DNA of 64,000 bases from Acidobacteriaceae bacterium (lineage in GTDB: Bacteria > Acidobacteriota > Terriglobia > Terriglobales > Acidobacteriaceae), in NCBI GenBank assembly GCA_003134815.1, contig PLCO01000006.1:1-64000 (forward strand). The letters are read 5' to 3'. Within the stretch, counting starts at the first letter, position 1. Each line of letters begins with the position of its first letter. Below, in pieces: positions 1 through 64,000 of the stretch. Made by a program: the position numbers and the translations under genes. A model generated the notes under the pieces. It was not told where the DNA came from and made no database searches. It saw only the letters and a program-made list of their open reading frames with translations.

Positions 1-512
1 AGTTATCTAGGACAGCCCCATTTCATTAACCCCCGACCGGCGCAGAGAGCCGCCAGGCCCGGTACCAGCCCGTCTTGAATGGCAGGCAGCAGGAGTCAAG
101 CCCAGGCCAGCGCCATTTCGGCCTAAATCGCTGAAAACAAGCGACGAAAATCATCCGCCAAGTTTGCCGATTAAATCGCGCGTTTTGCTAACCTGAACTC
201 GGAATCACCGAATGTGTTTGGGGCTTTGCCCGGAGCGGAGCGAAGGAAATGACTCCGGAACGGAGTGGAGGAATTGAGCTCCGGAGTGGAGAGTTTGAGC
301 ACGAACCGGAGAGGAGAAATTAATTAAAGAAAAAATTTCACCCAAAAATGGCACATTTTTCCGCTTAACTCTTTTGGAATCAACAAAACTTCCTCAAAAT
401 TTGCGTCGATTTTTTGCGATTTTCGTCGATTTTTGTGCGTAATACGGCCCTTTTTGACCCCAAATCGACCCAAACTGTCCGGTCTTCACAGCTCGTGCGC
501 GAGACGGGTCCT
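1..512. other. Non-coding stretch with purine-rich and T-rich repeats
   Basis: I see no credible gene in this stretch. It lies downstream of the minus-strand SH3 lipoprotein gene that ends at 513. It holds a purine-rich imperfect repeat block (230-316, listed separately). After that comes an AT-rich part (about 317-440) with two near-identical copies of CGTCGATTTTT at 404 and 424, 20 bases apart. The short open frames here show no family resemblance. A terminator for the minus-strand gene could lie here, but I find no clear stem followed by a T-run. Confidence 0.5.
230..316. repeat. Imperfect purine-rich tandem repeat, about 21-25 bp period
   Basis: Four degenerate copies built on CCGGAG/ACGGAGNGGAG follow one another, starting at about 230, 253, 278 and 303. 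They share the core CCGGARNGGAG followed by a GA-rich tail. The spacing is 23-25 bases and one strand is almost purely purine. It does not encode an obvious protein. It could be a degenerate intergenic repeat or a remnant of local slippage. Confidence 0.6.
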
Positions 513-1814
513 TCAGCCTCTGTGTCCCCTTTTCTTCGCTTCCTGCTTCTTCGCTCCCGGCTTCTTTCCCGCGCTAGCCTCGCCTGGTTCATGCGTAATC
601 GGAAGCGGCGCCATGTCCGGCCCGATGCGCTGCACTCGCGTATCAATCATGTCGTAACTAATCGTCCGCGGTGTCACCGGCCGTGTGATCCCCGTCGCGG
701 CGTCGGTCTTCACGTCGTTGTTCGCGGCGATCTGAAAGCTGAACGCCGGAATACTACTGCCGCCAGCCTTCGCTGTGAAAACCCGCACCGGCAGATAGCC
801 CTGAATGGGATGCAGCCGGAAGCCCGTCTCATACCGGTGATGCTTTACGCTCCACGTGAACACGCGCACTTCATCGAAGTCGAAGGGCAGCCCCGATTGG
901 AGCGGGTCAAGCATGGTCAAGTATTCCGGAACCTGATGGTCGGGCACGTCGGATTCCGAGTCAGTCACCTTGGCCAGAACCCACGCGCCCACGATGCGCT
1001 TGCCCTCGGCGTACTCTGCAATCGCATCCGGCGCGTCCACGTCCAGCCGGCTTGCGAGCAGCCAGCCAACGCGGCCCTGCGCATCGCGCGCCAGCCACCA
1101 GTCTTCCATGACAGGCGGCGCAACTGGCGGCTGGACTGGTTCTGCGCCTCCGGCATTCGGCCCGGCTTTGGCTTTTGGTGAAGTAGCCGCTCTCGGATTA
1201 GCGGGCGGCGCGGCCTTGCTGCCTTGCGCGGGTTTTACTGGGTTAGCCAGTAGCGGTAGCGCAGGCGCCTCAGCGGGATTCTTCAGAGCCGACGCCCGCG
1301 CCAAAAGCTGTACCTTGTCATTGCCGGCGAGCAGGTAGAAGCGCGGCGTTTCGCGGCCCGGAAGCAAGTGCATGGCGAGGTCGTCGCGCAGGGTTGCAGT
1401 GGCTGCACCCGGATCGTCTTTGTGTTCTCGCCCGAGCTGGACAAAGCCGTCGTAGGTTTTCTGGTCGATCACGGCGCGCTCTTCAATCCAGCCGATTTCG
1501 TTCTTGTCCGTTTTGACTTTCAGAAAGCGCTTGGCATGGTCGAGCACTTCAAGCGGCTGCCCATTCACGACTTCGCAAACTCGGTTTGAAACCGGCGCAA
1601 CGCGGTCATGCAGGTAGGTTGTGCGGATCGAAACGTAGACCATCTCATGCTGCTCATGCCGGAAATGGAAGCGGCCGCATCCGGCCGCGAATACAACACA
1701 GCACAGAATCGCACTGCACAGGGCAACACAGGGCACGGGGGGCAGCGGCAGCGCAACGGAAACCAAGAAGCGCCGAAAGAAGCGAACAGGAAGGATTGGC
1801 AAACGAGTGAGCAC
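513..1814 (-). CDS. SH3-domain lipoprotein
   Basis: This 433-residue exported protein has a hydrophobic N-terminus ending in a lipobox (FAAGC, Cys46), so it is probably lipid-anchored in the envelope. Residues about 58-118 ([15 protein letters not shown] to GWIEERAVI) look like a bacterial SH3 domain. A second SH3-like segment lies around 230-270 ([19 protein letters not shown]), after an Ala/Pro-rich linker. The extreme C-terminus is Lys-rich. No catalytic motif is visible; such proteins often bind peptidoglycan or proteins. The start is a GTG. The gene is on the strand opposite to the EPS locus, about 110 bases downstream of another minus-strand lipoprotein gene, and is probably unrelated to polysaccharide synthesis. 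The exact role is unknown. Confidence 0.8.
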
Positions 1815-1853
1815 AGCTCGTGGCGTTCAAGTTGAGGATAGCACCATTACGGA

Positions 1854-1920
1854 TCACATTTTAAGTGTGACCATTGGCCGCTTATCCCTGACCACTGACA
1901 ACTGTGAACTGACAACTGTC
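1854..1920. repeat. Short inverted repeat and CTGACAACTGT direct repeat between two lipoprotein genes
   Basis: The gap between the two minus-strand genes holds TCACA-N7-TGTGA (1854-1870) and, at 1888-1920, two copies of CTGACAACTGT with a partial third unit (CTGACCACTGAC). On the minus strand this reads as a CAGTTGTCAG-type repeat, which resembles low-complexity intergenic repeats I remember from acidobacterial genomes. No protein is encoded and a regulatory role is not shown. Confidence 0.45.
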
Positions 1921-1921
1921 T

Positions 1922-3118
1922 TTAAGGCAGCGCCGCGATGGCCACCGCGCCAACGGGATCGGTCCCGGTCGAAGACTGAATGGCGGAGGTCAGCGCGCCG
2001 GTACTCATCGTATAGGCCTCGAGATCGAAATTGCCGCTGGTCGTCGAACCGCCCGTCGCCACCGCCAGCACAAAGTGGCTCTCGCTGTCCTCGGCCAGGC
2101 CAATCGGCTGAATGCCGGACGCGATCGTACTCCCCGCGGCCACCGTGTATGTCGTTCCCGAGGCTGTGACGGGAAACCATGCAATGTTGCCCGCCGATGT
2201 TGTGCCCGTGCCGTTCGCGACATAGACGTAATCGCCGCCCGCGATAGGCAAAATGGCATTCGGCGCAAGTCCGCCGCTGGCAATGGGCGAACCCGTCGCT
2301 TGGGTTAGCGTACCGCTGGCGAGCGAGCTGTAGTTGAACACGCGCAGCCCGCCGGAGTTCCCAACAGCATTTGTCTCGCCTATGTAAAACACGCGGGGCG
2401 TCGTGCTGGGATCGACTGCCACGGAAAGCGCCGAGCCGCTGGTGTTCGCAAGAGGGATCGTCGTCGCAGTCGATCCCAGAGGATTGGCATTTCCGGTAGT
2501 GAAGGGAACAACAATGGTTCCGCCTACGCCGAGCGCGACAAAGAGGTTGGCGCCATCGGGAGAGAGGACCATCTGCTTTACCGCAGCGTTCGTAATGCTG
2601 AAGGTCTGATCAGGAGGCGCACCACCGGAACCCGTATACGCTCCCGTCGTGGAGTTGATCGGGATAGCGTCCAACTGGACGCTGCTGCCTGCATTCGTGA
2701 ACACATCCACCAGCCACGAGCCGCTGACCAGCATAGCGCTGGGAATGTCAGTTGAGATGGGATTGCCGCTGTTTCCAAGCGTCAAAGCCCCGCCCGATCC
2801 AATCGTGTACAGGTAAATGCCGCTCACGGTCCCAACATAGAGGAACCCGGCGCCCGGCGCCGGTGCCACAGCGATGGCGTTGGGCGTGGCCGGGAGCGCG
2901 TAAGGGCTGCCTGTAATTTTTTCAAGCGTGCCTGACGAAATGACAAAACCGGCAATCTGCATTGTCGTCTTGTTCAGCACGTAAAAAACGCCGCTCGAGA
3001 GAGTGGTCGGCGTGGTGCCCCCGGTGCCAGTCGATGCGGGGGCGTCCCAAAAGCCTTTGCATCCCGCCAGCAAAACAAGGGAAGCCAGCCAAATCCCCGC
3101 CAAAATCCTGCTCTTCAT
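1922..3118 (-). CDS. Beta-propeller lipoprotein (lactonase/YVTN-like fold)
   Basis: This 398-residue protein starts MKSRILAG and has a short signal peptide with lipobox LLAGC, so Cys20 is the likely lipidation site. The mature part is a run of repeats of about 45-50 residues with the pattern GVFYVLN...ITGSPYAL...PNAIAVAPAPGAGFLYVG, typical of a seven-bladed propeller of the 3-carboxymuconate-lactonase/YVTN type. It is rich in Gly, Ser and Thr. No enzymatic residues can be assigned. I chose the ATG at 3118 because GAGGA lies six bases upstream; the overlapping ATG three bases earlier (3121) is almost as good. Propeller lipoproteins of this kind are common and mostly uncharacterised in Acidobacteriota. 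Confidence 0.8.
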   Translation of the reverse strand: MKSRILAGIWLASLVLLAGCKGFWDAPASTGTGGTTPTTLSSGVFYVLNKTTMQIAGFVISSGTLEKITGSPYALPATPNAIAVAPAPGAGFLYVGTVSGIYLYTIGSGGALTLGNSGNPISTDIPSAMLVSGSWLVDVFTNAGSSVQLDAIPINSTTGAYTGSGGAPPDQTFSITNAAVKQMVLSPDGANLFVALGVGGTIVVPFTTGNANPLGSTATTIPLANTSGSALSVAVDPSTTPRVFYIGETNAVGNSGGLRVFNYSSLASGTLTQATGSPIASGGLAPNAILPIAGGDYVYVANGTGTTSAGNIAWFPVTASGTTYTVAAGSTIASGIQPIGLAEDSESHFVLAVATGGSTTSGNFDLEAYTMSTGALTSAIQSSTGTDPVGAVAIAALP

Positions 3119-3330
3119 CATTATTCCTCGCGCAAAGGTCTCGTGACGGGCGCAATCCATAAAGGCTCAACTCAAAGGTACCGCTTCATCGCGCGTCTTG
3201 TCCTCCTGCGGGATTCGATGCACACAGGCCGGGCAATATCGTCAATGGATTGGACGCGATCGACACCGATATCGCTCGCCGACGGTCCACTGCCTCGGTC
3301 AATGACAAAGCCGTGCAGAAGATTCCAGCG

Positions 3331-3771
3331 TTAGTTGAGACGGCCTCCGGCTGATGCTCGGCGCCGGAAGCGCTCATCGACCGGCTGGCGGCCTTGAAAG
3401 CCCGACTCAACGGTGTGCCAGTGCTGGATTGCCGGTTCACCCATCCGCCAGCAAAGCAGAACCACTTCATCTTCAACGCGGCAGGGAAAGTCGAGCAGGC
3501 CGGAATCGAGATCCTTCACCTGGACGCCGATCGCGTCAATTTCAGCGATGCTCTCGCGAACCTGCCGCAAATGCTCTTCCACTGCGGCGCGCTTCTTGGC
3601 CACATCGGCGGAATTCACCCGCATTCCGCCCGAGAGATAGATCTGCTGGGTCAGATTGTGCAGCTCAGACTCGATCGACTGGGCGGAACGCCTGCCCTCC
3701 ATGGCGCGCTTGAGCAGCGATTCGAGCACCGGGAGCAGGGATTGCGCTTCGTCGAGTGTGAAAGTCTTCAT
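3331..3771 (-). CDS. DUF2203-family protein
   Basis: This 146-residue protein starts MKTFTLDEAQSLLPVLE, the typical opening of the DUF2203 family. The first 90 residues are predicted helical and heptad-like. They are followed by the conserved GVQVKDLDSGLLDFPCR and VLLCWRMGEPAIQHWHTVESGFQGRQPVD segments, which match the family core. Function is unknown; the Trp/His/Glu-rich C-terminal half is the conserved part. A TTG 24 bases upstream would lengthen it by eight residues, but the ATG at 3771 agrees better with the family start. The last residues after VDERF are a short non-conserved tail. It appears unrelated to the EPS genes. Confidence 0.8.
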   Translation of the reverse strand: MKTFTLDEAQSLLPVLESLLKRAMEGRRSAQSIESELHNLTQQIYLSGGMRVNSADVAKKRAAVEEHLRQVRESIAEIDAIGVQVKDLDSGLLDFPCRVEDEVVLLCWRMGEPAIQHWHTVESGFQGRQPVDERFRRRASAGGRLN

Positions 3772-4502
3772 CTGCCGAGGCCCCTTTCTAATCAAGGATA
3801 CGACGAAAGAGAAGCAGCCACCACAAGAGCCTGGTCACCCTCCTGATGACCACTTGCCATTCCCGGGGTCTCAGGGGCTGCCCCGGCTTCGGCAGGCAGG
3901 AATACATCTACGAATCGTGGCAGAGAATCCGATAGTTGGCTGATTGTATTCTGTAAGTTATCTCGGGTAATCAAGTGCTAGACTTCCATGATTACGATGG
4001 GGTGTTACCGGGGCGCAGATCTCATGACCATTGTGCCGTTGACACCCCCTGCAATCTCTCCTATCTTCATAAGAACAATTGTGATTGTTAGTGTCGAACA
4101 GCGTTTTCATTCTTAGCTCGTAACCGTCCTTTTTGCCTAATTTACTGCTCTTGGGATTCTTTTCCGAAAGGCCCCCGTACTTCCCAAGGAATTTGCCCGA
4201 TTGGCAACGGTCGAACGCCCTGAAATGGATGGTTTGACGCTGCGATAAACAACAGTTCCTCAGACGGTCATTTTTAGCAGCCGCACAAGAGGTGTAATCC
4301 CCCACTCGATCTCTCGTCCTTGCTGCGCGGATAACCGTACAGCCTGAGAGAGGGGTTTCATTCTTCATTGCAAATGGGCCTGCATCCATGTTCGCCATTT
4401 TGGCGCCACTGACTTAACGTCTCCCTGGCCGAACGCGATCCTGCAGTGTTCAAGGGGGGGCTTGATTTTAGGGCAAGACTGCAATCTCAGAAAGAGGCCT
4501 TG
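3772..4502. other. Divergent intergenic region before the EPS locus
   Basis: About 730 bases separate the minus-strand DUF2203 gene from the first plus-strand regulator. I see no convincing gene: the longest frame (3958-4398, minus) has no family features. CCGGGG (3863-3868) and CCCCGG (3881-3886) form an inverted repeat with a 12-base loop, followed by a second overlapping stem (CTGCC/GGCAG). The region must contain the promoters of both flanking genes, but I cannot point to a reliable -35/-10 or -24/-12 pair. Confidence 0.45.
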
Positions 4503-6041
4503 GTGACTCCGCTCCTCCTTGTTCTGACGCATATTCAGAATGCCAAAGCGCGCGCCACTGTCAGGATGGTGCTTGAGGGCGCGGGCCACAGAGTGATTGA
4601 GGCGGCTGGATTTGCGCAGGTCAATTCCCTTCTGAGCAACGGGCTTGATCCCGACCTGCTGCTGTGTGAGGCTTCGCCTGCCAATGCATCGGAGATATCC
4701 CAGGTCCGTCACTTCCTGGAATTCACTCCTTCCAAAAAGATTTGCCTGATTACAAAATTAAGCGGACAAAGACTGCGCACAGAAGCGGCTGAGCTCGGTA
4801 TTCAACTTACGCTAACCATGCCGGTGACGCGAGAAGACGTGGAATCGGCTATTGAATCGCTGCTACCCGCCAAAGGGCAGGCCACTGAGCCTCACGACCT
4901 GGTTTCTGATTCCTCTGAGATCACAGGCGCGAAATGCGATCCAGTTCGCTCACTGGAGATTCCTGAGGACATGCCGGCCGCTCCTTATCTTGAAGAGCTC
5001 GGCGGCAACAATTTCTTTCTGGCTGCGTCGCCGCAAATGCTCGAAATCCATCGCCAGGTCAAATTGCTTGCCGACATCGATGTCAACGTGCTGATCCTGG
5101 GCGAAAGCGGCACGGGCAAGGAAGTCATCGCGCAACTGATCCATCGCAACTCGCGCCGGTCAAGGGAAAAATTTCTGAAAGTGAATTGCGCTGCACTGCC
5201 TGCGGATTTACTGGAGAGCGAGCTCTTCGGGCACCGGCAAGGCGCTTTCACTGGAGCCATTAACGACAGGGCAGGAAAGTTCGAGCAGGCAAATCGCGGC
5301 ACACTGCTGCTGGACGAGATTGGTGAAATTGGCGTGCTGATGCAGGCGAAACTGCTGCACGTATTGCAGGATGGGCAGTTCGCTCGCCTCGGCGCGCAAG
5401 AGACGACCAAAGTCGACGTTAGAGTTCTTGCCGCCACCAATGTTCCGATCGAAGAAGCGCTCTTCACAAAGACAATCCGCGAGGATCTCTATTACCGGCT
5501 CAGCGTCTTTACCATCAAAGTACCGCCCCTACGCGAACGGCGCGAGGAGATCCCCTATCTCATTGAAGAATTCATTCGCCGCTCGCCCGTGGAACTCACC
5601 AAGGGATTCGGAAGCAGCATTTCCTCCCGTTTGATGGATGCGGCTCTTCTCTATGACTGGAAGGGAAATCTTAGGGAGCTCCGGAATTTCGTTACTCGAA
5701 CCGTTGTCATGCGCGATACCGACGCCGCGACGCGGGAGCTGGAAGCGAAGGCGGCCACTTCGGAAGCGGCTGCTCCGCAGGATCGGCCAGCCGATGCGCC
5801 TGCGCCATGTGTTGGCATACGATCGGTTGTTCGCGAAGTGAAGGCTCGCACCGAGGCGAAAATGATTCAGAGCGCGCTGGACACATTCGGATGGAATCGA
5901 CGCCGCGCCGCGCAGCACCTGAATATGAGTTACCGCGCCATGCTGTACAAGATCCAACAGCATCATCTTCGTCCTTCGCCAGCCAGCGAGACAGCGCAAT
6001 CCCTCCAGAAGATCCACTCCGCCCGGAAAAATGCGATCTAG
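4503..6041 (+). CDS. Sigma-54-type transcriptional activator with degenerate receiver domain
   Basis: This is an enhancer-binding-protein regulator of about 512 residues. Residues 1-125 have a CheY-like pattern, but the phosphate-accepting Asp is replaced by Glu56 (DLLLCEASP) and the N-terminal acidic pair is missing (LLLVLTHIQ), so phosphorylation control is unlikely. The AAA+ domain has Walker A GESGTGKE (about 200-207), an intact sigma-54 contact loop GAFTGA (about 247-252) and Walker B LLLDEIGE (about 268-275). A Fis-type helix-turn-helix closes the protein (NRRRAAQHLNMSYRAMLYKI). I chose the GTG at 4503: AGAGG lies five bases upstream and the receiver then begins at residue 1. A GTG at 4446 would add 19 residues without a clear ribosome site. 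It is placed as the likely activator of the EPS genes that follow. Confidence 0.85.
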   Translation: MTPLLLVLTHIQNAKARATVRMVLEGAGHRVIEAAGFAQVNSLLSNGLDPDLLLCEASPANASEISQVRHFLEFTPSKKICLITKLSGQRLRTEAAELGIQLTLTMPVTREDVESAIESLLPAKGQATEPHDLVSDSSEITGAKCDPVRSLEIPEDMPAAPYLEELGGNNFFLAASPQMLEIHRQVKLLADIDVNVLILGESGTGKEVIAQLIHRNSRRSREKFLKVNCAALPADLLESELFGHRQGAFTGAINDRAGKFEQANRGTLLLDEIGEIGVLMQAKLLHVLQDGQFARLGAQETTKVDVRVLAATNVPIEEALFTKTIREDLYYRLSVFTIKVPPLRERREEIPYLIEEFIRRSPVELTKGFGSSISSRLMDAALLYDWKGNLRELRNFVTRTVVMRDTDAATRELEAKAATSEAAAPQDRPADAPAPCVGIRSVVREVKARTEAKMIQSALDTFGWNRRRAAQHLNMSYRAMLYKIQQHHLRPSPASETAQSLQKIHSARKNAI

Positions 6042-6094
6042 AGCAACGCGATCCAGAATCATGCGGTCCGGCTGATAAGCAGAGAATGAGCGCT

Positions 6095-6108
6095 ATGCGA
6101 GCTCGCAT
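6095..6108. promoter_or_regulatory. 14-bp perfect palindrome
   Basis: ATGCGAGCTCGCAT is a perfect palindrome lying 54 bases after the stop of the first regulator and about 230 bases before the nucleotide-sugar dehydrogenase start. It could be an operator for a dimeric regulator. It is also compatible with chance. Confidence 0.3.
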
Positions 6109-6334
6109 GCTCCTGTTGAGTTGAGCGTTCCCGATGTGGGCGCCAGCAGCTCTTGCGATTGATTCTGCCGGCCAACTCTTCCGTGATTTCCGCTCAGCAA
6201 TTGCTTCTCATTCTTTCTGCTCGATGTCGAAGACCGACCGCATCCATTCGAGCGCTCCTCATCGTCCGTTTTAAAGTGCTCGCACCCGAAGTTCACTCAT
6301 GAGTTAAGCTTCAAATGGACATGAGGGAAGGATC

Positions 6335-7681
6335 GTGACATTGAGTTCCTCAGCGCGAACCAACGAGCTGAAGCGTCGCATTGAGACCCGGGAGGCCCGG
6401 ATCGGAATCATTGGCATGGGTTACGTTGGGCTGCCTCTTGCACTTTTGTTCAGCGATGAACATTTCAAGGTCACCGGCTTCGACATCGATCCTCGCAAGG
6501 TGGAGATTCTCAACGAGAGCGGCTCTTATATCGTGCGGATTCCAGGGAACACGATTCAGAAGGCACGAGAGAACGGGTTCAGGGCCACCGTTGAATACGG
6601 CGAGATTGCGCAAATGGATGTTGTCATCATGTGCGTGCCGACACCACTCGACGAACATCACGAACCTGATCTTAGTTATGTGCGCGACACAACTCAGAGC
6701 ATCGCTCCCCACGTTCATGATGGACAGCTCATTATTTTGGAGAGCACGACTTACCCTGGTACCACGGAAGAAGTTGTTGTTCCTCTTCTTAAAGAGGGGA
6801 ATTCCTCCCATCTGAGCCTGGCGACTGATGATGGTAGCCATGGTTTTCATGTCGCGTTTTCTCCGGAGCGGGAAGATCCGGGAAACGATTCGATTGCCCG
6901 GCGTGAAATTCCTAAAGTTGTGGGCGGATGCGGCGCCGTGGCGGTTGAGCTTGCGTCGGCCGTATACGCATCGATTTTCAACCGGATCGTTCCTGTCTCT
7001 TCGCCTGCGGCGGCCGAAATGACAAAGCTGCTCGAGAATATCTATCGCTGCGTAAACATTGCGCTGGTCAATGAATTGAAGCAGCTTTGCATGCGCATGG
7101 GAATCGACATCTTCGAAGTGATAGAAGCAGCCAGGACCAAGCCCTTTGGCTTTCAGGCGTTCTATCCCGGGCCCGGTCTGGGTGGGCATTGCATTCCCAT
7201 CGATCCGTTCTATCTCTCATGGAAGGCCAAGCAGTTCGACTTTCATACGAGATTTATCGAGCTGGCCGGCGAAGTGAACATTGGCATGCCCTATTTCGTC
7301 GTCGAGAACATCATTGAGGCATTGAGCCAACGGCGTAAATCGTTGTTTGGTTCGAAGGTCTTGATTCTCGGATTGGCTTACAAACGCGATATTGACGACC
7401 TCCGCGAGTCCCCATCGCTCACCATCATTGAATTACTGCAGAAACGCGGCGCACATGTCGAATACAACGACCCCTTCATCGCTTCGGCAGGCCAGGGACG
7501 CAAGTATGCGCTCAACATGACGAGTACGCCCTTGGACCGTATTCCAGAATTCGATTGCGTTGTCATCGCTACTGACCATTCCCAGTATGACTATCCCGCA
7601 ATTGTCTCCAAAGCACAGCTGGTGGTGGATACGCGCAACGCTACCCACGGCCTAACAGGGAAGAACGTCGTAAGATGTTGA
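6335..7681 (+). CDS. wbpA: UDP-N-acetyl-hexosamine 6-dehydrogenase (WbpA/TviB-like)
   Basis: A 448-residue NAD-dependent nucleotide-sugar dehydrogenase that oxidises C6 of a UDP-sugar to the uronic acid in two steps. It has the N-terminal dinucleotide motif IGMGYVGLPLA (residues 26-36), the central dimerisation helix, and the catalytic Cys286 in GPGLGGHCIPIDPFYLSWK. That signature is typical of the UDP-GlcNAc/GalNAc branch (WbpA, TviB, WecC) rather than UDP-glucose dehydrogenase. The C-terminal substrate-binding domain contains LGLAYKRDIDDLRESP. The start is GTG with GGAAGG just upstream. It stands alone between the two regulators. Together with the 3-dehydrogenase at 17437 and the acetyltransferase-aminotransferase at 18432 it would complete a UDP-2,3-diacetamido-uronic acid route. 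Substrate is inferred from family and context. Confidence 0.85.
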   Translation: MTLSSSARTNELKRRIETREARIGIIGMGYVGLPLALLFSDEHFKVTGFDIDPRKVEILNESGSYIVRIPGNTIQKARENGFRATVEYGEIAQMDVVIMCVPTPLDEHHEPDLSYVRDTTQSIAPHVHDGQLIILESTTYPGTTEEVVVPLLKEGNSSHLSLATDDGSHGFHVAFSPEREDPGNDSIARREIPKVVGGCGAVAVELASAVYASIFNRIVPVSSPAAAEMTKLLENIYRCVNIALVNELKQLCMRMGIDIFEVIEAARTKPFGFQAFYPGPGLGGHCIPIDPFYLSWKAKQFDFHTRFIELAGEVNIGMPYFVVENIIEALSQRRKSLFGSKVLILGLAYKRDIDDLRESPSLTIIELLQKRGAHVEYNDPFIASAGQGRKYALNMTSTPLDRIPEFDCVVIATDHSQYDYPAIVSKAQLVVDTRNATHGLTGKNVVRC

Positions 7682-7806
7682 CAATAAAATGGTTAATGAA
7701 CGACCAATTCTAGCTGCTGCATGCATGGATCGCGGTCGGGAAATCTTACCTGCCGACTGATGTGCGGCTGCCGGAAAGCCCGTGGCGCCCTCATCATTCT
7801 CAACCG

Positions 7807-7848
7807 CGCAGACTCGTTGACGCAGACTCGTTGACGCAGACTCGTTGA
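7807..7848. repeat. Three perfect 14-bp tandem repeats
   Basis: CGCAGACTCGTTGA occurs three times head to tail without mismatch (7807-7820, 7821-7834, 7835-7848). It lies 30 bases upstream of the sigma-54-like element. It may be a slippage product or an array of binding sites for an activator. Confidence 0.9.
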
Positions 7849-7877
7849 CCCTTCCTCATTGGCACTCTGCAAACCAA

Positions 7878-7893
7878 TGGTATGAAGTGTGCA
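7878..7893 (+). promoter_or_regulatory. Candidate sigma-54 (-24/-12) promoter
   Basis: TGGTATGAAGTGTGCA has the required GG-N10-GC spacing. It matches the consensus TGGCACG-N4-TTGCA at most conserved positions; the differences are two C-to-T changes in the -24 part and one T-to-G in the -12 part. It lies about 165 bases upstream of the second activator gene, suggesting sigma-54 control by the first or second regulator. Confidence 0.4.
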
Positions 7894-7906
7894 AACTTTT
7901 GCATAC
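7887..7906. promoter_or_regulatory. Palindromic operator candidate (TGCAAA-CT-TTTGCA)
   Basis: GTGTGCAAA-CT-TTTGCATAC is an inverted repeat with a perfect 6-bp inner core and eight of nine arm positions matching. It overlaps the -12 part of the sigma-54-like element. TGCAAAC also occurs 22 bases upstream. The arrangement would suit repression or autoregulation. Confidence 0.4.
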
Positions 7907-8059
7907 ATGGGCCTCTATCCGTAGAAACATCCTGCCAGGTGTCTGATTAAATACCAAAGAATCAATAAGAAACGATAGTATCGAACGATTCTGTCGAGAC
8001 TCAGTTATGGCCCCAGTCGTGCAGTGCTAAGGATAGTTTCTCCTCAGTTTCCGAGGCCT

Positions 8060-9100
8060 ATGCTCACAGAGTCGAAGCAGAGCTTTCGCGTCGATCCCGC
8101 AGAATTGCCGGGTGAGGCTGTCATCTTCGGCAGCACGCCTGCCATGCGGGAGATTCGAAGCAAGATCGATTCGATCCTCTCCAGCGATCTTCCCGTGCTG
8201 ATTCAAGGGGAGAGTGGAACAGGAAAGGAAGTGGTCGCCCGGTTTCTGCACACGCGCTCGAGCCGGCGCGAGGCGCAGTTTGTGAAGCTCAATTGTGCAG
8301 CCACCCCTGCAAACCTGCTCGAAAGTGAGTTATTTGGCTTCGAAAAGGGATCGTTTGCCGGAGCGAGCGAAAATCGGCCCGGTTTGGTTGAGATCGCGGA
8401 CGGTGGCACTCTCTTCCTGAATGAGATTGGCGACATTAGTTTGGAGCTGCAGGGCAAACTACTTCGTCTGCTGCGGGATGGCTCCTATACGAGAATCGGC
8501 GGCCGTGAGAGGCAAACTGGGCGCGTTCGAGTTGTTTGCGCAACCAACGTTCACTTGCTTGATGCTGTTGAGACGGGTGCTTTTCGCGAAGACCTCTTTT
8601 ATCGCATTGACGTTGTGTCTCTGCGCCTTTCGCCGCTGCGTGACCGTAAGAATGACATCCCGCAGTTGTGCGAGTACTTTCTTCAGAAGCTTTCTCGCCA
8701 ATTTCAGAGAAGCGTACCCCGGTTGAACCCAGTTGCGCTTCACCTGCTAAAGCAATGGGACTGGCCCGGGAATTTGCGTGAACTGGAGAACTGGGTTGCC
8801 CGCGCTATCATTCTCGGCGATGACCAAGTTCCAGGCGCGGAGCTTAGACGCCGGCTGGAGATGCCCGATCGATTCGTCGACCGGCAGCCTCGCCTGGGCT
8901 CTTTGAAGGCCGCAACCCATCGGGCGACCTCAGCGGTAACCAGCGCCCTGATTTTAAAGGCCTTGCAGGCGAATCGCTGGAATCGGCGAAAAACCGCGGA
9001 AGAACTGAATATGAGCTATCGCGCGTTGTTGTATAAGCTGCGCGATGTGGGCCTGCCCCAAAGGCGCAGAAGCCAAAGAGGGCGTCCGCCCGCACTTTGA
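8060..9100 (+). CDS. Second sigma-54-type regulator with altered Walker B and GAFTGA loop, no receiver
   Basis: This protein of about 346 residues begins almost directly with an AAA+ domain and ends in a Fis-type helix-turn-helix (NRRKTAEELNMSYRALLYKL). Walker A is intact (GESGTGKE, about 50-57). The sigma-54 contact loop reads GSFAGA instead of GAFTGA (about 97-102), and Walker B reads LFLNEIGD, with Asn121 in place of the Mg/ATP-hydrolysis Asp. The arginine-finger region REDLFYRI is kept. The protein probably binds ATP and DNA. Whether it can hydrolyse ATP and remodel sigma-54 holoenzyme is doubtful, so it may act as a partner or antagonist of the activator at 4503. I used the ATG at 8060; a GTG 36 bases upstream lacks a ribosome site. 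It is followed by the EPS export core. Confidence 0.85.
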   Translation: MLTESKQSFRVDPAELPGEAVIFGSTPAMREIRSKIDSILSSDLPVLIQGESGTGKEVVARFLHTRSSRREAQFVKLNCAATPANLLESELFGFEKGSFAGASENRPGLVEIADGGTLFLNEIGDISLELQGKLLRLLRDGSYTRIGGRERQTGRVRVVCATNVHLLDAVETGAFREDLFYRIDVVSLRLSPLRDRKNDIPQLCEYFLQKLSRQFQRSVPRLNPVALHLLKQWDWPGNLRELENWVARAIILGDDQVPGAELRRRLEMPDRFVDRQPRLGSLKAATHRATSAVTSALILKALQANRWNRRKTAEELNMSYRALLYKLRDVGLPQRRRSQRGRPPAL

Positions 9101-9263
9101 TAGATGCGAATGAAAGGTTCACCAACAGATCTGGCTTGAGCGGACGGGGATGGGCGAGGAATATCAAGGGCGGCTGCTGATCTGGAAGTTGCTGGAGCAT
9201 TGGCGGACAGCATTGGTTGACGGAAGCGCTGAGTCATTACCTGCGGTGTCTTGAAAGTGTTAC

Positions 9264-9279
9264 CGGGAAATGAGTTGCT
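9264..9279 (+). promoter_or_regulatory. Weak sigma-54-like element
   Basis: CGGGAAATGAGTTGCT has GG-N10-GC spacing and a perfect -12 box (TTGCT). The -24 part keeps only the GG and one further base, so it is a low-confidence candidate for transcription of the EPS core under the upstream activators. Confidence 0.2.
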
Positions 9280-9412
9280 AGCACAATCGGGGCATTGTCG
9301 TTTGTTCCTAGGGCCATGATGATGAAGACACGGCATTTGTACCCGGATTTTGCCGGGAGATTTCCCTCGATTTATGCGCCGTTGATGAGGGCCAAATAGG
9401 GTAATTCAAACG

Positions 9413-9438
9413 GAGTCATCAGCACACTGATGTGACTC
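9413..9438 (+). promoter_or_regulatory. Bulged stem-loop in the leader of the NusG-like gene
   Basis: GAGTCATCAG and CTGATGTGACTC pair over 10 base pairs around a CACA loop, with a two-base bulge (TG). It lies about 66 bases upstream of the NusG-like start. It may be an RNA hairpin in the leader or a protein-binding site. There is no T-run after it, so it is not an obvious terminator. Confidence 0.35.
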
Positions 9439-9504
9439 ACAGGGCGAAGCTATATCTCAATGACTCCTTTGAGAGTTTGATCGCTGATGAAAGGTGAACT
9501 TGAA

Positions 9505-10122
9505 ATGCAGGCCGCTGCGACCTTGGAATCCGGAATTGCTGACGCCTCGCCGTGGTGGGCCGTTTATACGCGCCACCAACATGAGAAGGTCGTTGCAGAC
9601 ATGCTCTCCGCAAAGGGCTTTCAGGTCTTTCTGCCGCTCTATGAATCAACTCGTCGCTGGAAAGACCGGCGAATGGTCCTTTCTCTGCCCTTGTTTCCGT
9701 GCTATGTTTTTGTGCGCGGCGGCATGGATCGCAAGCTGCAGGTTGTGACGACTCCCGGAATCCACATGATTCTCTATCGAGGTGAACAAATTGCTGTTAT
9801 CCCCGATCAGGAGATTCAATCGATTCAAAGAGTCGTTGATGGGCCAAGCAGTGTTGAGCCCCATCCGTTTCTCAAGTGCGGCACGCGTGTTCGGGTCATA
9901 AGGGGATCCCTCGAAGGCGTAGAGGGGATTCTAACGCGCAAGAAAAATCTGTTTCGGCTGGTTATTTCGGTGGATATGCTCGCGCAGTCAGTAGCCGTTG
10001 AGGTCCACGCCTCCGATGTGGAACCCTGCGGTGGCATCGACAAAATTACTCAGTCCGTACAGGCCGATCCCGCCCGGAGCCGCTTCCTGACGGTTAGCTC
10101 AGAACGGATTGCCGCCTTTTAG
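9505..10122 (+). CDS. NusG-like specialised transcription antiterminator
   Basis: A 205-residue NusG/RfaH/UpxY-type protein. The NGN domain covers about residues 17-110 (WWAVYTRHQHEKVVADMLSA, then LPLFPCYVFVRG), and a C-terminal KOW-type domain covers about 125-175 (CGTRVRVIRGSLEGVEGIL). Paralogues of this kind travel with RNA polymerase and prevent early termination in long polysaccharide operons; its place as first gene of the EPS core fits that role. The KOW domain is followed by an unconserved tail of about 30 residues. I chose the ATG at 9505 because AAAGGTGA lies at good distance; an ATG at 9487 would add six residues. No ops-like element was found near it. Confidence 0.85.
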   Translation: MQAAATLESGIADASPWWAVYTRHQHEKVVADMLSAKGFQVFLPLYESTRRWKDRRMVLSLPLFPCYVFVRGGMDRKLQVVTTPGIHMILYRGEQIAVIPDQEIQSIQRVVDGPSSVEPHPFLKCGTRVRVIRGSLEGVEGILTRKKNLFRLVISVDMLAQSVAVEVHASDVEPCGGIDKITQSVQADPARSRFLTVSSERIAAF

Positions 10123-10230
10123 CGCGTTTCACTCTTTAGTTCATCCGAACCGTTACTCCGGTGCGGAGAAAGCCAACAAAGTCCGACCTCCACCGCAAAT
10201 TCTCGACTTCAATTGAACACGGAAAAAAGA

Positions 10231-10953
10231 ATGCAAAATCAGAACACATATCCGACACCCGTTTCTCACTCCTTGATGGCGGCGACCGCCGGGAAAGATT
10301 GGACCCGTCGCGCAATGCAGATATGCATCGCACTCGCAGTCGTATTCTGCGCTGGATTACAGAGCAGAGCCGCGGTCTTTCAGCAGAATGACGGGGCAAC
10401 CACGACTAACGACTCGACTGCTTCACCCGACCAAGCCAATCCTCCGACCGGGAACCCGCGAACCGGCGCCACGTACCTCATCGGCCCTGATGATGTTTTG
10501 GCCATTAGCGTGTGGAAAGAGCCGGAGATCACGCGATCAATTCCTGTGCGATCGGATGGAAAGATCTCCCTGCCCCTGATTGGCGACGTGCAAGCGGCGG
10601 GGCGGACGCCGATGCAACTCGAGGAGGATATCGCGGCAAGGCTGAAGGATTACATCACCAATCCACAGGTGGCCGTGATTGTTCAGCAGATGAATAGCCA
10701 AAAGTTCAACATTCTGGGTCAGGTCAATAGGCCAGGCTCGTTCCCACTTACAGCGGGAACGACAGTCGTTGACGCCATCGCGATTGCGGGCGGATTTAAA
10801 GACTTCGCCAAAAAGAAGGGTGTCTACCTCCTGCGCCAGAACTCCGCTGGAATCGAGGAACGGTTTAACTTTAACTACGATAAGTTTATTAAGGGAAAAA
10901 ACACGGCGCAAAACATCAGGCTCATGCCAAATGACACCATCGTTGTGCCTTAA
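10231..10953 (+). CDS. wza: Polysaccharide export protein, Wza/SLBB type
   Basis: A 240-residue periplasmic/outer-membrane export protein. After a signal sequence (about residues 28-48, MQICIALAVVFCAG) and a Thr/Pro-rich linker comes the Poly_export domain (YLIGPDDVLAISVWKEPEITRSIPVRSDGKISLPLIGDVQAAGRT) and one SLBB domain (KFNILGQVNRPGSFPLTAGTTVVDAIAIAGGF). It is much shorter than E. coli Wza (about 380 residues): there is one SLBB rather than several and no clear C-terminal amphipathic helix. No lipobox is evident. It presumably forms the periplasmic ring of the exporter together with the barrel encoded next. The ATG at 10231 is preferred over a TTG at 10213. Confidence 0.85.
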   Translation: MQNQNTYPTPVSHSLMAATAGKDWTRRAMQICIALAVVFCAGLQSRAAVFQQNDGATTTNDSTASPDQANPPTGNPRTGATYLIGPDDVLAISVWKEPEITRSIPVRSDGKISLPLIGDVQAAGRTPMQLEEDIAARLKDYITNPQVAVIVQQMNSQKFNILGQVNRPGSFPLTAGTTVVDAIAIAGGFKDFAKKKGVYLLRQNSAGIEERFNFNYDKFIKGKNTAQNIRLMPNDTIVVP

Positions 10954-10963
10954 GGGGCAGCTT

Positions 10964-12328
10964 ATGCTTCCACGAGTTCATTTCTTTCTCGCAATTTCAA
11001 TGTTCATCGCGCTCACCCTCGCAATCCCCGCACTGGCCCAGGTGGAGCCCAGCGCAACGGGGGGGGGTGGAGGCTCACTCGACGAAGGTCAGATGATGAC
11101 GCCGCCGCCTGTAAGCGGAATGGCATACGCCAGCGGCGCGGGCTCAGAAGAGCGATCAAATTATCTGGAGATCAATGTGACCGCTTCGGCAGGCTATATA
11201 GACAACGTCTTTACGAATGGCACTGGCGCCGCTACTTTCACGCTACTGCCAAATGTCACATTCGATCGATCTGCGCCGCGCAGAAAAGAGCAATTCTCAT
11301 ATAGCCCAAATTTTCTGTTCTATTTCCCTACGAGTTCTACCCCTACGGGCTCTGTCTCTGTTAGCTCTCTCGACTCGATCGATCAGAATGCATCCGCGGA
11401 CTTTCAATACCGCTTCAACCCCGAAGTGGCTTTAAGCCTGATGGATAACTTTGTCAGGACATCGAATGTATTTGACTCCTCCTATGTCTTTCCAGGTGCA
11501 ATAACTGGTTCAACACAGACCCCGCAAGCGACGGTCATCGCTCCGTTCACTGTGCAGCTTACCAACATCGGAGCCGGTAACCTTAGCTACCAATTCGGAA
11601 GAAACGGCATGATTGGCGGCGGAGTTGATTTCACTACCTTTGAGCTTCCGAATCCCACCAACGCAATCGGCCTTTACAATTCGAACGGGGTCGGAGGCAG
11701 CGTTTTTTACGATCGGCGATTGTCGGGCAAGCAGTACTTCGGATTGAACTACGCATATGAGCGCATCCTCGCCTATCCCGTGAACGAAGTAAGTGAAACA
11801 CAGACACATATACTGCTCCCGTTCTACACGCTGTACTTCAGTCAAGCATTCTCACTTTCTTTGTCCGCCGGAGTCGAGCACGTTAACACCACCGCGCCAC
11901 AGGCTCCAACAACCAGTTCATGGACGCCCGCCATCTCTGCAAGCGTCGGATGGCAACGCACACGAAGCAGTTTCGCTGCCAATTTCACGCGCGTAACTTC
12001 GGCCGGCGGTGGGCTGCTCGGGGCCTACGATTCGAAAACTTTCAATGCCTCGGGAACCCGGAAACTCTCTCGCACTTGGACCGGTGATGTGTCCGCCGGC
12101 TATACGAGCATTCATTCTGTCACACCGCTGACGATCTCCAGCGTTCAAGACGGGGATACGTTGACAGCTGGGGCCTCCTTGGGCCACCCCATGGGCGAAC
12201 GCTTCAGCATTCAATTCCAATATCAGCACTTTCACGAAAATTACAGTGGCAGCACCGTGATTGCGTCGGATAGCAATCAAGCGGCGGCTACCCTTACCTA
12301 CCATCTCAGCAGACCCCTGGGGAGATAA
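10964..12328 (+). CDS. Outer-membrane beta-barrel protein of the EPS locus
   Basis: A 454-residue protein with a clear signal peptide (VHFFLAISMFIALTLAIPALA, cleavage near residue 26). It has many alternating, aromatic-ended beta strands of the kind QFSYSPNFLFYFPTS and LNYAYERILAYPV, ending in a strand close to the C-terminus (ATLTYHLSRPLG). Such barrels follow wza in many EPS loci and probably help the polymer cross the outer membrane. The AAGGGG 10 bases after the wza stop precedes the ATG at 10964. A run of nine G (11059-11067) encodes the glycine stretch just after the signal peptide. A specific family name is not assignable by eye. Confidence 0.75.
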   Translation: MLPRVHFFLAISMFIALTLAIPALAQVEPSATGGGGGSLDEGQMMTPPPVSGMAYASGAGSEERSNYLEINVTASAGYIDNVFTNGTGAATFTLLPNVTFDRSAPRRKEQFSYSPNFLFYFPTSSTPTGSVSVSSLDSIDQNASADFQYRFNPEVALSLMDNFVRTSNVFDSSYVFPGAITGSTQTPQATVIAPFTVQLTNIGAGNLSYQFGRNGMIGGGVDFTTFELPNPTNAIGLYNSNGVGGSVFYDRRLSGKQYFGLNYAYERILAYPVNEVSETQTHILLPFYTLYFSQAFSLSLSAGVEHVNTTAPQAPTTSSWTPAISASVGWQRTRSSFAANFTRVTSAGGGLLGAYDSKTFNASGTRKLSRTWTGDVSAGYTSIHSVTPLTISSVQDGDTLTAGASLGHPMGERFSIQFQYQHFHENYSGSTVIASDSNQAAATLTYHLSRPLGR

Positions 12329-12330
12329 TT

Positions 12331-13950
12331 ATGGCAGAAGCTTTTGATGAGCAACAATCAGAATCGATAGACGTGGGGCGCCTGGTCGGAATTGTTCATC
12401 GCCGCCACCTACAGTTTTTGATCCCTCTATTCCTTGGATGGTTAATTGTCTGGGGGATCAGCTGGGTTCTACCGCCGCGCTACAAATCAAACACGGTCAT
12501 CCTGGTTGAGCAGCCCACGATGCCGCAGAGTTATGTCGCCCCCAATATCAATGACGATTTGCAGGCTCGATTGGCGAGCATGACTCAGCAGATACTTAGC
12601 CGGACACGCTTGCTTCTGATTATTCAAAAACTTCACTTGTATGACGGCGCGCAGAGAAAGCTGACAGACGATCAGGAAGTTGCAGACATGCGCGAGAACA
12701 TCGGCATCGATCCGGTGCGGGATCCAGATAGGCAAGACATTTCCGCATTCACAATTTCGTATTCGGCCCATAATCCGCGTGTGGCTCAACAAGTAACGAC
12801 TGAACTCACGGAACTTTTCATCAGCGAGAATCTAAAGGTACGCCAGCAGGAGTCTGAGGGAACGACAGATTTCCTCGAGAAACAACTGGAGGATGCTCGC
12901 GAGAGCCTTTCCGAGCAGGAGGCTAAAGTTCAGCAATTCGAGGGCCAGCACGAGGGTGCATTACCAACGCAGGAGCAAAGCAATCTTGCGATTCTAACGG
13001 GCATGCAATCGCAGCTTCAGTCTGAAGAAGATGCTCTGAATACGGCAAAGCAACAGAAGGTTTATCTTCAGGCCCTGCTGGAACAACAAAGAAATGCGCA
13101 GAGCCGCGTCCGTCCGAGTGGTGGTGAGGGGAGCGATGCGTCGACTCCGACAGATTTGGCGTCGATCGACAACCAAATCGAGACATTAAAGGCTCAGCTC
13201 GCCGACCTCAGCTCACGCTATACCGACAACTACCCGGACGTGCAAAGGACGAAAAGCCAGATCGCTAAGCTGGAAGTAATCCGAGACAACCTCATCGCGG
13301 CATCGAAATTGAAGAGCAGGGAAACCAGGCAAACAGGCGACAGTTCCGCGCTGACTGATCCGACGCTTACCGGTGCGGCGCAGCAGACCCAGAGCCAATT
13401 ACAGGCAAACCAACTGGAAATCCAAAACCGGGAGAGTGCAATCGTCAACCTGAAGGCTAGAATCGGCGATTACCAGGGCCGCCTGAATGCTGAGCCGGGT
13501 ACCGAGGAGCAGCTAACAGAGCTAAATCGCGGCTACGACCAATCCAAGACAAATTACGATGACCTTCTGAAAAAGAAAGACGAATCCGAGATGGCCACCA
13601 GCATGGAAGAGATGCAGCAGGGTGAGAGATTTACCATGCTTGACCCTCCCAGCTTGCCGTCGAGGCCGGACTTCCCAAACCGGCTCAAATTCTGTGGATT
13701 CGGCTTGGCTGCGGGTCTGGCGCTGGGCATTTTAGTGGCAGGCGGATTTGAATTTATGGATGACAGGCTGCACAGCGAAAAACAGATCAAATCGCTGCTG
13801 CCGATCGCGGTCATCTCCGAGATACCGCAGATTATGACCCCGGTTGATGAGCAAAATCTGAGAAAGAGAACAGCGCTGGGATGGGCAGCAGCCGTACTGC
13901 TGGTGGGCACAATCTTTGTCGGCTCTGTTTTTAGTTATCTCCATAATTAG
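12331..13950 (+). CDS. Polysaccharide chain-length determinant (Wzz/GNVR family)
   Basis: A 539-residue inner-membrane protein with a Wzz-type N-terminus and a transmembrane segment at about 29-50. A long periplasmic coiled-coil region follows (about 150-420, rich in Gln/Glu, e.g. EQEAKVQQFEGQHEGAL). The conserved GNVR-type element TELNRGYDQSKTNYDDLLKKKDESEMA comes next, then MLDPPSLPSRPDFPNRL before a second transmembrane helix (about 450-472). A third hydrophobic helix near the C-terminus (about 517-535) is extra compared with E. coli Wzc. There is no kinase domain; the kinase is the separate gene at 14848. It would set polymer length and couple export to the Wza-like ring. The gene starts two bases after the barrel gene, with GGGGAG as ribosome site. 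Confidence 0.9.
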   Translation: MAEAFDEQQSESIDVGRLVGIVHRRHLQFLIPLFLGWLIVWGISWVLPPRYKSNTVILVEQPTMPQSYVAPNINDDLQARLASMTQQILSRTRLLLIIQKLHLYDGAQRKLTDDQEVADMRENIGIDPVRDPDRQDISAFTISYSAHNPRVAQQVTTELTELFISENLKVRQQESEGTTDFLEKQLEDARESLSEQEAKVQQFEGQHEGALPTQEQSNLAILTGMQSQLQSEEDALNTAKQQKVYLQALLEQQRNAQSRVRPSGGEGSDASTPTDLASIDNQIETLKAQLADLSSRYTDNYPDVQRTKSQIAKLEVIRDNLIAASKLKSRETRQTGDSSALTDPTLTGAAQQTQSQLQANQLEIQNRESAIVNLKARIGDYQGRLNAEPGTEEQLTELNRGYDQSKTNYDDLLKKKDESEMATSMEEMQQGERFTMLDPPSLPSRPDFPNRLKFCGFGLAAGLALGILVAGGFEFMDDRLHSEKQIKSLLPIAVISEIPQIMTPVDEQNLRKRTALGWAAAVLLVGTIFVGSVFSYLHN

Positions 13951-13962
13951 GCCCTGATCTCA

Positions 13963-14808
13963 ATGTACAAAGCTCATTTTCATCTCAAGCGCAACCCGTT
14001 CGATCTAACGCCGGATCCACATTGTTTTGTGCCCACCCCACGGCACAATGAAGCGCTTGCCGCGCTTTACTATGGCGTACGGCGGCACAAAGGCATCGTT
14101 GTCGTGACCGGCGAAGTGGGCACCGGTAAGACTCTGCTGCTTCGTTGCCTGCTCCGCTTACTTGAGAACAGCAAGGATATCGCTTATGCGTACCTGTTCA
14201 ATAGCAGGCTTTCTCCAACCGACTTTTTGCAATATGTTCTCGCCGATTTCGGTTTGCCGGCCTCAGGGAAAAATAAATGTGAGCTTCTGCTGGATCTCAG
14301 TAAGTTCCTTGTTGGGCGCGGCTCGAAACAAATGACAAGTGTTGTGATTGTCGATGAGGCGCACGACTTATCGGCAGATACATTGGAAGAGCTTCGTCTC
14401 CTCTCTAACCTGGAGACAGCCGAGGACAAACTGGTACAGATCATATTAGCTGGACAGCCCGAGCTCGACAAAAAGCTGGATTCCGTTGAGCTTCGGCAGT
14501 TAAAGCAGCGCATTGCCTTGAGGACACAGCTTGGAGCCCTCAGCGCCAAGCAGACCCAGGAATATATCGAGCAGCGACTCAGGATCGCTGGCGCAGACTC
14601 AAGCCAGCCGCCAATCTTCTCTGCACAAGCGATCGACAATGTGTACTCCTATTCGCGCGGCTTTCCGCGTCTGATTAACACCATATGCGAGAACGCCTTG
14701 ATAAGCGCCTACGCCAAGCAGTCTTCGACTGTAACGGCGCGGATCATAGAAGATGTTGCAGCCGAATTTCGCCTCGACGCATTTGTGCCCGTTCAGCAGA
14801 GTTCATAG
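13963..14808 (+). CDS. ExeA-like AAA ATPase of the EPS locus
   Basis: A 281-residue cytoplasmic ATPase of the ExeA/GspA type that is found in exosortase-associated EPS loci. It opens with the hallmark HLKRNPFDLTPDPHCFVPT. Walker A is TGEVGTGKT (about 48-56) and Walker B is VVIVDEAHDLS (about 127-137), followed by sensor residues in ILAGQPELDKKLD and the Arg-rich LKQRIALR. No peptidoglycan-binding C-terminal domain is present, unlike full ExeA. The precise role in EPS assembly is not known for the family. It sits between the chain-length protein and the BY-kinase, the same order as in many EPS/exosortase loci. Confidence 0.85.
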   Translation: MYKAHFHLKRNPFDLTPDPHCFVPTPRHNEALAALYYGVRRHKGIVVVTGEVGTGKTLLLRCLLRLLENSKDIAYAYLFNSRLSPTDFLQYVLADFGLPASGKNKCELLLDLSKFLVGRGSKQMTSVVIVDEAHDLSADTLEELRLLSNLETAEDKLVQIILAGQPELDKKLDSVELRQLKQRIALRTQLGALSAKQTQEYIEQRLRIAGADSSQPPIFSAQAIDNVYSYSRGFPRLINTICENALISAYAKQSSTVTARIIEDVAAEFRLDAFVPVQQSS

Positions 14809-14847
14809 ATGGATTGATTCACCGCATTACTTTGAGAGGGACTGATT

Positions 14848-15825
14848 ATGAGCCGAATCTTTGACGCATTGCAGCGGTCGGAAAGTGAGCGCTCAGGTGT
14901 TGACACTGCAACGCTGCCCCAGGGCCCGGATCTGTTGAGGCGAGCTGAACGCGCTGCCGCATCAAATTGGGACGCCTCAGGGGCCCGAGTTGAGCTCGAA
15001 ACAACCACGGTCGTGGTACACGATGAGCGCGTTGAACAAACCGTTATTCCAATTTCACCAACGTCCGTGCAGGCGCCGCTTCGCCCGGAGGATCAGTCAA
15101 CTGATCCGCGCCCCGACGTTCTTGGTCATTGTCAGACGTTGGAGATTTCGATGCTTCCCCAGAGCCGGCTGGTTTGCCTTACAGATCGGGAGAATCCAAC
15201 GGCTGAAGCCATTCGCCTTCTGGGGGTGCGATTAAGAGACCTCCGTCAAACGCGACCGTTGAAGAAAGTGCTTATTACAAGCACCATCCCTCAAGAAGGC
15301 AAAAGCATGATCTCAGCTAACCTTGCCTGCGCCCTTGCTCATGGTTCGGATGCAAAGGTATTGCTGATGGAAGGTGATCTGCGCCGCCCATCTCTGTCAC
15401 ACATGTTCGGAGTCCAGAAACAACGCGGCATCTATGAGTGGCTCCGCGAAGGGAACGACCCCACTGCCAACATCTACCGGCTTAAAGATGCAGACCTTTG
15501 GATCCTTCCGGCCGGCGACGCTTCGAGTAATCCCATCGAACTTCTGCAATCGCAAAGGCTGCCGGACCTAATGGACAGGATTGCCCCTTGGTTCGATTGG
15601 ATCATTATTGATTCTCCTCCGGTTCTGCCTCTTGCCGATACCAGTGTCTGGATTAGGCTTGCGGATGGAGTTCTTCTAGTTACGCGCCAGGGAACAACGG
15701 AGAAGCAGCAATTGACCAAGGGACTTGAGGCGCTTGAAACAGATAAGTTGATCGGTGCGATCGTAAACGGTTCGCTGGCATCGGCCTACAGCGGTTACTA
15801 TTACCGATCGTCCGTCGCCTCCTGA
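14848..15825 (+). CDS. Bacterial tyrosine kinase (BY-kinase, CpsD/CapB type)
   Basis: A 325-residue cytoplasmic kinase that autophosphorylates on tyrosine and cycles with the chain-length protein. The first 100 residues, beginning MSRIFDALQRSE, form the family's N-terminal extension. Walker A is the variant STIPQEGKS (about 145-153; usually PGEGKS). Walker A' is LLMEGDLRRP (Asp177; usually LLVDADLRRP), and Walker B is WIIIDSPPV. The C-terminus carries a tyrosine cluster, SAYSGYYYRSS, the expected autophosphorylation site. The Gln in Walker A and the Gly in Walker A' are mild departures and catalysis is probably kept. A good ribosome site (GAGAGGG) precedes the ATG. Confidence 0.88.
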   Translation: MSRIFDALQRSESERSGVDTATLPQGPDLLRRAERAAASNWDASGARVELETTTVVVHDERVEQTVIPISPTSVQAPLRPEDQSTDPRPDVLGHCQTLEISMLPQSRLVCLTDRENPTAEAIRLLGVRLRDLRQTRPLKKVLITSTIPQEGKSMISANLACALAHGSDAKVLLMEGDLRRPSLSHMFGVQKQRGIYEWLREGNDPTANIYRLKDADLWILPAGDASSNPIELLQSQRLPDLMDRIAPWFDWIIIDSPPVLPLADTSVWIRLADGVLLVTRQGTTEKQQLTKGLEALETDKLIGAIVNGSLASAYSGYYYRSSVAS

Positions 15826-16054
15826 CAAATGTCGGCGTATCTCGAGCCAATCACTTACCTACAGTTAGTTGACCTTTTCAATCAAACAGTCCGAATTGCT
15901 TTGTCGGCGGCTGACCCTGAATGACAGCTATACCCAGCCAAGCTATTTGTGATCTTCTCTGTGAAACCAATCGCAGGAAGACAAGGTCCACGTGGAGTCT
16001 TGATCGCACGGATTATCCGGGCCGAGTCGACGATGACCACGAAAGGAGTATGTC

Positions 16055-17209
16055 GTGACACGATCACGTCAAACTAGAGTATCGAGCACGCCTGATTCTC
16101 TACTGGAATCTGCGCCAGCAATCAACCGCGTTGCTCTCGACGAGGCAACTTTCCGGCGGATGATTGCTATCGAGCGAAAGCGCACGGAACGTTCCAAAGC
16201 TCCGTTTGTCCTCATGCTGCTTGAAGCAGTCAGCGACGACGGGCAGAAGAGCAGTAGCGCAACGCTTCATCGCATTGCAGCGGCCCTGCTCACGTCTAGC
16301 CGAGACACTGATCTCATTGGCTGGTACAAGGACGATGAAATTGTCGGCACAATGTTCACGGGACTTATTGTGAATGACAAGCGTGCTGTCCTGGATACAT
16401 TTCTTGCGAAAGTAAGCACGACGCTTCAGAACGAACTCAATGCCGACGAGTTCAATCAGGTACGAATATCATTCCATTTGTTTCCAGATGACTGGGATCA
16501 TGAAAAGCCAGGTCGGCCAACTAATCCCGCCCTCTATCCTGACTTAGACAGTCATGACAAAGGGCGTCGCAGCGTGCTCATCGTTAAGCGTTCGGTCGAT
16601 ATTGCCGGTAGTACGGCGATGGTCGTCTTATTCGCGCCCTTGTTTCTTGCCATTGCTCTCGCTATTAAACTTACTTCGAGGGGCCCGGTGTTTTATCGTC
16701 AGCAGAGAGTTGGCCGCTACGGCCAAACCTTTACATTTCTTAAATTTCGCTCAATGTTTGTAAACAGCGACTGCAACGTCCATAAGGAGTTCGTCACGCG
16801 ACTCATCGCAAGCACGTCCGGTGAATCAAATCAGGCCGAGAGCGATCGTGGCGTATACAAACTTACTGGAGACAAGAGAATCACGCGAGTGGGCAAACTT
16901 TTGCGGAGGACGAGTCTTGACGAGCTTCCGCAGTTCCTCAATGTGCTCAAGGGAGATATGTCGCTTGTTGGTCCGCGTCCCCCAATTCCTTATGAGCTGG
17001 CCGCCTATCAGACATGGCATCGGCATCGGCTCCTAGCGGTCAAGCCAGGAATCACTGGCCTGTGGCAAGTCATGAGCAGGAGCAGCGTGCGGTTTGATGA
17101 AATGGTGCGCCTTGATCTGCGTTACGCGTCGACATGGACTCCTTGGCTCGACTTAAAGATTCTGCTGCGCACCCCCGGAGCAGTAATTCGAGGTTCGGGA
17201 GCGTATTGA
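16055..17209 (+). CDS. Undecaprenyl-phosphate sugar-phosphate transferase with N-terminal GGDEF-like domain
   Basis: A 384-residue initiating transferase that moves a sugar-1-phosphate onto the lipid carrier. The catalytic bacterial sugar transferase domain (about 178-384) has KRSVDIAGS, one hydrophobic anchor helix (about 186-207), [22 protein letters not shown], and the [22 protein letters not shown] core. It ends with [12 protein letters not shown] and DLKILLRT. The single membrane helix marks it as a PglC-like short form rather than a WbaP/WcaJ long form. Residues about 30-165 have the helix/strand pattern of a diguanylate-cyclase-like domain ([23 protein letters not shown] and [18 protein letters not shown]) without a GGDEF signature, so it may be a sensor or scaffold. 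Start is GTG with AAAGGAG. Confidence 0.88.
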
Positions 17210-17436
17210 GCTTTAAATCTCGCCATCTCGCCTGGTCAATCGGTACCGATATGGTTTCTGCGAGTCTTGACGGCATCCACACGGGGGGATACCGGCTCAA
17301 CCAGATTCTCCCATGCATTCAGTTCTAAAAGAGAAGACTCTCGAGTAGCGACCTCACGTGGACTCGCAAGCGAGAATGAGTTCTGCGCCATCAGGTCACT
17401 TGACGGCATAAATAACTAAAAAGGAGCTAACAAGCT

Positions 17437-18435
17437 ATGGACTTCGGCGTAATCGGATATGGCTACTGGGGTCCAAACATTGTCAGGAACCTTGTCAGTC
17501 TTGAGGGCGCCGTGGTTCGAGCGATCTCAGATGTTAGTCCCACGGCGCAGGCGCGCGCTCGGAAGGCCTATCCGGGTGTGACGATTACGGCAAGCGCGAT
17601 GGAAGTAATCACTTCACCCCACATTGATGCCGTGGCCATCATTTCGCCAGTTTGGACACACTATGAACTCACGAAGGCCGCGCTGGAAAACGGGAAACAC
17701 GTTTTTGTTGAAAAGCCGTTTACAAGCACAGTCGCTCAAGGTGAGGAGCTGGTCAACCTCGCAGAACAAAAGAATCTGAAACTGATGGTTGACCATACGT
17801 TCCTTTTCACCGGGGCGGTGCGAAGGATTTCGCAGCTCATCAGCGAGGGCGCGCTCGGAAACCTATATTACTACGATTCGACTCGCGTGAATCTCGGTCT
17901 CTTTCAACATGACGTCAATGTGCTTTGGGATCTGGCGCCGCACGACCTTTCAATCATGGATCATCTCATCAAGGCCAGTCCTGAGGCGGTCGTAGCCACG
18001 GGACAAGGGCATCTGAACGGACATGAGGACGTCGCGTTTATGACGCTTTACTTCCCCGACAAGATCATAGCCCATATCAACGTGAACTGGCTGTCACCGG
18101 TCAAGGTTAGGACGACACTTATTGGAGGCGAGAAGCGAATGATCGTTTGGAATGACCTTGAGGCGGACGAAAAGGTGAAGGTCTATGACAAAGGAGTCAA
18201 GATCACCAATCGCGAAGGCGTTTACGATCTCCTCGTAAGTTACCGGTCAGGGGATATGTGGTCGCCGCAGCTAGAGCAGGTTGAAGCATTGCGTCAGGAG
18301 CTCAACTATTTCGTGGAGTGCGTCACGACCGGCCAGGAGCCTTTTAACAATGGGCATGCAGGCCTGCGGGTAGTTCGAATGCTTGAAGCCGCCAGCCATT
18401 CATTAAATAAGAAAGGAGCTTTTGTCCGCCTATGA
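17437..18435 (+). CDS. Gfo/Idh/MocA nucleotide-sugar dehydrogenase (WbpB/WlbA-role)
   Basis: A 332-residue NAD-dependent oxidoreductase. The Rossmann motif GVIGYGYWGPNIVRN is at the start, then EKPF near residue 92 (the family's EKP signature), and a C-terminal alpha/beta domain with NLGLFQHDVNVLWDLAPHD. In its context (UDP-HexNAc 6-dehydrogenase at 6335, acetyltransferase-aminotransferase immediately after with a 4-base overlap), it most likely oxidises C3 of a UDP-HexNAc-uronic acid to the 3-keto form for transamination. The sequence is not close to the classical WlbA start I remember, so the role rests on gene order. A strong ribosome site (AAAAAGGAG) lies 11 bases before the ATG, after a 227-base gap that probably contains a promoter. 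Confidence 0.85.
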   Translation: MDFGVIGYGYWGPNIVRNLVSLEGAVVRAISDVSPTAQARARKAYPGVTITASAMEVITSPHIDAVAIISPVWTHYELTKAALENGKHVFVEKPFTSTVAQGEELVNLAEQKNLKLMVDHTFLFTGAVRRISQLISEGALGNLYYYDSTRVNLGLFQHDVNVLWDLAPHDLSIMDHLIKASPEAVVATGQGHLNGHEDVAFMTLYFPDKIIAHINVNWLSPVKVRTTLIGGEKRMIVWNDLEADEKVKVYDKGVKITNREGVYDLLVSYRSGDMWSPQLEQVEALRQELNYFVECVTTGQEPFNNGHAGLRVVRMLEAASHSLNKKGAFVRL

Positions 18436-20165
18436 ATCCGCTAAAGTCTGTCGCGGCTGACGTCAAGCTCGGAATGAACGTGAAGTTGTCTGAATATGTG
18501 AATCTCTACGGGTGCGAAATCGGAGACGAAACAAAGATCGGAGCGCTGGTAGAGATTCAGAAAAATGCTCGCGTTGGCAAGCGTTGCAAGATTTCGAGTC
18601 ACACGTTCATTTGTGAGGGCGTGATCATTGAAGACAACGTTTTTGTTGGTCACGGTGTGATGTTCACCAATGACCCCTATCCCCGCGCAACGACGCAAGC
18701 AGGGGCGCTTCAAACCGCTTCGGACTGGAAAGTGGAGAGCACTTGGATCGGAAGAGGCGCGTCCATCGGTTCGAACGCGACAATTCTCTCCAATATAAAA
18801 ATTGGCGAACACGCCATTGTAGGCGCCGGTAGCGTGGTAACGAAGGATGTTCCGCCGTTCGCGGTCGTCGCGGGAAATCCGGCGAGGATTTTGCGCTTCA
18901 TTGAGCGCCCCGAAGGAGACAAAATGACTGGTGATATTCCATTCCTTGACTTGGTCACGCCGCATGTGGCACTTGAGCACGAGCTCGTCAGCGCTTTTCG
19001 CCAGGGACTTCACACGGCGGCATTTGTTGGTGGACCCGTCATTGAGAGATTTGAAGAGGCCTTTGCCGCATTCTGCGACACGAGTCACTCCATCGCCGTC
19101 AGCAGCGGAACAGACGCGTTGCGCTTTGCAATCCTTGCCTGCGGAATTGAGCCAGGCGACGTAGTACTAACAGTCCCGAACACATTCATTGCCACTACAG
19201 AAGCCATTTCTCAGGCGCGCGCAGTCCCGGAATTCATCGACATCGATGAGCACACCTACAACATGTCGGTGCGGATGCTGGAGCGATTCCTGGAGAAGCA
19301 GTGCGTCCGAAACCACGCTGGGAAGCTTATTAGCCTGCGCAGCGGAAGGCCAGTCACAGCGGTTGTGCCGGTACATCTTTACGGGCAGATGGCCGAAATG
19401 GATGCGATCCTTGCGCTGGCTGCCAAATATGGCCTGACAGTAATCGAGGATGCCTGCCAGGCGCACGGCGCGGAGTATTTCTCGAAGAGTCAAAACCGGT
19501 GGATGAAGGCCGGCTCAATGGGCCGCGCGGCCGCATTTAGCTTTTACCCGGGCAAGAACCTCGGAGCATGTGGAGAGGGTGGCGCGGTCACGACCAACGA
19601 TCCGGAAGTCGCGTCAAAGGTAAGAATGTTGCGCGACCACGGGCAAGTGAAGAAATACTTTCACGATGTGGAAGGATATAACGGGCGGCTGGACACGATT
19701 CAGGCCGGCATCCTGCACGCAAAATTGCCTCATCTCGAGGAGTGGAATAAACAACGATGCGATCGGGCCGCGCTTTATAATAGGCTTCTCGCTGCCGATC
19801 AAACTCTAAGCGTGCCATACGAGCCTTCCTGGTCTCGCGCCGTGTATCACTTGTATGTCATTCGCACAAACAATCGCGAAGGCCTCATAGGTCACTTGAA
19901 GAATGCTGGCATCGGAGTTGGAATTCACTATCCAATTCCTCTCCATCTGCAGAAGGCATATATCGCCATGAATTACAGCCCGGGAGATTTTCCCGTCGCT
20001 GAGATAATCTCCACCGAAATTCTCTCCATCCCAATGTTCCCGCATCTCACGGAAGCTCAACAAAAACGGGTGGCAAACGAGATTCTCGGCTTTTTGCGTG
20101 ATTCTGGGCAGAAAGCCGGCAGCATGGATGAGGCCATCCTTGCGCCTGAGGAGAGGGCAAGCTAA
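18432..20165 (+). CDS. Fused N-acetyltransferase (WbpD-like) and PLP aminotransferase (WbpE/DegT-like)
   Basis: A 577-residue bifunctional protein. Residues 1-160 form a left-handed beta-helix acetyltransferase very like WbpD/WlbB (YGCEIGDETKIGALVEIQKN, SHTFICEGVIIEDNVFVGH, MFTNDPYPRA). Residues about 168-560 form a DegT/DnrJ aminotransferase (GGPVIERFEEAFAAFC, VIEDACQAHGAEY, PLP lysine in FSFYPGKNLGACGEGGA). The pair would transaminate the 3-keto group and acetylate the resulting amine, giving a 2,3-diacetamido uronic acid. Usually these are two genes. An in-frame ATG at 18924 (residue 165), exactly at the domain border, is preceded by AAGGAGA. A free aminotransferase may therefore also be made. 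The start overlaps the stop of the previous gene (ATGA). Confidence 0.9.
   Translation: MNPLKSVAADVKLGMNVKLSEYVNLYGCEIGDETKIGALVEIQKNARVGKRCKISSHTFICEGVIIEDNVFVGHGVMFTNDPYPRATTQAGALQTASDWKVESTWIGRGASIGSNATILSNIKIGEHAIVGAGSVVTKDVPPFAVVAGNPARILRFIERPEGDKMTGDIPFLDLVTPHVALEHELVSAFRQGLHTAAFVGGPVIERFEEAFAAFCDTSHSIAVSSGTDALRFAILACGIEPGDVVLTVPNTFIATTEAISQARAVPEFIDIDEHTYNMSVRMLERFLEKQCVRNHAGKLISLRSGRPVTAVVPVHLYGQMAEMDAILALAAKYGLTVIEDACQAHGAEYFSKSQNRWMKAGSMGRAAAFSFYPGKNLGACGEGGAVTTNDPEVASKVRMLRDHGQVKKYFHDVEGYNGRLDTIQAGILHAKLPHLEEWNKQRCDRAALYNRLLAADQTLSVPYEPSWSRAVYHLYVIRTNNREGLIGHLKNAGIGVGIHYPIPLHLQKAYIAMNYSPGDFPVAEIISTEILSIPMFPHLTEAQQKRVANEILGFLRDSGQKAGSMDEAILAPEERAS
18914..18926 (+). promoter_or_regulatory. 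Internal ribosome-binding site and start at the fusion joint
   Basis: AAGGAGA (18914-18920) stands four bases before the in-frame ATG at 18924, inside the fused gene and exactly between its two domains. It looks like the preserved translation start of a formerly separate aminotransferase gene. Confidence 0.55.
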
Positions 20166-20243
20166 CGCTACGCCGGGGAGATAGTTATCGGGTGTGAAGA
20201 ACGCCGCGATTAACTATTTGCAAAACGCAACCGTGGAACTACG

Positions 20244-21221
20244 ATGACGAAACTCCTAAATTACGTGCTCATTACTCCCGCGCGGAACGAAGCGGAATAC
20301 ATTGGCTTAACGATTCAGTCAATGGTTGCGCAAACTTATCGTCCGCTGAAGTGGGTTATCGTGAGTGATGGCTCGACCGACCAAACGGATGAGATCGTGC
20401 GCAAGGCCATTGCCGGATGCAGTTGGATTGAGTTAGTTCAAACCCCGGCGCGCAAGGAGCGTCACTTCGCCGGCAAGGTTGGAGCTTTTAATGCTGGTTA
20501 TGACAGAGTTAGGGATCTGGAATTTGATGTAATCGGCAATCTCGATGCCGATGTCTCTTTTGGGCCTGATCACTTTGAGCTCCTCATCAGAAAAATGAGC
20601 GAGAATCCGCGACTCGGAGTCGCCGGGGCGCCGTTTCGCGAAGGAACTTTTCAATACGACTATCGCTTCACGAATATTGAGAATGTCTGGGGGGGGTGTC
20701 AGCTCTTTCAGCGCGCATGCTTCGAGTCAATCGGCGGCTACATGCCCTTGAAGGGCGGTTGCATCGATCATGTCGCTGTCCTGTCCGCAAGGCTGCACGG
20801 CTGGCAAACTCAAACCTTCACTGAGAGTGTTTGCCAGCATCATCGCCTGATGGGCACCGCGCTGCAGGGCAGTTTGAGGGCAAAATTCAGAGTGGGCGCG
20901 AAGGATTATTCCGTCGGCAACCATCCGCTTTGGCAGGTGTTTCGGAGCTTCTATCAGATGAAGAACCCTCCTTACTTAGTCGGAGGAGTGGCCACGGGAA
21001 TGGGTTACTGCTGGTCGTTTGTTCGGCGTGCCGAGATTCCAATTCCTCAGGAGCTTGTAGCTTTTGTCCGGCGTGAGCAGATGCATCGCCTGAAGAGACT
21101 ATTCGCGAGGAAACCGAAGGCGAGCGTCATTCACGCGGCGCCGGCGTCGAAAACAGTTTCTTTTTCAGGTTCCCTCGCTTCCCCTCGAGTTGAGAAGGAA
21201 AAGCAGGTTGTAATTCGATAG
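20244..21221 (+). CDS. Family 2 glycosyltransferase
   Basis: A 325-residue GT-A fold transferase. The nucleotide-binding opening is YVLITPARNEAEYIGLTIQSM, followed by VIVSDGSTDQTDEI. The metal-binding DXD lies in GNLDADVSF (about residue 96-100). An acceptor-domain segment GGYMPLKGGCIDHVAVLSARLHGW and a QHHRLMGT segment follow. The C-terminal about 60 residues are basic and unconserved. It probably adds a sugar on the cytoplasmic face of the inner membrane; the sugar cannot be told. Eight consecutive G at 20689-20696 lie inside the gene (codons for WGG). It begins 78 bases after the fused aminotransferase gene. Confidence 0.85.
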   Translation: MTKLLNYVLITPARNEAEYIGLTIQSMVAQTYRPLKWVIVSDGSTDQTDEIVRKAIAGCSWIELVQTPARKERHFAGKVGAFNAGYDRVRDLEFDVIGNLDADVSFGPDHFELLIRKMSENPRLGVAGAPFREGTFQYDYRFTNIENVWGGCQLFQRACFESIGGYMPLKGGCIDHVAVLSARLHGWQTQTFTESVCQHHRLMGTALQGSLRAKFRVGAKDYSVGNHPLWQVFRSFYQMKNPPYLVGGVATGMGYCWSFVRRAEIPIPQELVAFVRREQMHRLKRLFARKPKASVIHAAPASKTVSFSGSLASPRVEKEKQVVIR

Positions 21222-21288
21222 GTCGACCCGTACAGGGCACGTGGTATTTCAAACTATTTCGGATGCATTTGAGGAGCAGGGACGCAAC

Positions 21289-22185
21289 ATGATGATTTGC
21301 GGCAGGGAAATTCGGGTCGAAGGTGGTCTGGTTCGAATTGCCCGGCTCGATGGCGACAAATACAAATTCCTGGAAGCTCCGGAGCCGGCAGTGGAAGGCT
21401 TGCGGAAATCTCAGGAGCGAGTTGACATTTTTACTTTCATGCAAAAGCTTCCTGATACAGTTCCCAAATATAACTATCCGATGGAATGGGATAACCTGGC
21501 TGTTCTCGGGATCTCTACATTTGACGAGTGGTGGATGAACCGTCTCGGCTTTAAAGCAAGAAACAAAGCGAAGCAGGCCGCCAAAAAGGGAGTGACCGTT
21601 CAGGAATCGCCGTTTGACGAGGCCTTCGCGCAGGGAATCTGGGAGATTTACAACGAAAGTCCTGTGCGGCAGGGCAGGCGCTTTCCGCACTACGGTAAGA
21701 CCCTTGACCAGGTACGCCGAATGAGCGGTACGTTTCCTGATACGAGCATCTTCATCGGCGCGTACTTCGAAGAAAAGCTAATCGGTTTTATCAAACTTAC
21801 GACCGATGACAGCGGGACCCAGGCCGGAATGATGCACATTGTTTCGATGATCCGGCACAGGGATAAAGCGCCGACCAATGCACTCGTTGCACAAGCAGTG
21901 CGGTCGTGTGCGGATCGGGGAATATCGCATCTCGTCTATTCGAACTTCGCTTACGGGAAGAAGGAGCGCAGCAGCCTGAGCGATTTCAAGGAGCGCAACG
22001 GCTTTGAGCGGGTTAACTTGCCGCGCTACTATGTCCCACTTACGAGTATTGGTTGGGCCGCCTTCCGGCTGGGATTGCACCACAAACTTATTGACCGCCT
22101 TCCCGGACCGCTGCTGGCAAAGGCCCGCGATCTTCGATATTCGTGGTACAAACATCGGTTCCCGGCTTTGGAGCAGGACTCATAA
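21289..22185 (+). CDS. FemAB/GNAT-like acyltransferase-fold protein
   Basis: This protein of about 298 residues belongs to a family often met in EPS loci. The N-terminal part (VEGGLVRIARLDGDKYKFLEAPEPAVE, then DIFTFMQKLPDT) is characteristic. The C-terminal two thirds look like an acyl-CoA N-acyltransferase fold (FIGAYFEEKLIGFIKLTTDD, MMHIVSMIRHRDKAPTNALV, FKERNGFERVNLPRYYVPL). It may acylate or aminoacylate a sugar amine in the repeat unit; no member I know has a proven function. The ATG at 21289 is preferred (GGGA six bases upstream, start at the conserved region); a GTG at 21241 would add 16 residues. It is followed 13 bases later by the asparagine-synthase homologue, so the two may act together. 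Confidence 0.7.
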   Translation: MMICGREIRVEGGLVRIARLDGDKYKFLEAPEPAVEGLRKSQERVDIFTFMQKLPDTVPKYNYPMEWDNLAVLGISTFDEWWMNRLGFKARNKAKQAAKKGVTVQESPFDEAFAQGIWEIYNESPVRQGRRFPHYGKTLDQVRRMSGTFPDTSIFIGAYFEEKLIGFIKLTTDDSGTQAGMMHIVSMIRHRDKAPTNALVAQAVRSCADRGISHLVYSNFAYGKKERSSLSDFKERNGFERVNLPRYYVPLTSIGWAAFRLGLHHKLIDRLPGPLLAKARDLRYSWYKHRFPALEQDS

Positions 22186-22198
22186 CGAGGAATAGGGC

Positions 22199-24022
22199 AT
22201 GCCGGGAATCGTTGGATTAATTACCAAAAGGCCGCGCAAGTGGGCCGAGCAGCAGCTTGCACGCATGCTCAAGGTACTGCTCCACGAGTCTTTCTACGTG
22301 TCAGGAACGTGGATTGACGAGTCCATGGGAGTCTACGTCGGGTGGGTGGCTCGCGAGAACTCCTTCGCCGCAGAGATGCCCGTTTGCAATGAACGGGACG
22401 ATGTGGTGCTGGTTTTTGCAGGAGAAGATTATCCTGAGCCGGGCACCGCTCGCCGCCTCAAGCAGCAGGGCCATGCATGCAAGGAAGGCGGACCCTCCTA
22501 TCTTGTCCATCTCTACGAGGAAGACCCAAACTTCTTCAAGAACCTGAATGGACGCTTCCAGGGATTACTGGTCGATCGCACGCGTGTCACCGCCACGTTG
22601 TTTAATGATCGTTTTGGCTTGCAGCGGGTTTACTTCCATGAAGCGCATGACGCATTCTACTTTTCCGCTGAAGCTAAGTCGATCCTTGCAGTGCGACCCG
22701 AGCTGCGCAGCACAGATCCTCGCGGGCTTGGCGAGTTCATCGCGTGCGGCTGCGTTTTGGAGAATCGCACGCTATTTCGCGGCATTTATGCACTGCCACC
22801 CGGTTCGGCCTGGAGCTTCTCGAACGGGATCCTCAAAGACAAGGCCTTTTACTTTGAGCCGCGCGAGTGGGAGGAGCAAGAGCCGCTCGACGCCGAAGGC
22901 TATTATTCCCATCTACGCGATGCTTTCACTAACACTCTTCCGCGATACTTCGATGGCCCGGAACGAGTCGGTGTTTCCTTAACTGGCGGACTCGATACGC
23001 GTATCATCATGGCCTGGCGCAACGCCACGGCAGGTTCTCTGCCTTGTTACACATTTGGCAGCATGTATCGCGAGAATCAGGATGTCCACCTTGCGCGCCG
23101 CGTCGCGGAAATCTGTGGCCAGCCATACCAGGTTGTTACTGTCGATGCAACGTGCCTCGAGCAATTTCCGCACTATGCGGAGCGCACTCTTTATCTGACC
23201 GACGGATGCGTGGATGTCAGCCGGTCCGCCGATCTCTACAACAACGAGATGGCCCGCCAGATTGCGCCGGCGCGAATGGTAGGAACATTTGGCAGTGAGA
23301 TCATTTGCAAAGCGGTGATGTTCAAAGCCGTGATGCCGAAGGCGGAACTATTCCAGCCGGAGCTTCTCTCCGAGCTCACCCGCGCAGGCGAGACGTATCG
23401 CGATCAGGTGCGCGGCAATCGAACCAGCGTTGTCGCCTTCATTCAGCCTGCCGCATATCACTTTGGCGGTCTCATGCTGGAGCAATCGCAACTAACGTTG
23501 CGAACGCCCTACCTGGACAATCAGGTTGTGCGAGCGGTGTTTCGCGCGCCGCGCGCGGACAAGAGCGAAGACGTGCGACTGCGCCTTATTCGCGACGGAA
23601 GTGCGGCACTGTCCAGACTGCGAACGGATCGCGGACTTGGCGGCCCAAATCCCCTGACAGCTGCAATTAGCCGAGCCTATCTGGAGTTCACGTTTAAGGC
23701 CGAGTACGCCTACGATTACGGCATGCCCCAGTGGGTTGCCAGAGTCGATAATGCGTTTGCACCCTTCCACCTGGAGCGCCTGTGGATGGGGCGTCATAAG
23801 CTGTTTCACTTTCGCTGGTGGTATCGAACAATTCTCGCAAAGTATGTACAGGAAATTCTACTCGACTCTCGCGCTTTGGCGCGTCCTTACTTGAAGCCAG
23901 GCGCCGTAGAGGCAGTCGTCCGTGGACATCTCTCTGGAAATTGCAACTACACCACTGAAATTCACCGACTTCTTTCGCTCGAATTGCTACACAGACAATT
24001 CGTCGACGCCGAATTGAATTGA
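22199..24022 (+). CDS. Asparagine-synthase-like amidotransferase lacking the glutaminase Cys
   Basis: A 607-residue AsnB-type protein. The N-terminal class-II glutaminase-like domain begins MPGIVG, so the catalytic Cys2 is Pro. Parts of the fold remain (NGRFQGLLVDRT, FNDRFGLQRVYF). The synthetase domain keeps a modified PP-loop, GVSLTGGLDTRII (residues 258-270, Thr for both serines of SGGXDS). Homologues in O-antigen loci amidate uronic acids. With a diacetamido-uronic-acid pathway encoded just upstream, amidation of that residue is plausible. Without Cys2 the ammonia must come from solution or a partner, or the protein does another ATP-dependent carboxylate activation. The ribosome site GAGGAATAGGGC precedes the ATG. 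Confidence 0.85.
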   Translation: MPGIVGLITKRPRKWAEQQLARMLKVLLHESFYVSGTWIDESMGVYVGWVARENSFAAEMPVCNERDDVVLVFAGEDYPEPGTARRLKQQGHACKEGGPSYLVHLYEEDPNFFKNLNGRFQGLLVDRTRVTATLFNDRFGLQRVYFHEAHDAFYFSAEAKSILAVRPELRSTDPRGLGEFIACGCVLENRTLFRGIYALPPGSAWSFSNGILKDKAFYFEPREWEEQEPLDAEGYYSHLRDAFTNTLPRYFDGPERVGVSLTGGLDTRIIMAWRNATAGSLPCYTFGSMYRENQDVHLARRVAEICGQPYQVVTVDATCLEQFPHYAERTLYLTDGCVDVSRSADLYNNEMARQIAPARMVGTFGSEIICKAVMFKAVMPKAELFQPELLSELTRAGETYRDQVRGNRTSVVAFIQPAAYHFGGLMLEQSQLTLRTPYLDNQVVRAVFRAPRADKSEDVRLRLIRDGSAALSRLRTDRGLGGPNPLTAAISRAYLEFTFKAEYAYDYGMPQWVARVDNAFAPFHLERLWMGRHKLFHFRWWYRTILAKYVQEILLDSRALARPYLKPGAVEAVVRGHLSGNCNYTTEIHRLLSLELLHRQFVDAELN

Positions 24023-24109
24023 CTCGCGAACAACGCTCCCGCCGAGACGGCAACGGATTCTGCACGCAGCTCGGCTTCTCGTTCCCGAGGACGCGCGGGA
24101 TTGGTCCAG

Positions 24110-25168
24110 ATGACGGTCTCCACCATCGCTAACGCAAAACCTAAGGCTAAACAAGGCGCCGGAGCCTATCGTATTCCCGCGTTTGATTTCACAAAGGGAA
24201 CACTTGTTCTATTCATGGTGGTGTGGCACTGGCTTAACTACTTCTATGGGACGCAGGGCGACATCTACAAGTATCTGCGCTTTCTAACTCCATCGTTCAT
24301 CTTTATTACGGGCTTTTTGATCTCCTATGTGCATTTCTCGAAATATGGTGTAGGTAGTTCCACGCTGTCAAAGCGGCTGTTTCTGAGAGGGGTCAAGCTA
24401 CTAGGAGTGTTTGTCGCTCTGAACCTACTCGTTAGCCTGCTGGTGCCCGAGTCCTTTCTAAAAGACCTAGTCTCGGGACGCTCGATAGTCGCAGATCTGG
24501 ACGCCATTTTCTTCACCGCGAGACTCTCCGGCGATGGAGTGGGCAAGGTCGCCGCGTTCGGTATCCTAGTCCCGATCAGTTATGTGCTCATGCTTGCGGC
24601 GTTGCTATCTCTGGCATGCCGGTTTTTCAAGTACACTTTCCACGTCGTGTGCGTCGCGCTGATCTTCTGTTTGATAGTTGTAGGGCAAAAAGGCATTCAG
24701 AGCGCCAACCTTGAGCTAGTCACGGTCGGTTTGCTTGGAATCGTCTTCGGCTACGTCCGGGAAGATCAACTTCAAAAATTGGTTAGTCGACCGTGGGTGA
24801 TTCTGACTGCCTACTGTATTTACCTGGTCGCGATAACGATTTGGGATGTTTCGCTTTACGTGCAGATGGTGGGCGCCGTTCTGACAAGCGCGCTAATTTA
24901 TCTGGTGGGGGCTCAGACAGAGCGGCCGGGAAGATTGCGAGAACATCTTCTACTCCTTGGCCGGTATTCTCTCTTTGGTTACATATCCCAAATCGCGATT
25001 CTTCAGCTGCTTCACGCAAGTCTCAGGCATGTTGACCGCAATTATGCCATTCTCGGCGCTTCCTTTGTTGCAGCGGTTGCCCTCACGATGGTTTCTGTCA
25101 TAGCAGTTGACCGCTGGAGAGCCAGATCAAAGACGATTGACGGTATATATAGAGCGGTGTTCGCCTGA
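24110..25168 (+). CDS. Multi-pass membrane acyltransferase (OpgC/acyltransferase-3-like)
   Basis: This protein of about 352 residues has around ten hydrophobic helices. The N-terminal FDFTKGTLVLFMVVWHWLNYF resembles the D..KG..I..V...H motif of acyltransferase-3/OpgC-type enzymes, which carry acyl groups across or at the inner membrane. LTPSFIFITGFLISY follows, as in that family. It probably O-acylates the polysaccharide, using the His in VWHW. The C-terminal helix (LTMVSVIAVDRW) and the short basic tail are typical. I took the ATG at 24110; a TTG nine bases upstream is possible. Donor and position on the polymer are unknown. Confidence 0.7.
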   Translation: MTVSTIANAKPKAKQGAGAYRIPAFDFTKGTLVLFMVVWHWLNYFYGTQGDIYKYLRFLTPSFIFITGFLISYVHFSKYGVGSSTLSKRLFLRGVKLLGVFVALNLLVSLLVPESFLKDLVSGRSIVADLDAIFFTARLSGDGVGKVAAFGILVPISYVLMLAALLSLACRFFKYTFHVVCVALIFCLIVVGQKGIQSANLELVTVGLLGIVFGYVREDQLQKLVSRPWVILTAYCIYLVAITIWDVSLYVQMVGAVLTSALIYLVGAQTERPGRLREHLLLLGRYSLFGYISQIAILQLLHASLRHVDRNYAILGASFVAAVALTMVSVIAVDRWRARSKTIDGIYRAVFA

Positions 25169-25345
25169 CAGTTCGGCATCCAAGTAGACTCTCTAATTTC
25201 ACAAACTAAGCTGAAAGGACTCGCCTGCCGCACGCGATCCTTTTCGTCGGAACTCTAGGTAACATGACTCAAAGTGGTCCAATTCGAGCGCACAGCCTCC
25301 CAGCAGAGGCGGAACTATGCGAGCGTCCAGCAGGGGGAAAATAGA

Positions 25346-26710
25346 ATGGGCTTTACGCTTGCATTCGCAATTTGTGCACTTGGCACAGCGGGCCTTTTCT
25401 ATCTCGATCGTGATAAGTCCGTTCGGAGTTCCAAGGCGCTTTGGCTGCCAGTCATCTGGCTCTGGATTATCGGATCAAGGCCACCCTCTGACTGGATTCA
25501 GATTTGGTTTGGCTTGGGCCAAATGAGACAGGGCTCAGGGCTTGATGCACAACTCGACGGCAGCCCCGTGGACGCATTTATTTTTATGGCTCTGTCTGCT
25601 GCTGCCATCGCAGTTCTCTTCCACCGCGGGAAGTCGACGGTAGGCCTGCTGAGGTCGAGTCTTCCGGTGCTTATTTTCTTTGTTTATTGTGCCGCAAGCT
25701 GCCTCTGGTCGCCTTTTCCCGATGTTGCGTTTAAGCGCTGGATCAAGGACGTCGGGGACTTGGCAATGGTTTTTGTTGTCGCCACAGATCCCGACCCAGT
25801 TGCGGCGCTCCGTCGCATCTTTACCCGGGTCGGATTTGTTTTGCTTCCCGCTTCCATCTTGCTAATTCGGTACAGCCCTATAGGTCGCGGATTCGGCCCG
25901 GATGGAAGTCCTTCGAATTTAGGAGTAACGACCAACAAAAACGCTCTTGGCCTCATCGCATATATCGTGTTGCTGGGGGCAGTATGGAGCTTCTTGTATC
26001 TGTTCCGGGCAAAACGCGGCCCCAATCGCACTCGACAGTTGGTCGCCCGCGGTACCTTGGTCGCCTTCGGCGTCGCCGTTTTGCAGCAAGCGCATTCAGA
26101 CACCTCCACCGTCTCCTTTGCACTTGGCGCGTTCCTGTTGGTGACTACCAGCCTTTCCTTTTTCACGCGCCGCCCCGGAAGAGTTCATGCGCTGGTTCTG
26201 ACGATTCTCTTGTCAAGCGGCATTGCCTTTCTTTCCGGCGCCGAGGCAACGATTGCCGGCGCATTCGGAAAGAATCCCAATCTCAGTGATCGTACGATCA
26301 TCTGGGCAGCTGTGATTCCGCTTTGTCCCGATCCAGTCATTGGGGCGGGGTTTGAGAGTTTTTGGAACGGCTACGGCAAATACGCGACAAAAGGTCTCTC
26401 GAAATATGAGAGGGGACTCAATTCAGCGCATGACGGTTACATTGAGGTTTACCTCAATCTTGGCTGGATTGGATTGAGCTTGATTTCGCTGCTACTTCTT
26501 ATCGGTTATCAGCGAGCATACGCGGCTTTTCGCCGTAACCCAGAGGTTGGCAGCCTGATGCTGGCCTTTGTTGCCTCGATTGCGGTCTACAACATTACCG
26601 AGGCCGGTTTCAGAATCTTGACGCCTACATGGCTGTTTCTCCTCCTGGTCCTGGTCGGCTCGCGAAGCATCGCAGCCAGTTCCGGTGGCGGAGCCGGGAA
26701 GCCCGGCTAG
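25346..26710 (+). CDS. O-antigen polymerase/ligase family (Wzy/WaaL-like)
   Basis: This polytopic protein of about 454 residues has 10-12 membrane helices. The large periplasmic region contains GAGFESFWNGYG and NSAHDGYIEVYLNLGWIGL, the conserved pattern of the Wzy_C/O-antigen ligase family (His in the SAHDGYIE segment). In a locus with flippase and chain-length protein it is most likely the polymerase (Wzy), joining repeat units on the periplasmic face. A ligase role cannot be excluded. The ATG at 25346 is preferred because AGGGGG stands eight bases upstream; a GTG at 25274 would add 24 residues. Confidence 0.8.
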   Translation: MGFTLAFAICALGTAGLFYLDRDKSVRSSKALWLPVIWLWIIGSRPPSDWIQIWFGLGQMRQGSGLDAQLDGSPVDAFIFMALSAAAIAVLFHRGKSTVGLLRSSLPVLIFFVYCAASCLWSPFPDVAFKRWIKDVGDLAMVFVVATDPDPVAALRRIFTRVGFVLLPASILLIRYSPIGRGFGPDGSPSNLGVTTNKNALGLIAYIVLLGAVWSFLYLFRAKRGPNRTRQLVARGTLVAFGVAVLQQAHSDTSTVSFALGAFLLVTTSLSFFTRRPGRVHALVLTILLSSGIAFLSGAEATIAGAFGKNPNLSDRTIIWAAVIPLCPDPVIGAGFESFWNGYGKYATKGLSKYERGLNSAHDGYIEVYLNLGWIGLSLISLLLLIGYQRAYAAFRRNPEVGSLMLAFVASIAVYNITEAGFRILTPTWLFLLLVLVGSRSIAASSGGGAGKPG

Positions 26711-26828
26711 CCATCCAGTGAGTCGCGGCAAGAAACCGTCGACGCTTCAAGAGCTCGCTTCGGCTAGCTGAGTGGTTGCAATTGGAAGTTTCAACGGGTG
26801 AGAAGAGTACTTAGATGGGGGATTACTC

Positions 26829-28142
26829 GTGAGTCGCTTGCGGATATTGGTGTTAGCACCGGACTGTAATCCGGAAGCTGTCAGCATGCCATTTGTCACT
26901 TTTTCTCATGCGGCAGCGCTTGCAGAACTCCATGACGTCTCCCTCGTTATCGGCTCGCCCACTGAGGGTGCCGTGCGCCGCGCAAAGGCGCCATTCCATA
27001 CCATCGAAGTTGTCCGAATGCCTTTGCTGGAGCGTACTTTTGCCTGGATTGTACGCAGGATACTCAAAAACAACTTCGACACTCAGATGTGGACCGCATA
27101 CCTCTATCCTTTCTCGCTTGCCTTTGAATGGTATGCCTGGCGACAGTTGCGGCGCCGCATTTATTCGGGCGAGTTCGACGTGGTTCTGCGCGTCATGCCG
27201 ATGTCTCCGGTCCTGCCGAGTGCCTTCTCTACTTTTCTGCGAAAGGGGCCCATTCCCTTTGTAATAGGGCCGCTCAATGGTGGTCTGCCTTGGCCGCGCG
27301 GTTTTAGCCAGCTCGAAAACCAAAAGGAATGGATCTCCAGGCTGCGGAATGTGTACAGGTATCTGCCCTTCGCTCGATCTACCTATCGCCACGCGACAGC
27401 AATCGTTGCCGCTTCTTCCCAAACCTACTCGGAGTTTGCGGCTTATCGCGATAAACTGTTTTTTGTCCCGGAGCCAGGTATCGGCCCCTCTTCTTGCACC
27501 AACGACGCTCGCAATCCGACGCCCGGCTCCAAACTGAAGTTGATTTTCGTTGGAGGCTTGGTTCCGAGAAAGGCTTGTGATCTTGCGCTGCGCGCGGCGG
27601 CTCCTCTGCTGCGAAATGGCCTAGCCAGCTTCACCGTGATTGGCGATGGCCCGGAACGGGGCCGTCTTGAGGAGCTAGCCGAAACTCTTGGGATCGAAGA
27701 AGAGGTTTTGTTCCGAGGCTGGCTCTCGCACCAGGAGGTTTTCCAGGGCATGCGTTCGGCTGATGTCTTTTTGTTCCCGACTCTCCGCGACAACGGCGCA
27801 GGCGTAGTCTTCGAAGCGCTCGCCAGTGGTGCTGTACCCGTCGTCGTGGATTTCGGCGGCCCCGGAGATATCGTCAACCAAGAGGTTGGGTGCAAGGCAG
27901 CTCTCACGAATGAAGACGACATCGTGGTTCAGATGGAAGAGATTCTGACAGGGCTCGCCAAGGATCGGGATCGACTTAAGCGGCTGCGGCGGCAGGGAAT
28001 GGCTTACGCGCGGGAACGCCTGACCTGGGCAGCGAAGGCAAGCGATGTTACTCAAGTCCTGCAGTGGGCCGTGCGACGGGGTCCAAAGCCGGATATGCCT
28101 CCGCCAAAGTTGTTGGCCGCCGGCTCAGTCTCGTCTTCGTAG
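26829..28142 (+). CDS. Family 4 (GT-B) glycosyltransferase
   Basis: A 437-residue GT-B transferase. The acceptor domain begins ILVLAPDCNPEAVSMPFVTF. The donor domain has LIFVGGLVPRKACDLALRAA, GDGPERGRLEELAETLG, FRGWLSHQEVFQGMRSADVFLFPT, and the EX7E-like DNGAGVVFEALASGAVPVV (Glu...Glu region). It retains configuration at the transferred sugar in this family, but the sugar is unknown. A Pro-rich, unconserved tail ends the protein. Start is GTG. It is separated from the polymerase gene by about 118 bases. Confidence 0.87.
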   Translation: MSRLRILVLAPDCNPEAVSMPFVTFSHAAALAELHDVSLVIGSPTEGAVRRAKAPFHTIEVVRMPLLERTFAWIVRRILKNNFDTQMWTAYLYPFSLAFEWYAWRQLRRRIYSGEFDVVLRVMPMSPVLPSAFSTFLRKGPIPFVIGPLNGGLPWPRGFSQLENQKEWISRLRNVYRYLPFARSTYRHATAIVAASSQTYSEFAAYRDKLFFVPEPGIGPSSCTNDARNPTPGSKLKLIFVGGLVPRKACDLALRAAAPLLRNGLASFTVIGDGPERGRLEELAETLGIEEEVLFRGWLSHQEVFQGMRSADVFLFPTLRDNGAGVVFEALASGAVPVVVDFGGPGDIVNQEVGCKAALTNEDDIVVQMEEILTGLAKDRDRLKRLRRQGMAYARERLTWAAKASDVTQVLQWAVRRGPKPDMPPPKLLAAGSVSSS

Positions 28143-28334
28143 CAACTTACACTCTGAGGCAAGTCACCCCCTCACGTGTTCCTAAGGCGTGCTGGTGATC
28201 AAAGTGACCCCAAACAAGTAGCGATTTCGACTCTCTTCGGAAACCGAAGGCCTCAAGTTATAAAGCTCAGAATTGATTACCGCAACACCGCGAGTACCTA
28301 TTCGTACGCACTAACTCTAATTGGAGACTTCATA

Positions 28335-28970
28335 ATGTACATCGTTGATCGAACGGTCAGATTCGCCCGCGGATTTATGTTGAGCTACGGTCCCACGGGC
28401 ATCAAGAAGCGACTTTGGGATAAGGAATTTTCCGGGACTAAATGGGACTTTATCGATAACACAGTTGGCGACTGTGTCTATCCGTATCTCGAGAAATACG
28501 CGAAGAACGGGAGTATTCTGGATCTTGGCTGCGGGCCGGGCAACACCGCGAATGAGCTGGATGCAGACGTCTATCAAAGTTATACCGGCGTTGACATCTC
28601 CGAAGCCGCCCTCGCAAAGGCTGTAAAGCGTACTCGGGAGAGCGGTCGAACCGGGAAGAACACATTCGTTAATTCGGACTTCCTGGGCTACGAACCACCC
28701 CAGGACTTCGACATAATCTTGTTCCGAGAGTCCCTGTACCACGTCCCATACGGACAAGTTCTGCCGATCTTGAAGAAATTCTCCAAGCATCTGAAGAGCG
28801 ACGGCGTGTTCATTGTCCGCCTCTATGCTGGAGATCATCGACCAGGTGTCATCAAGACTCGGGTAACAGCAAAGCTGGATTTAATCCGGCGCGAGTTCGC
28901 TGTTATCGAATCGCGTCAATTTGATTTGCCGGCATTTCCTAATGTGTTTGTGTTTCGGCCCCGCGGTTGA
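28335..28970 (+). CDS. SAM-dependent class I methyltransferase
   Basis: A 211-residue methyltransferase. Motif I is ILDLGCGPGNTANELD (about 63-78). An acidic residue that binds ribose lies in YTGVDISEAAL, and motif IV-like DFDIILFRESLYHVPYGQVLPIL follows. It probably O-methylates a sugar or a chain end of the polymer. The first 30 residues (MYIVDRTVRFARGFM) are hydrophobic-basic and may touch the membrane. I chose the ATG at 28335, which has GGAG nine bases upstream; an upstream start in the same frame (28176) would add 53 residues without resemblance to a family. It stands alone between a glycosyltransferase and algD. Confidence 0.8.
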   Translation: MYIVDRTVRFARGFMLSYGPTGIKKRLWDKEFSGTKWDFIDNTVGDCVYPYLEKYAKNGSILDLGCGPGNTANELDADVYQSYTGVDISEAALAKAVKRTRESGRTGKNTFVNSDFLGYEPPQDFDIILFRESLYHVPYGQVLPILKKFSKHLKSDGVFIVRLYAGDHRPGVIKTRVTAKLDLIRREFAVIESRQFDLPAFPNVFVFRPRG

Positions 28971-29037
28971 GGCGGAATACATGGTTGTTTCAGGTTGATG
29001 TGACGCCCGCAAAAGCGGTTATTGAGAGGGAAGCACG

Positions 29038-30351
29038 GTGAGAATCAGCGTTTTCGGAATGGGCTACGTGGGAACAGTGTGCGCCGGGTGCCTCGCGCAC
29101 GCCGGTCACGAGGTCATCGGCGTCGATCCCGTTCGCGCAAAGGTCGATTTAATCAATGCAGGCAAGTCTCCGATCATCGAAACTGATATAGAGGAGATCA
29201 TTAGTGCAGCGGTCAAGTCAGGGAAACTCCGCGCGACCGGCGATCAAGATGTGGCGATTAGCGAGACCGAGCTCTCGCTTGTTTGTGTTGGCACTCCGAG
29301 CCAAGTCAATGGAAACTTGGATCTGACCTATATTCGGCGTGTGTGCGAACTGATCGGTGAAGCGCTCAAGAATAAACCTGCTCGTCACACCGTGGTGATC
29401 CGCAGCACAATCCTACCCGGTACGATGCATCAGATGGTTATTCCTCTTCTTGAAGAGCACTCCGGGAAAAAGGCTGGTGTTGATTTCGGTGTCTGTAATA
29501 ATCCCGAATTCCTGCGGGAAGGTTCCGCTGTCAAAGACTTTAATGCTCCCCCCAAAACTGTGATTGGAGAGTTGGACCAGGAAAGTGGCGACATTCTGGC
29601 AGGGCTCTACGCCGATCTGAAGGCCCCATTGATCCGCACAAATATAAAAACTGCGGAGATGGTAAAGTATGTTGACAACTGCTGGCATGCGCTCAAGATT
29701 GGCTTCGCAAACGAGATCGGAAATCTTTGCAAATCCTTATCCATCGATTCGCACGAAGTGATGGATATCTTCTGCCAGGATAAGAAACTCAACATCTCAA
29801 CGGCGTATTTGAAGCCTGGCTTTGCCTTCGGCGGTTCTTGCCTGCCAAAGGATCTTCGAGCCTTGACCTATAAGGCCAAGACGCATGATCTTCAGTTGCC
29901 GATCATATCCTCCATTCTTGCGAGCAATGAATTACAAGTTAGTCGTGGACTGCAACTCATCATGGACAAGGGCTCTAAACGGGTTGGGGTCTTGGGCTTC
30001 AGCTTTAAGGCCGGTACCGACGATCTTCGCGAAAGCCCGATGATCGAAGTCATCGAACGCCTGATCGGCAAGGGCTATGACCTGCGTATCTTCGATAGAA
30101 ATGTGAATCTGGCCAGGCTGGTTGGCGCAAATAAGGATTTCATCCTCAATCGCATCCCGCACATATCCAGGCTAATGGTCGACGGCATTGACGCGATTAT
30201 GGCGCATGCCGAAACTGTGGTGATTGGCAACAACGATCCGGCCTTTCAGCAAGTTCCTGAGCTGCTGCGTGACGGCCAGCGCCTGGTGGACTTTGTTCGA
30301 ATCGCGGATTCTAGGAGTGAAAATGGGAAATATGACGGCATTAGCTGGTAA
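29038..30351 (+). CDS. algD: GDP-mannose 6-dehydrogenase
   Basis: A 437-residue NAD-dependent four-electron dehydrogenase making GDP-mannuronic acid. It closely follows Pseudomonas AlgD throughout: MRISVFGMGYVGTVCAGCLA, SGKKAGVDFGVCNNPEFLRE, and GFAFGGSCLPKDLRALTY with the catalytic Cys at position 268, as in AlgD. LGFSFKAGTDDLRESP follows, and even the ending ..GISW corresponds to AlgD's GICW. The length is within one residue of AlgD. No other alginate genes (alg8, alg44, algG) are present in the window, so mannuronate, or a derivative, is probably one sugar of a heteropolymer. Start GTG with GAGAGGGAAG upstream. It overlaps the next gene by 29 bases. Confidence 0.92.
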   Translation: MRISVFGMGYVGTVCAGCLAHAGHEVIGVDPVRAKVDLINAGKSPIIETDIEEIISAAVKSGKLRATGDQDVAISETELSLVCVGTPSQVNGNLDLTYIRRVCELIGEALKNKPARHTVVIRSTILPGTMHQMVIPLLEEHSGKKAGVDFGVCNNPEFLREGSAVKDFNAPPKTVIGELDQESGDILAGLYADLKAPLIRTNIKTAEMVKYVDNCWHALKIGFANEIGNLCKSLSIDSHEVMDIFCQDKKLNISTAYLKPGFAFGGSCLPKDLRALTYKAKTHDLQLPIISSILASNELQVSRGLQLIMDKGSKRVGVLGFSFKAGTDDLRESPMIEVIERLIGKGYDLRIFDRNVNLARLVGANKDFILNRIPHISRLMVDGIDAIMAHAETVVIGNNDPAFQQVPELLRDGQRLVDFVRIADSRSENGKYDGISW

Positions 30352-31546
30352 GACAACTAATATTGACGTCGCGAATAGGGCGCAAAGCGGGGAGATCTTC
30401 GCGTCTATTGGACGCCTGGCTGACTGGTTGGAGCGAAATGATTATCGGGGATACGACACATTCGATGGCCTAAACGCAAAGTTTCTTCGTCCCCTGACGT
30501 TCGAGACGAAGCCGCTACGTATCTTATTGCAGCAGGGAGTACGGCGTTTTCCTTTGAACCTTCGCCCTCTTCTTGGAATAAAAAAGAGCCGTTCCACTAA
30601 GGGAATGGGCTTTTTGGCGCGCGGCTTTATGCGTCTTAATCAGGCAACCGGTGATGCGATTTGGAACGACAAGGCAGAGGCAGCGTTGCAATGGCTGATT
30701 GAAAATCAGTCGCCGGGCTACAGCGGGGCGTGTTGGGGAAACCATTTCGATTATCAGTCGCGAAGTAGTTATGTAAGTAAGAACATCCCTTCCATAGTGT
30801 GGACCTCGCTTATTGGGCACGCGTTTCTCGATGCTTATGAACAGTTTCATCGAGAGAGTTATTTGCAGGTGGCTGTCAGTGCGTGCGAACACATCGAACG
30901 GGATCTTGGCGTTGTTGTCACGGGAGAGACTCATTGCCTCAATTACTTCCCCATCACGAAGCATGAGGTCCACAATGCCAACACGCTTGGGGCGAGCTTT
31001 TTGGCTCGTACGTGCGCAATCACCGGCAATAAGTCGTACCTTTCGCTGGCCGAGAAGGCAATTGAATACACGGCTAATTATCAGAGAAAAGATTTCTCCT
31101 GGTATTACGGAGAAGCCAGCAACCTGCACTGGGTGGATAATTTTCATACCGGGTATGTGTTGGATTCGTTCAAGTATTACCAGGAAAGCACAGGCGATGA
31201 CCGCTTCGATAAGAAAATGATGAATGGATACGAGTACTGGAAGGATACGTTCTTCCTACCCGATGGCACTCCCAGATACTACGACCGCAAGACTCTGCCG
31301 TTAGATATTCAGTGCTCGTCGCAGGCGATAGACACGCTGACCTTCTTTTCTGATCGAGATCCGGACAGCTTGTCGCTGGCGCTCAAGGTAGCCAAATGGA
31401 CGATTGAAAACATGCAGGATCGTAGCGGGTATTTTTATTATCGAAGGTACTCGCGGTCGATTGTCAACAAGACACCGACTTTGCACTGGGGCCAGGCAAC
31501 AATGCTTTGCGCTTTGGCGGGACTGTACAAGGCGCTGGAGCAATGA
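30323..31546 (+). CDS. Alpha/alpha-toroid polysaccharide-modifying protein
   Basis: A 407-residue protein with repeated helix-hairpin units typical of the (alpha/alpha)6 toroid (LARGFMRLNQATGDAIWNDKAEAALQWL; ANTLGASFLARTCAITGNKSYLSLAEKAIEY; HTGYVLDSFKYYQESTGDDRF). Conserved aromatic/acidic patches (CWGNHFDYQSR, WYYGEASNLHWVDNFHTGY) suggest a sugar-binding groove. It has no signal peptide. The nearest ideas are the D-glucuronyl C5-epimerase C-terminal domain or six-hairpin glycosidase/lyase folds; which one I cannot say. The start inside the end of algD (AGGAG five bases before the ATG at 30323) implies translational coupling, so a role on mannuronate-containing chains or precursors is tempting. 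Confidence 0.72.
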   Translation: MGNMTALAGKTTNIDVANRAQSGEIFASIGRLADWLERNDYRGYDTFDGLNAKFLRPLTFETKPLRILLQQGVRRFPLNLRPLLGIKKSRSTKGMGFLARGFMRLNQATGDAIWNDKAEAALQWLIENQSPGYSGACWGNHFDYQSRSSYVSKNIPSIVWTSLIGHAFLDAYEQFHRESYLQVAVSACEHIERDLGVVVTGETHCLNYFPITKHEVHNANTLGASFLARTCAITGNKSYLSLAEKAIEYTANYQRKDFSWYYGEASNLHWVDNFHTGYVLDSFKYYQESTGDDRFDKKMMNGYEYWKDTFFLPDGTPRYYDRKTLPLDIQCSSQAIDTLTFFSDRDPDSLSLALKVAKWTIENMQDRSGYFYYRRYSRSIVNKTPTLHWGQATMLCALAGLYKALEQ

Positions 31547-31621
31547 CCCGGAAGCATTCACGATTGGCGCTGGATCAGAGATGTTTGTCACGCCACCTCA
31601 AATACAAAGAGATTTTGTCCA

Positions 31622-33376
31622 ATGAAGCTCATTGAAGCACTGGAGATCGCGCGCCGCCCGGTTGCGGAATCAGCTTCGAAGGTGAGGGCCTTTCTGGCTT
31701 GCGGGTTTACGCCGCTCCATTTGCAGACCTTTATTACTGGGCATTTGCGCGCACTGCAAGAGGAGACGCGAGTTGAGTTCTCGGTCGGACTATTCGGTGA
31801 CTTGTGCGGAAGCCTGGAGCGTCTGGATCCTTCGATTGTCGATCTGCTTGTCGTGGTCATTGAGTGGAGTGATATTGATCCCCGCCTCGGGCTTCGGACT
31901 CTTGGGGGTTGGCGACCCTCAGATATGGTGGGAATTCTCGAATCTGCTCAAACAGCAGTTGCTCGCTTGGAACAGGCACTGACAAAAGCCGCGGGACAAA
32001 TCCCGGCGACAGTAGTCTGCATGCCTTCCCTTCCGCTGCCGCCGATGTTCTCGACTCGGCCGCTTCAGGCGGGCTTGGTCGAAGCCGAGTTGCAGCACAC
32101 AGTGGCCGGACTGGCGGCATCGGCGTCCCGGTTGCCCGGTGTTCGCATGCTGAGCGCACAGCGACTCGCGGAAGCTTCTCCACCATCGGACCGATATGAT
32201 GTGAAATCTGATGTGACGACGGGATTTCCATATACTCTTCGCCACGCATCCGTCATGGGAGAACTCCTCGCCGAACTGATTCGGAATCGGCCGCCCATGA
32301 AGGGACTCATTACTGACCTTGATGACACGCTATGGGCTGGAATCGTTGGAGAGGACGGAGTTGAGGAAATCTCCTGGCATCTTGATCGTAAAACGCAGAT
32401 GCATGGTGTCTACCAACAGTTTGTTGCGTCTTTGGCGGGTGCAGGCATTTTAATCGGGGTTGCGAGCAAGAACGATGCATCTGTGGTTGCGCGTGCCTTC
32501 GAGCGGAAAGATCTGTTGCTGTCCGCCCGTGATGTTTTTCCAATCGAGACGCACTGGTCTCGTAAGTCGGAGTCAGTGCGACGAATTCTCAAGACCTGGA
32601 ACGTCGGGGCCGATTCGGTGGTCTTCGTGGATGACAGCCCCATGGAAGTTGCCGAAGTGAAGGCGGAGTTCCCCGCAATGGAATGCGTGGTCTTCCCAAA
32701 GGACGACAACCAGGGCATGCTCGATCTCTTGAAACACCTGCGCGATGTTTTCGGCAAGCCTTCCGTCACCGGGGACGATAAGCTTCGCCTGGACAGCATT
32801 CGCAGTGCGAGTGCATGGCGGCAAGATTCGATCAAGTCCGCTGGCAGCTTCTCTGAGGATGCGCTCCTCCGCGCCGCCGAGGGTTCCCTCGTTTTCAGTC
32901 TGGCGCGGGAAGGAGACGCGAGATCTTTTGAGTTGGTCAACAAAACCAATCAGTTCAACCTCAATGGCAAGCGCTTTAGTGAGTTTGAATGGCGAAGAAC
33001 TGCGAGCAATCCTGCCGCCTTTGTGCTTTCCGTATCTTACAAGGACAAATACGGACCGCTGGGCACGATCGCTGTGGTCGTGGGCGCAGCCAATGGCCAC
33101 ACAGTTGAAGTAAGCGCCTGGGTGATGAGCTGCCGCGCATTTTCGCGCCGGATTGAGTTCCACTGTTTGCAGTACATCTTTGATAGATTTGCGGCTTCTG
33201 AAATTGTTCTTGACCTGCAAGCGACAGACCGCAATGGGGTGATCGTCGAATTCCTTGATCAACTGCTGGACGAGCCTGCCGAACCAAATCCACGGCTAGC
33301 GAAGGCCTCCTTTTTGAAGAAGGCTCCCGAATTGCCCCACCAGATTGAGGAGGTTTCTGTTTGTGAACAACGATGA
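31622..33376 (+). CDS. FkbH-like HAD-family acyl loader
   Basis: A 584-residue protein of the FkbH family. Members take a glyceryl group from 1,3-bisphosphoglycerate and load it on the phosphopantetheine of an acyl carrier protein. The N-terminal region (1-220) is the family's SGNH-like extension. The HAD core has motif I DLDDTLW (Asp232, Asp234), ASKN in motif II, and FVDDSPMEV in motif III. The C-terminal GNAT-like domain (about 400-560) has NKTNQFNLNGKRFSE and YKDKYGPLGTIAVV, both hallmarks. The next gene encodes an ACP and begins before this one ends, so they form a loading pair. This is unusual in an EPS locus and points to an acyl decoration. Confidence 0.9.
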   Translation: MKLIEALEIARRPVAESASKVRAFLACGFTPLHLQTFITGHLRALQEETRVEFSVGLFGDLCGSLERLDPSIVDLLVVVIEWSDIDPRLGLRTLGGWRPSDMVGILESAQTAVARLEQALTKAAGQIPATVVCMPSLPLPPMFSTRPLQAGLVEAELQHTVAGLAASASRLPGVRMLSAQRLAEASPPSDRYDVKSDVTTGFPYTLRHASVMGELLAELIRNRPPMKGLITDLDDTLWAGIVGEDGVEEISWHLDRKTQMHGVYQQFVASLAGAGILIGVASKNDASVVARAFERKDLLLSARDVFPIETHWSRKSESVRRILKTWNVGADSVVFVDDSPMEVAEVKAEFPAMECVVFPKDDNQGMLDLLKHLRDVFGKPSVTGDDKLRLDSIRSASAWRQDSIKSAGSFSEDALLRAAEGSLVFSLAREGDARSFELVNKTNQFNLNGKRFSEFEWRRTASNPAAFVLSVSYKDKYGPLGTIAVVVGAANGHTVEVSAWVMSCRAFSRRIEFHCLQYIFDRFAASEIVLDLQATDRNGVIVEFLDQLLDEPAEPNPRLAKASFLKKAPELPHQIEEVSVCEQR

Positions 33377-33596
33377 CGACCGCTTGATGAATTGCTTCCT
33401 GACAATCTTTCCCGGTACGACTCGCGACGAGATTAAAGGATCTAAATTCGAAGACCTTCCCGGCTGGGACTCACTGCGGGGAGTAACGCTTCTTGCCGTC
33501 TTGGACGACGAATTCGGTGTGCAGATGGACATGGATGAGCTGTTGGAATTGGGGACGTTTGACGCCATAGAGAGGCAATTTGCCAGGGCCCGCTGA
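33363..33596 (+). CDS. Acyl carrier protein
   Basis: A 77-residue ACP/PCP-like protein. The phosphopantetheine attachment serine lies in GWDSLRGVTLLAVLDDEFG (consensus DSL), with helix IV at the C-terminus (FDAIERQFARA). The GTG at 33363 is preferred: AGGAGG precedes it by nine bases. The gene overlaps the 3' end of the FkbH-like gene by 14 bases, indicating coupled expression. Its likely cargo is a glyceryl or hydroxyacyl group loaded by FkbH, and the following dehydratase/reductase may process it. No phosphopantetheinyl transferase gene is seen in the window. Confidence 0.82.
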   Translation: MNNDDDRLMNCFLTIFPGTTRDEIKGSKFEDLPGWDSLRGVTLLAVLDDEFGVQMDMDELLELGTFDAIERQFARAR

Positions 33597-33600
33597 TGCA

Positions 33601-35049
33601 GTGGAAGAGAAGGAATTGACGAGGCTCGCGCAGCGAATCTTCGGGCCGGCTGACCAAAGACAATTTGCTTCTGTCTCCGGCGACCAGAACCCGATCCATG
33701 TTGACGCCCTCTCCGCGCGACGCACACAAGGGGGCGCGCCGGTGGTGCACGGGATCAACCTGCTGCTTTGGTCGTTCGACTCTCTCGCTTCAGCGTTGTT
33801 AGATCTGCCCCCGTTGCGCAGCTTTAGCGCCAAGTTCAGCAGATTTGTCTATCTGGGCGAACAGGTTGAACTGAGATTGGTTCAGCAAGAGCCACACTGC
33901 TCACGATTAAGTTTTTCCGTCGACAACGACATTCGGTCGGAAATCGCGATTGAATTTGGAGACCCCGAGCGGCATTTACCGCCGTGGGTAGACCGTTCTC
34001 TGGCGCCTCAATCTCCTGCTTCGGCCGCATTGGATCCGAGTCTGGAACAGATCGCGGAACGCGGTGGCAACCTTGCATTCTGCATGACGACCGAGCAAGC
34101 AGCGACTCTGTTTCCGTCCGCGGCAAGATGGCTCGGCGTTCGGCGCATTATGTCACTGGCGGCCAGCTCGTACCTGGTGGGAATGGTTTGCCCTGGTTTG
34201 CACTCCCTCTATAGCGAACTATCGATCGAGACCTGCCCTGATTCAGATGCTCTGGATTTCCTGGCTTACCGGGTGAGCAAGACTTATCCGCGCTTGCGCT
34301 TGGTTAAACAAGAGATTGCAGGCGGTGGAATTACGGGAACGGTAACGTGCTTTGTTCGCACTCCACCGGCACAGCAAGCGACGATGGAGAGCCTGGCCGG
34401 GCTGGTCGATCCGGCAGAGTTCACTGGGAGCGTGGCGCTGATTGTGGGGGGATCGCGCGGATTAGGTGAGCTGACCGCCAAACTGATCGCCACGGGCGGC
34501 GGGCGCGTCCTGATTACCTGGCAAAGTGGAAGCGAAGATGCGGAAAGGGTCGCCAGGGAGATTCGTTCGGCAGGCGGTGCGTGCGCGACGCTTGCCTACG
34601 ACGCTCAAAAGCCGGCCGAAGAGCAACTTGCCGGATTGGCGCATGTCCCTACGCACGCATACTATTTCGCGACGCCACCTATCTTTCGTTCTCAAGCGGA
34701 ACTTTTTTCAAGAGAGCGACTCAAGGAGTTTCTCGCAATATACGTGGAAGGTTTCTGGCAGTTATCGCAGGCACTTCGCGCTCGTTGTCCCGAGCTATCA
34801 ATGTTTTACCCATCTTCGGTTGCCGTCGCGGAGCGCCCGCGTGGAATGACCGAATACTCCATGGCCAAAGCTGCCGGAGAGATACTATGTGCCGATATGA
34901 ATGTATCCTTGGCTCCGATGCGTGTAATTGCAGTCCGTTTGCCACGGCTGCCCACGGACCAGACTGCCTCCGTCACCGCAGCGAAATTCGCTGATCCGGT
35001 GGATACGATGTTGCCGATCGTGAGGGAGGTACAGTCTTGGCCGAGGTAA
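33601..35049 (+). CDS. Fused MaoC-type dehydratase and SDR reductase
   Basis: A protein of about 482 residues. Residues 1-115 form a hotdog MaoC-like (R)-hydratase domain with the catalytic signature SGDQNPIHVDALSARRTQGG and VVHGINLLL. A middle segment (about 130-260) may be a second, degenerate hotdog. Residues about 268-480 are a short-chain dehydrogenase with VALIVGGSRGLGE cofactor loop (GGXXXGXG) and catalytic YSMAKAAGE (Tyr/Lys). Together with FkbH and ACP this looks like a small acyl-thioester modifying unit that reduces or dehydrates an ACP-bound acyl group. Start uncertain: the GTG at 33601 is preferred, TTG at 33580 possible. Confidence 0.8.
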   Translation: MEEKELTRLAQRIFGPADQRQFASVSGDQNPIHVDALSARRTQGGAPVVHGINLLLWSFDSLASALLDLPPLRSFSAKFSRFVYLGEQVELRLVQQEPHCSRLSFSVDNDIRSEIAIEFGDPERHLPPWVDRSLAPQSPASAALDPSLEQIAERGGNLAFCMTTEQAATLFPSAARWLGVRRIMSLAASSYLVGMVCPGLHSLYSELSIETCPDSDALDFLAYRVSKTYPRLRLVKQEIAGGGITGTVTCFVRTPPAQQATMESLAGLVDPAEFTGSVALIVGGSRGLGELTAKLIATGGGRVLITWQSGSEDAERVAREIRSAGGACATLAYDAQKPAEEQLAGLAHVPTHAYYFATPPIFRSQAELFSRERLKEFLAIYVEGFWQLSQALRARCPELSMFYPSSVAVAERPRGMTEYSMAKAAGEILCADMNVSLAPMRVIAVRLPRLPTDQTASVTAAKFADPVDTMLPIVREVQSWPR

Positions 35050-35164
35050 TTGGCGCGCCTTCGAGCCTTTTCCATCCGTCGACGTCATGCGCCAGGGTCT
35101 TCCCGGGATTGCATACCTCGCGGCAGAGAAGACGCGTACACGTGCAAGGGAGAATGGCACACGA

Positions 35165-35707
35165 ATGAAGGAAAATCTGCTACGGGGATTCTTGAATAGA
35201 ATCCTTCAAACGCTCGCTACGAATTTTCCGGGCGGGCAGAATCTGCGTGTTTCACTGCACCGCGCGCGCGGGGTAAAGATCGGCAAGAATGTTTGGATTA
35301 GCTATAACGTTATCCTCGAGACATCCTACCCTTCTCTGGTCACGATTGACGACGACGCGTTTATCGGGATTGGCGTCATTGTCATTGCCCACTTCAAAGA
35401 AGCGCGCAACGGTGTACGGATCGGTAAACGTGTCTTCGTGGGACCGGGGGCGATCATTCTTCCGGATGTGGAAATCGGTGACGGCGCCGTGGTCACGGCG
35501 GGGAGCGTAGTTACGAACTCGGTGCCTGCAATGACAGTGGTCCAGGGCAACCCTGCAGTCCCCATCGCGACGTGCGGTGTGCCTCTCTGGCCGGACACTC
35601 CTTTGAAGGAGTTCTCCAGGCGGCTCAGGCCGCTGGCTTCCCGCGGGTCGAGTCAAAGAGGGATCGCCGTGGAGCAGGGCGGACCGGAATCACTGAAGGG
35701 ATCTTGA
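35165..35707 (+). CDS. LbH (hexapeptide-repeat) acyltransferase
   Basis: This protein of about 180 residues has hexapeptide repeats forming a left-handed beta-helix (GKNVWISYNVILE, IGIGVIVIAHFKEARNGVRIGKRVFVGPGAIILPDVEIGDGAVVTAGSVVT). The C-terminal PAMTVVQGNPAV is the usual end of WbbJ/CysE-type acetyltransferases. It probably puts an acetyl or other acyl group on a sugar of the polymer. Following FkbH, ACP and the MaoC-SDR protein, it may use ACP-bound acyl groups, which is speculative. The ATG at 35165 is the best start, though its ribosome site is weak. The last 30 residues are unconserved and overlap the start region of the next gene. Confidence 0.78.
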   Translation: MKENLLRGFLNRILQTLATNFPGGQNLRVSLHRARGVKIGKNVWISYNVILETSYPSLVTIDDDAFIGIGVIVIAHFKEARNGVRIGKRVFVGPGAIILPDVEIGDGAVVTAGSVVTNSVPAMTVVQGNPAVPIATCGVPLWPDTPLKEFSRRLRPLASRGSSQRGIAVEQGGPESLKGS

Positions 35708-35709
35708 GC

Positions 35710-37491
35710 TTGAAACTGATTGTGCCGTACATCGGCAAACTGAAGGATCTTGACGCTCGAATTGTAAAGCTCGCTGAGTTTCTGGGCATTTCTTGCGCAA
35801 GCGTCGCACTAGCGCCCGCAATCGATCACGCAGACTTCTTGAAAAAGTCAGTGCCCGATGAGTGTTCCTGTTTCGCGGCTAACCCCGCAGTGCTGAAAGA
35901 CTGGCTAGGGTCGCACATATCGGACGAGCTTGTTGCCTTCCTTCTTTCCCGCTTTACACACCTCTTGGTGTACGGCCTGCGCGGGGATGCATTCGACGCC
36001 GAACTGATTTCAGCCTTATCGAAGGGAAGGGTGAAATCAGTCGAGCCTATCGACGGAGAGAATTCCGTCTATACAATCGCCGAGGATTCCAAAGATGTCT
36101 GCGAAGCATTTGCGGGCCTTTCGTTTGGTCCGGTGAACCCTGTCAACGATCATGTTCTTTCGCCGAGCAACGATGGGCACTGCGTTCGCTCAATTATTTC
36201 GATTGCCGGTCGGCCCATGATGGCGTCGTTGAAAAGCGACCAATGCACCATCTGGTTGCTGGCTGGTGCCGACGTTGTTGACATAGATGCCGAGGCCGGA
36301 GACGAGCCTTTGTCGAAGTATTTTTCCCGCTTTCTTCCCCATGCGATGGCGCTGCGCGCCATCTTTGGCGAAGAAAGCTGGCGCCCCGGTGAACAACACG
36401 CTTCAGTCATCATCGACGATCCTTTGCTGCAGAGCAGCTACGGGTTTTTGAACTTCGAATCGCTTCTCGGGCTGATGAAGGAACACAATTTCTCCACTAC
36501 GATTGCGTTCATCCCATACAACTACAGGCGAAGCGCAACGAAAATTGCGCGCCTGTTCCGTGACAATTGTGACCGCTTCTCGCTTTGCTTTCACGGCAAC
36601 GACCACATGGATGCGGAGTTCGCGTCCGACGATACAGCCAGGTTAAACACTATGCTCCAAATCGCGGAGCGACGAATGAACTTGCATAAGCAGATAACCG
36701 GGGTTGGTTGCGACCGCGTGATGGTTTTTCCGCAAGGGAAATTTTCAGTCCCGGCCATGGCCGTGCTCAAATCGCGGAACTTCCTGGCCGCCGTAAATAC
36801 TGTCCCTAAGCCCAGAAATAGCGATGCTCGTCTTAGCTTCGCCGAGATTGCGCAGCCAGCTGTCCTGCGCTACGGCAGCTTCCCGCTGTTCCTTCGTAAG
36901 GACTGTCTCCATACGCAAAGTGCGGACATTGCATTCAACTGTTTCTTCGGAAGGCCCGTTCTGATCGTAGAGCATCACGACATTCTCCGAAACTCTCAAA
37001 TTCTTGCCGACGCTGCAACTAGAATCAATATGGTTGCGTCGGCGATACGTTGGTCGAATCTTGCCACTGCTGTGAGCGGATCGCTTCTCGCCCGGAGAAC
37101 ATCGGAAGGTGTTCATCAAATCAGGGCTTATTCAGGTACTGTGCGGGTTCATAACGACTCGGGAGCAGTCAAACGCTGCTCAGTTGAGTGGAACTGGTCA
37201 GGTAAGCAGGAAAGTCTCGACGGTCACGTGCTTGAAGATGGTATGCCCAGCACAAGTTACGTTGCCGATAGCGCGGGTACTCAAGTCTTGGTAGACCTGC
37301 CGCCACATAGTTCGCGAACATTGTCTCTAACTCATCAGAATCTCTACGGCAGCCTCAAAAGCATCGGAATGCGGCAAAGTGCCAGAGCTTTCCTGCGCAG
37401 AAGGCTCTCGGAAGTTCGCGACAACTACCTCAGTAAGAGCCCGCGCGTCCTGGCTGCGGCCAAGACTCTGCAACAGCGTCTTCCACATTGA
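35710..37491 (+). CDS. NodB-like/polysaccharide-deacetylase-like protein, uncharacterised
   Basis: A protein of about 593 residues. The middle (about 240-420) has a pattern like the NodB homology domain: ASVIIDDPLLQSSYGFLNFESLLGLMKEHNFSTTIAFIPYNYRR (motif-1-like Asp pair) and LCFHGNDHMDAEF (His/Asp metal-site-like), followed by VMVFPQGKFSVPAM and a trailing RPVLIVEHHD. The N-terminal 200 residues and the C-terminal beta-rich region (HQIRAYSGTVRVHNDSG) match nothing I recognise. There is no signal peptide. A role in de-N-acetylating a lipid-linked or precursor sugar is possible. I chose the TTG at 35710 (AAGGGA eight bases upstream, immediately after the previous stop); other starts upstream in frame give no family resemblance. 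Confidence 0.6.
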   Translation: MKLIVPYIGKLKDLDARIVKLAEFLGISCASVALAPAIDHADFLKKSVPDECSCFAANPAVLKDWLGSHISDELVAFLLSRFTHLLVYGLRGDAFDAELISALSKGRVKSVEPIDGENSVYTIAEDSKDVCEAFAGLSFGPVNPVNDHVLSPSNDGHCVRSIISIAGRPMMASLKSDQCTIWLLAGADVVDIDAEAGDEPLSKYFSRFLPHAMALRAIFGEESWRPGEQHASVIIDDPLLQSSYGFLNFESLLGLMKEHNFSTTIAFIPYNYRRSATKIARLFRDNCDRFSLCFHGNDHMDAEFASDDTARLNTMLQIAERRMNLHKQITGVGCDRVMVFPQGKFSVPAMAVLKSRNFLAAVNTVPKPRNSDARLSFAEIAQPAVLRYGSFPLFLRKDCLHTQSADIAFNCFFGRPVLIVEHHDILRNSQILADAATRINMVASAIRWSNLATAVSGSLLARRTSEGVHQIRAYSGTVRVHNDSGAVKRCSVEWNWSGKQESLDGHVLEDGMPSTSYVADSAGTQVLVDLPPHSSRTLSLTHQNLYGSLKSIGMRQSARAFLRRRLSEVRDNYLSKSPRVLAAAKTLQQRLPH

Positions 37492-37546
37492 GAGAGGCAA
37501 CAGCAGTGCGTGTTTTCCGGATTCGACAAGCAACCAATTTACGCGG

Positions 37547-38785
37547 ATGTCTTCTGTGACCAAGAGAGTTCTCATTATCGTTGAGAATGATGCCGTTCCC
37601 TTTGATCCACGCGTGTGGAAGGAAGCGCTTGCCTTGCACGCGGCGGGCTACGAGGTCCGGGTCCTATCTCCAAAGGACAAAGGATATGAACGAGGCTATG
37701 AATTTCGGGACGGCATTCATATCTACAGGCACCCCATTCCCGAAGCAGGAGATAGCGCGCTAGGGTACGTCTGGGAATATGGATGCGCATTGTTTTGGGA
37801 GTTTCTGTACTCCTGGTGGATCTACCTGCGCCATGGCTTCGATGTTATCCAGGGCTGCAATCCGCCGGATGACATTTTCTTAGTCGCCTTGATGTTCAGA
37901 CCATTTGGGGTCAGATTCATCTTCGACCACCACGACGTGAACCCGGAGTTGTATCTTGCGAAATACGAGAGGAGAGATTTCTTCTATCGACTTCTGGGGT
38001 GGTTGGAAAAGATGACCTTCCGTTTCTGTGACGTGGCAATGTCGACAAACGAGAGTTACAAACAGATCGCCCTAACTCGAGGCGCCATGCAGGACGAAGA
38101 TGTATTTGTCGTCCGCAATGGGCCCGATCCAGAGATATTCAAGGCGGTTCCGCCAAATCCGGTGCACAGGCGCGGCAAGCGGTATCTGGTCGGCTATGTG
38201 GGCAACATGAGTACGCAGGATGGCTTGGACATTCTCCTTGATTCCGCGTTAGAGCTTAAAAAGCAGGGTCGTAATGATGTGCACTTCACCTGCGTCGGAG
38301 GCGGACCTGGACTGCCGAGCCTTCGCAAGATGACAGAGGAAATGAATCTTGGCGATATGGTGACATTCACCGGACGAATTCCCGACGCTGAATTGCTTGA
38401 GATCCTTTCAACCGCGGATGTTTGTGTCAATCCGGATCGGCCCTGCACGATGAATAGCATGTCCACCATGATCAAGATCATGGAATACATGACACTGGGC
38501 AAGCCGATTGTTCAATTCGAAGGCGTAGAAGGCAGGTTCAGCGCTCAAGGCTCCTCGCTATACAGCGATGGTGATGGCAACATAGCGCGGGATTTCGCCG
38601 ATAAGATCGCCTGGCTACTTGACCGGCCGGATGAGAGAAAGCAAATGGGCGAGCTCGGACACCGACGAGTCGAAGAGCAATTGGCGTGGGAGCATTCCGT
38701 TCCGAGTCTTCTGGCAGCCTATGAAAGGGCATTCAGCAAAGTGCGCGGAAAACGAGCGCTGCAGACTGACGTTGCCGGCTCGTGA
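37547..38785 (+). CDS. Family 4 (GT-B) glycosyltransferase
   Basis: A 412-residue GT-B transferase starting VLIIVENDAVPFDPRVWKEALAL, a common opening of GT4 enzymes in EPS loci. It has FDHHDVNPELYLAKY, donor-site pieces YLVGYVGNMSTQDGLDILL, VTFTGRIPDAELLEILSTADVCVNPD, and a nucleotide-sugar Glu region IMEYMTLGKPIVQFEGVEGRFS. The sugar is not known. The ATG at 37547 follows 55 bases after the deacetylase-like gene. Its stop overlaps the GTG of the next gene (GTGA), suggesting translational coupling to the acyltransferase that follows. Confidence 0.85.
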   Translation: MSSVTKRVLIIVENDAVPFDPRVWKEALALHAAGYEVRVLSPKDKGYERGYEFRDGIHIYRHPIPEAGDSALGYVWEYGCALFWEFLYSWWIYLRHGFDVIQGCNPPDDIFLVALMFRPFGVRFIFDHHDVNPELYLAKYERRDFFYRLLGWLEKMTFRFCDVAMSTNESYKQIALTRGAMQDEDVFVVRNGPDPEIFKAVPPNPVHRRGKRYLVGYVGNMSTQDGLDILLDSALELKKQGRNDVHFTCVGGGPGLPSLRKMTEEMNLGDMVTFTGRIPDAELLEILSTADVCVNPDRPCTMNSMSTMIKIMEYMTLGKPIVQFEGVEGRFSAQGSSLYSDGDGNIARDFADKIAWLLDRPDERKQMGELGHRRVEEQLAWEHSVPSLLAAYERAFSKVRGKRALQTDVAGS

Positions 38786-40725
38786 CGATGAAGCCGCCCA
38801 CCACCAGCTTGAAGTATCGGCCGGATATTGATGGTCTCAGGGCCGTCGCCGTTTTAAGCGTGCTTGCGTTTCATTTAGGTATTGCAAAAACGACGGGGGG
38901 GTTTGTTGGGGTTGATGTTTTCTTTGTTATCTCCGGCTACCTTATCAGCTCCATTGTCTTCTCTGAGATTGCGGCTTCACGGTTCTCGATAGTCGCCTTT
39001 TATGAGCGGCGCATTCGACGCATCTTTCCCGCTCTTTTCGCGATGTTGGCCGTATCTACGATTTTCGCGTTTGTTTATCTTTTCCCAAATGAACTTATCG
39101 ACTACAGTAAGTCGATGCTTGCGGCTACCGCTTCCGGTTCTAACTTCTATTTCTGGCGGCATTCCGGTTATTTCGATTCACCGACGTCTCAGCCGCTACT
39201 GCATACGTGGTCGCTGGCGGTGGAAGAGCAGTTCTATATCACATTTCCGCTCTTCCTTGTGTTTGTTCGCAGGCTCTTTCCAAGACGGCTAAAAGTTGCG
39301 GTGGTGATTCTGTTTTGTGTGTCTCTCGCGGCTAGTGTGATCGTCGTCTCGCGTAATGAGCAAACAGCGTTTTATATGCCTTACACCCGGGCATGGGAAC
39401 TCTTAGCGGGCACTATTCTTTCGTTGGAAATTATTCCGTACACAAAATCGGTATGGCTGCGAAACCTGGGGTCGTTTGCGGGCATCGCGCTCATTGCATA
39501 TTCAGTCGTGACTTATACGGAGCAAACGCGCTTTCCCGGCTTCAGCGCCTTGGCGCCATGTATTGGTTCAGCTCTCGTTATTTGGGTAGGGGGCTCCGGG
39601 TCCTCTCTGGTCGGTTCGGTACTGTCCTGGCGCCCAGTCGTCTTCATTGGGCTGATCTCCTACTCTCTCTATCTGTGGCACTGGCCCATCATCGTTTTGC
39701 GCCATATGGGGGTTCTTTTCGGCGTTGGTCTCGCCACTTCGCTGGGTCACGCGGCTCTGCTTTCCTCTCATCGGTTTGACATGGCGGCTGAGATCGCCAT
39801 TTCATTCGCCCTTGCGGTTCTCTCCTGGCGTTTTGTCGAGCGGCCATTCCGAATAGGTCGCATGCGCTTAAGCGGACGGCCGCTATTCGCGCTGGCCGGC
39901 GCGGCGATGCTAGTCTTTATCGTTGTTTCGTCCTGCACCATACTCGCTGGTGGATTTAAGGGGCGCTTTCCAGCCGACGCAGTCGCGATTGCGTCGGGCA
40001 TGGAGGGCAGTCAAGGGACGGGAACCGATCGGCTTGGGGTCTGCTTTATTCTCCCCGAGAATTCTTTTGAGAAATACAACCGCGATCTGTGTCTGCGGGA
40101 AGATAGTCACAAGAAGAATTATCTTTTGCTGGGCGATAGCCACTCCGCAATGCTTTGGTCGGCGCTCGAATCCTCTCTTCAGGATGCAAACGTGATGCAG
40201 GCGAGTGCCGCTGCATGCGAGCCATCTCTCAACCCCACAGGTACTCCCAGCTGCCGGCAGATGATGGCCTACATTTTTCAGACCTATCTGCCGACCCATC
40301 CGATCCAGGGCATGTTTGTTGTAGGGCGTTGGGAAGATAAAGATATGGATGCGCTTGGAGGAGTAATCGCCTGGGCCAGGCTGCGTGGGTTGCCAGTGAC
40401 GGTGATTGGTCCCGTGCCGGAGTACGATGGCCCTCTGCCCAGGCTGCTCGCCTACTCCATTGCCTGGAATCAGCCGGGCTTGGTCAGTCATCATCTCGTT
40501 CCGGGCGGTGCGTTGATGGATGCAAAGATGCAAAGCATGGCCGCCAACATCTGGCATGTGCCCTACATCTCGCTCTATCGTGAAATTTGCGGCGGACATG
40601 GCTGTGCGGAATTTGCCGATGCCGCACATACGGTGCCAATGATGGGCGATACAGACCACCTTACAAAGTTAGGCGCTCTTGTCGTTGTTCGGGACCTCGT
40701 GGCAAAGGGAGAATTGAGCGAGTAG
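38782..40725 (+). CDS. OafA-type membrane O-acyltransferase fused to an SGNH domain
   Basis: A 647-residue protein. Residues 1-360 form a polytopic acyltransferase-3 domain (YRPDIDGLRAVAVLSVLAFHLG with the catalytic His, GFVGVDVFFVISGYLISSI, YERRIRRIFPALF). A periplasmic SGNH hydrolase-like domain follows, with YLLLGDSHSAMLW (Ser of block I) and DTDHLTKLGA (Asp-X2-His of the C-terminal block). This architecture O-acetylates surface polysaccharides on the periplasmic side. The GTG start overlaps the previous stop by four bases; an ATG at 38788 is an alternative. A seven-G run (38895-38901) lies in the early coding part. Confidence 0.9.
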   Translation: MTMKPPTTSLKYRPDIDGLRAVAVLSVLAFHLGIAKTTGGFVGVDVFFVISGYLISSIVFSEIAASRFSIVAFYERRIRRIFPALFAMLAVSTIFAFVYLFPNELIDYSKSMLAATASGSNFYFWRHSGYFDSPTSQPLLHTWSLAVEEQFYITFPLFLVFVRRLFPRRLKVAVVILFCVSLAASVIVVSRNEQTAFYMPYTRAWELLAGTILSLEIIPYTKSVWLRNLGSFAGIALIAYSVVTYTEQTRFPGFSALAPCIGSALVIWVGGSGSSLVGSVLSWRPVVFIGLISYSLYLWHWPIIVLRHMGVLFGVGLATSLGHAALLSSHRFDMAAEIAISFALAVLSWRFVERPFRIGRMRLSGRPLFALAGAAMLVFIVVSSCTILAGGFKGRFPADAVAIASGMEGSQGTGTDRLGVCFILPENSFEKYNRDLCLREDSHKKNYLLLGDSHSAMLWSALESSLQDANVMQASAAACEPSLNPTGTPSCRQMMAYIFQTYLPTHPIQGMFVVGRWEDKDMDALGGVIAWARLRGLPVTVIGPVPEYDGPLPRLLAYSIAWNQPGLVSHHLVPGGALMDAKMQSMAANIWHVPYISLYREICGGHGCAEFADAAHTVPMMGDTDHLTKLGALVVVRDLVAKGELSE

Positions 40726-40857
40726 GGCAGTTGGCCGGACAAATCAGCCAAGAGTTAATCGTGAGCGGAGGCAATCGGGGAAGAGTGGCTCGCAGTTGAA
40801 AAGCAGTAGGACGACTACGGTGGACGGCGCTAAGCAGGTCAAGGAGAGAGATCTCAG

Positions 40858-41691
40858 ATGAATGACACGATACGAAGATTCCTGTTTGCGAATGGCCTGT
40901 CGCGACAGATCTACTGCGCGGTGCGGCAGGCGTACCATACCCGGATGTATGAAAGAGGAGCGGGGCGATATTTCCTGAACGCCGACGAAGTGAAGAATGC
41001 CCTTCACGCAAACGGGGAGACTACTCCGGTTGATCTCCACACAAAGGACGGCCTTACCATCACAATCAGGCGGAATTTTGGCGATGCGATGACCATCGCT
41101 GAAATTTTTCTGGACGATTGTTATGCCCACAACCTGAAACTTCCTCCAAACCCCGTCGTAATAGATGTAGGCGGCTTTGTTGGGGACTTTTCCTTGTACG
41201 CGGTGAAGCGCCTTAACGCGCGCAGGGTGATCGTTTGCGAGCCCTCGCTGCGGAATTGGACACTCCTCCTCAAGAACATTGCCAACAACGGCTATGAAGG
41301 CCGTATCGAGCCCGTGAACAAGGCGGTTACGGATGGCGGGGACGTGATGATGAATATTGATGCTCCCGACGAAGCCCAATGTATGGTCTCCGCTTACTTT
41401 CCAAGCGAGCAACCATTGAGCTCCGTCTCCGGGATTTCCCTAGGGCAGCTCCTCAAGGACCACGATGTCGAGAGCGTCGATCTATTGAAGATAGACTGCG
41501 AGGGCGGAGAATATTTAATTCTCGAGAGCACCCCGACCGATGTGCTGAGTCGCGTCCGGAATATCGTTTTTGAGTATCACGATAATATCGACGGGAGCTG
41601 GGAAAGGTTAAGAGGGGTAAAGCAACGACTTCGCCGGGAAGGATATGCTCTCCGCACGCGCAAGGGTCTCGTATCGGCCCGGCGGTCGTAA
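40858..41691 (+). CDS. FkbM-family SAM-dependent methyltransferase
   Basis: A 277-residue methyltransferase. Motif I is VVIDVGGFVGDFSLYAVKR (about 102-120), with the acidic ribose-binding IVCEPSLRNWTLLLKNI (about 125-140) and the hallmark VDLLKIDCEGGEYLILEST of the FkbM family (about 205-225). It probably O-methylates a sugar hydroxyl of the polymer. Ribosome site AGGAGAGAG precedes the ATG. It is the last gene before a 329-base gap, so it may end an operon. Confidence 0.85.
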   Translation: MNDTIRRFLFANGLSRQIYCAVRQAYHTRMYERGAGRYFLNADEVKNALHANGETTPVDLHTKDGLTITIRRNFGDAMTIAEIFLDDCYAHNLKLPPNPVVIDVGGFVGDFSLYAVKRLNARRVIVCEPSLRNWTLLLKNIANNGYEGRIEPVNKAVTDGGDVMMNIDAPDEAQCMVSAYFPSEQPLSSVSGISLGQLLKDHDVESVDLLKIDCEGGEYLILESTPTDVLSRVRNIVFEYHDNIDGSWERLRGVKQRLRREGYALRTRKGLVSARRS

Positions 41692-42020
41692 GGTTGTCGG
41701 GTCGGGTAGTTCAATTCCGAAGAGAGGCGCCGGATACCGCCGAGTTCCTCGCTGAATTTAGCCTTATCTGAGAATGCTCTTAAGGAGAGTGACGTGTTGT
41801 TTGGAACGTCGGGTGCCTGTAACTCGTCGAACATTCAGATTTCTTAGGCCAATGCGGGAATTTCTTCCGTATTTCGACACAGATTTGAAAGAACTTAGGA
41901 GCATTACTTCCAGTTGTTTGTAAATGTAACTTTGGTCACCATTGGTTGTTACGAATCGGTCATTTTCTGCTAAAATCGCTAAACGGTCCTCTAATTTAAG
42001 GCCTTACCAAGGAACACTCG
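41692..42020. other. Intergenic region with possible promoter for the beta-helix gene
   Basis: No gene is visible in these 329 bases. It is AT-rich toward the 3' end. A TAAAAT at 41971-41976 could be a -10 box with TTGTTA 19 bases upstream, weakly supported. A weak -24/-12-like element lies at 41802-41816 (TGG, N10, GC), with a poor -12 half. AGGAA seven bases before the next ATG is a clear ribosome site. The gap probably separates two transcription units. Confidence 0.4.
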
Positions 42021-44501
42021 ATGACGTATTCTCGTTATCTCTTGTCCGCCCTTCTTTGGACATCGCTTTCATGCGCCGTCGTCGCTTCCGCGCAGCAGCC
42101 CTGGTCCGGCGTCATCGCGCCGGCACGGGCAACCAGCTGGACGCAGGCAGGCCTTCCCGGCGACGTACCTCCTGACGGCTCATGGGCGCAATGTGGGTCA
42201 ACGATTTCGGCCTACGGCTCCAGCGGTTCTTATGCTTCGCCGACCACAATCCAGAACACGATCAATGCCTGTGGAAACGATCAGTACGTGTTGCTCGGCC
42301 CCGGGGATTTTTATCTTTCAAGTGGAGTCAATCTCCGCAGCAACGTTGTACTGCGTGGCACAGGCGCGAACCAGACTCGCATACACGTCAGCGCTGCAGC
42401 GGGATGCAATGGGCAGGGCGCCGTTGTTTGCATTGTGGGAGGCGTTACATATGCCGGGTATTGTCTGCCCAACAACGTCAACACGTGGAACTGTCCACAG
42501 CTGGGATTCACTCCGGGCTACCCGGATTCGGCGAACTGGACTGGGAGCTATTCTCAGGGAGCAACGACGATCACCCTCGATAATGTGACGGGCATCGTAA
42601 CCAATTTGACGCCCATCGTGCTCGATCAATGCGATACGGGTTTGAGTGGAAGTTCGGGGGTCGAGAACTGCAACGGCGGTTCGGGTGGCGTAGTCACCGC
42701 CGCCTCCGTTTACAGCGGCAGTGGAGGAAGTGGGTATAACGTTGGCGACACGGGAAAGATCAACTGCGTGTGGGACTGGGGGCGATGCTATGGGTCGGGA
42801 ACTGCGACCTATAGTGTGACCGCCGTGAGCGGTGGGGCGGTGACAGCGTTCACCGTCACCAATGGAGGGAGTGGCTACACGTATACCAACGTCAACACGT
42901 ACTTTGGCGCTCCTACCATGACAACTGCCACGAGCGGAGGCGGCTCCGCCTTCGAAGTTCAAGTCACGGGAATCAGCGCGTACGACAACAACGGGTTCTT
43001 CGTTTGCGCCATCTCGTCGATTTGTTCTATCACAGCTGATTCCGGAAGCGTCCGCGTTGGTCGTTCCCAGGAAGAGGTTGTTCTTGCTGAATCCATCACC
43101 GGCAGCGGCCCGTACACAGTGACCCTCAACCACCCGTTAATGCATCCGAACTGGACCGCGGGCCAGTCTCCGCAAGCCTGGTGGGGAACTTCAACGATCA
43201 CGAATTCGGGAGTTGAAAACGTGCTGATTGATGTCAGCGCTGTCAGTTCTTCGTGCGTTTCCATCAATGCAGCCGCCTATGTGTGGGTCAAGGGAATTGC
43301 CTGTAATACCGCGAATTTTTTCCATGTGTACGCCTATGTGGCATCAAATTTTTTGGTTCGGGACAGCTACTTCTACTGGACGAAGAACGCGGGCACAACA
43401 AGCTACGGAATTGGCTCAGGCGGACAAGTGGGGAACTCGCTGTTTGAGAACAATATTTTACAGGGGATCGTTGATCCGCTAAATGTGAACGGACCCTGCA
43501 CAGGATGCGTTTTTGCCTATAACTTCTCAGTCAATCAGTACGATGGGGCTTCTAACGTCATGTTTGCATCGTCTCCCATGCACTCAGCAGCAACAGACTA
43601 CATTCTTGAGGAAGGCAATATCGGGTCCGCTGCATATCAAGACAACACGCACGGCCCGCACCTCGCTGACACCTTCTTTCGCAATTATTTCACTGGGTAC
43701 GAAACAAACAACGGTTCGTCGACGAACAATGCCACAATACCAGTAACCGTGGGAGCATTCTCGCGGTACAACAATTATCTGGGGAACGTGCTGGGCACAG
43801 CGGGCTATCACACGATCTACCAGTGTATCCCTGGATCAAGCTCGACCCGGTTTTGCGCTGTCGACGCCGGTTCATTCCCTGGATATGTTCACATCTGGGA
43901 TTTGGGGTTTTCTGCTCAGGCGCAGAGCGACTTCAGCAACACTCCGGCGGAGCCGAACGACCTGCTGACCTCAACTTCGCTGTACCGCTACGGCAATTAC
44001 GACGTCGTGAACGGATCGGTACAGTGGAACTCGAGCGAGGTTCCGACCACCGACCCGAACTTCCCCAATCCTGTGCCAGCGAGCAACACATTCTCGGCGT
44101 CCTTCTACAACGGTGTGACTGCCGCTTACCTGAGCTGTGGAACTGGTCTGTCGTTCTGGATGAACCCGACGACCGGAACCTGCCCGCCCTATCCCAGCAT
44201 CGGCCCTGATGTCAGGCATGGAGACATTGGGCTGTGTACCAGTGGGACTTACCAGTGGTCTCGCGCGCTCACCAGCAATCAATGCGCCGGCGGTAGCTTC
44301 AACGCATCGGTCAACGGCGGGTATGGAAACTCCAATCCAGCAATGCGTTGCTATTTCAATCAGATGGGCGGGCTACCGGACGGAACCGGCGGTATGCTCT
44401 CCTTTAATCCGGCAAGCTGCTATGCGACAGACAGTGCGGGGACAATCGTGCATCCGTCTGCTGTAAACACCCTGACTGGGTCATACTCAATTATCTTGTG
44501 A
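42021..44501 (+). CDS. Secreted right-handed beta-helix protein (pectate-lyase-superfamily-like)
   Basis: An 826-residue exported protein with a signal peptide (LLSALLWTSLSCAVVASAQ, cleavage near 25). The N-terminal part (TIQNTINACGNDQYVLLGPGDFYLSSGVNLRSNVVLRGTG) is the typical entrance of a parallel beta-helix. Two GSGYT-type repeats follow in a Gly/Ser-rich insert (about 225-300), then long beta-helix coils (VWVKGIACNTANFFHVYAYVASNFLVRDSYFYW). No lyase catalytic residues can be named. It could be a polysaccharide lyase, epimerase-like protein or a secreted binding protein acting on the exported polymer. The gap upstream holds its own possible promoter. Confidence 0.75.
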   Translation: MTYSRYLLSALLWTSLSCAVVASAQQPWSGVIAPARATSWTQAGLPGDVPPDGSWAQCGSTISAYGSSGSYASPTTIQNTINACGNDQYVLLGPGDFYLSSGVNLRSNVVLRGTGANQTRIHVSAAAGCNGQGAVVCIVGGVTYAGYCLPNNVNTWNCPQLGFTPGYPDSANWTGSYSQGATTITLDNVTGIVTNLTPIVLDQCDTGLSGSSGVENCNGGSGGVVTAASVYSGSGGSGYNVGDTGKINCVWDWGRCYGSGTATYSVTAVSGGAVTAFTVTNGGSGYTYTNVNTYFGAPTMTTATSGGGSAFEVQVTGISAYDNNGFFVCAISSICSITADSGSVRVGRSQEEVVLAESITGSGPYTVTLNHPLMHPNWTAGQSPQAWWGTSTITNSGVENVLIDVSAVSSSCVSINAAAYVWVKGIACNTANFFHVYAYVASNFLVRDSYFYWTKNAGTTSYGIGSGGQVGNSLFENNILQGIVDPLNVNGPCTGCVFAYNFSVNQYDGASNVMFASSPMHSAATDYILEEGNIGSAAYQDNTHGPHLADTFFRNYFTGYETNNGSSTNNATIPVTVGAFSRYNNYLGNVLGTAGYHTIYQCIPGSSSTRFCAVDAGSFPGYVHIWDLGFSAQAQSDFSNTPAEPNDLLTSTSLYRYGNYDVVNGSVQWNSSEVPTTDPNFPNPVPASNTFSASFYNGVTAAYLSCGTGLSFWMNPTTGTCPPYPSIGPDVRHGDIGLCTSGTYQWSRALTSNQCAGGSFNASVNGGYGNSNPAMRCYFNQMGGLPDGTGGMLSFNPASCYATDSAGTIVHPSAVNTLTGSYSIIL

Positions 44502-44815
44502 CCGTGGCCAATTGCAAGGGATATTGCGATCAGGGCTGCTTCGCCAGATAATCTTCGACTACCGAAGATTGAAGTTGCTGGTCAAAAGTGAAGTCTAAAA
44601 AGTGAACCCCGAACCCATCCACCACAGTATCTGATCTTGTCCATATGCCAGTCGCAAGATTTCTACTGGATACCCTCAACCTATTTTTGATTAACCGCGA
44701 TCTGATCGCTCGAGACGTCGAAACCTCCGACCTCTTCGGGCTGCAAATCTTCGTGCGATCAAGATCGAAAAGCTTCAGTGATCCATGGCTGAGAGAGACA
44801 AGATAGGTCAACTGC
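44502..44815. other. Intergenic region with an 8-bp stem-loop
   Basis: No gene with family features is visible in these 314 bases. At 44550-44570, AATCTTCG and CGAAGATT form an 8-bp stem around ACTAC, about 50 bases after the beta-helix stop. There is no T-run behind it, so it is not a textbook rho-independent terminator. The downstream flippase gene has an ordinary ribosome site (ATAGG). Confidence 0.4.
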
Positions 44816-46432
44816 ATGAAGCCGTCTAAGCCGGACAATAAGTCGCCGACCTTATTGTCGCGGGCGATACGTATCGGACACAAACCGATCGGGTTCAAGG
44901 TTGCTCGCGGTGTTGTCTCCTCCGTGCTGCGCAAGCTCATCGTGGCGCCGATTTCCCTTGTCCTTGTTCCTTTTGCGCTGTATAAGGTCGGGGTCGCGGG
45001 CTATGGGGAATGGGCAATTCTCTCAACGATCATTAATCTCGCATGGCTTATGGATCCAGGTCTCGGACCGGCGGTCACAAAATATGTCGCGGAGTCCAGC
45101 GGCAAAAGCGACATCTCGGAAATTCGCCGAGTCATCGATGCGGCTTCTGCGATGTGTCTCTGCATGGCGGCAGTTGCGGTCTGTTTGATTGGATTTTCCT
45201 CGCACCTTATGATCAAGGAACTCTTTCGCGGACCCGCCGCACCTCCCGCCGCCGAAGTCCTCTCGCTGTGGCCAATGGTACTGCTCTGCATCGCCATGTT
45301 CCTCGTTTCAACGCCATTTCTGGCGGTTATCAATGGTCGTCAGCGAATGGACCTGACCAACGTTTTGCTGTTCACTGCCGAATTGCTCAGTGCCGCGATG
45401 ACTGTGGCTTTTCTCTTGGCAGGAGCGAAAATCGCGGGATTGTTGCTCGCGCAATTGCTCAGCGCATTCTTCATTTTGGTAGGAAGCATCGTGATTACGA
45501 AGCGAATTCTGCCTGAGATCACGCCTAACCCGTTCCGATCCACATTCAGCACGCTTCGGAAGATCGTGACGTTCAGCGTGCCCCTGTATGCCGGATACGT
45601 AATGACAACGCTGCAGGGTCAATTGGAGCGGCTTTATCTGGCGCGGATGGTCGGCGTCATTCCGGTTGGTTGGTACGATGTCGCGAGCCAGGGAGCGGCA
45701 AAGATCAAGCGTGTACCCGACCTCTTGCTTGGGCCTGTTCTCGCGGCGGCATCCGAGTTAGAGGCTCGCAACGAGCGCGAAAAACTGGAAGAGCTCCATT
45801 CCAGGGCTCACAAGTACCTGGCAATTGTGGCGATCCCGCTGGTCGTGTTCGCGGTAGTCAGCGCAAAATCGCTGATCCGCCTTTGGGTGGGCGGCGGCAT
45901 GGAGCGGATCACCCTCACTTTCGCAATTCTGGTGATCGGAAACCTTTTCCCCCAGATGGGATCACCGATCTATTTCGTCACGGTGGGGCGAGGGATTCTG
46001 CGCCCATCTGTTTATACGGCGCTACTGGCAAGCGGGTTGAACCTGGTGCTGAGCTTTTTCTTCATTAAGCTGTGGGGCTTCTCCGGGGCGGCTCTGGGTA
46101 CAGCAATCCCAATGTTTCTCAGCACAATTTACTACTTCATTGTTTGCCGGCCGTACTTTCAGATCGACCTTTTCAAAACTCTCCGTCAGGCCTACGTGAA
46201 ACCACTGCTTTGCGCTGGAATCGCTTCCGGCGCAATTCCTCTGATCGGAATTCTTGGATTGCACACTTCGATTGGGCTGCTGGCCGGCTTAGTTGTTTTC
46301 GGTGCCTTATACGTGCTCGGCTTGGTGCTAACACACGCCGTTGACCGCTCGGACCTTGCAACCGCCGAAAAGCACATGCCCTTTCTCGTGCGGCGCGGGA
46401 CCGCCACCGTCGCGCCTGAAACGGCAGCATAG
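44816..46432 (+). CDS. wzx: Polysaccharide flippase (Wzx/MATE-like)
   Basis: A 538-residue inner-membrane protein with about 12-14 hydrophobic helices. The opening pattern is RKLIVAPISLVLVPFALYKVGVAGYGEWAILSTIINLAWLMDPGLGPAVTKYVAE, typical of the RfbX/Wzx family, with basic loops such as KIKRVPDLLLGPVLAAASELEARNEREKL. It would flip lipid-linked repeat units to the periplasmic face, where the polymerase at 25346 would join them. Note that an ABC-type exporter pair is also encoded downstream at 51148 and 52001. Confidence 0.85.
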   Translation: MKPSKPDNKSPTLLSRAIRIGHKPIGFKVARGVVSSVLRKLIVAPISLVLVPFALYKVGVAGYGEWAILSTIINLAWLMDPGLGPAVTKYVAESSGKSDISEIRRVIDAASAMCLCMAAVAVCLIGFSSHLMIKELFRGPAAPPAAEVLSLWPMVLLCIAMFLVSTPFLAVINGRQRMDLTNVLLFTAELLSAAMTVAFLLAGAKIAGLLLAQLLSAFFILVGSIVITKRILPEITPNPFRSTFSTLRKIVTFSVPLYAGYVMTTLQGQLERLYLARMVGVIPVGWYDVASQGAAKIKRVPDLLLGPVLAAASELEARNEREKLEELHSRAHKYLAIVAIPLVVFAVVSAKSLIRLWVGGGMERITLTFAILVIGNLFPQMGSPIYFVTVGRGILRPSVYTALLASGLNLVLSFFFIKLWGFSGAALGTAIPMFLSTIYYFIVCRPYFQIDLFKTLRQAYVKPLLCAGIASGAIPLIGILGLHTSIGLLAGLVVFGALYVLGLVLTHAVDRSDLATAEKHMPFLVRRGTATVAPETAA

Positions 46433-46550
46433 CCGATGGATGCGGTGCCGGTGAGATGGGTAGCCGGTGGGTCGAGCCGTTCGATGATCGCGAAGTCTAT
46501 GCCTGTCGTTGACGCAGGGAGATACCTTGGAGATTGAGGAATCGACACAC

Positions 46551-47519
46551 ATGAATACTTTACCCCGGATCTCAGTGGTGATATGCACCTACAATCGCGC
46601 GCATAGTCTGGGGAAAACCCTGGAGAGTGTCGTGGTTCAATCCGTTCCGCCGGAGATTCAATGGGAGGTCATTGTTGTCGACAACAATTCGAGTGATCAG
46701 ACCCGCGAAATCGTTGAGGGCTTTCAAAACCGATATCCGGAACGCATGCGATACGCGTTTGAAGCACGGCAAGGAGTGTCGAACGCAAGAAATACCGGGG
46801 TCCGTGAAGCTCTAGGTCAGATTGTTGCCTTCATCGACGACGATGAAACCGCGGATCCAAATTGGCTCCAGAGCCTGACGGCAAATCTATTTTCCGGAGA
46901 GTGGGCCGGTGCTGGCGGCAGGGTGCAGCCCCAATGGGGCGGCCCACGTCCGAATTGGATGTCGCGCAAGAGTACCTTCCTCGACGGACCGCTTGCGATG
47001 TTCGACTACGGAGCGGAAGCGATGCAATTGAATGACCCTCCCTTCGGTGCAAATATGGCGTTCCGCAAGGAAATGTTAAACAAGTATGGCGAGTTTCGCA
47101 CTGATCTCGGTAGAGTTGGCAAGGAGATGCTCAGCGGCGAGGACACCGAGTTTGGGCGGCGCCTGATCGCAGGAGGAGAGCGACTGCGCTACGAGCCATC
47201 CGCGATCACGCTCCACCCAGTAGAGCGTGATCGCGCTACCAGAAAATACTTCCTTTCCTGGTGGTTCAATAAGGGGCGGACCGACGTCCGGGACTTCTGG
47301 ACCCTCACGAACCTCGGGAAAGTCTCCGACATTCCATGGCAGGTGTTTCGTGGCGCAGCGGTCGAAGCTGTGCGATGGATCTTTACGACCGAGCCCTGCC
47401 TGCGATTCATTTGCCTGCTGAAGATATGGACTTATGCCGGCCAGTTCTCTGAGTACTATCGCCAATCTTATGCCGCCAAGAGAAAAGGCTCACTACTCGA
47501 TTCAAATTCGCCTTCATAA
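46551..47519 (+). CDS. Family 2 glycosyltransferase
   Basis: A 322-residue GT-A transferase: RISVVICTYNRAHSLGKTLESV, VIVVDNNSSDQTREI, ARNTGVREALGQIVAFIDDDETADPNWL (the DDD metal site), and GGRVQPQWGG. The C-terminal part (SGEDTEFGRRLIAGGERLRYEP, then ERDRATRKYFLSWWF) matches the succinoglycan-type ExoO/EpsO group. The ATG at 46551 has GAGGA 10 bases upstream; an upstream TTG at 46509 is less likely. Sugar unknown. Confidence 0.88.
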   Translation: MNTLPRISVVICTYNRAHSLGKTLESVVVQSVPPEIQWEVIVVDNNSSDQTREIVEGFQNRYPERMRYAFEARQGVSNARNTGVREALGQIVAFIDDDETADPNWLQSLTANLFSGEWAGAGGRVQPQWGGPRPNWMSRKSTFLDGPLAMFDYGAEAMQLNDPPFGANMAFRKEMLNKYGEFRTDLGRVGKEMLSGEDTEFGRRLIAGGERLRYEPSAITLHPVERDRATRKYFLSWWFNKGRTDVRDFWTLTNLGKVSDIPWQVFRGAAVEAVRWIFTTEPCLRFICLLKIWTYAGQFSEYYRQSYAAKRKGSLLDSNSPS

Positions 47520-47612
47520 CCGCGCCTGATGCTTAGCGTTTCTCTCAACTGGCGCTGAAAAGTTGCGATTGGCACATTCTCGAAGCACTTCGGTCGAGCG
47601 AGTTCACGGTCT

Positions 47613-48869
47613 ATGAAAACTGAAGAGTTGCATTTCGCGGATAGGACTTTGCCCGGGGTGAATTGCAGCCCACCGCCTTCTTCGCTCAATGCAGCGCTCT
47701 TGACGGGAGGCGTCGATCGACCGTACGCGTTTGGCCTGGCAATGGCCCTCGTGGCGAAGAATGTCCACGTCGACGTGGTTGCAAGTGAAGCAGTGGACAG
47801 TGTCGAAATGCATACGACGCAAAATCTGAATTTCTTCGATGTCTGGCCAGCCAAGGCCGCAAAGGCCACTTCACTCGCAAAAACATTCCGAACTCTTCGC
47901 CATTATCGGTCGCTCATCGGTTATGCGGCTGCAGCTCGCCCGCGCGTGTTCCACATTTTATGGAACAGCAAAATTCAGTTCTTCGACCGGACACTGTTGA
48001 TGCTGTATTACAAGGCCCTCGGGAAAAGAGTGGCACTTACTGCGCACAATATAAATCAGGCAAGGCGGGACTCACGAGACACATGGTTGAATCGAATCAC
48101 GCTGAGAATCCAGTACCACCTCACCGATCACATATTTGTTCACACGCAGAAGATGAAGGACGAGCTGGTGGAGGAATTTGGCGTTGCCGGCCAGGCGATC
48201 ACGGTCATCCGCCACCCAATCAACAATGCTTTTCCAGATACGCGACTTACCCCGTCGGAGGCAAAGAGCCGGCTTGGCCTCGAAGAAGCCAACAAGACAA
48301 TCCTTTGCTTCGGCCGAATCAAGCCCTATAAGGGTATCGAGTACCTGCTACCGGCATTTCAAAAACTCGCGGCCCGGGATGGACAGTATCGGTTGATCAT
48401 TGCGGGTGAGGTTCAAAAGGGCAATGAGAAGTATATGGAGTCGTTAATGCGGACGATGACCAGTGAGATGGACAGGGGTCAGGTCATTCTAAAGACTCAA
48501 TTCATTCCCGACGAGGACATGGAAGTCTATCTCAAGGCTGCGGACGTGCTCGTCCTCCCCTACAAGGACATATTCCAGAGCGGTGTCCTGTTCCTGGGTT
48601 ACAGCTTCGGTTTGCCTGTCATAGTCACGGATGTTGGGTCGTTTCGCGAAGAAGTCGTCGAGGGTGAGACTGGGTATCTTTGCAAGCCAGGCGACCCGGC
48701 TGATCTGGCTAGAATCATCGAGACCTATTTTGCAAGCGACCTCTTTCGCAACCTGACGACGAATCGCCAGAAGATCAAGGACTATGCGGACACTCATCAC
48801 TCATGGGGTGGGGTCGCCGAACTCACGCGAAAAGCCTATGAAGGGATGCTTAGAAACGTTAGCTTATGA
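47613..48869 (+). CDS. Family 4 (GT-B) glycosyltransferase
   Basis: A 418-residue GT-B transferase. The first 25 residues are unusual (TGGVDRPYAFGLAMALVAKNVHVDVV follows). The donor domain is clear: KTILCFGRIKPYKGIEYLLPAFQKLAARDG, YRLIIAGEVQKGNEKY, YLKAADVLVLPYKDIFQSGVLFLGYSFGLPVIVTDVGSFREEVVEG (Glu residues of the EX7E type), and GYLCKPGDPADLA. It overlaps the next glycosyltransferase by four bases (ATGA), so the two are translated together and may add neighbouring sugars. Confidence 0.86.
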   Translation: MKTEELHFADRTLPGVNCSPPPSSLNAALLTGGVDRPYAFGLAMALVAKNVHVDVVASEAVDSVEMHTTQNLNFFDVWPAKAAKATSLAKTFRTLRHYRSLIGYAAAARPRVFHILWNSKIQFFDRTLLMLYYKALGKRVALTAHNINQARRDSRDTWLNRITLRIQYHLTDHIFVHTQKMKDELVEEFGVAGQAITVIRHPINNAFPDTRLTPSEAKSRLGLEEANKTILCFGRIKPYKGIEYLLPAFQKLAARDGQYRLIIAGEVQKGNEKYMESLMRTMTSEMDRGQVILKTQFIPDEDMEVYLKAADVLVLPYKDIFQSGVLFLGYSFGLPVIVTDVGSFREEVVEGETGYLCKPGDPADLARIIETYFASDLFRNLTTNRQKIKDYADTHHSWGGVAELTRKAYEGMLRNVSL

Positions 48870-49918
48870 AACCTCTTGTATCTATCTTAATTCCCGCATA
48901 CAACGCAGAGAAGTGGCTGGCTGAAACGCTTCGGTCAGCGCTTGATCAAACATGGGACAACAAGGAAATTGTCGTCGTCGACGATGGCTCGAAGGATGGG
49001 ACATTGGCCTTGGCGCGGACCTTCGAGTCCAGCATCGTCAAAGTGTTCACCCATGTGAATCAGGGTGCTTCCGCGACTCGGAACAAGGCGTTCTCCCTCT
49101 GCCATGGCGACTACATCCAGTGGCTCGATGCGGACGATCTTCTTGCTCCGGACAAAATCGCCAGGCAGATGGAAGCACTGGATGACGCGCCGGATCCAAG
49201 GCTTCTTCTTTCCGCCGAATGGGGCAGCTTTATGCATCGGCCTTCGCGCACGAAGTTTATTCCAAGCGGGTTGTGGTGTAGTCTCTCCAAAGCGGAATGG
49301 CTTCTTCGCAAGTTGGAACAGAACGTCTATATGCAAACTGCCACCTGGCTGGTAAGCCGTGAATTGGCGCTTGCTGCCGGACTGTGGGATACGCGACTGT
49401 TGGGCGATGACGATGGTGAGTACTTCTGCCGCGTGCTGATGGCGAGCGATGGCGTCCGTTTTGTTCCTGGCTCGAAGGTCTATTACCGCCAGGCGGGATC
49501 AGGCAGCCTGAGCTACGTTGGATCTTCAGACAAGAAGCGCGATGCGCAATGGATCTCGATGGAACTGCATATGAGTTATCTTCGCTCACTTGACGATAGC
49601 CAGCGGGCACGAGCCGCATGCGTCAAGTTCATGCAAAACTGGATGGTCGCCTTCTATCCGGAGCGGCTGGACATATTCGATAAGGCGCAAACACTTTCAA
49701 GAGACTTTGGCGGGCAGATTGAGGCGCCGACTTTGAACTGGAAGTTCTCCTGGATTAAAACGCTATTCGGTTGGCATTTCGCGCGGCGGGCCCAATTGAG
49801 GATTCTGGGGACGAAATGGTCGTTGCTCAGCTTTTGTGACAAGGCGCTATGCCAATTTGAAAGGCGAGGGCCGATGGCCCAGTCTTCACCAAATGCAGTA
49901 AAAGCAACACAGTCCTGA
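48866..49918 (+). CDS. Family 2 glycosyltransferase
   Basis: A 350-residue GT-A transferase: VSILIPAYNAEKWLAETLRSALDQTWDNKEIVVVDDGSKDGTLAL, followed by GDYIQWLDADDLLAPDKIARQ with the metal-binding DAD. A second helical domain runs to the end (about 200-350, Trp/Arg-rich) and may determine the acceptor. It is coupled by overlap to the preceding GT4. Sugar unknown. Confidence 0.87.
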   Translation: MKPLVSILIPAYNAEKWLAETLRSALDQTWDNKEIVVVDDGSKDGTLALARTFESSIVKVFTHVNQGASATRNKAFSLCHGDYIQWLDADDLLAPDKIARQMEALDDAPDPRLLLSAEWGSFMHRPSRTKFIPSGLWCSLSKAEWLLRKLEQNVYMQTATWLVSRELALAAGLWDTRLLGDDDGEYFCRVLMASDGVRFVPGSKVYYRQAGSGSLSYVGSSDKKRDAQWISMELHMSYLRSLDDSQRARAACVKFMQNWMVAFYPERLDIFDKAQTLSRDFGGQIEAPTLNWKFSWIKTLFGWHFARRAQLRILGTKWSLLSFCDKALCQFERRGPMAQSSPNAVKATQS

Positions 49919-49989
49919 CCTTGACTTGCCCGGCGATCAGGCGATGATCGCGAGCCTATAAACAGCCGATCGCTCGAAAGGCAAAGCGC

Positions 49990-51054
49990 ATGATTACTAC
50001 AAGCACACCGCTTCGGATCTCGTTCTTTGGTGGCGGAACAGATTACCCAATCTGGTTCCGCGAGCACGGCGGCTCTGTTCTGTCGACTACGATCGACAAA
50101 TATTGCTATATCTCCTGCCGATGGCTGCCTCCATTCTTTGAGTACCATAGCCGAATCTCCTACACAAAAGTTGAAAACGTAAGCAGCAACGACGAAATTC
50201 AGCATCCCTCAGTCCGAGCGTGTTTGCAATATCTAGGAATCAGCGAGGGAGTCGAGATACATCACATAGCCGACTTACCGGCTAGAACCGGATTAGGTAC
50301 GAGTTCCGCGTTTACCGTCGGACTGCTCCTCGGCCTCTATGCTCTTAGAAACCAAATGCGGGACAAACACACCATTGCCGCCGAGGCCATACGCGTCGAG
50401 CAGGAACTTCTTCAAGAAGCAGTGGGCGCGCAGGATCAAGTGAGCGCCGCATACGGAGGTCTCAATCGGATCAACTTCAACAGTGACGGCTCAATCGACG
50501 TTAAGCGCGTACTGACGTCCCGGGATCGAATCACAGAACTTGAACAGAACCTGGCGCTCTACTTCACGGGGTTTTCACGCATCGCCTCTGAGATCGCTCA
50601 GGAGCAACTGAGAATGACGCCGCACAAGGAAAAGGAGCTCAATGCGATGCTCCAGCTGGTCGGCGAAGCAGAAGATATTGTTGTGAACACAAACCGGCCC
50701 CTTGATGACTTTGGCCGTCTTATGCATGAGAGCTGGCAGATTAAGAGGACACTAACCCAGAAAATATCGAACTCGAATATTGACGAGATCTATGAAGCCG
50801 GACTTAGTGCCGGCGCTCTAGGCGGCAAGCTACTGGGGGCGGGCGGTGGGGGCTTCATGCTGTTCTATGTACCACCGGAGAAACGCGAGGCACTCAGGCT
50901 CCGGCTCAAGAAGCTCTTGTGCGTTCCGTTCACTTTCTCAACCAAGGGTGCTGAGGTGGTCGTGTACGAGCCTGAGGTGATGTACGACCAGTCGCTTGCG
51001 TCGGAGCGCAGATTCGTATATGGCGAGGCTCCGCAGCTCCAGAAGCAGATATGA
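49990..51054 (+). CDS. hddA: GHMP-family sugar kinase (heptose-7-phosphate kinase, HddA-like)
   Basis: A 354-residue kinase. The N-terminal TPLRISFFGGGTDYPIWFREHGGSVLSTTIDKY is the HddA opening. The GHMP ATP-binding motif is LPARTGLGTSSAFTVGLLLG (about 96-115). The C-terminal SAGALGGKLLGAGGGGFMLFY is the third motif. HddA makes D-glycero-alpha-D-manno-heptose 1,7-bisphosphate on the way to GDP-heptose. No gmhA, gmhB or hddC is visible in this window, so either they are elsewhere or the substrate differs (fucokinase-like enzymes share the fold). Ribosome site GAAAGG precedes the ATG. Confidence 0.78.
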   Translation: MITTSTPLRISFFGGGTDYPIWFREHGGSVLSTTIDKYCYISCRWLPPFFEYHSRISYTKVENVSSNDEIQHPSVRACLQYLGISEGVEIHHIADLPARTGLGTSSAFTVGLLLGLYALRNQMRDKHTIAAEAIRVEQELLQEAVGAQDQVSAAYGGLNRINFNSDGSIDVKRVLTSRDRITELEQNLALYFTGFSRIASEIAQEQLRMTPHKEKELNAMLQLVGEAEDIVVNTNRPLDDFGRLMHESWQIKRTLTQKISNSNIDEIYEAGLSAGALGGKLLGAGGGGFMLFYVPPEKREALRLRLKKLLCVPFTFSTKGAEVVVYEPEVMYDQSLASERRFVYGEAPQLQKQI

Positions 51055-51147
51055 CAGTGGTCAGGCAAATCGCATGACGGACGATTTAACCAACAGATTG
51101 GCGCAAGTCAGTGGCGAGACTTCGGCGACGCGGCGAGAACTGATTCA

Positions 51148-51966
51148 ATGACTCAATTGACGGTTGAAGCCGGGCGCACTGAACGGCAGTACTGGAGAGA
51201 CCTCTGGCGCTATCGAGAGTTATTCTACTTTCTCGCTTGGCGCGACCTACTCGTGCGTTACAAGCAGACGTTTGTCGGGGTGAGCTGGTCGTTAATCCGG
51301 CCACTTCTCACCATGGTTGTGCTTACTGTTGTATTTGGGAAGCTTGGGAAAATGCCGTCCGGAGGCTCGCCGTATCCGCTTCTGGTCTTCTGTGGAATGC
51401 TCCCGTGGCAGTTTTTCTCCACGGCACTTTCTGAAAGCGGAAACAGCCTTGTATCGAATTCGTCTCTTATATCAAAGGTTTATTTTCCTCGGCTTATTAT
51501 CGCGGCAAGTTCCGTGATCACCAGTTTCGTTGATTTTCTCATCTCAGCCGGGTTTCTTGTCGTGTTGATGTTGTGGTACCGCTACGTTCCACCGACCGCA
51601 GTTTTCCTGCTGCCATTGTTTGTGTTGCTCGCAGTTGCTGCATCATTGGGGTTCGGGTTCTGGATTGCCGCACTTATGGTTGAATACCGGGACTTTCGCT
51701 TCATCGTGCCGTTCATCGTTCAATTTGGTCTCTATCTCTCGCCAGTGGGTTTCCAGAGTTCGGTCGTACCAGGGCGATTCCAGCTTCTCTACTCCCTCAA
51801 TCCGATGGTCGGAATCATCGACGGCTTTCGCTGGTGCTTATTGGGTACGCGAAGCAAAATCTTCCCACTTGCGCTTGCAGTGTGTGTCGTTGAAGTCGCA
51901 GCCGTTTTAGTTTCCGGTATCATCTACTTCAGAAAGACTGAGCGTACCTTCGCCGACGTGATTTAA
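51148..51966 (+). CDS. wzm: ABC-2 polysaccharide export permease
   Basis: A 272-residue membrane protein with six helices. It begins YRELFYFLAWRDLLVRYKQTFVGVSWSLIRPLLTMVVLTVVFGKLGKM, the typical Wzm/TagG opening, and continues with the ABC-2 permease pattern PYPLLVFCGMLPWQFFSTALSESGNSLVSNSSLISKVYFPRLII. With the ATPase next to it, it exports complete polysaccharide chains, or O-antigen, across the inner membrane. That is a route different from the flippase/polymerase pair elsewhere in the locus. The ATPase gene starts 34 bases after its stop. Confidence 0.88.
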   Translation: MTQLTVEAGRTERQYWRDLWRYRELFYFLAWRDLLVRYKQTFVGVSWSLIRPLLTMVVLTVVFGKLGKMPSGGSPYPLLVFCGMLPWQFFSTALSESGNSLVSNSSLISKVYFPRLIIAASSVITSFVDFLISAGFLVVLMLWYRYVPPTAVFLLPLFVLLAVAASLGFGFWIAALMVEYRDFRFIVPFIVQFGLYLSPVGFQSSVVPGRFQLLYSLNPMVGIIDGFRWCLLGTRSKIFPLALAVCVVEVAAVLVSGIIYFRKTERTFADVI

Positions 51967-52000
51967 GACCCACAAAGAAGCATTGTAGTAAGTCAGATAT

Positions 52001-53329
52001 ATGTCCGAATCTGCTATCTCCATCGAGAAACTGGGCAAACGGTATCGCATCGGTCACCAGAAAGCGACCGATGAGGGAATGCGTCATATCCTTGAGGGGG
52101 CGATTCGGCACCCGATTGCCTGGTTCAAATCCCGCCGTGATGCTCGCGTCCGGGAAGTGGACTTTTGGGCCCTAAGAGACGTTTCGATTGAAATCAAGCA
52201 GGGCGAGGTAGTGGGGATTATTGGACGGAACGGCGCGGGCAAAAGTACCTTACTCAAGATATTGAGCCGGATCACGGTCCCCACTGAAGGGCGCTTTCGC
52301 ATCGATGGCCGTGTCGCCAGCTTGCTTGAAGTTGGAACTGGATTTCATCAGGAACTTACGGGTCGCGAGAACATTTATCTCAACGGAGCGATCCTGGGCA
52401 TGACCCGTGCTGAGATTTCGCGTAGGTTTGACGAGATCGTCGCGTTTTCGGAAATCGAGGAGTTTCTTGATACGCCCGTGAAACGGTACTCCAGCGGAAT
52501 GTACGTGCGTCTTGCCTTTGCCGTCGCCGCTCACCTTGAGCCGGAGATTCTCATTGTGGACGAGGTACTTGCTGTAGGTGATTCCGCTTTTCAGAAAAAA
52601 TGTCTGGGGAAGATGGGGAACTTCGCTCAGAGTGGACGAACCGTGCTCTTCGTCAGTCACAATCTGGATGCCGTTCGAAACCTTTGCCAGCGGGCCATCT
52701 GGTTCAAAGGCGGAAAGGTTCACCAGGACGGACAAGTCGATGAAGTAGCGGAATCGTACTTCACTGAAATTTCCAGTAATCTCGATTTTTCTTGTGAGAA
52801 TCCCGACTACGGGCTCGCCATCCAACGGGTCTCTCTGAGAAACTCGCGCAGCGAGGAGACCAGTCAATTCCACCCAGGCGAGGATCTAATCGTCGACATC
52901 GATTACCTTGCAAATCAGCGCATTGAGCAGCCGCACGTCATTCTTGCCGTCTTTGGCATCAACGGTTCCTGTTTTACAGCCAATATGCTCCTTGATGGGT
53001 GCCGTCCGGAGGTTCTCAATGGTGCAGGACGAATTTCCTGCCGCTTCAAGGCCATACCGCTCTTGCCGCAGAACTACAGCATAAGAATGTCCATTCGAAC
53101 AAAGAATGCCGACATGATCATTGAGTATCAAGAGGTCGCGCACTTTAGCATCGTTGGCAATCTGGCCGACTACGGCTATCGCGGCGCATTCTTGTCGCGG
53201 TCATCGACTTCCACTCCAGTTGTTGTTCCATACGAATGGAGCTTGCCCGATGGAACAACTTCTGAGGTTTCATTAACTCATCCGCCGCAGTTGGAAAGCG
53301 ACGAAAGTCTTAAGCTCGCTCGTCAATGA
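52001..53329 (+). CDS. wzt: ABC polysaccharide export ATPase with C-terminal carbohydrate-binding domain
   Basis: A 442-residue ATPase: Walker A GIIGRNGAGKSTLL (about 72-85), ABC signature KRYSSGMYVRLAFAVA, Walker B ILIVDEVLAVGD, and a switch His in LFVSHNLDAVRNL. Residues about 260-420 form a Wzt-type C-terminal domain (FHPGEDLIVDIDYLANQ, GAGRISCRFKAIPLLPQNYSIRMSI) that recognises the polymer end in known O-antigen transporters. That implies a non-reducing-end modification of the chain, perhaps by one of the methyltransferases here. It follows the permease at 51148. Confidence 0.9.
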   Translation: MSESAISIEKLGKRYRIGHQKATDEGMRHILEGAIRHPIAWFKSRRDARVREVDFWALRDVSIEIKQGEVVGIIGRNGAGKSTLLKILSRITVPTEGRFRIDGRVASLLEVGTGFHQELTGRENIYLNGAILGMTRAEISRRFDEIVAFSEIEEFLDTPVKRYSSGMYVRLAFAVAAHLEPEILIVDEVLAVGDSAFQKKCLGKMGNFAQSGRTVLFVSHNLDAVRNLCQRAIWFKGGKVHQDGQVDEVAESYFTEISSNLDFSCENPDYGLAIQRVSLRNSRSEETSQFHPGEDLIVDIDYLANQRIEQPHVILAVFGINGSCFTANMLLDGCRPEVLNGAGRISCRFKAIPLLPQNYSIRMSIRTKNADMIIEYQEVAHFSIVGNLADYGYRGAFLSRSSTSTPVVVPYEWSLPDGTTSEVSLTHPPQLESDESLKLARQ

Positions 53330-53415
53330 CGGCTGCGTCATTACTCCAGCTCTACATTCGAAAACCATGCGACATGGAACCTTAGACAATGCTCCACTGC
53401 ACACTCGCTGCTAAC

Positions 53416-54138
53416 ATGACTGAGAAAGCTATTGCAATTATTCCGGCTCGTGGCGGCTCAAAGCGAATCCCGAATAAGAACATCAGGCCGCTGGCAGGTC
53501 TGCCACTAATCGCTCACACAATCATAGCGGCCGCCGAGTGCGGTCTTTTCTCGCGCATCGTAGTCAGTACAGACAGTGAAGAGATTGCGACCGTCGCGCG
53601 GCATTACGGTGCTGAAGTCCCGTATCTGCGAGATAGCGCGCTGGCCGACGACTTTACACCCGTCTCTGCCGTAACCGCTGATGCCTTAATGCATCTCGAT
53701 CCAACTGGGGAGTCCTTCACATCGGTCGCGCAACTCATGGCGAATTGTCCATTGCGCACCGCAGCGGACGTAATAGATAGCTTTCGACAGTTTCAGGCAA
53801 CAGACTGCGAATCGCAAATTTCGGTCGTACTCTACGGCTGGCAGAACCCGTGGTGGGCCATGCTCCGTAACGAGCGGCAGCAATTGGAGCCGCTCTTCAA
53901 GGGGCAGATGGCCGCACGAAGCCAGGATCTGCCGCAACTGTTTTGCCCGACCGGGGCGATCTGGTGGGCAAAGGCGGCGACTCTGCGTCGAGCCAAAACA
54001 TTCCATGTGGATGGACGAACTGGCTGGGAGATTCCGTGGCAACGCGGCATTGATATCGACACACTCGATGACTTTGCTTTGGCAGAGGTTCTTCTTAAAC
54101 CATCTCTAGGCCCACTCGAAGCAAAAAAGGGGTCGTGA
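53416..54138 (+). CDS. CMP-nonulosonate cytidylyltransferase (NeuA/LegF-like)
   Basis: A 240-residue cytidylyltransferase. It begins AIAIIPARGGSKRIPNKNIRPLAG, the hallmark of CMP-sialic/legionaminic/pseudaminic acid synthetases. It continues with RIVVSTDSEEIATVARHYGAEVPYLRDSALADDFTP. Downstream, IDIDTLDDFALAEVLL is the conserved metal-site end. It would activate the nine-carbon acid made by the NeuB homologue at 55056. The ATG at 53416 is preferred over 53389. It overlaps the following glycosyltransferase by four bases (GTGA). Confidence 0.85.
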   Translation: MTEKAIAIIPARGGSKRIPNKNIRPLAGLPLIAHTIIAAAECGLFSRIVVSTDSEEIATVARHYGAEVPYLRDSALADDFTPVSAVTADALMHLDPTGESFTSVAQLMANCPLRTAADVIDSFRQFQATDCESQISVVLYGWQNPWWAMLRNERQQLEPLFKGQMAARSQDLPQLFCPTGAIWWAKAATLRRAKTFHVDGRTGWEIPWQRGIDIDTLDDFALAEVLLKPSLGPLEAKKGS

Positions 54139-55043
54139 TTCAGATGGCGCTTGCTGTGTACACAACTATCTATCCCGGTGTTGAACGGTATTTGCGTCAA
54201 TGGTTCCGCTCGCTTCTCAGTCAGCAGGACCAGGAATTCCAGCTCTGGATTGGCATCGACGCCGTCGATAGAAGCGCTATTGAAAAACTGCTGGGTCCTG
54301 AACTGAGCGCGGAGTGGATCGTTGCCCGATCCGGAGTCACTATGGCGCAGTTACGAGATGAGGCATTAAGTTGCATCACGAAGGCTTTTTCCGAGGTTGT
54401 GCTCGTTGATAGTGATGATTTGCTACATCCCTCGCGTATCTCTTCAGCTCGAGCGGCCTTGGACTACACCGAGCTTGCGGGGTGCGCGTTGCGGCTTGTC
54501 GATCAAGAAGGAGACGATCTCGGCCAGACTTTCGATCTCACGTCGGACCTTGAGCCCGACGAAGTACTTCCCCGCAATAACATTTTCGGATTTTCCAATT
54601 CGGCCTTTCGATCTGATTTGCTTCGGCGATGCTTGCCCATTCCGTCGCATGCCGTTCTGGTCGACTGGTATCTTGCCACTCGCGCATGGCTGTTCGGTGC
54701 CAAAATGGCCTTTGACCATATCCCGCGAATGGATTATCGCCAGCATCCGTCCAACACGGCGAGGGTTCGATCGCCGTTCAGCAATGAGCAAATCGTCTCA
54801 GACACCGCACTGGTTCAGCAGCACTTCAAATTCTTTGACACCGGGCCGGATGAAAATTATGTCGCGCATCGCTATGACAAACTGAGAAGTGTAGCGGCAG
54901 AAATCGAAGAATTCCGCGAGCGCGTAGTCCACAATCCAGCGAAATTGCGCGTCTATACCGAATCTCTCAACGCCCTGGCTCCAGCACCGTTATGGTGGTC
55001 TACGGTTGCCTATCCGCCACTAGATCACTTGTGGAAGCATTGA
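54135..55043 (+). CDS. Glycosyltransferase-like protein (GT-A type)
   Basis: A 302-residue protein with a GT2-like fold: ALAVYTTIYPGVERYLRQWFRSLLSQ at the start, VVLVDSDDLLHPSRI as the DXD metal site (about 90-104), and WYLATRAWLFGAKMAFDHI. The usual N-terminal VVIPTYN is replaced, so it is a divergent GT. Its place between CMP-synthetase and NeuB makes it a candidate nonulosonate transferase or a linkage enzyme. The GTG start overlaps the previous stop; an ATG nine bases downstream is an alternative. Confidence 0.72.
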   Translation: MIQMALAVYTTIYPGVERYLRQWFRSLLSQQDQEFQLWIGIDAVDRSAIEKLLGPELSAEWIVARSGVTMAQLRDEALSCITKAFSEVVLVDSDDLLHPSRISSARAALDYTELAGCALRLVDQEGDDLGQTFDLTSDLEPDEVLPRNNIFGFSNSAFRSDLLRRCLPIPSHAVLVDWYLATRAWLFGAKMAFDHIPRMDYRQHPSNTARVRSPFSNEQIVSDTALVQQHFKFFDTGPDENYVAHRYDKLRSVAAEIEEFRERVVHNPAKLRVYTESLNALAPAPLWWSTVAYPPLDHLWKH

Positions 55044-55055
55044 AAAAGGCGAAAT

Positions 55056-56108
55056 ATGAAGAACGTTAAGTTAGGCAATGTCGAAATCGGATCTGGGAAC
55101 TTCCCGTACATCATCGCTGAAGTGGGATCGAACCACAATGGCGATATGAATCTCTGTCGCCGGCTGATCGACGCCGCCGCGGATGCGGGAGCCCATGCCG
55201 TCAAGTTTCAGTCATGGACTGACAAATCACTCATCGCGGAAGAGGAGTACGCGCGCAATACTTCGTACTCTGACAAGAAGAAGCACTTCGGCTCGTTGCG
55301 GGAGATGGTAACCGCCTACCAGCTCACTGGCGAGCAGCATTATGAGGCCGCCGCGTACTGCAAGGCTCGCGGGATCGAGTTTTGCTCGACGCCTTTCTCG
55401 GACCGGGAAGCAGACTTGCTTGAGAAGCTGGACGTTCCATTCTTCAAGATCGCTTCAATGGACATCGTCCATTTGTCCTTGTTGAAGCATGTTGCGCGCA
55501 AACAGCGCCCTGTGATCATTTCTACGGGGATGGCGACTCTTGCCGAAATTGAACGGGCCGTCGAAACAGTTCGTGCCGAGGGCAATGAGGAAATCGTGTT
55601 GCTGCACTGCGTGTCCATCTACCCTCCGGCATACGACGCCATTCATCTGCGCAATATGGCCACCCTGCAGCAAGCATTTGACGTGCCTGTAGGCTTTAGT
55701 GACCACACGCTGGGAGTTTCCATTCCTCTCGCTGCAATCGCGCTCGGCGCGAGTTTGATCGAGAAGCACTTTACCCTCGATCAGCAAATGGAGGGATGGG
55801 ATCACGCAATCTCTGCCAATCCTGAACAGCTAAAGATGATCGTCGAGGAAGGAAAACATATCGTCTCGGCACTCGGAGACAGCAAGCGCACAGTGAGCGA
55901 CGCGGAGATCGAGAAAAGAAACAAGTTCCGTCGAAGCCTTGTAACCACGCGGCAGTTACGGTGCGGTCATTTGCTCACGGAGTCGGATCTGGATGCGAAG
56001 CGGCCCGGCACTGGGATTAGTCCAAACGAGATCGACTATGTGCTCGGTCGGAGCCTTGCTTTAGATCTGGATGCCGACCGAGTCATCACCTGGAAGCATC
56101 TACAGTGA
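55056..56108 (+). CDS. neuB: Nonulosonate synthase (NeuB/LegI-like)
   Basis: A 350-residue synthase that condenses a six-carbon N-acetyl sugar with phosphoenolpyruvate to a nine-carbon sialic-acid-like sugar. The TIM barrel begins YIIAEVGSNHNGDMNLCRRLIDAAADAGAHAVKFQSW. It contains STPFSDREADLLEKLDVPFFKIASMDI, the HCVSIYPP segment, GFSDHTLG, and EKHFTLDQQMEGWDHAISANP. The C-terminal antifreeze-like SAF domain starts near RRSLVTTRQLRCGHLLTESDL. Length equals the family norm. It is the central enzyme of the 53-62 kb block; which acid it makes cannot be told. Confidence 0.9.
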   Translation: MKNVKLGNVEIGSGNFPYIIAEVGSNHNGDMNLCRRLIDAAADAGAHAVKFQSWTDKSLIAEEEYARNTSYSDKKKHFGSLREMVTAYQLTGEQHYEAAAYCKARGIEFCSTPFSDREADLLEKLDVPFFKIASMDIVHLSLLKHVARKQRPVIISTGMATLAEIERAVETVRAEGNEEIVLLHCVSIYPPAYDAIHLRNMATLQQAFDVPVGFSDHTLGVSIPLAAIALGASLIEKHFTLDQQMEGWDHAISANPEQLKMIVEEGKHIVSALGDSKRTVSDAEIEKRNKFRRSLVTTRQLRCGHLLTESDLDAKRPGTGISPNEIDYVLGRSLALDLDADRVITWKHLQ

Positions 56109-56115
56109 CTGACCA

Positions 56116-56772
56116 ATGATCGCTTCGGAACTCCCCATCATCATAATTGGAGGCGGCGGTCACGCTAAAGTGTTGCTGAGCGCTCTCCAACTGACTGAGC
56201 AAAAGGTTCTAGGATTCGTCGACCTGAAACTCTCGCTTCCTCCTTTACTGGGAGTCCGGCATCTCGGCGATGATAGTGCGGCATTTACCCATGCGCCTGA
56301 TGGCGTAAGGCTCGTGAATGGTGTCGGCTCAATCAGTTCCACCGTAAATCGCCAGGCCGTCTACGATCGGTTCGCCCAGAAGCATTATTGTTTCGCGAGG
56401 GTGATCCATCCCTCGGCTGTGGTTGCGCCTGAAGTGCAAATTGACGAAGGGGTCCAAATCATGGCGGGGGCGGTGGTGCAGGCAGGCAGCCGACTCGGTG
56501 CAAATGCCATCGTTAACACGGGGGCTCGCGTCGACCACGACTGCATCATTGATGCTCACGCGCACATTGCGCCAGGTGTGACAATATGCGGCGGAGTGAG
56601 CGTCGGTGCCGGCGCACACATTGGAGCCGGCGCCACTGTAATCCAGGGCATTCACATTGGTAAGGGCAGCGTAGTTGGAGCGGGCGCGCTCGTAATTCGG
56701 GACGTACCGCCGGGAACTAAGGTAGTCGGCATTCCAGCTACTTCAATATCGGAGCGAAGGACAGCGCGATAG
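56116..56772 (+). CDS. neuD: NeuD/PglD-like sugar N/O-acetyltransferase
   Basis: A 218-residue acetyltransferase. A small Rossmann-like N-terminal domain (PIIIIGGGGHAKVLLSALQL) is followed by a left-handed beta-helix (VIHPSAVVAPEVQIDEGVQIMAGAVVQAGSRLGANAIVNTGARVDHDCIIDAHAHIAPGVTICGGVSVGAGAHIGAG) with the catalytic His in VDHDC. Enzymes of this type acetylate an amine or hydroxyl of a nonulosonate or its precursor. The end (VPPGTKVVGIPA) is the family end. It starts eight bases after neuB. Confidence 0.85.
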   Translation: MIASELPIIIIGGGGHAKVLLSALQLTEQKVLGFVDLKLSLPPLLGVRHLGDDSAAFTHAPDGVRLVNGVGSISSTVNRQAVYDRFAQKHYCFARVIHPSAVVAPEVQIDEGVQIMAGAVVQAGSRLGANAIVNTGARVDHDCIIDAHAHIAPGVTICGGVSVGAGAHIGAGATVIQGIHIGKGSVVGAGALVIRDVPPGTKVVGIPATSISERRTAR

Positions 56773-58175
56773 TGTCGAATCAGCGATCCAAAGCGGTTTA
56801 CATAGTTCATTGCATCGACACTGAGGGGCCCCTCCACGAATCCGTTGATGCCACTTTTGAACGGTTGTGCGAGATATTCCATCTCGACTTGCCTCCCAGC
56901 CAGGATTTGTTGCGGCGCTTACAAGCCGGTGAAGTGCCGCTGGAAGGTCTTGAGGCGGACGTCCAAAAAGTAGTGGATCCTCACTTGCTCGCCTATAACG
57001 ACACGTGGGATAAAGTGGACGCGATGCTGGCGAGATTGATGTCCGGGCCGTTTCGTAACCAGGTTTGCGATGCGGGAGGGAATGGGTGGATTTACAACTG
57101 GTTCTGCGTCGATCATGTCGACTACGATCTGAATCCTCGGCGCAGAGACATTGGATATCACAACGTCTTCGAGCATTACGTGACGCAGATCCGCGAATCC
57201 GGGTCCATCCAGGACGGACTCCATTTTCACTATCATCCGCATTCGTTTCACCGCGAGGCCCATCGCTGCGCGACGCATTGGTGGTCATCATCCAATAGTC
57301 TGCACCAGATCATTTCACGCCGCATCATTGATCACTGTTGGTTCCCGGCTGCGCATCGCCCTGGGTTTCACGTCATTCGACCAGACAGTCACTGGTTTCT
57401 CGAGCAGCACATCCCGTTCGACTTCTCCAACCAGGCCATGGTGAATACACAACAAGATGGGGCGCAGTTTGGTCTTTCGGGAGGCCGCTTCGGCGACTGG
57501 CGTCGCGCTCCGGCAACGTGGGAGCCCTATCATCCATCGGCCGACGACTATCAGGTCGCTGGTAACTGCAGGCGGTGGATTGCAAGGTGCCTCAATGTAG
57601 GGACGCGATATAGGCTTATCAATGAACGGGACGTGAGGCAGGCATTTACTGAGGCTGCGGAAGGCAAGCCCGTGGTTTTGGCGATCACAAATCACGATTT
57701 TCGCGATATGGGCCAGGATGTCGACGCCTTTCGCGAGTTGCTCACGAAGGTCGCGGTAGACTTCCCGCATGTCCCGTTCTACTTCTCTGAGGCTATAGCG
57801 GCGATGCGAGCTGCGCTCGATCTATCACCGCTCCCGGCATGTGAGCTTGACCTGACGATTCACCGAATTGACGATCGCACGCACGTCCTCAAAGTTAGTT
57901 CAGTTACCCCGACATTCGGTCCGCAGCCTTGGCTGGCCCTGAAAACGGCTGAGGGAACATATCACTTCGATAACTTCGATATAGACGAGCCATTTCATCA
58001 GTGGCAGTACGTCTTCGATGAAGAGACGTTTCCATTGTCTGCGTTGCAGGCGATCGGTGTTGCTGCGAACAATGCCTTTGGAGCGACGACCGTTGCAGTG
58101 ATGAAAACCGCAACTCATGAGGTTGTCCGGCGACACTGGAATCTCCCGAAGGCCGGTATACTCGCGCACGCCTGA
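56772..58175 (+). CDS. Uncharacterised protein, possible polysaccharide-deacetylase-like metalloenzyme
   Basis: A 467-residue cytoplasmic-looking protein. It begins AVYIVHCIDTEGPL, reminiscent of the D-X-E/D motif of deacetylase-like families, and later has HFHYHPHSFHREAHRCATHW, a cluster of possible metal-binding His. LAITNHDFRDMG and VPFYFSEAIAAMR follow. The C-terminal 110 residues are beta-rich (LDLTIHRIDDRTHVLKVSS). I do not recognise the family with certainty. It overlaps the last base of neuD and precedes the PtmE-like gene, so it is part of the nonulosonate block. A deacetylation or epimerisation step on a precursor is possible but unproven. Confidence 0.6.
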   Translation: MSNQRSKAVYIVHCIDTEGPLHESVDATFERLCEIFHLDLPPSQDLLRRLQAGEVPLEGLEADVQKVVDPHLLAYNDTWDKVDAMLARLMSGPFRNQVCDAGGNGWIYNWFCVDHVDYDLNPRRRDIGYHNVFEHYVTQIRESGSIQDGLHFHYHPHSFHREAHRCATHWWSSSNSLHQIISRRIIDHCWFPAAHRPGFHVIRPDSHWFLEQHIPFDFSNQAMVNTQQDGAQFGLSGGRFGDWRRAPATWEPYHPSADDYQVAGNCRRWIARCLNVGTRYRLINERDVRQAFTEAAEGKPVVLAITNHDFRDMGQDVDAFRELLTKVAVDFPHVPFYFSEAIAAMRAALDLSPLPACELDLTIHRIDDRTHVLKVSSVTPTFGPQPWLALKTAEGTYHFDNFDIDEPFHQWQYVFDEETFPLSALQAIGVAANNAFGATTVAVMKTATHEVVRRHWNLPKAGILAHA

Positions 58176-58200
58176 TTTGCCGATTCGTTCGGTTTCTCAA

Positions 58201-59628
58201 ATGAAAATTTCTTCTTCCCAAGAGCGGCTCGAGAGCGTCACGATTTCTCCGTCGGAGTCTATCCGCGAAGCGATTGCTTGCCTCGATCGCGCGGGCACTG
58301 GCGCATTAGCAGTCTGTTCCAAAGACGGCAAGCTCGCCGGCCTTCTGACAGATGGTGATATTCGGCGCGCGATTCTGAAGTCGCGGAAGCTTGAGGATAG
58401 CTGCGGTTCCATCGCCACTCTCGATCCGATTACTGCGCTCGCGCCTGTCATTTCCGCGGAGGCACTACGGATCATGAATGGCCACGACATCGATCATTTA
58501 CCTGTCGTGGATGAGAATCGGATTCTCCAGGATTTTATTCTGCGCCGGGATTTGGGCAGTGAGGAAGATCTTGAGGCGGCCGCCAAGCAGCGATTGGAAC
58601 TCGTTATCATTCCCCCCGCGACACCGATCACGGAGGCAATATCAGTTCTGGATAAGGCCGGCACAGGGGCACTGGTGCTTTGCGAGGCCGGTTGTGTCCT
58701 TTCCGGCCTGTTGACAGACGGCGATATTCGCAGAGCAATCCTGCAGGGTAAGTCGCTGGACGGGCCCTGCAGTGAAATTGCGAGTCGGAACCCGGTCGTC
58801 GCGTCTCGCGGCATATCCGCGAGAGAAGCGCTGCATTTGATGAATGAGCGCAATGTCAATCATTTGCCATTGGTGGACGCGGAGAACCGCGTAGTTGAGT
58901 TTCTTCTGCGTAAGGACGTAGCGGAATTCGAGCAGGATATGTCGGCGGTGGTCATGGCGGGCGGATTTGGAAAGCGGCTGCTCCCTCTGACCGAGACGGT
59001 GCCTAAACCCATGTTGCCGGTGGGCGACCGCCCGCTGCTGGAGCTCATCATTCAGCGGCTCCGTCACTCGGGCATTCGCGATGTCAACCTCACGACCCAC
59101 TATCTTCCTGAATCCATCACCGATCATTTTGGCGATGGAAGGGAATTTGGAGTCAGGCTCAACTACCTTCAGGAAGATAGCCCTATGGGAACAGCCGGGG
59201 GGCTCAAGCTTATGAAGCGCCCCGACAGTACCTTCCTTGTCATCAACGGCGACATTCTCACTACGCTGCCTTATCAGGATATGCTCGTGTACCACCGGCA
59301 GCACGGAGCGGTGCTCACCGCTGGCGTGCGCAAGCATGAAGTGCATGTTCCATTTGGAGTCGTGGAGTGCGAAGATGTGCGCATCGTAGGACTCAAGGAG
59401 AAGCCTTCACTTAGTTTCTTCATCAATGCCGGCGCTTATCTATTGGAGCCAAGCGCCTGGGACTATATCCCTGACAAGCAGCGATTCGATATGACTGACC
59501 TAATTCATACCTTGCTGAACGCAGGGTTGCCTGTCGTTGGATTCCCAATTTTGGAATACTGGGCTGACGTCGGGTCTCAAGCGGACTATCAGAAGGCACA
59601 GGAATCTGTGCTGAAAGGTGAGATCTAA
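58201..59628 (+). CDS. Sugar-1-phosphate nucleotidyltransferase with two CBS modules (PtmE-like)
   Basis: A 475-residue protein. Residues 1-120 and 125-245 are two homologous Bateman (CBS-pair) modules; each has I.EAI..LD.AGTGAL.V.....LSGLLTDGDIRRAIL and a second CBS with HLPxVD. The nucleotidyltransferase domain starts about 252 (VVMAGGFGKRLLPLTETVPKPMLPVGDRPLLE) and ends with FFINAGAYLLEPSAWDYIP. It resembles Campylobacter PtmE, which activates glucosamine-1-phosphate to a GDP-sugar in legionaminic acid synthesis. The duplicated CBS part is unusual; it likely binds an adenine nucleotide and controls activity. Start at the ATG 58201. Confidence 0.87.
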   Translation: MKISSSQERLESVTISPSESIREAIACLDRAGTGALAVCSKDGKLAGLLTDGDIRRAILKSRKLEDSCGSIATLDPITALAPVISAEALRIMNGHDIDHLPVVDENRILQDFILRRDLGSEEDLEAAAKQRLELVIIPPATPITEAISVLDKAGTGALVLCEAGCVLSGLLTDGDIRRAILQGKSLDGPCSEIASRNPVVASRGISAREALHLMNERNVNHLPLVDAENRVVEFLLRKDVAEFEQDMSAVVMAGGFGKRLLPLTETVPKPMLPVGDRPLLELIIQRLRHSGIRDVNLTTHYLPESITDHFGDGREFGVRLNYLQEDSPMGTAGGLKLMKRPDSTFLVINGDILTTLPYQDMLVYHRQHGAVLTAGVRKHEVHVPFGVVECEDVRIVGLKEKPSLSFFINAGAYLLEPSAWDYIPDKQRFDMTDLIHTLLNAGLPVVGFPILEYWADVGSQADYQKAQESVLKGEI

Positions 59629-59629
59629 A

Positions 59630-60598
59630 GTGAAGGTATTGATTACGGGCGGCGCCGGCTATATTGGCGCCACACTCACCCCTTTTTTACTCGCTGCCGG
59701 CCATCAGGTCCGCGTGCTCGACCATCTTGCACATGGCGGCCAATCGCTTCTTGGCGTGTGGGCGCATCCAGGATTTGAATTCATTGGTGGAGATATTCGC
59801 GATCGGGAAGTTGTGCGAGCCGCCGTCGCGGGCCGGGACGCCGTTGTCCATTTGGCGGCAATTGTGGGCGATCCGGCCTGTGCGCGCCAGCCCGATCTGG
59901 CCCGTGTCATTAACCTTGATGCGCCGCTGGCTTTGATCGCCGAGAGCCAGAGCGCTGGAGTTGAGCGGTTCATCTTCGCCTCTACTTGCAGCAATTATGG
60001 AAAAATGAAGGGCACCGATCAGTATGTGGACGAGGAGTCCGAGCTGAGCCCCGTGTCTCTTTACGCCGAGACCAAGGTCGCCGTTGAAAGAGCCCTGCTG
60101 GGGAGCGGCTCAAGCAGGAATTGGTGCCCGACGCCATTGCGGTTCGCAACTATTTACGGCGTGTCGCCCCGCATGCGCTTCGACCTCACGGTCAACGAAT
60201 TCACCATGGAGATGATGACGAACAAGCAACTCAAAGTGTACGGCGAGCAGTTTTGGCGTCCCTATGTGCACGTCCGTGATGCCGCTGGCGCCATCGATCT
60301 GGTTCTCAATGCTTCACCGGCAATCGTAGGGGCGCAGGTCTTCAACATCGGCGCAACGGATCAAAACTTTCAGAAAAAACAACTCGTCGAAATGATTCGC
60401 CCGTACGCGCCGGATGCGGTTGTCGAGTTTGTTCATAAAGCTGAGGACCCTCGCGACTACCGCGTGTCTTTCGCTAAGATCACAAACCAACTTGGATTTA
60501 AGACCACTCGCACGGTCGCTCAGGGCATTGCGGAGGTCGTGCAGCTGGTTCGCGAAAACATCATCGACAATTTTGCACACCAGAAATACCGCAATTGA
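59630..60598 (+). CDS. NAD-dependent epimerase/dehydratase (extended SDR)
   Basis: A 322-residue extended SDR. The cofactor loop is VLITGGAGYIGATLTPFLL (GGXGYIG), then GGDIRDREVV and VVHLAAIVGDPACARQP. FASTCSNYGKMKG supplies the Ser/Thr and YAETKVAVERAL the catalytic Tyr-Lys. It acts on a nucleotide sugar as 4,6-dehydratase or epimerase, in the nonulosonate block between the PtmE-like and LegC-like genes. It does not look like the classical LegB sequence, so which reaction it does is open. The GTG at 59630 has AGGTGAG upstream; the stop of the previous gene lies two bases before. Confidence 0.8.
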   Translation: MKVLITGGAGYIGATLTPFLLAAGHQVRVLDHLAHGGQSLLGVWAHPGFEFIGGDIRDREVVRAAVAGRDAVVHLAAIVGDPACARQPDLARVINLDAPLALIAESQSAGVERFIFASTCSNYGKMKGTDQYVDEESELSPVSLYAETKVAVERALLGSGSSRNWCPTPLRFATIYGVSPRMRFDLTVNEFTMEMMTNKQLKVYGEQFWRPYVHVRDAAGAIDLVLNASPAIVGAQVFNIGATDQNFQKKQLVEMIRPYAPDAVVEFVHKAEDPRDYRVSFAKITNQLGFKTTRTVAQGIAEVVQLVRENIIDNFAHQKYRN

Positions 60599-60606
60599 TC
60601 GCAAAT

Positions 60607-61788
60607 ATGACTGAAACCACACTATCCCAGGCACCTGTGACCGCCGAATTTATCCCATTGATCGAGCCTGAAATTCGCGGCAACGAACTGAAGTATGTCC
60701 GCGAATGCCTTGAAACTGGATGGGTCTCGTCCGCGGGAGCCTATGTGGACCGCTTCGAACAGATGGTGGCTCAACAGACCGGGTCCCGGCACGCCATTGC
60801 CACGGTCAACGGGACTTCGGCGCTCCATGTGGCGCTGCTCGTCGCAGGAGTTCAACCCGACGATGAAGTGCTGGTGTCGACTTTGACGTTCATCGCACCG
60901 GTCAATGCGATTCGATATGTTGGTGCGTGGCCGGTGTTCGTTGATGCGGAACCCGACTTTTGGCAGATGGATCCGGAGCGAGTCATCGAATTCCTGGAGA
61001 AAGAGTGCCGATGGACCGAGGGCGCTCTCTATAATCGCCACACTAAGCGGCGCGTCACCGCCATCATTCCAGTCCATATTCTCGGGCACCCGGTCGATCT
61101 GGACCCCATCTTGGCCGTCGCGCGGAAGTTTGGCCTGAAAGTGATCGAAGACGCCACTGAAGGTCTCGGCGCAACCTACAAAGATCGTCCCTTGGGTTCG
61201 TTAGCGGATATCGGTTGCTTTAGCTTCAATGGCAATAAGATCATAACCACCGGCGGCGGCGGCATGATCGTCACTGACAATGAGGAGTGGGCCAGAAAGT
61301 CAAAATACCTCACTACGCAGGCCAAGGACGATCCGATCGAATACATTCACGGAGAGATCGGGTATAACTATCGCTTACCCAATCTGCTTGCAGCAATGGG
61401 ATGCGCCCAAATGGAACAGTTAGTTGAATTCGTCGCCACTAAGCGACAAATCGCCGCCTGCTATAGCCAGAAACTGGCTAACGTTCCGGGAATCGTTCCG
61501 ATGAAGGCTGCTCCATGGGCCGGGAGTACCTATTGGATGTACACGATCCTCATCGAAGAGGATGTATATCGCATGGATTCCCGCCAACTGATGCGTAAGC
61601 TTGGTTCCCAAAAGATTCAATCCCGCCCACTTTGGCAACCGATTCATAAGTCCCCTGCCTACGCTTCGACAAATATCGTTGATTTGCCGGTGGCTGAGGG
61701 ACTTTTCCGCCGGGCGCTTAGTATCCCATGTTCAGTTGGGCTCAGTGATCCCGGTCAGGACAGGGTCATCACGGCCCTCACAAGTTAG
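60607..61788 (+). CDS. legC: PLP aminotransferase, LegC-like (DegT/DnrJ/EryC1/StrS)
   Basis: A 393-residue aminotransferase: FIPLIEPEIRGNELKYVRECLETGWVSSAGAYVDRFEQ is the LegC/PseC-type opening. HAIATVNGTSALHVAL and VIEDATEGLGATY (PLP-phosphate-binding Asp) follow, and the Schiff-base lysine lies in FSFNGNKIITTGGGGMI. It would place an amino group at C4 of a 4-keto-6-deoxy nucleotide sugar. The long insert typical of LegC (ECRWTEGALYNRHTKRRVTAIIPVHILGHP) is present. The ATG at 60607 is preferred; TTG 60595 would overlap the previous stop. Confidence 0.85.
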   Translation: MTETTLSQAPVTAEFIPLIEPEIRGNELKYVRECLETGWVSSAGAYVDRFEQMVAQQTGSRHAIATVNGTSALHVALLVAGVQPDDEVLVSTLTFIAPVNAIRYVGAWPVFVDAEPDFWQMDPERVIEFLEKECRWTEGALYNRHTKRRVTAIIPVHILGHPVDLDPILAVARKFGLKVIEDATEGLGATYKDRPLGSLADIGCFSFNGNKIITTGGGGMIVTDNEEWARKSKYLTTQAKDDPIEYIHGEIGYNYRLPNLLAAMGCAQMEQLVEFVATKRQIAACYSQKLANVPGIVPMKAAPWAGSTYWMYTILIEEDVYRMDSRQLMRKLGSQKIQSRPLWQPIHKSPAYASTNIVDLPVAEGLFRRALSIPCSVGLSDPGQDRVITALTS

Positions 61789-61943
61789 CCCATCGTTTTT
61801 AGACGTGCCACCAACGCACCTTAGACCCCCTCTCGGGAAAACCTCGCTTTGGAAAGTACACGAACAGTGAGATCGCCTGATCAAGTCAGCAGCGGCGAGT
61901 TCATCTCTGGCCGTCAGGGACATTTCAGAGAGAAGTAACAAGG

Positions 61944-63560
61944 ATGACACTGAAAGCGATTCAAATGTCCACCGAACGAATCGAGGCCACTCTGCCTCAA
62001 AAACGCAGTGCTGTGCTCTGGTGCAATTCGACTTTCGCCTTCGGAGCCGTCATTGTTCTGACTGTGGTTGCGGCAGTATGGCTGCGCTGGACGGGGCTTA
62101 ACTCACAGAGTATGTGGGCCGATGAGGGCTATACGACTTGGTTTTCGCAGTTCTCGCCCGCCAAGCAGTGGCATCTATTGCCTTGGGAGACTCAAGGTCC
62201 CGTCTATCACATCTTGCTTCATTATTGGGTCATTCTTTGGGGCACGTCGGTAGTATCGTTTCGGGCGCTCTCGGCACTATTTAGTACGCTATCGCTCGCA
62301 GCGTTTTATCTCATCGCGCGCAAAATGTGGCCGAGCCGAAGTTTTGTAATTCTCGGCTTATTGTTGTACTCATTGTCGTACTTTCAGATTTGGTACGCAA
62401 AGGAAACTAGGTGTTACGCCCTACTCGCATTCTTGTTACTTACAAGCGTGTATTGTGAACTACTTACTCTCGAGAAAGCAACGGTCCCTCGCCTGTGCGG
62501 TTTTGTCCTGGCCCTTGCTGCAACGTTGTACACCCACAATATGGCAATGTTTTACCTTCCAGGGTTCGTGGTTGTCTGGTTTGCCTACCCTTCGCAGATG
62601 GGACTCAGGACACGGATAAGAAGCGCCGTGGTTGTCGGGGCCATGGTGTTTCTGCTCTATCTTCCATGGTTGCCAATCCTAATCAAGCAGATAAGAGCGG
62701 TGCATGGGTATTATTGGGCGCCAAAGCCCTCAATTACTGATCTCTTGACGAGCCTTTGCACCTTCAGCGGCATCGACGAATGGGTTCTTCAGGGAGTGCA
62801 CCATTATGTCCCCATTCCGCGAGTGTTCGGCTTTTGGACTTGGATACCGATTCTTTTAGGCATCCTCGCACTCTGTTTAGTCGGGACTTGGAGGAATGCG
62901 TCCTTCGAGGATCGCCGAAAGAGCGTGTCCCTGCAAGTGTTCACGCTTATGCCGATTCTGCTGGTATTTCTGTGGAGTCGGATTTCCACTTCGGTTTATG
63001 TCAATCGTAACCTGATTGGCGCCTGCGCCTTGCTGCCGCTAGTGTTTTGCGCGCCGATTGCCGTGCAGATTGGGAATAAGAGGAAGGCTTTTGAAATCAT
63101 CGTGTGTGTCATTTTGGCAGGCACGGTCATCTCGTTGTGCTTGCATCGTGAGGACAAGGAAGACTGGCGTGGCGTCACAGTCTACTTATTGAAACTTCCG
63201 GAGCGGGAACGTCTCGTCGTCGTTCTTCAGCCATATTGTCAGATCCTTGTCCACTACTACTCGACTGAGCAATTCAACTCTTATCCGAAACCTGATATCA
63301 CCGGATTAGTCACGCAATTCACCGTTGCTCCCACTGGTCCTGGCATCCTCCCGGATCTTGCGAAGGCCGATCCGCTTACAATCCTGTCTCCAGCGATAAG
63401 CTCGCATAGATATAAAGAGATTGATGTCGCGTTGCAGCTTGAAAGGCTGCCAGTGAAAGTACAGGCGATCCCGGATTATTTAAAAGCACATTGTTCTTCC
63501 GTCGAAAGCGTAGAATTCGGCAGGATCGGTGTGTCGAGGTGCTTTCTACAGCCGAACTGA
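61944..63560 (+). CDS. GT39/ArnT-like membrane glycosyltransferase
   Basis: A 538-residue polytopic protein with about 11 helices. The first periplasmic loop has MWADEGYTTWFSQF with the acidic DE pair of the PMT/ArnT (GT-C) family; GPVYHILLHYWVILWG follows. The long C-terminal soluble part (about 400-538) would be periplasmic. Such enzymes use lipid-phosphate sugars as donors and modify the polymer or lipid on the periplasmic face. The N-terminal 25 residues are short and uncharged apart from TERIEATL. It is separated from legC by about 155 bases. Donor and acceptor unknown. Confidence 0.78.
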   Translation: MTLKAIQMSTERIEATLPQKRSAVLWCNSTFAFGAVIVLTVVAAVWLRWTGLNSQSMWADEGYTTWFSQFSPAKQWHLLPWETQGPVYHILLHYWVILWGTSVVSFRALSALFSTLSLAAFYLIARKMWPSRSFVILGLLLYSLSYFQIWYAKETRCYALLAFLLLTSVYCELLTLEKATVPRLCGFVLALAATLYTHNMAMFYLPGFVVVWFAYPSQMGLRTRIRSAVVVGAMVFLLYLPWLPILIKQIRAVHGYYWAPKPSITDLLTSLCTFSGIDEWVLQGVHHYVPIPRVFGFWTWIPILLGILALCLVGTWRNASFEDRRKSVSLQVFTLMPILLVFLWSRISTSVYVNRNLIGACALLPLVFCAPIAVQIGNKRKAFEIIVCVILAGTVISLCLHREDKEDWRGVTVYLLKLPERERLVVVLQPYCQILVHYYSTEQFNSYPKPDITGLVTQFTVAPTGPGILPDLAKADPLTILSPAISSHRYKEIDVALQLERLPVKVQAIPDYLKAHCSSVESVEFGRIGVSRCFLQPN

Positions 63561-63592
63561 GTTTCTGTCGACGCCTGAGGAACAAGATCTCT

Positions 63593-64000
63593 ATGCCTCC
63601 TTCGATCAACCTGACCTATTGCCGTGAAGACCTCGTCAGTTCCTTGAAGAGGGTCGGTCTGCGCTCCGGCGATGTGGTTTTCGTCGAGGCGTCTGGCGAT
63701 TCACTCGGTGAGCTGGCTGGCGGCTCTTCAGCGGAGTTGCAATGGGAATTGTATTACTCGGCTATGCGGGAAGTGGTTGGAATGGATGGCACATTATTGG
63801 TACCGGCGTTCTCCTTGTCATTTGAACGGAATGAAGAGTTTGACCCTGACAAGACTCGCAGCGTACAAGGGGCATCGAGTTCTTCTCGAGAATTCATCGA
63901 GTATTTCCGAACTCTGCCCGGAGCTGTGCGATCCGCTGATCCCAACTATTCCGTAGCCGGTCTTGGGCCAAGGGCGAAAGAACTCCTTTGCGACTTGCCG
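63593..64000 (+). CDS. AAC(3)-like sugar N-acetyltransferase (partial, runs off the window)
   Basis: 136 codons are visible, without stop, up to the last base. The protein begins MPPSINLTYCREDLVSSLKRVGLRSGDVVFVEAS and has DGTLLVPAFSLSFERNEEFDPDKT and FRTLPGAVRSADPNYSVAGLGPRA. These match the aminoglycoside 3-N-acetyltransferase fold (AAC(3)), which is widely used for sugar amines in polysaccharide loci. In this position it most probably acetylates a sugar amine of the nonulosonate or another precursor, rather than an antibiotic. GAGG precedes the ATG at some distance. Confidence 0.75.
   Translation, partial: MPPSINLTYCREDLVSSLKRVGLRSGDVVFVEASGDSLGELAGGSSAELQWELYYSAMREVVGMDGTLLVPAFSLSFERNEEFDPDKTRSVQGASSSSREFIEYFRTLPGAVRSADPNYSVAGLGPRAKELLCDLP

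Follow-up and report, generated by a model that had tools for sequence, protein, structure and literature searches.

At the middle of the window, a 64,000-nucleotide stretch from an Acidobacteriaceae contig, the forward strand carries four consecutive genes. A putative FkbH-type HAD-IIIC glyceryl loader (31622–33376, 584 amino acids; TIGR01686, 212.8 bits, cut-off 146.65) is followed by a stand-alone acyl carrier protein (ACP; 33363–33596, 77 amino acids, GTG start), which has its serine in a GWDSL motif and matches PF00550 at 25.6 bits against a cut-off of 20.8, covering only profile positions 28–64 of 67. Next come a MaoC-SDR/ketoreductase fusion (33601–35049, 482 amino acids, GTG start; PF01575, 5e-12; adh_short, 2e-9; KR, 6e-7) and a putative hexapeptide (LbH) acyltransferase (35165–35707; Hexapep, 3e-12), the reading frame of which opens at 35087, although a start at 35165 fits the alignment with its relatives better. 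Open reading frames, Pfam and NCBIfam place all four where the original prediction had put them, and its 14-base overlap of FkbH and ACP, its four bases between ACP stop and MaoC-SDR start and, for the genes tested with Pfam, its description of the surroundings as sugar genes all hold.

Upstream on the same strand lies a UDP-sugar dehydrogenase (29038–30351; TIGR03026, 415 bits). Downstream, also on the forward strand, follow a predicted NodB/CE4-like carbohydrate N-deacetylase (35710–37491, 593 amino acids, probably with a TTG start), a GT4 glycosyltransferase of uncertain start (37379–38785; Glyco_trans_1_4, 6e-20), which overlaps the end of the deacetylase reading frame and is a possible maker of the acceptor, and an AT3-SGNH membrane acyltransferase (38782–40725; Acyl_transf_3, 5e-29; SGNH, 2e-20) with eight TM-like segments by hydropathy.

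The catalytic residues of the first and third proteins are retained. In FkbH, the HAD residues Asp232 and Asp234 are kept in 36/36 aligned proteins (one of which, from L030, duplicates that of L017), and Lys315, Asp337, Asp338 and Cys504, the last in an SCR motif, in all 35 with letters there; the roles we attach to the HAD aspartate pair, the lysine, the Asp-Asp pair and the cysteine are presumed ones. For comparison across genomes we used a pattern-based scan, from which the best 80 of 266 loci were counted, related species (at least three Methylobacterium) included. Among these 80, MaoC Asp28 and His33 and SDR Ser405 and Lys423 are invariant in 33 of the 33 distinct full-length MaoC-SDR loci, and Tyr419 is present in at least 90%. 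The AF2 model of the fusion (pLDDT 93.7) contains a catalytic hotdog and a second hotdog-like part, as read from its secondary structure and not from a structural match; VIA matches concern the SDR half only, which aligns with solved SDRs at a Z of about 25 over about 210 residues.

The predicted deacetylase was left out of the original prediction, which described four genes ending at 35707; the gene content stands, but the unit probably runs on to include the gene at 35710–37491. Its AF2 model (pLDDT 84.9) returns NDST1 (three rows), Agd3 and ArnD as the top five Foldseek matches, and VIA aligns it with a Mycobacterium smegmatis polysaccharide deacetylase at Z 15.0 and with NDST1 at Z 13.8 over 398 residues, in a list that holds many CE4 structures as well as a few other folds scoring equally (8qpg, Z 13.6; 1k1x, Z 13.2). 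Asp236, Asp237, His295, His299 and His422 are invariant in 10/10 proteins, and we take Asp237, His295 and His299 to be the metal-binding Asp-His-His of the NodB motif. Polysacc_deac_1 reaches 13.1 bits against a Pfam cut-off of 23.1 (E 0.096), a comparison with PDB sequences gave no match up to E 1, and hydropathy finds no TM-like segment. The protein is thus a distant CE4/NodB relative outside Pfam membership. No relative of it was found in the other MaoC-SDR loci among the best 80 of 266, and in nine other genomes that do have one, six lack this kind of LbH beside it, five (L174, L175, L176, L178 and L179) have no FkbH match and two more have weak FkbH-like proteins only.

Across genomes, the conserved core is FkbH, ACP and MaoC-SDR. 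Within the best 80 of 266 loci, FkbH lies within 8 kb in 29 of the 33 MaoC-SDR loci (28/32 when the window is left out) and an ACP in 27/33, the window included, against FkbH in none of 45 control loci with another kind of MaoC; the exceptions without FkbH within 8 kb are L021, L043, L045 and L054. One further locus, L048, is probably a MaoC-SDR cut by a contig end (132.6 bits) and has no FkbH within the 10 kb covered; it stands outside the 45 controls, and counting it as a member would give 29/34. A chance neighbourhood of FkbH and MaoC-SDR is ruled out by the 0/45 control. Three planctomycete loci (L050–L052) even encode the two as a single fused protein, which in L052 is a PKS by Pfam. Unfused FkbH-ACP-MaoC-SDR occurs in L187 (its SDR judged by eye) and in L143, with a 365-amino-acid gene and an MBOAT gene in between, and the one record returned by a plasmid search with MaoC-SDR is a Niveispirillum operon that reads FkbH-ACP-WcbI-MaoC/SDR. 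MaoC-SDR and FkbH distance matrices from 29 loci correlate at r = 0.43, a value reached by 0/5,000 permutations, to which we give little weight because species relatedness is still contained in it and the window pair is discordant: the MaoC-SDR proteins of the window and of L020 are 66% identical, and the FkbH proteins of the two loci share about 22% over the profile and 28.6% over 329 residues by BLAST. Judged by sequence, the window locus is therefore a mosaic, in which MaoC-SDR and FkbH have different closest relatives.

The fourth gene is not part of this core, and a fully conserved four-gene operon had to be rejected. Among the best 80 of 266 loci, none but the window's joins the core to an LbH like its own, and the top match to the window LbH in other MaoC-SDR loci scores 34.8 bits (414.7 against itself); L047 combines FkbH, ACP and MaoC-SDR with a NeuD-type LbH and a KAS III, and L031 has a distant LbH 5.8 kb away from the same three genes. 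Rarity of the four genes together elsewhere had been named in advance as a point against the prediction: the exact quartet does not recur, its parts do. Acyltransferases differ between loci (WcbI, MBOAT, GNAT-like, other LbH) and look interchangeable. Profiles for ACP, MBOAT, GNAT-like, KAS III, deacetylase and LbH proteins were built from the same loci that are compared, and their Pfam check covered single members only: Pfam gave no match for the L160 ACP, the L026 ACP-like protein or the L042 and L053 GNAT-like proteins, the L159 ACP falls just below cut-off, and the weak ACP matches of L036, L044 and L172 depend on the home-made profile.

The window LbH is nevertheless likely to be the transferase that the original prediction made of it, because of the genes with which its relatives occur. 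In 6/6 other genomes with a close relative, an ACP and/or a loader is encoded next to it or within the same protein; these genomes represent three lineages, four of the six being of one genus, and His76 is invariant in 7/7. The arrangements include ACP-FkbH-LbH-deacetylase (L157), FkbH-LbH-deacetylase with a weak ACP match of 17.4 bits (L172), AMP-binding-ACP-LbH as a single protein (L158) and an LbH-ACP-ligase order in four genomes of one genus; no MaoC-SDR was found in L157 or L172.

As predicted, no polyketide synthase was found in the draft genome (96% complete) with ketoacyl-synt and ACP_syn_III profiles, neither of which matches on the window's contig. Elsewhere, ketoacyl-synt matches a 420-amino-acid frame adjoining an ACP on contig C1 and, weakly, a 395-amino-acid frame on C27, ACP_syn_III has matches on C5 and C66, and PP-binding matches lie in frames of 883 and 947 amino acids, on C5 and C35.

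Taken together, we give an even chance to the reading that genes 31622–37491 form one cytoplasmic pathway, in which an amino sugar of the exopolysaccharide is decorated with a C3 acyl group built on the ACP. Going by its family, FkbH would dephosphorylate 1,3-bisphosphoglycerate and pass the glyceryl group to the phosphopantetheine arm of the ACP, on which MaoC-SDR would then act. Chemical reasoning suggests that MaoC could dehydrate 2,3-dihydroxypropionyl to enol-pyruvyl/pyruvyl and that SDR could reduce this to lactyl-ACP, the most economical chemistry given that the locus has no ketosynthase; the C3 acyl into which MaoC-SDR turns glyceryl would then perhaps be lactyl. The CE4-like enzyme would remove the N-acetyl group of the amino sugar, and LbH would acylate the amine so exposed, with acyl-ACP as the donor; substrate, acyl group, acceptor and an amide rather than an ester linkage are all inferred. 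Of the original idea of ACP-dependent acylation, carrier-dependent building of a small acyl is supported by linkage and by fusions, LbH as the likely transferase by the neighbours of its relatives, and no PKS was found; the exact quartet is not supported. Native gellan bears glyceryl groups, and lactyl starters occur in bryostatin and oxazolomycin.

It is unlikely, though to be taken seriously, that glyceryl itself is transferred, with FkbH and ACP feeding the acyltransferase and MaoC-SDR making a different, minor or unrelated product. FkbH with MBOAT, an ACP detected or not, recurs in the phylum with no MaoC-SDR match (for example in L132, L134, L140 and L141), the nearest relatives of the window FkbH, in L130/L131, stand with an ACP and without a MaoC-SDR match, and L157 and L172 pair loader, carrier, LbH and deacetylase without it. 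Yet MaoC-SDR starts only four bases past the ACP, retains its catalytic residues and is tied to FkbH (29/33 against 0/45) in the best 80 of 266 loci.

We regard as rather improbable a longer acyl, for which a ketosynthase from elsewhere (FabH/FabF) would extend a C2 or C3 starter, leaving MaoC-SDR with ordinary beta-keto reduction and dehydration towards, for example, a hydroxybutyryl- or crotonyl-type decoration. A KAS III accompanies 4/33 MaoC-SDR loci among the best 80 of 266 (L026, L029, L032 and L047), so that MaoC-SDR may act there on an elongated beta-ketoacyl, L147 joins a KAS III (by profile) to FkbH, and passages on flagellin glycosylation islands describe ACP and FAS-type genes (PMC4875605, PMC7874193); against this, a search of the 8 kb around the other 29 of these 33 loci, including the window, gave no KAS III match, and the window's contig has none at all. 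Least credible is an ordinary WcaF-type acetyl-CoA O-acetyltransferase as LbH, with the adjoining ACP pathway feeding another acceptor (the AT3-SGNH protein or a small metabolite): WcaF and further acetyltransferases that use CoA are among the nearest NCBIfam models listed, none of them reaching its cut-off, and AT3-SGNH lies downstream, but 6/6 genomes of close relatives show the ACP or loader link, though in three lineages only.

More tentatively than for the window's own pathway, we propose a widespread, as yet unnamed modular system that might turn 1,3-bisphosphoglycerate into C3-acyl-ACP (glyceryl, or lactyl with MaoC and SDR) without ATP-dependent acid activation and decorate surface polysaccharides through exchangeable LbH, WcbI, MBOAT or GNAT-like acyltransferases, coupled in the window to an NDST-like N-deacetylase for N-lactyl or N-glyceryl amino sugars. 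If true, chemistry known from antibiotic assembly lines rather than polysaccharides would be brought into surface-polysaccharide biology, polymer decoration would be linked to a glycolytic intermediate, and where polysaccharide loci pair a 'HAD-IIIC phosphatase' with an ACP, the two would gain a function. Small C3 acyl decorations would also be predicted, which routine compositional analysis could overlook, and the five-protein set is open to direct testing.

Carrier-protein-dependent glycan acylation is already known, and the window set would be a new form of it. Passages of PMC8949500 and PMC7489565 describe FkbH loading of glyceryl from 1,3-bisphosphoglycerate in PKS/NRPS pathways (tetronates, methoxymalonyl-ACP, vioprolide), with which the window shares the FkbH family, the kept HAD residues and an adjoining stand-alone ACP; it differs in its EPS setting, in a genome where no PKS was found, and in the added MaoC-SDR and LbH. 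A table entry in PMC7901079 has FkbH loading modules that give D-lactate-ACP. With such modules and the planctomycete fusions the window shares the combination of MaoC-SDR, FkbH and ACP, whereas it has separate small proteins, no KS and a presumed transfer to sugar. Against the favoured reading, a DH-MT-FkbH-ACP module of the oocydin synthase is judged non-functional in a passage of PMC4552970. ACP and reductase genes in glycan loci are shared with the flagellin glycosylation islands as described in PMC4875605 and PMC7874193, the main texts of which do not contain the words FkbH or MaoC. Among the titles found, most subscription papers being out of reach, none concerns a polysaccharide acylated through FkbH.

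In Nod factor synthesis, NodB, NodA and NodF cooperate as N-deacetylase, acyltransferase and dedicated ACP, a division of labour that the window would repeat with an inferred C3 instead of a fatty acyl, with a deacetylase of NDST1/Agd3-like build and with an LbH, not NodA, adjoining the ACP, so that the comparison is functional only. Dlt D-alanylation (DltA, DltC, DltB and DltD) likewise places a small acyl on a carrier; the window differs in having no adenylation enzyme and no MBOAT profile match, whereas 9/33 sister MaoC-SDR loci in the best 80 of 266 combine FkbH-ACP with an MBOAT, and the MBOAT locus L020 also has a sub-threshold SGNH/AlgX match.

The four genes that the original prediction read as an acylation cassette dependent on an acyl carrier protein (ACP; 31622-35707) belong to a real and coherent unit, predicted to serve acylation, which probably extends beyond them. 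Their coordinates were all confirmed on C58, a 98-kb contig whose first 64 kb make up the window, in a 4.18-Mb draft genome that is 96% complete. The FkbH-type loader (31622-33376) scores 212.8 bits against TIGR01686, the ACP starts from a GTG at 33363 with a 14-base overlap, the MaoC-SDR dehydratase-reductase fusion starts four bases past the ACP stop, and the hexapeptide acyltransferase (LbH) is the next gene. The surroundings are, as proposed, those of a polysaccharide locus, with UDP-sugar dehydrogenases, a Gfo/Idh oxidoreductase, an LbH-DegT fusion, glycosyltransferases, a flippase-type protein, NeuB, a cytidylyltransferase, a NeuD-like LbH and DegT, and with one protein that barely exceeds the Wzy_C cut-off. 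No polyketide synthase was found in the draft genome: ketoacyl-synt matched a 420-aa frame adjoining an ACP (C1) and, weakly, a frame on C27, and ACP_syn_III had matches on C5 and C66. The locus is predicted to encode a new form of carrier-protein-dependent glycan acylation, and among the titles listed in literature searches on FkbH, exopolysaccharide, O-antigen, lipopolysaccharide and gellan there was no description of polysaccharide acylation via FkbH.

An alignment of four MaoC-SDR sequences, scanned against genome contigs, found 266 loci, of which the best 80 were taken; to these were added the window itself and three loci that came from searching the phylum (matches in 5 of 297 genomes, one in the SDR half only). 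Full-length MaoC-SDR occurs in 34 rows of this set, or 33 distinct loci without L030, which shares a contig with L017. Of these 33, 29 have FkbH no more than 8 kb away (28 of the 32 other than the window) and 27 have an ACP at that distance; the four loci with no FkbH in that range are L021, where one flank is only 665 bases, L043, L045 and L054, where an FkbH fragment at the locus end lies farther off. The other 50 rows comprise MaoC-SDR-FkbH fusions (L050-L052), a short MaoC with ACP and FkbH (L053), a likely MaoC-SDR truncated at the end of its contig, with 10 kb of sequence free of FkbH (L048), and control loci that matched through some other type of MaoC or SDR, in which FkbH was found in 0 of 45 (L055-L099). 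All 36 FkbH sequences, which include one duplicate, keep both HAD aspartates, and all 35 with letters there keep Lys315, Asp337/338 and Cys504; MaoC Asp28 and His33 and SDR Ser405 and Lys423 are kept in 33 of 33. These are catalytic residues in their families. The MaoC-SDR model (mean pLDDT 93.7) has two hotdog-like parts and an SDR domain.

Related arrangements vary in how these parts are joined. FkbH-ACP directly precedes separate MaoC and SDR-like genes in L187 (SDR by eye), and in L143 is followed by a 365-aa gene, an MBOAT and unfused MaoC and SDR (Pfam). The Niveispirillum plasmid NZ_CP025615.1 carries HAD-IIIC (FkbH), ACP, a WcbI-family putative acetyltransferase and MaoC-SDR, with an ACP-FkbH overlap of 14 bases. 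In planctomycetes, MaoC-SDR and FkbH form the N-terminal part of proteins about 3200-3300 aa long (L050 596-10258, L051 9941-19645, L052 2421-12326). That of L052 (3301 aa) is by Pfam a polyketide synthase, reading MaoC, SDR, FkbH (our own profile), ACP motif, KS, AT, KR, two ACP motifs and GNAT; L050 and L051 share MaoC-SDR, FkbH and ACP motifs in the same spacing.

The exact quartet is not conserved: in the best 80 of 266 loci and additions, the window's kind of LbH occurs at 0 of 32 other MaoC-SDR loci, the best match scoring 34.8 bits (L031) against 414.7 for itself. Other LbHs lie near FkbH and MaoC-SDR in L026, L029, L031, L032 and L047, and with a detected ACP make looser quartets in L031 and L047. 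The acyltransferase partners of the core appear exchangeable, to judge from the same 33 loci: nine have an MBOAT match within 8 kb (cut by the contig end in L018 and L021), five a GNAT-like family with a polysaccharide deacetylase (GNAT-like match weak in L049) and four KAS III with a NeuD-type LbH. Searching 297 phylum genomes with the LbH gave matches in six others, tied in all six to a carrier protein or loader: in ACP-FkbH-LbH order (L157), in a single protein with AMP-binding, PP-binding and Hexapep domains (L158), and as LbH-ACP-AMP-ligase (L159, L160, L184, L185; the first two ligases by Pfam, the remainder by our ACP profile and eye). L159, L160, L184 and L185 come from a single genus, so that the six genomes represent three lineages.

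Counting against our reading, the window is by sequence a mosaic. The window and a Granulicella locus (L020) share 66% identity in MaoC-SDR but only about 22%, over the profile, in FkbH; close relatives of the window's FkbH (45%) lie in L130 and L131, where MaoC-SDR has no match.

The probable fifth gene of the unit (35710-37491) has no Pfam match at 0.01, with Polysacc_deac_1 sub-threshold (E 0.096). Its relatives occur in 10 of 396 phylum genomes, window included, and in none of the remaining MaoC-SDR loci among the best 80 of 266 and additions. The L157 relative (26.6% over 379 residues, E 1e-22) also directly follows LbH; FkbH and LbH adjoin the relative in L157 and L172 (ACP at 26.4 and 17.4 bits), and L179 has ACP, an SDR-like match and LbH with FkbH absent. 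L173 and L177 each hold an FkbH-like protein that scores weakly (about 191 and 215 bits, our profile) and no window-type LbH, and L174, L175, L176 and L178 have no FkbH hit; L172, L174 and L177 also have an LbH that follows a Gfo/Idh gene, which was left out of this tally. Asp236, Asp237, His295, His299 and His422 are invariant in all ten. For the AF2 model (mean pLDDT 84.9), the top five Foldseek rows are NDST1 (three), Agd3 and ArnD, at query TM-scores of 0.27-0.49, and VIA-align gives Z 15.0 with an M. smegmatis polysaccharide deacetylase (rmsd 3.6, 224 residues), 13.8 with NDST1 (6.4, 398) and 12.7 with Agd3 (5.5, 433), a few non-deacetylases scoring similarly (8qpg 13.6, 1k1x 13.2). A simple hydropathy scan found no TM-like segment, and we read the product as a predicted cytoplasmic carbohydrate N-deacetylase. 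Relatives in L175, L176, L177 and L178 exceed the window's protein by about 75-105 aa and, by eye, carry hydrophobic stretches at both termini; the proteins of the window, L157, L172, L173 and L179 have no such stretches.

Passages in PMC8949500 and PMC7489565 describe FkbH proteins as loading carrier proteins with glyceryl from 1,3-bisphosphoglycerate, and in a table of one pathway tool FkbH loading modules are assigned D-lactate-ACP as their product (PMC7901079). In a locus that lacks a KS, glyceryl-ACP would be converted by the dehydratase and reductase first to pyruvyl-ACP and then to lactyl-ACP. Adjacency of deacetylase and transferase suggests that the acyl group would be transferred to the nitrogen of an amino sugar, in an arrangement comparable to NodB-NodA-NodF; the MBOAT sister loci are comparable to Dlt. 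Elsewhere MaoC-SDR may serve longer acyl groups, since KAS III variants exist, and FkbH-ACP loci without MaoC-SDR may transfer glyceryl itself. Eight of 20 profiled loci, all acidobacterial (L132, L133, L134, L140, L141, L143, L144, L146), have FkbH near an MBOAT match and no MaoC-SDR fusion hit; they are possibly Dlt-like systems with a glyceryl donor. L147 (G122; 4027-9256), where by our profiles a DegT aminotransferase, an ACP and FkbH are lined up with a pair of KAS III-like frames, reads as a variant with chain extension.

Four long window ORFs (10769-12328, 21241-22185, 42021-44501, 56772-58175) have no Pfam match at 0.001, nor has 21241-22185 at 0.01. The genome encodes a second FkbH-domain protein (G000:C57:42889-43824, L008 9776-12097; 211.5 bits, 779-aa frame) on a contig with no PP-binding match. 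The gene preceding FkbH (30320-31546) has sub-threshold GH76/C5-epimerase matches and a relative (39.9% over 198 residues) in L160, where LbH-ACP-ligase occurs as well. Beside the LbH-ACP-AMP-ligase operons of L159 and L160 lie, by eye, an NAD-synthase-like gene and one for a small protein whose tail resembles PEP-CTERM.
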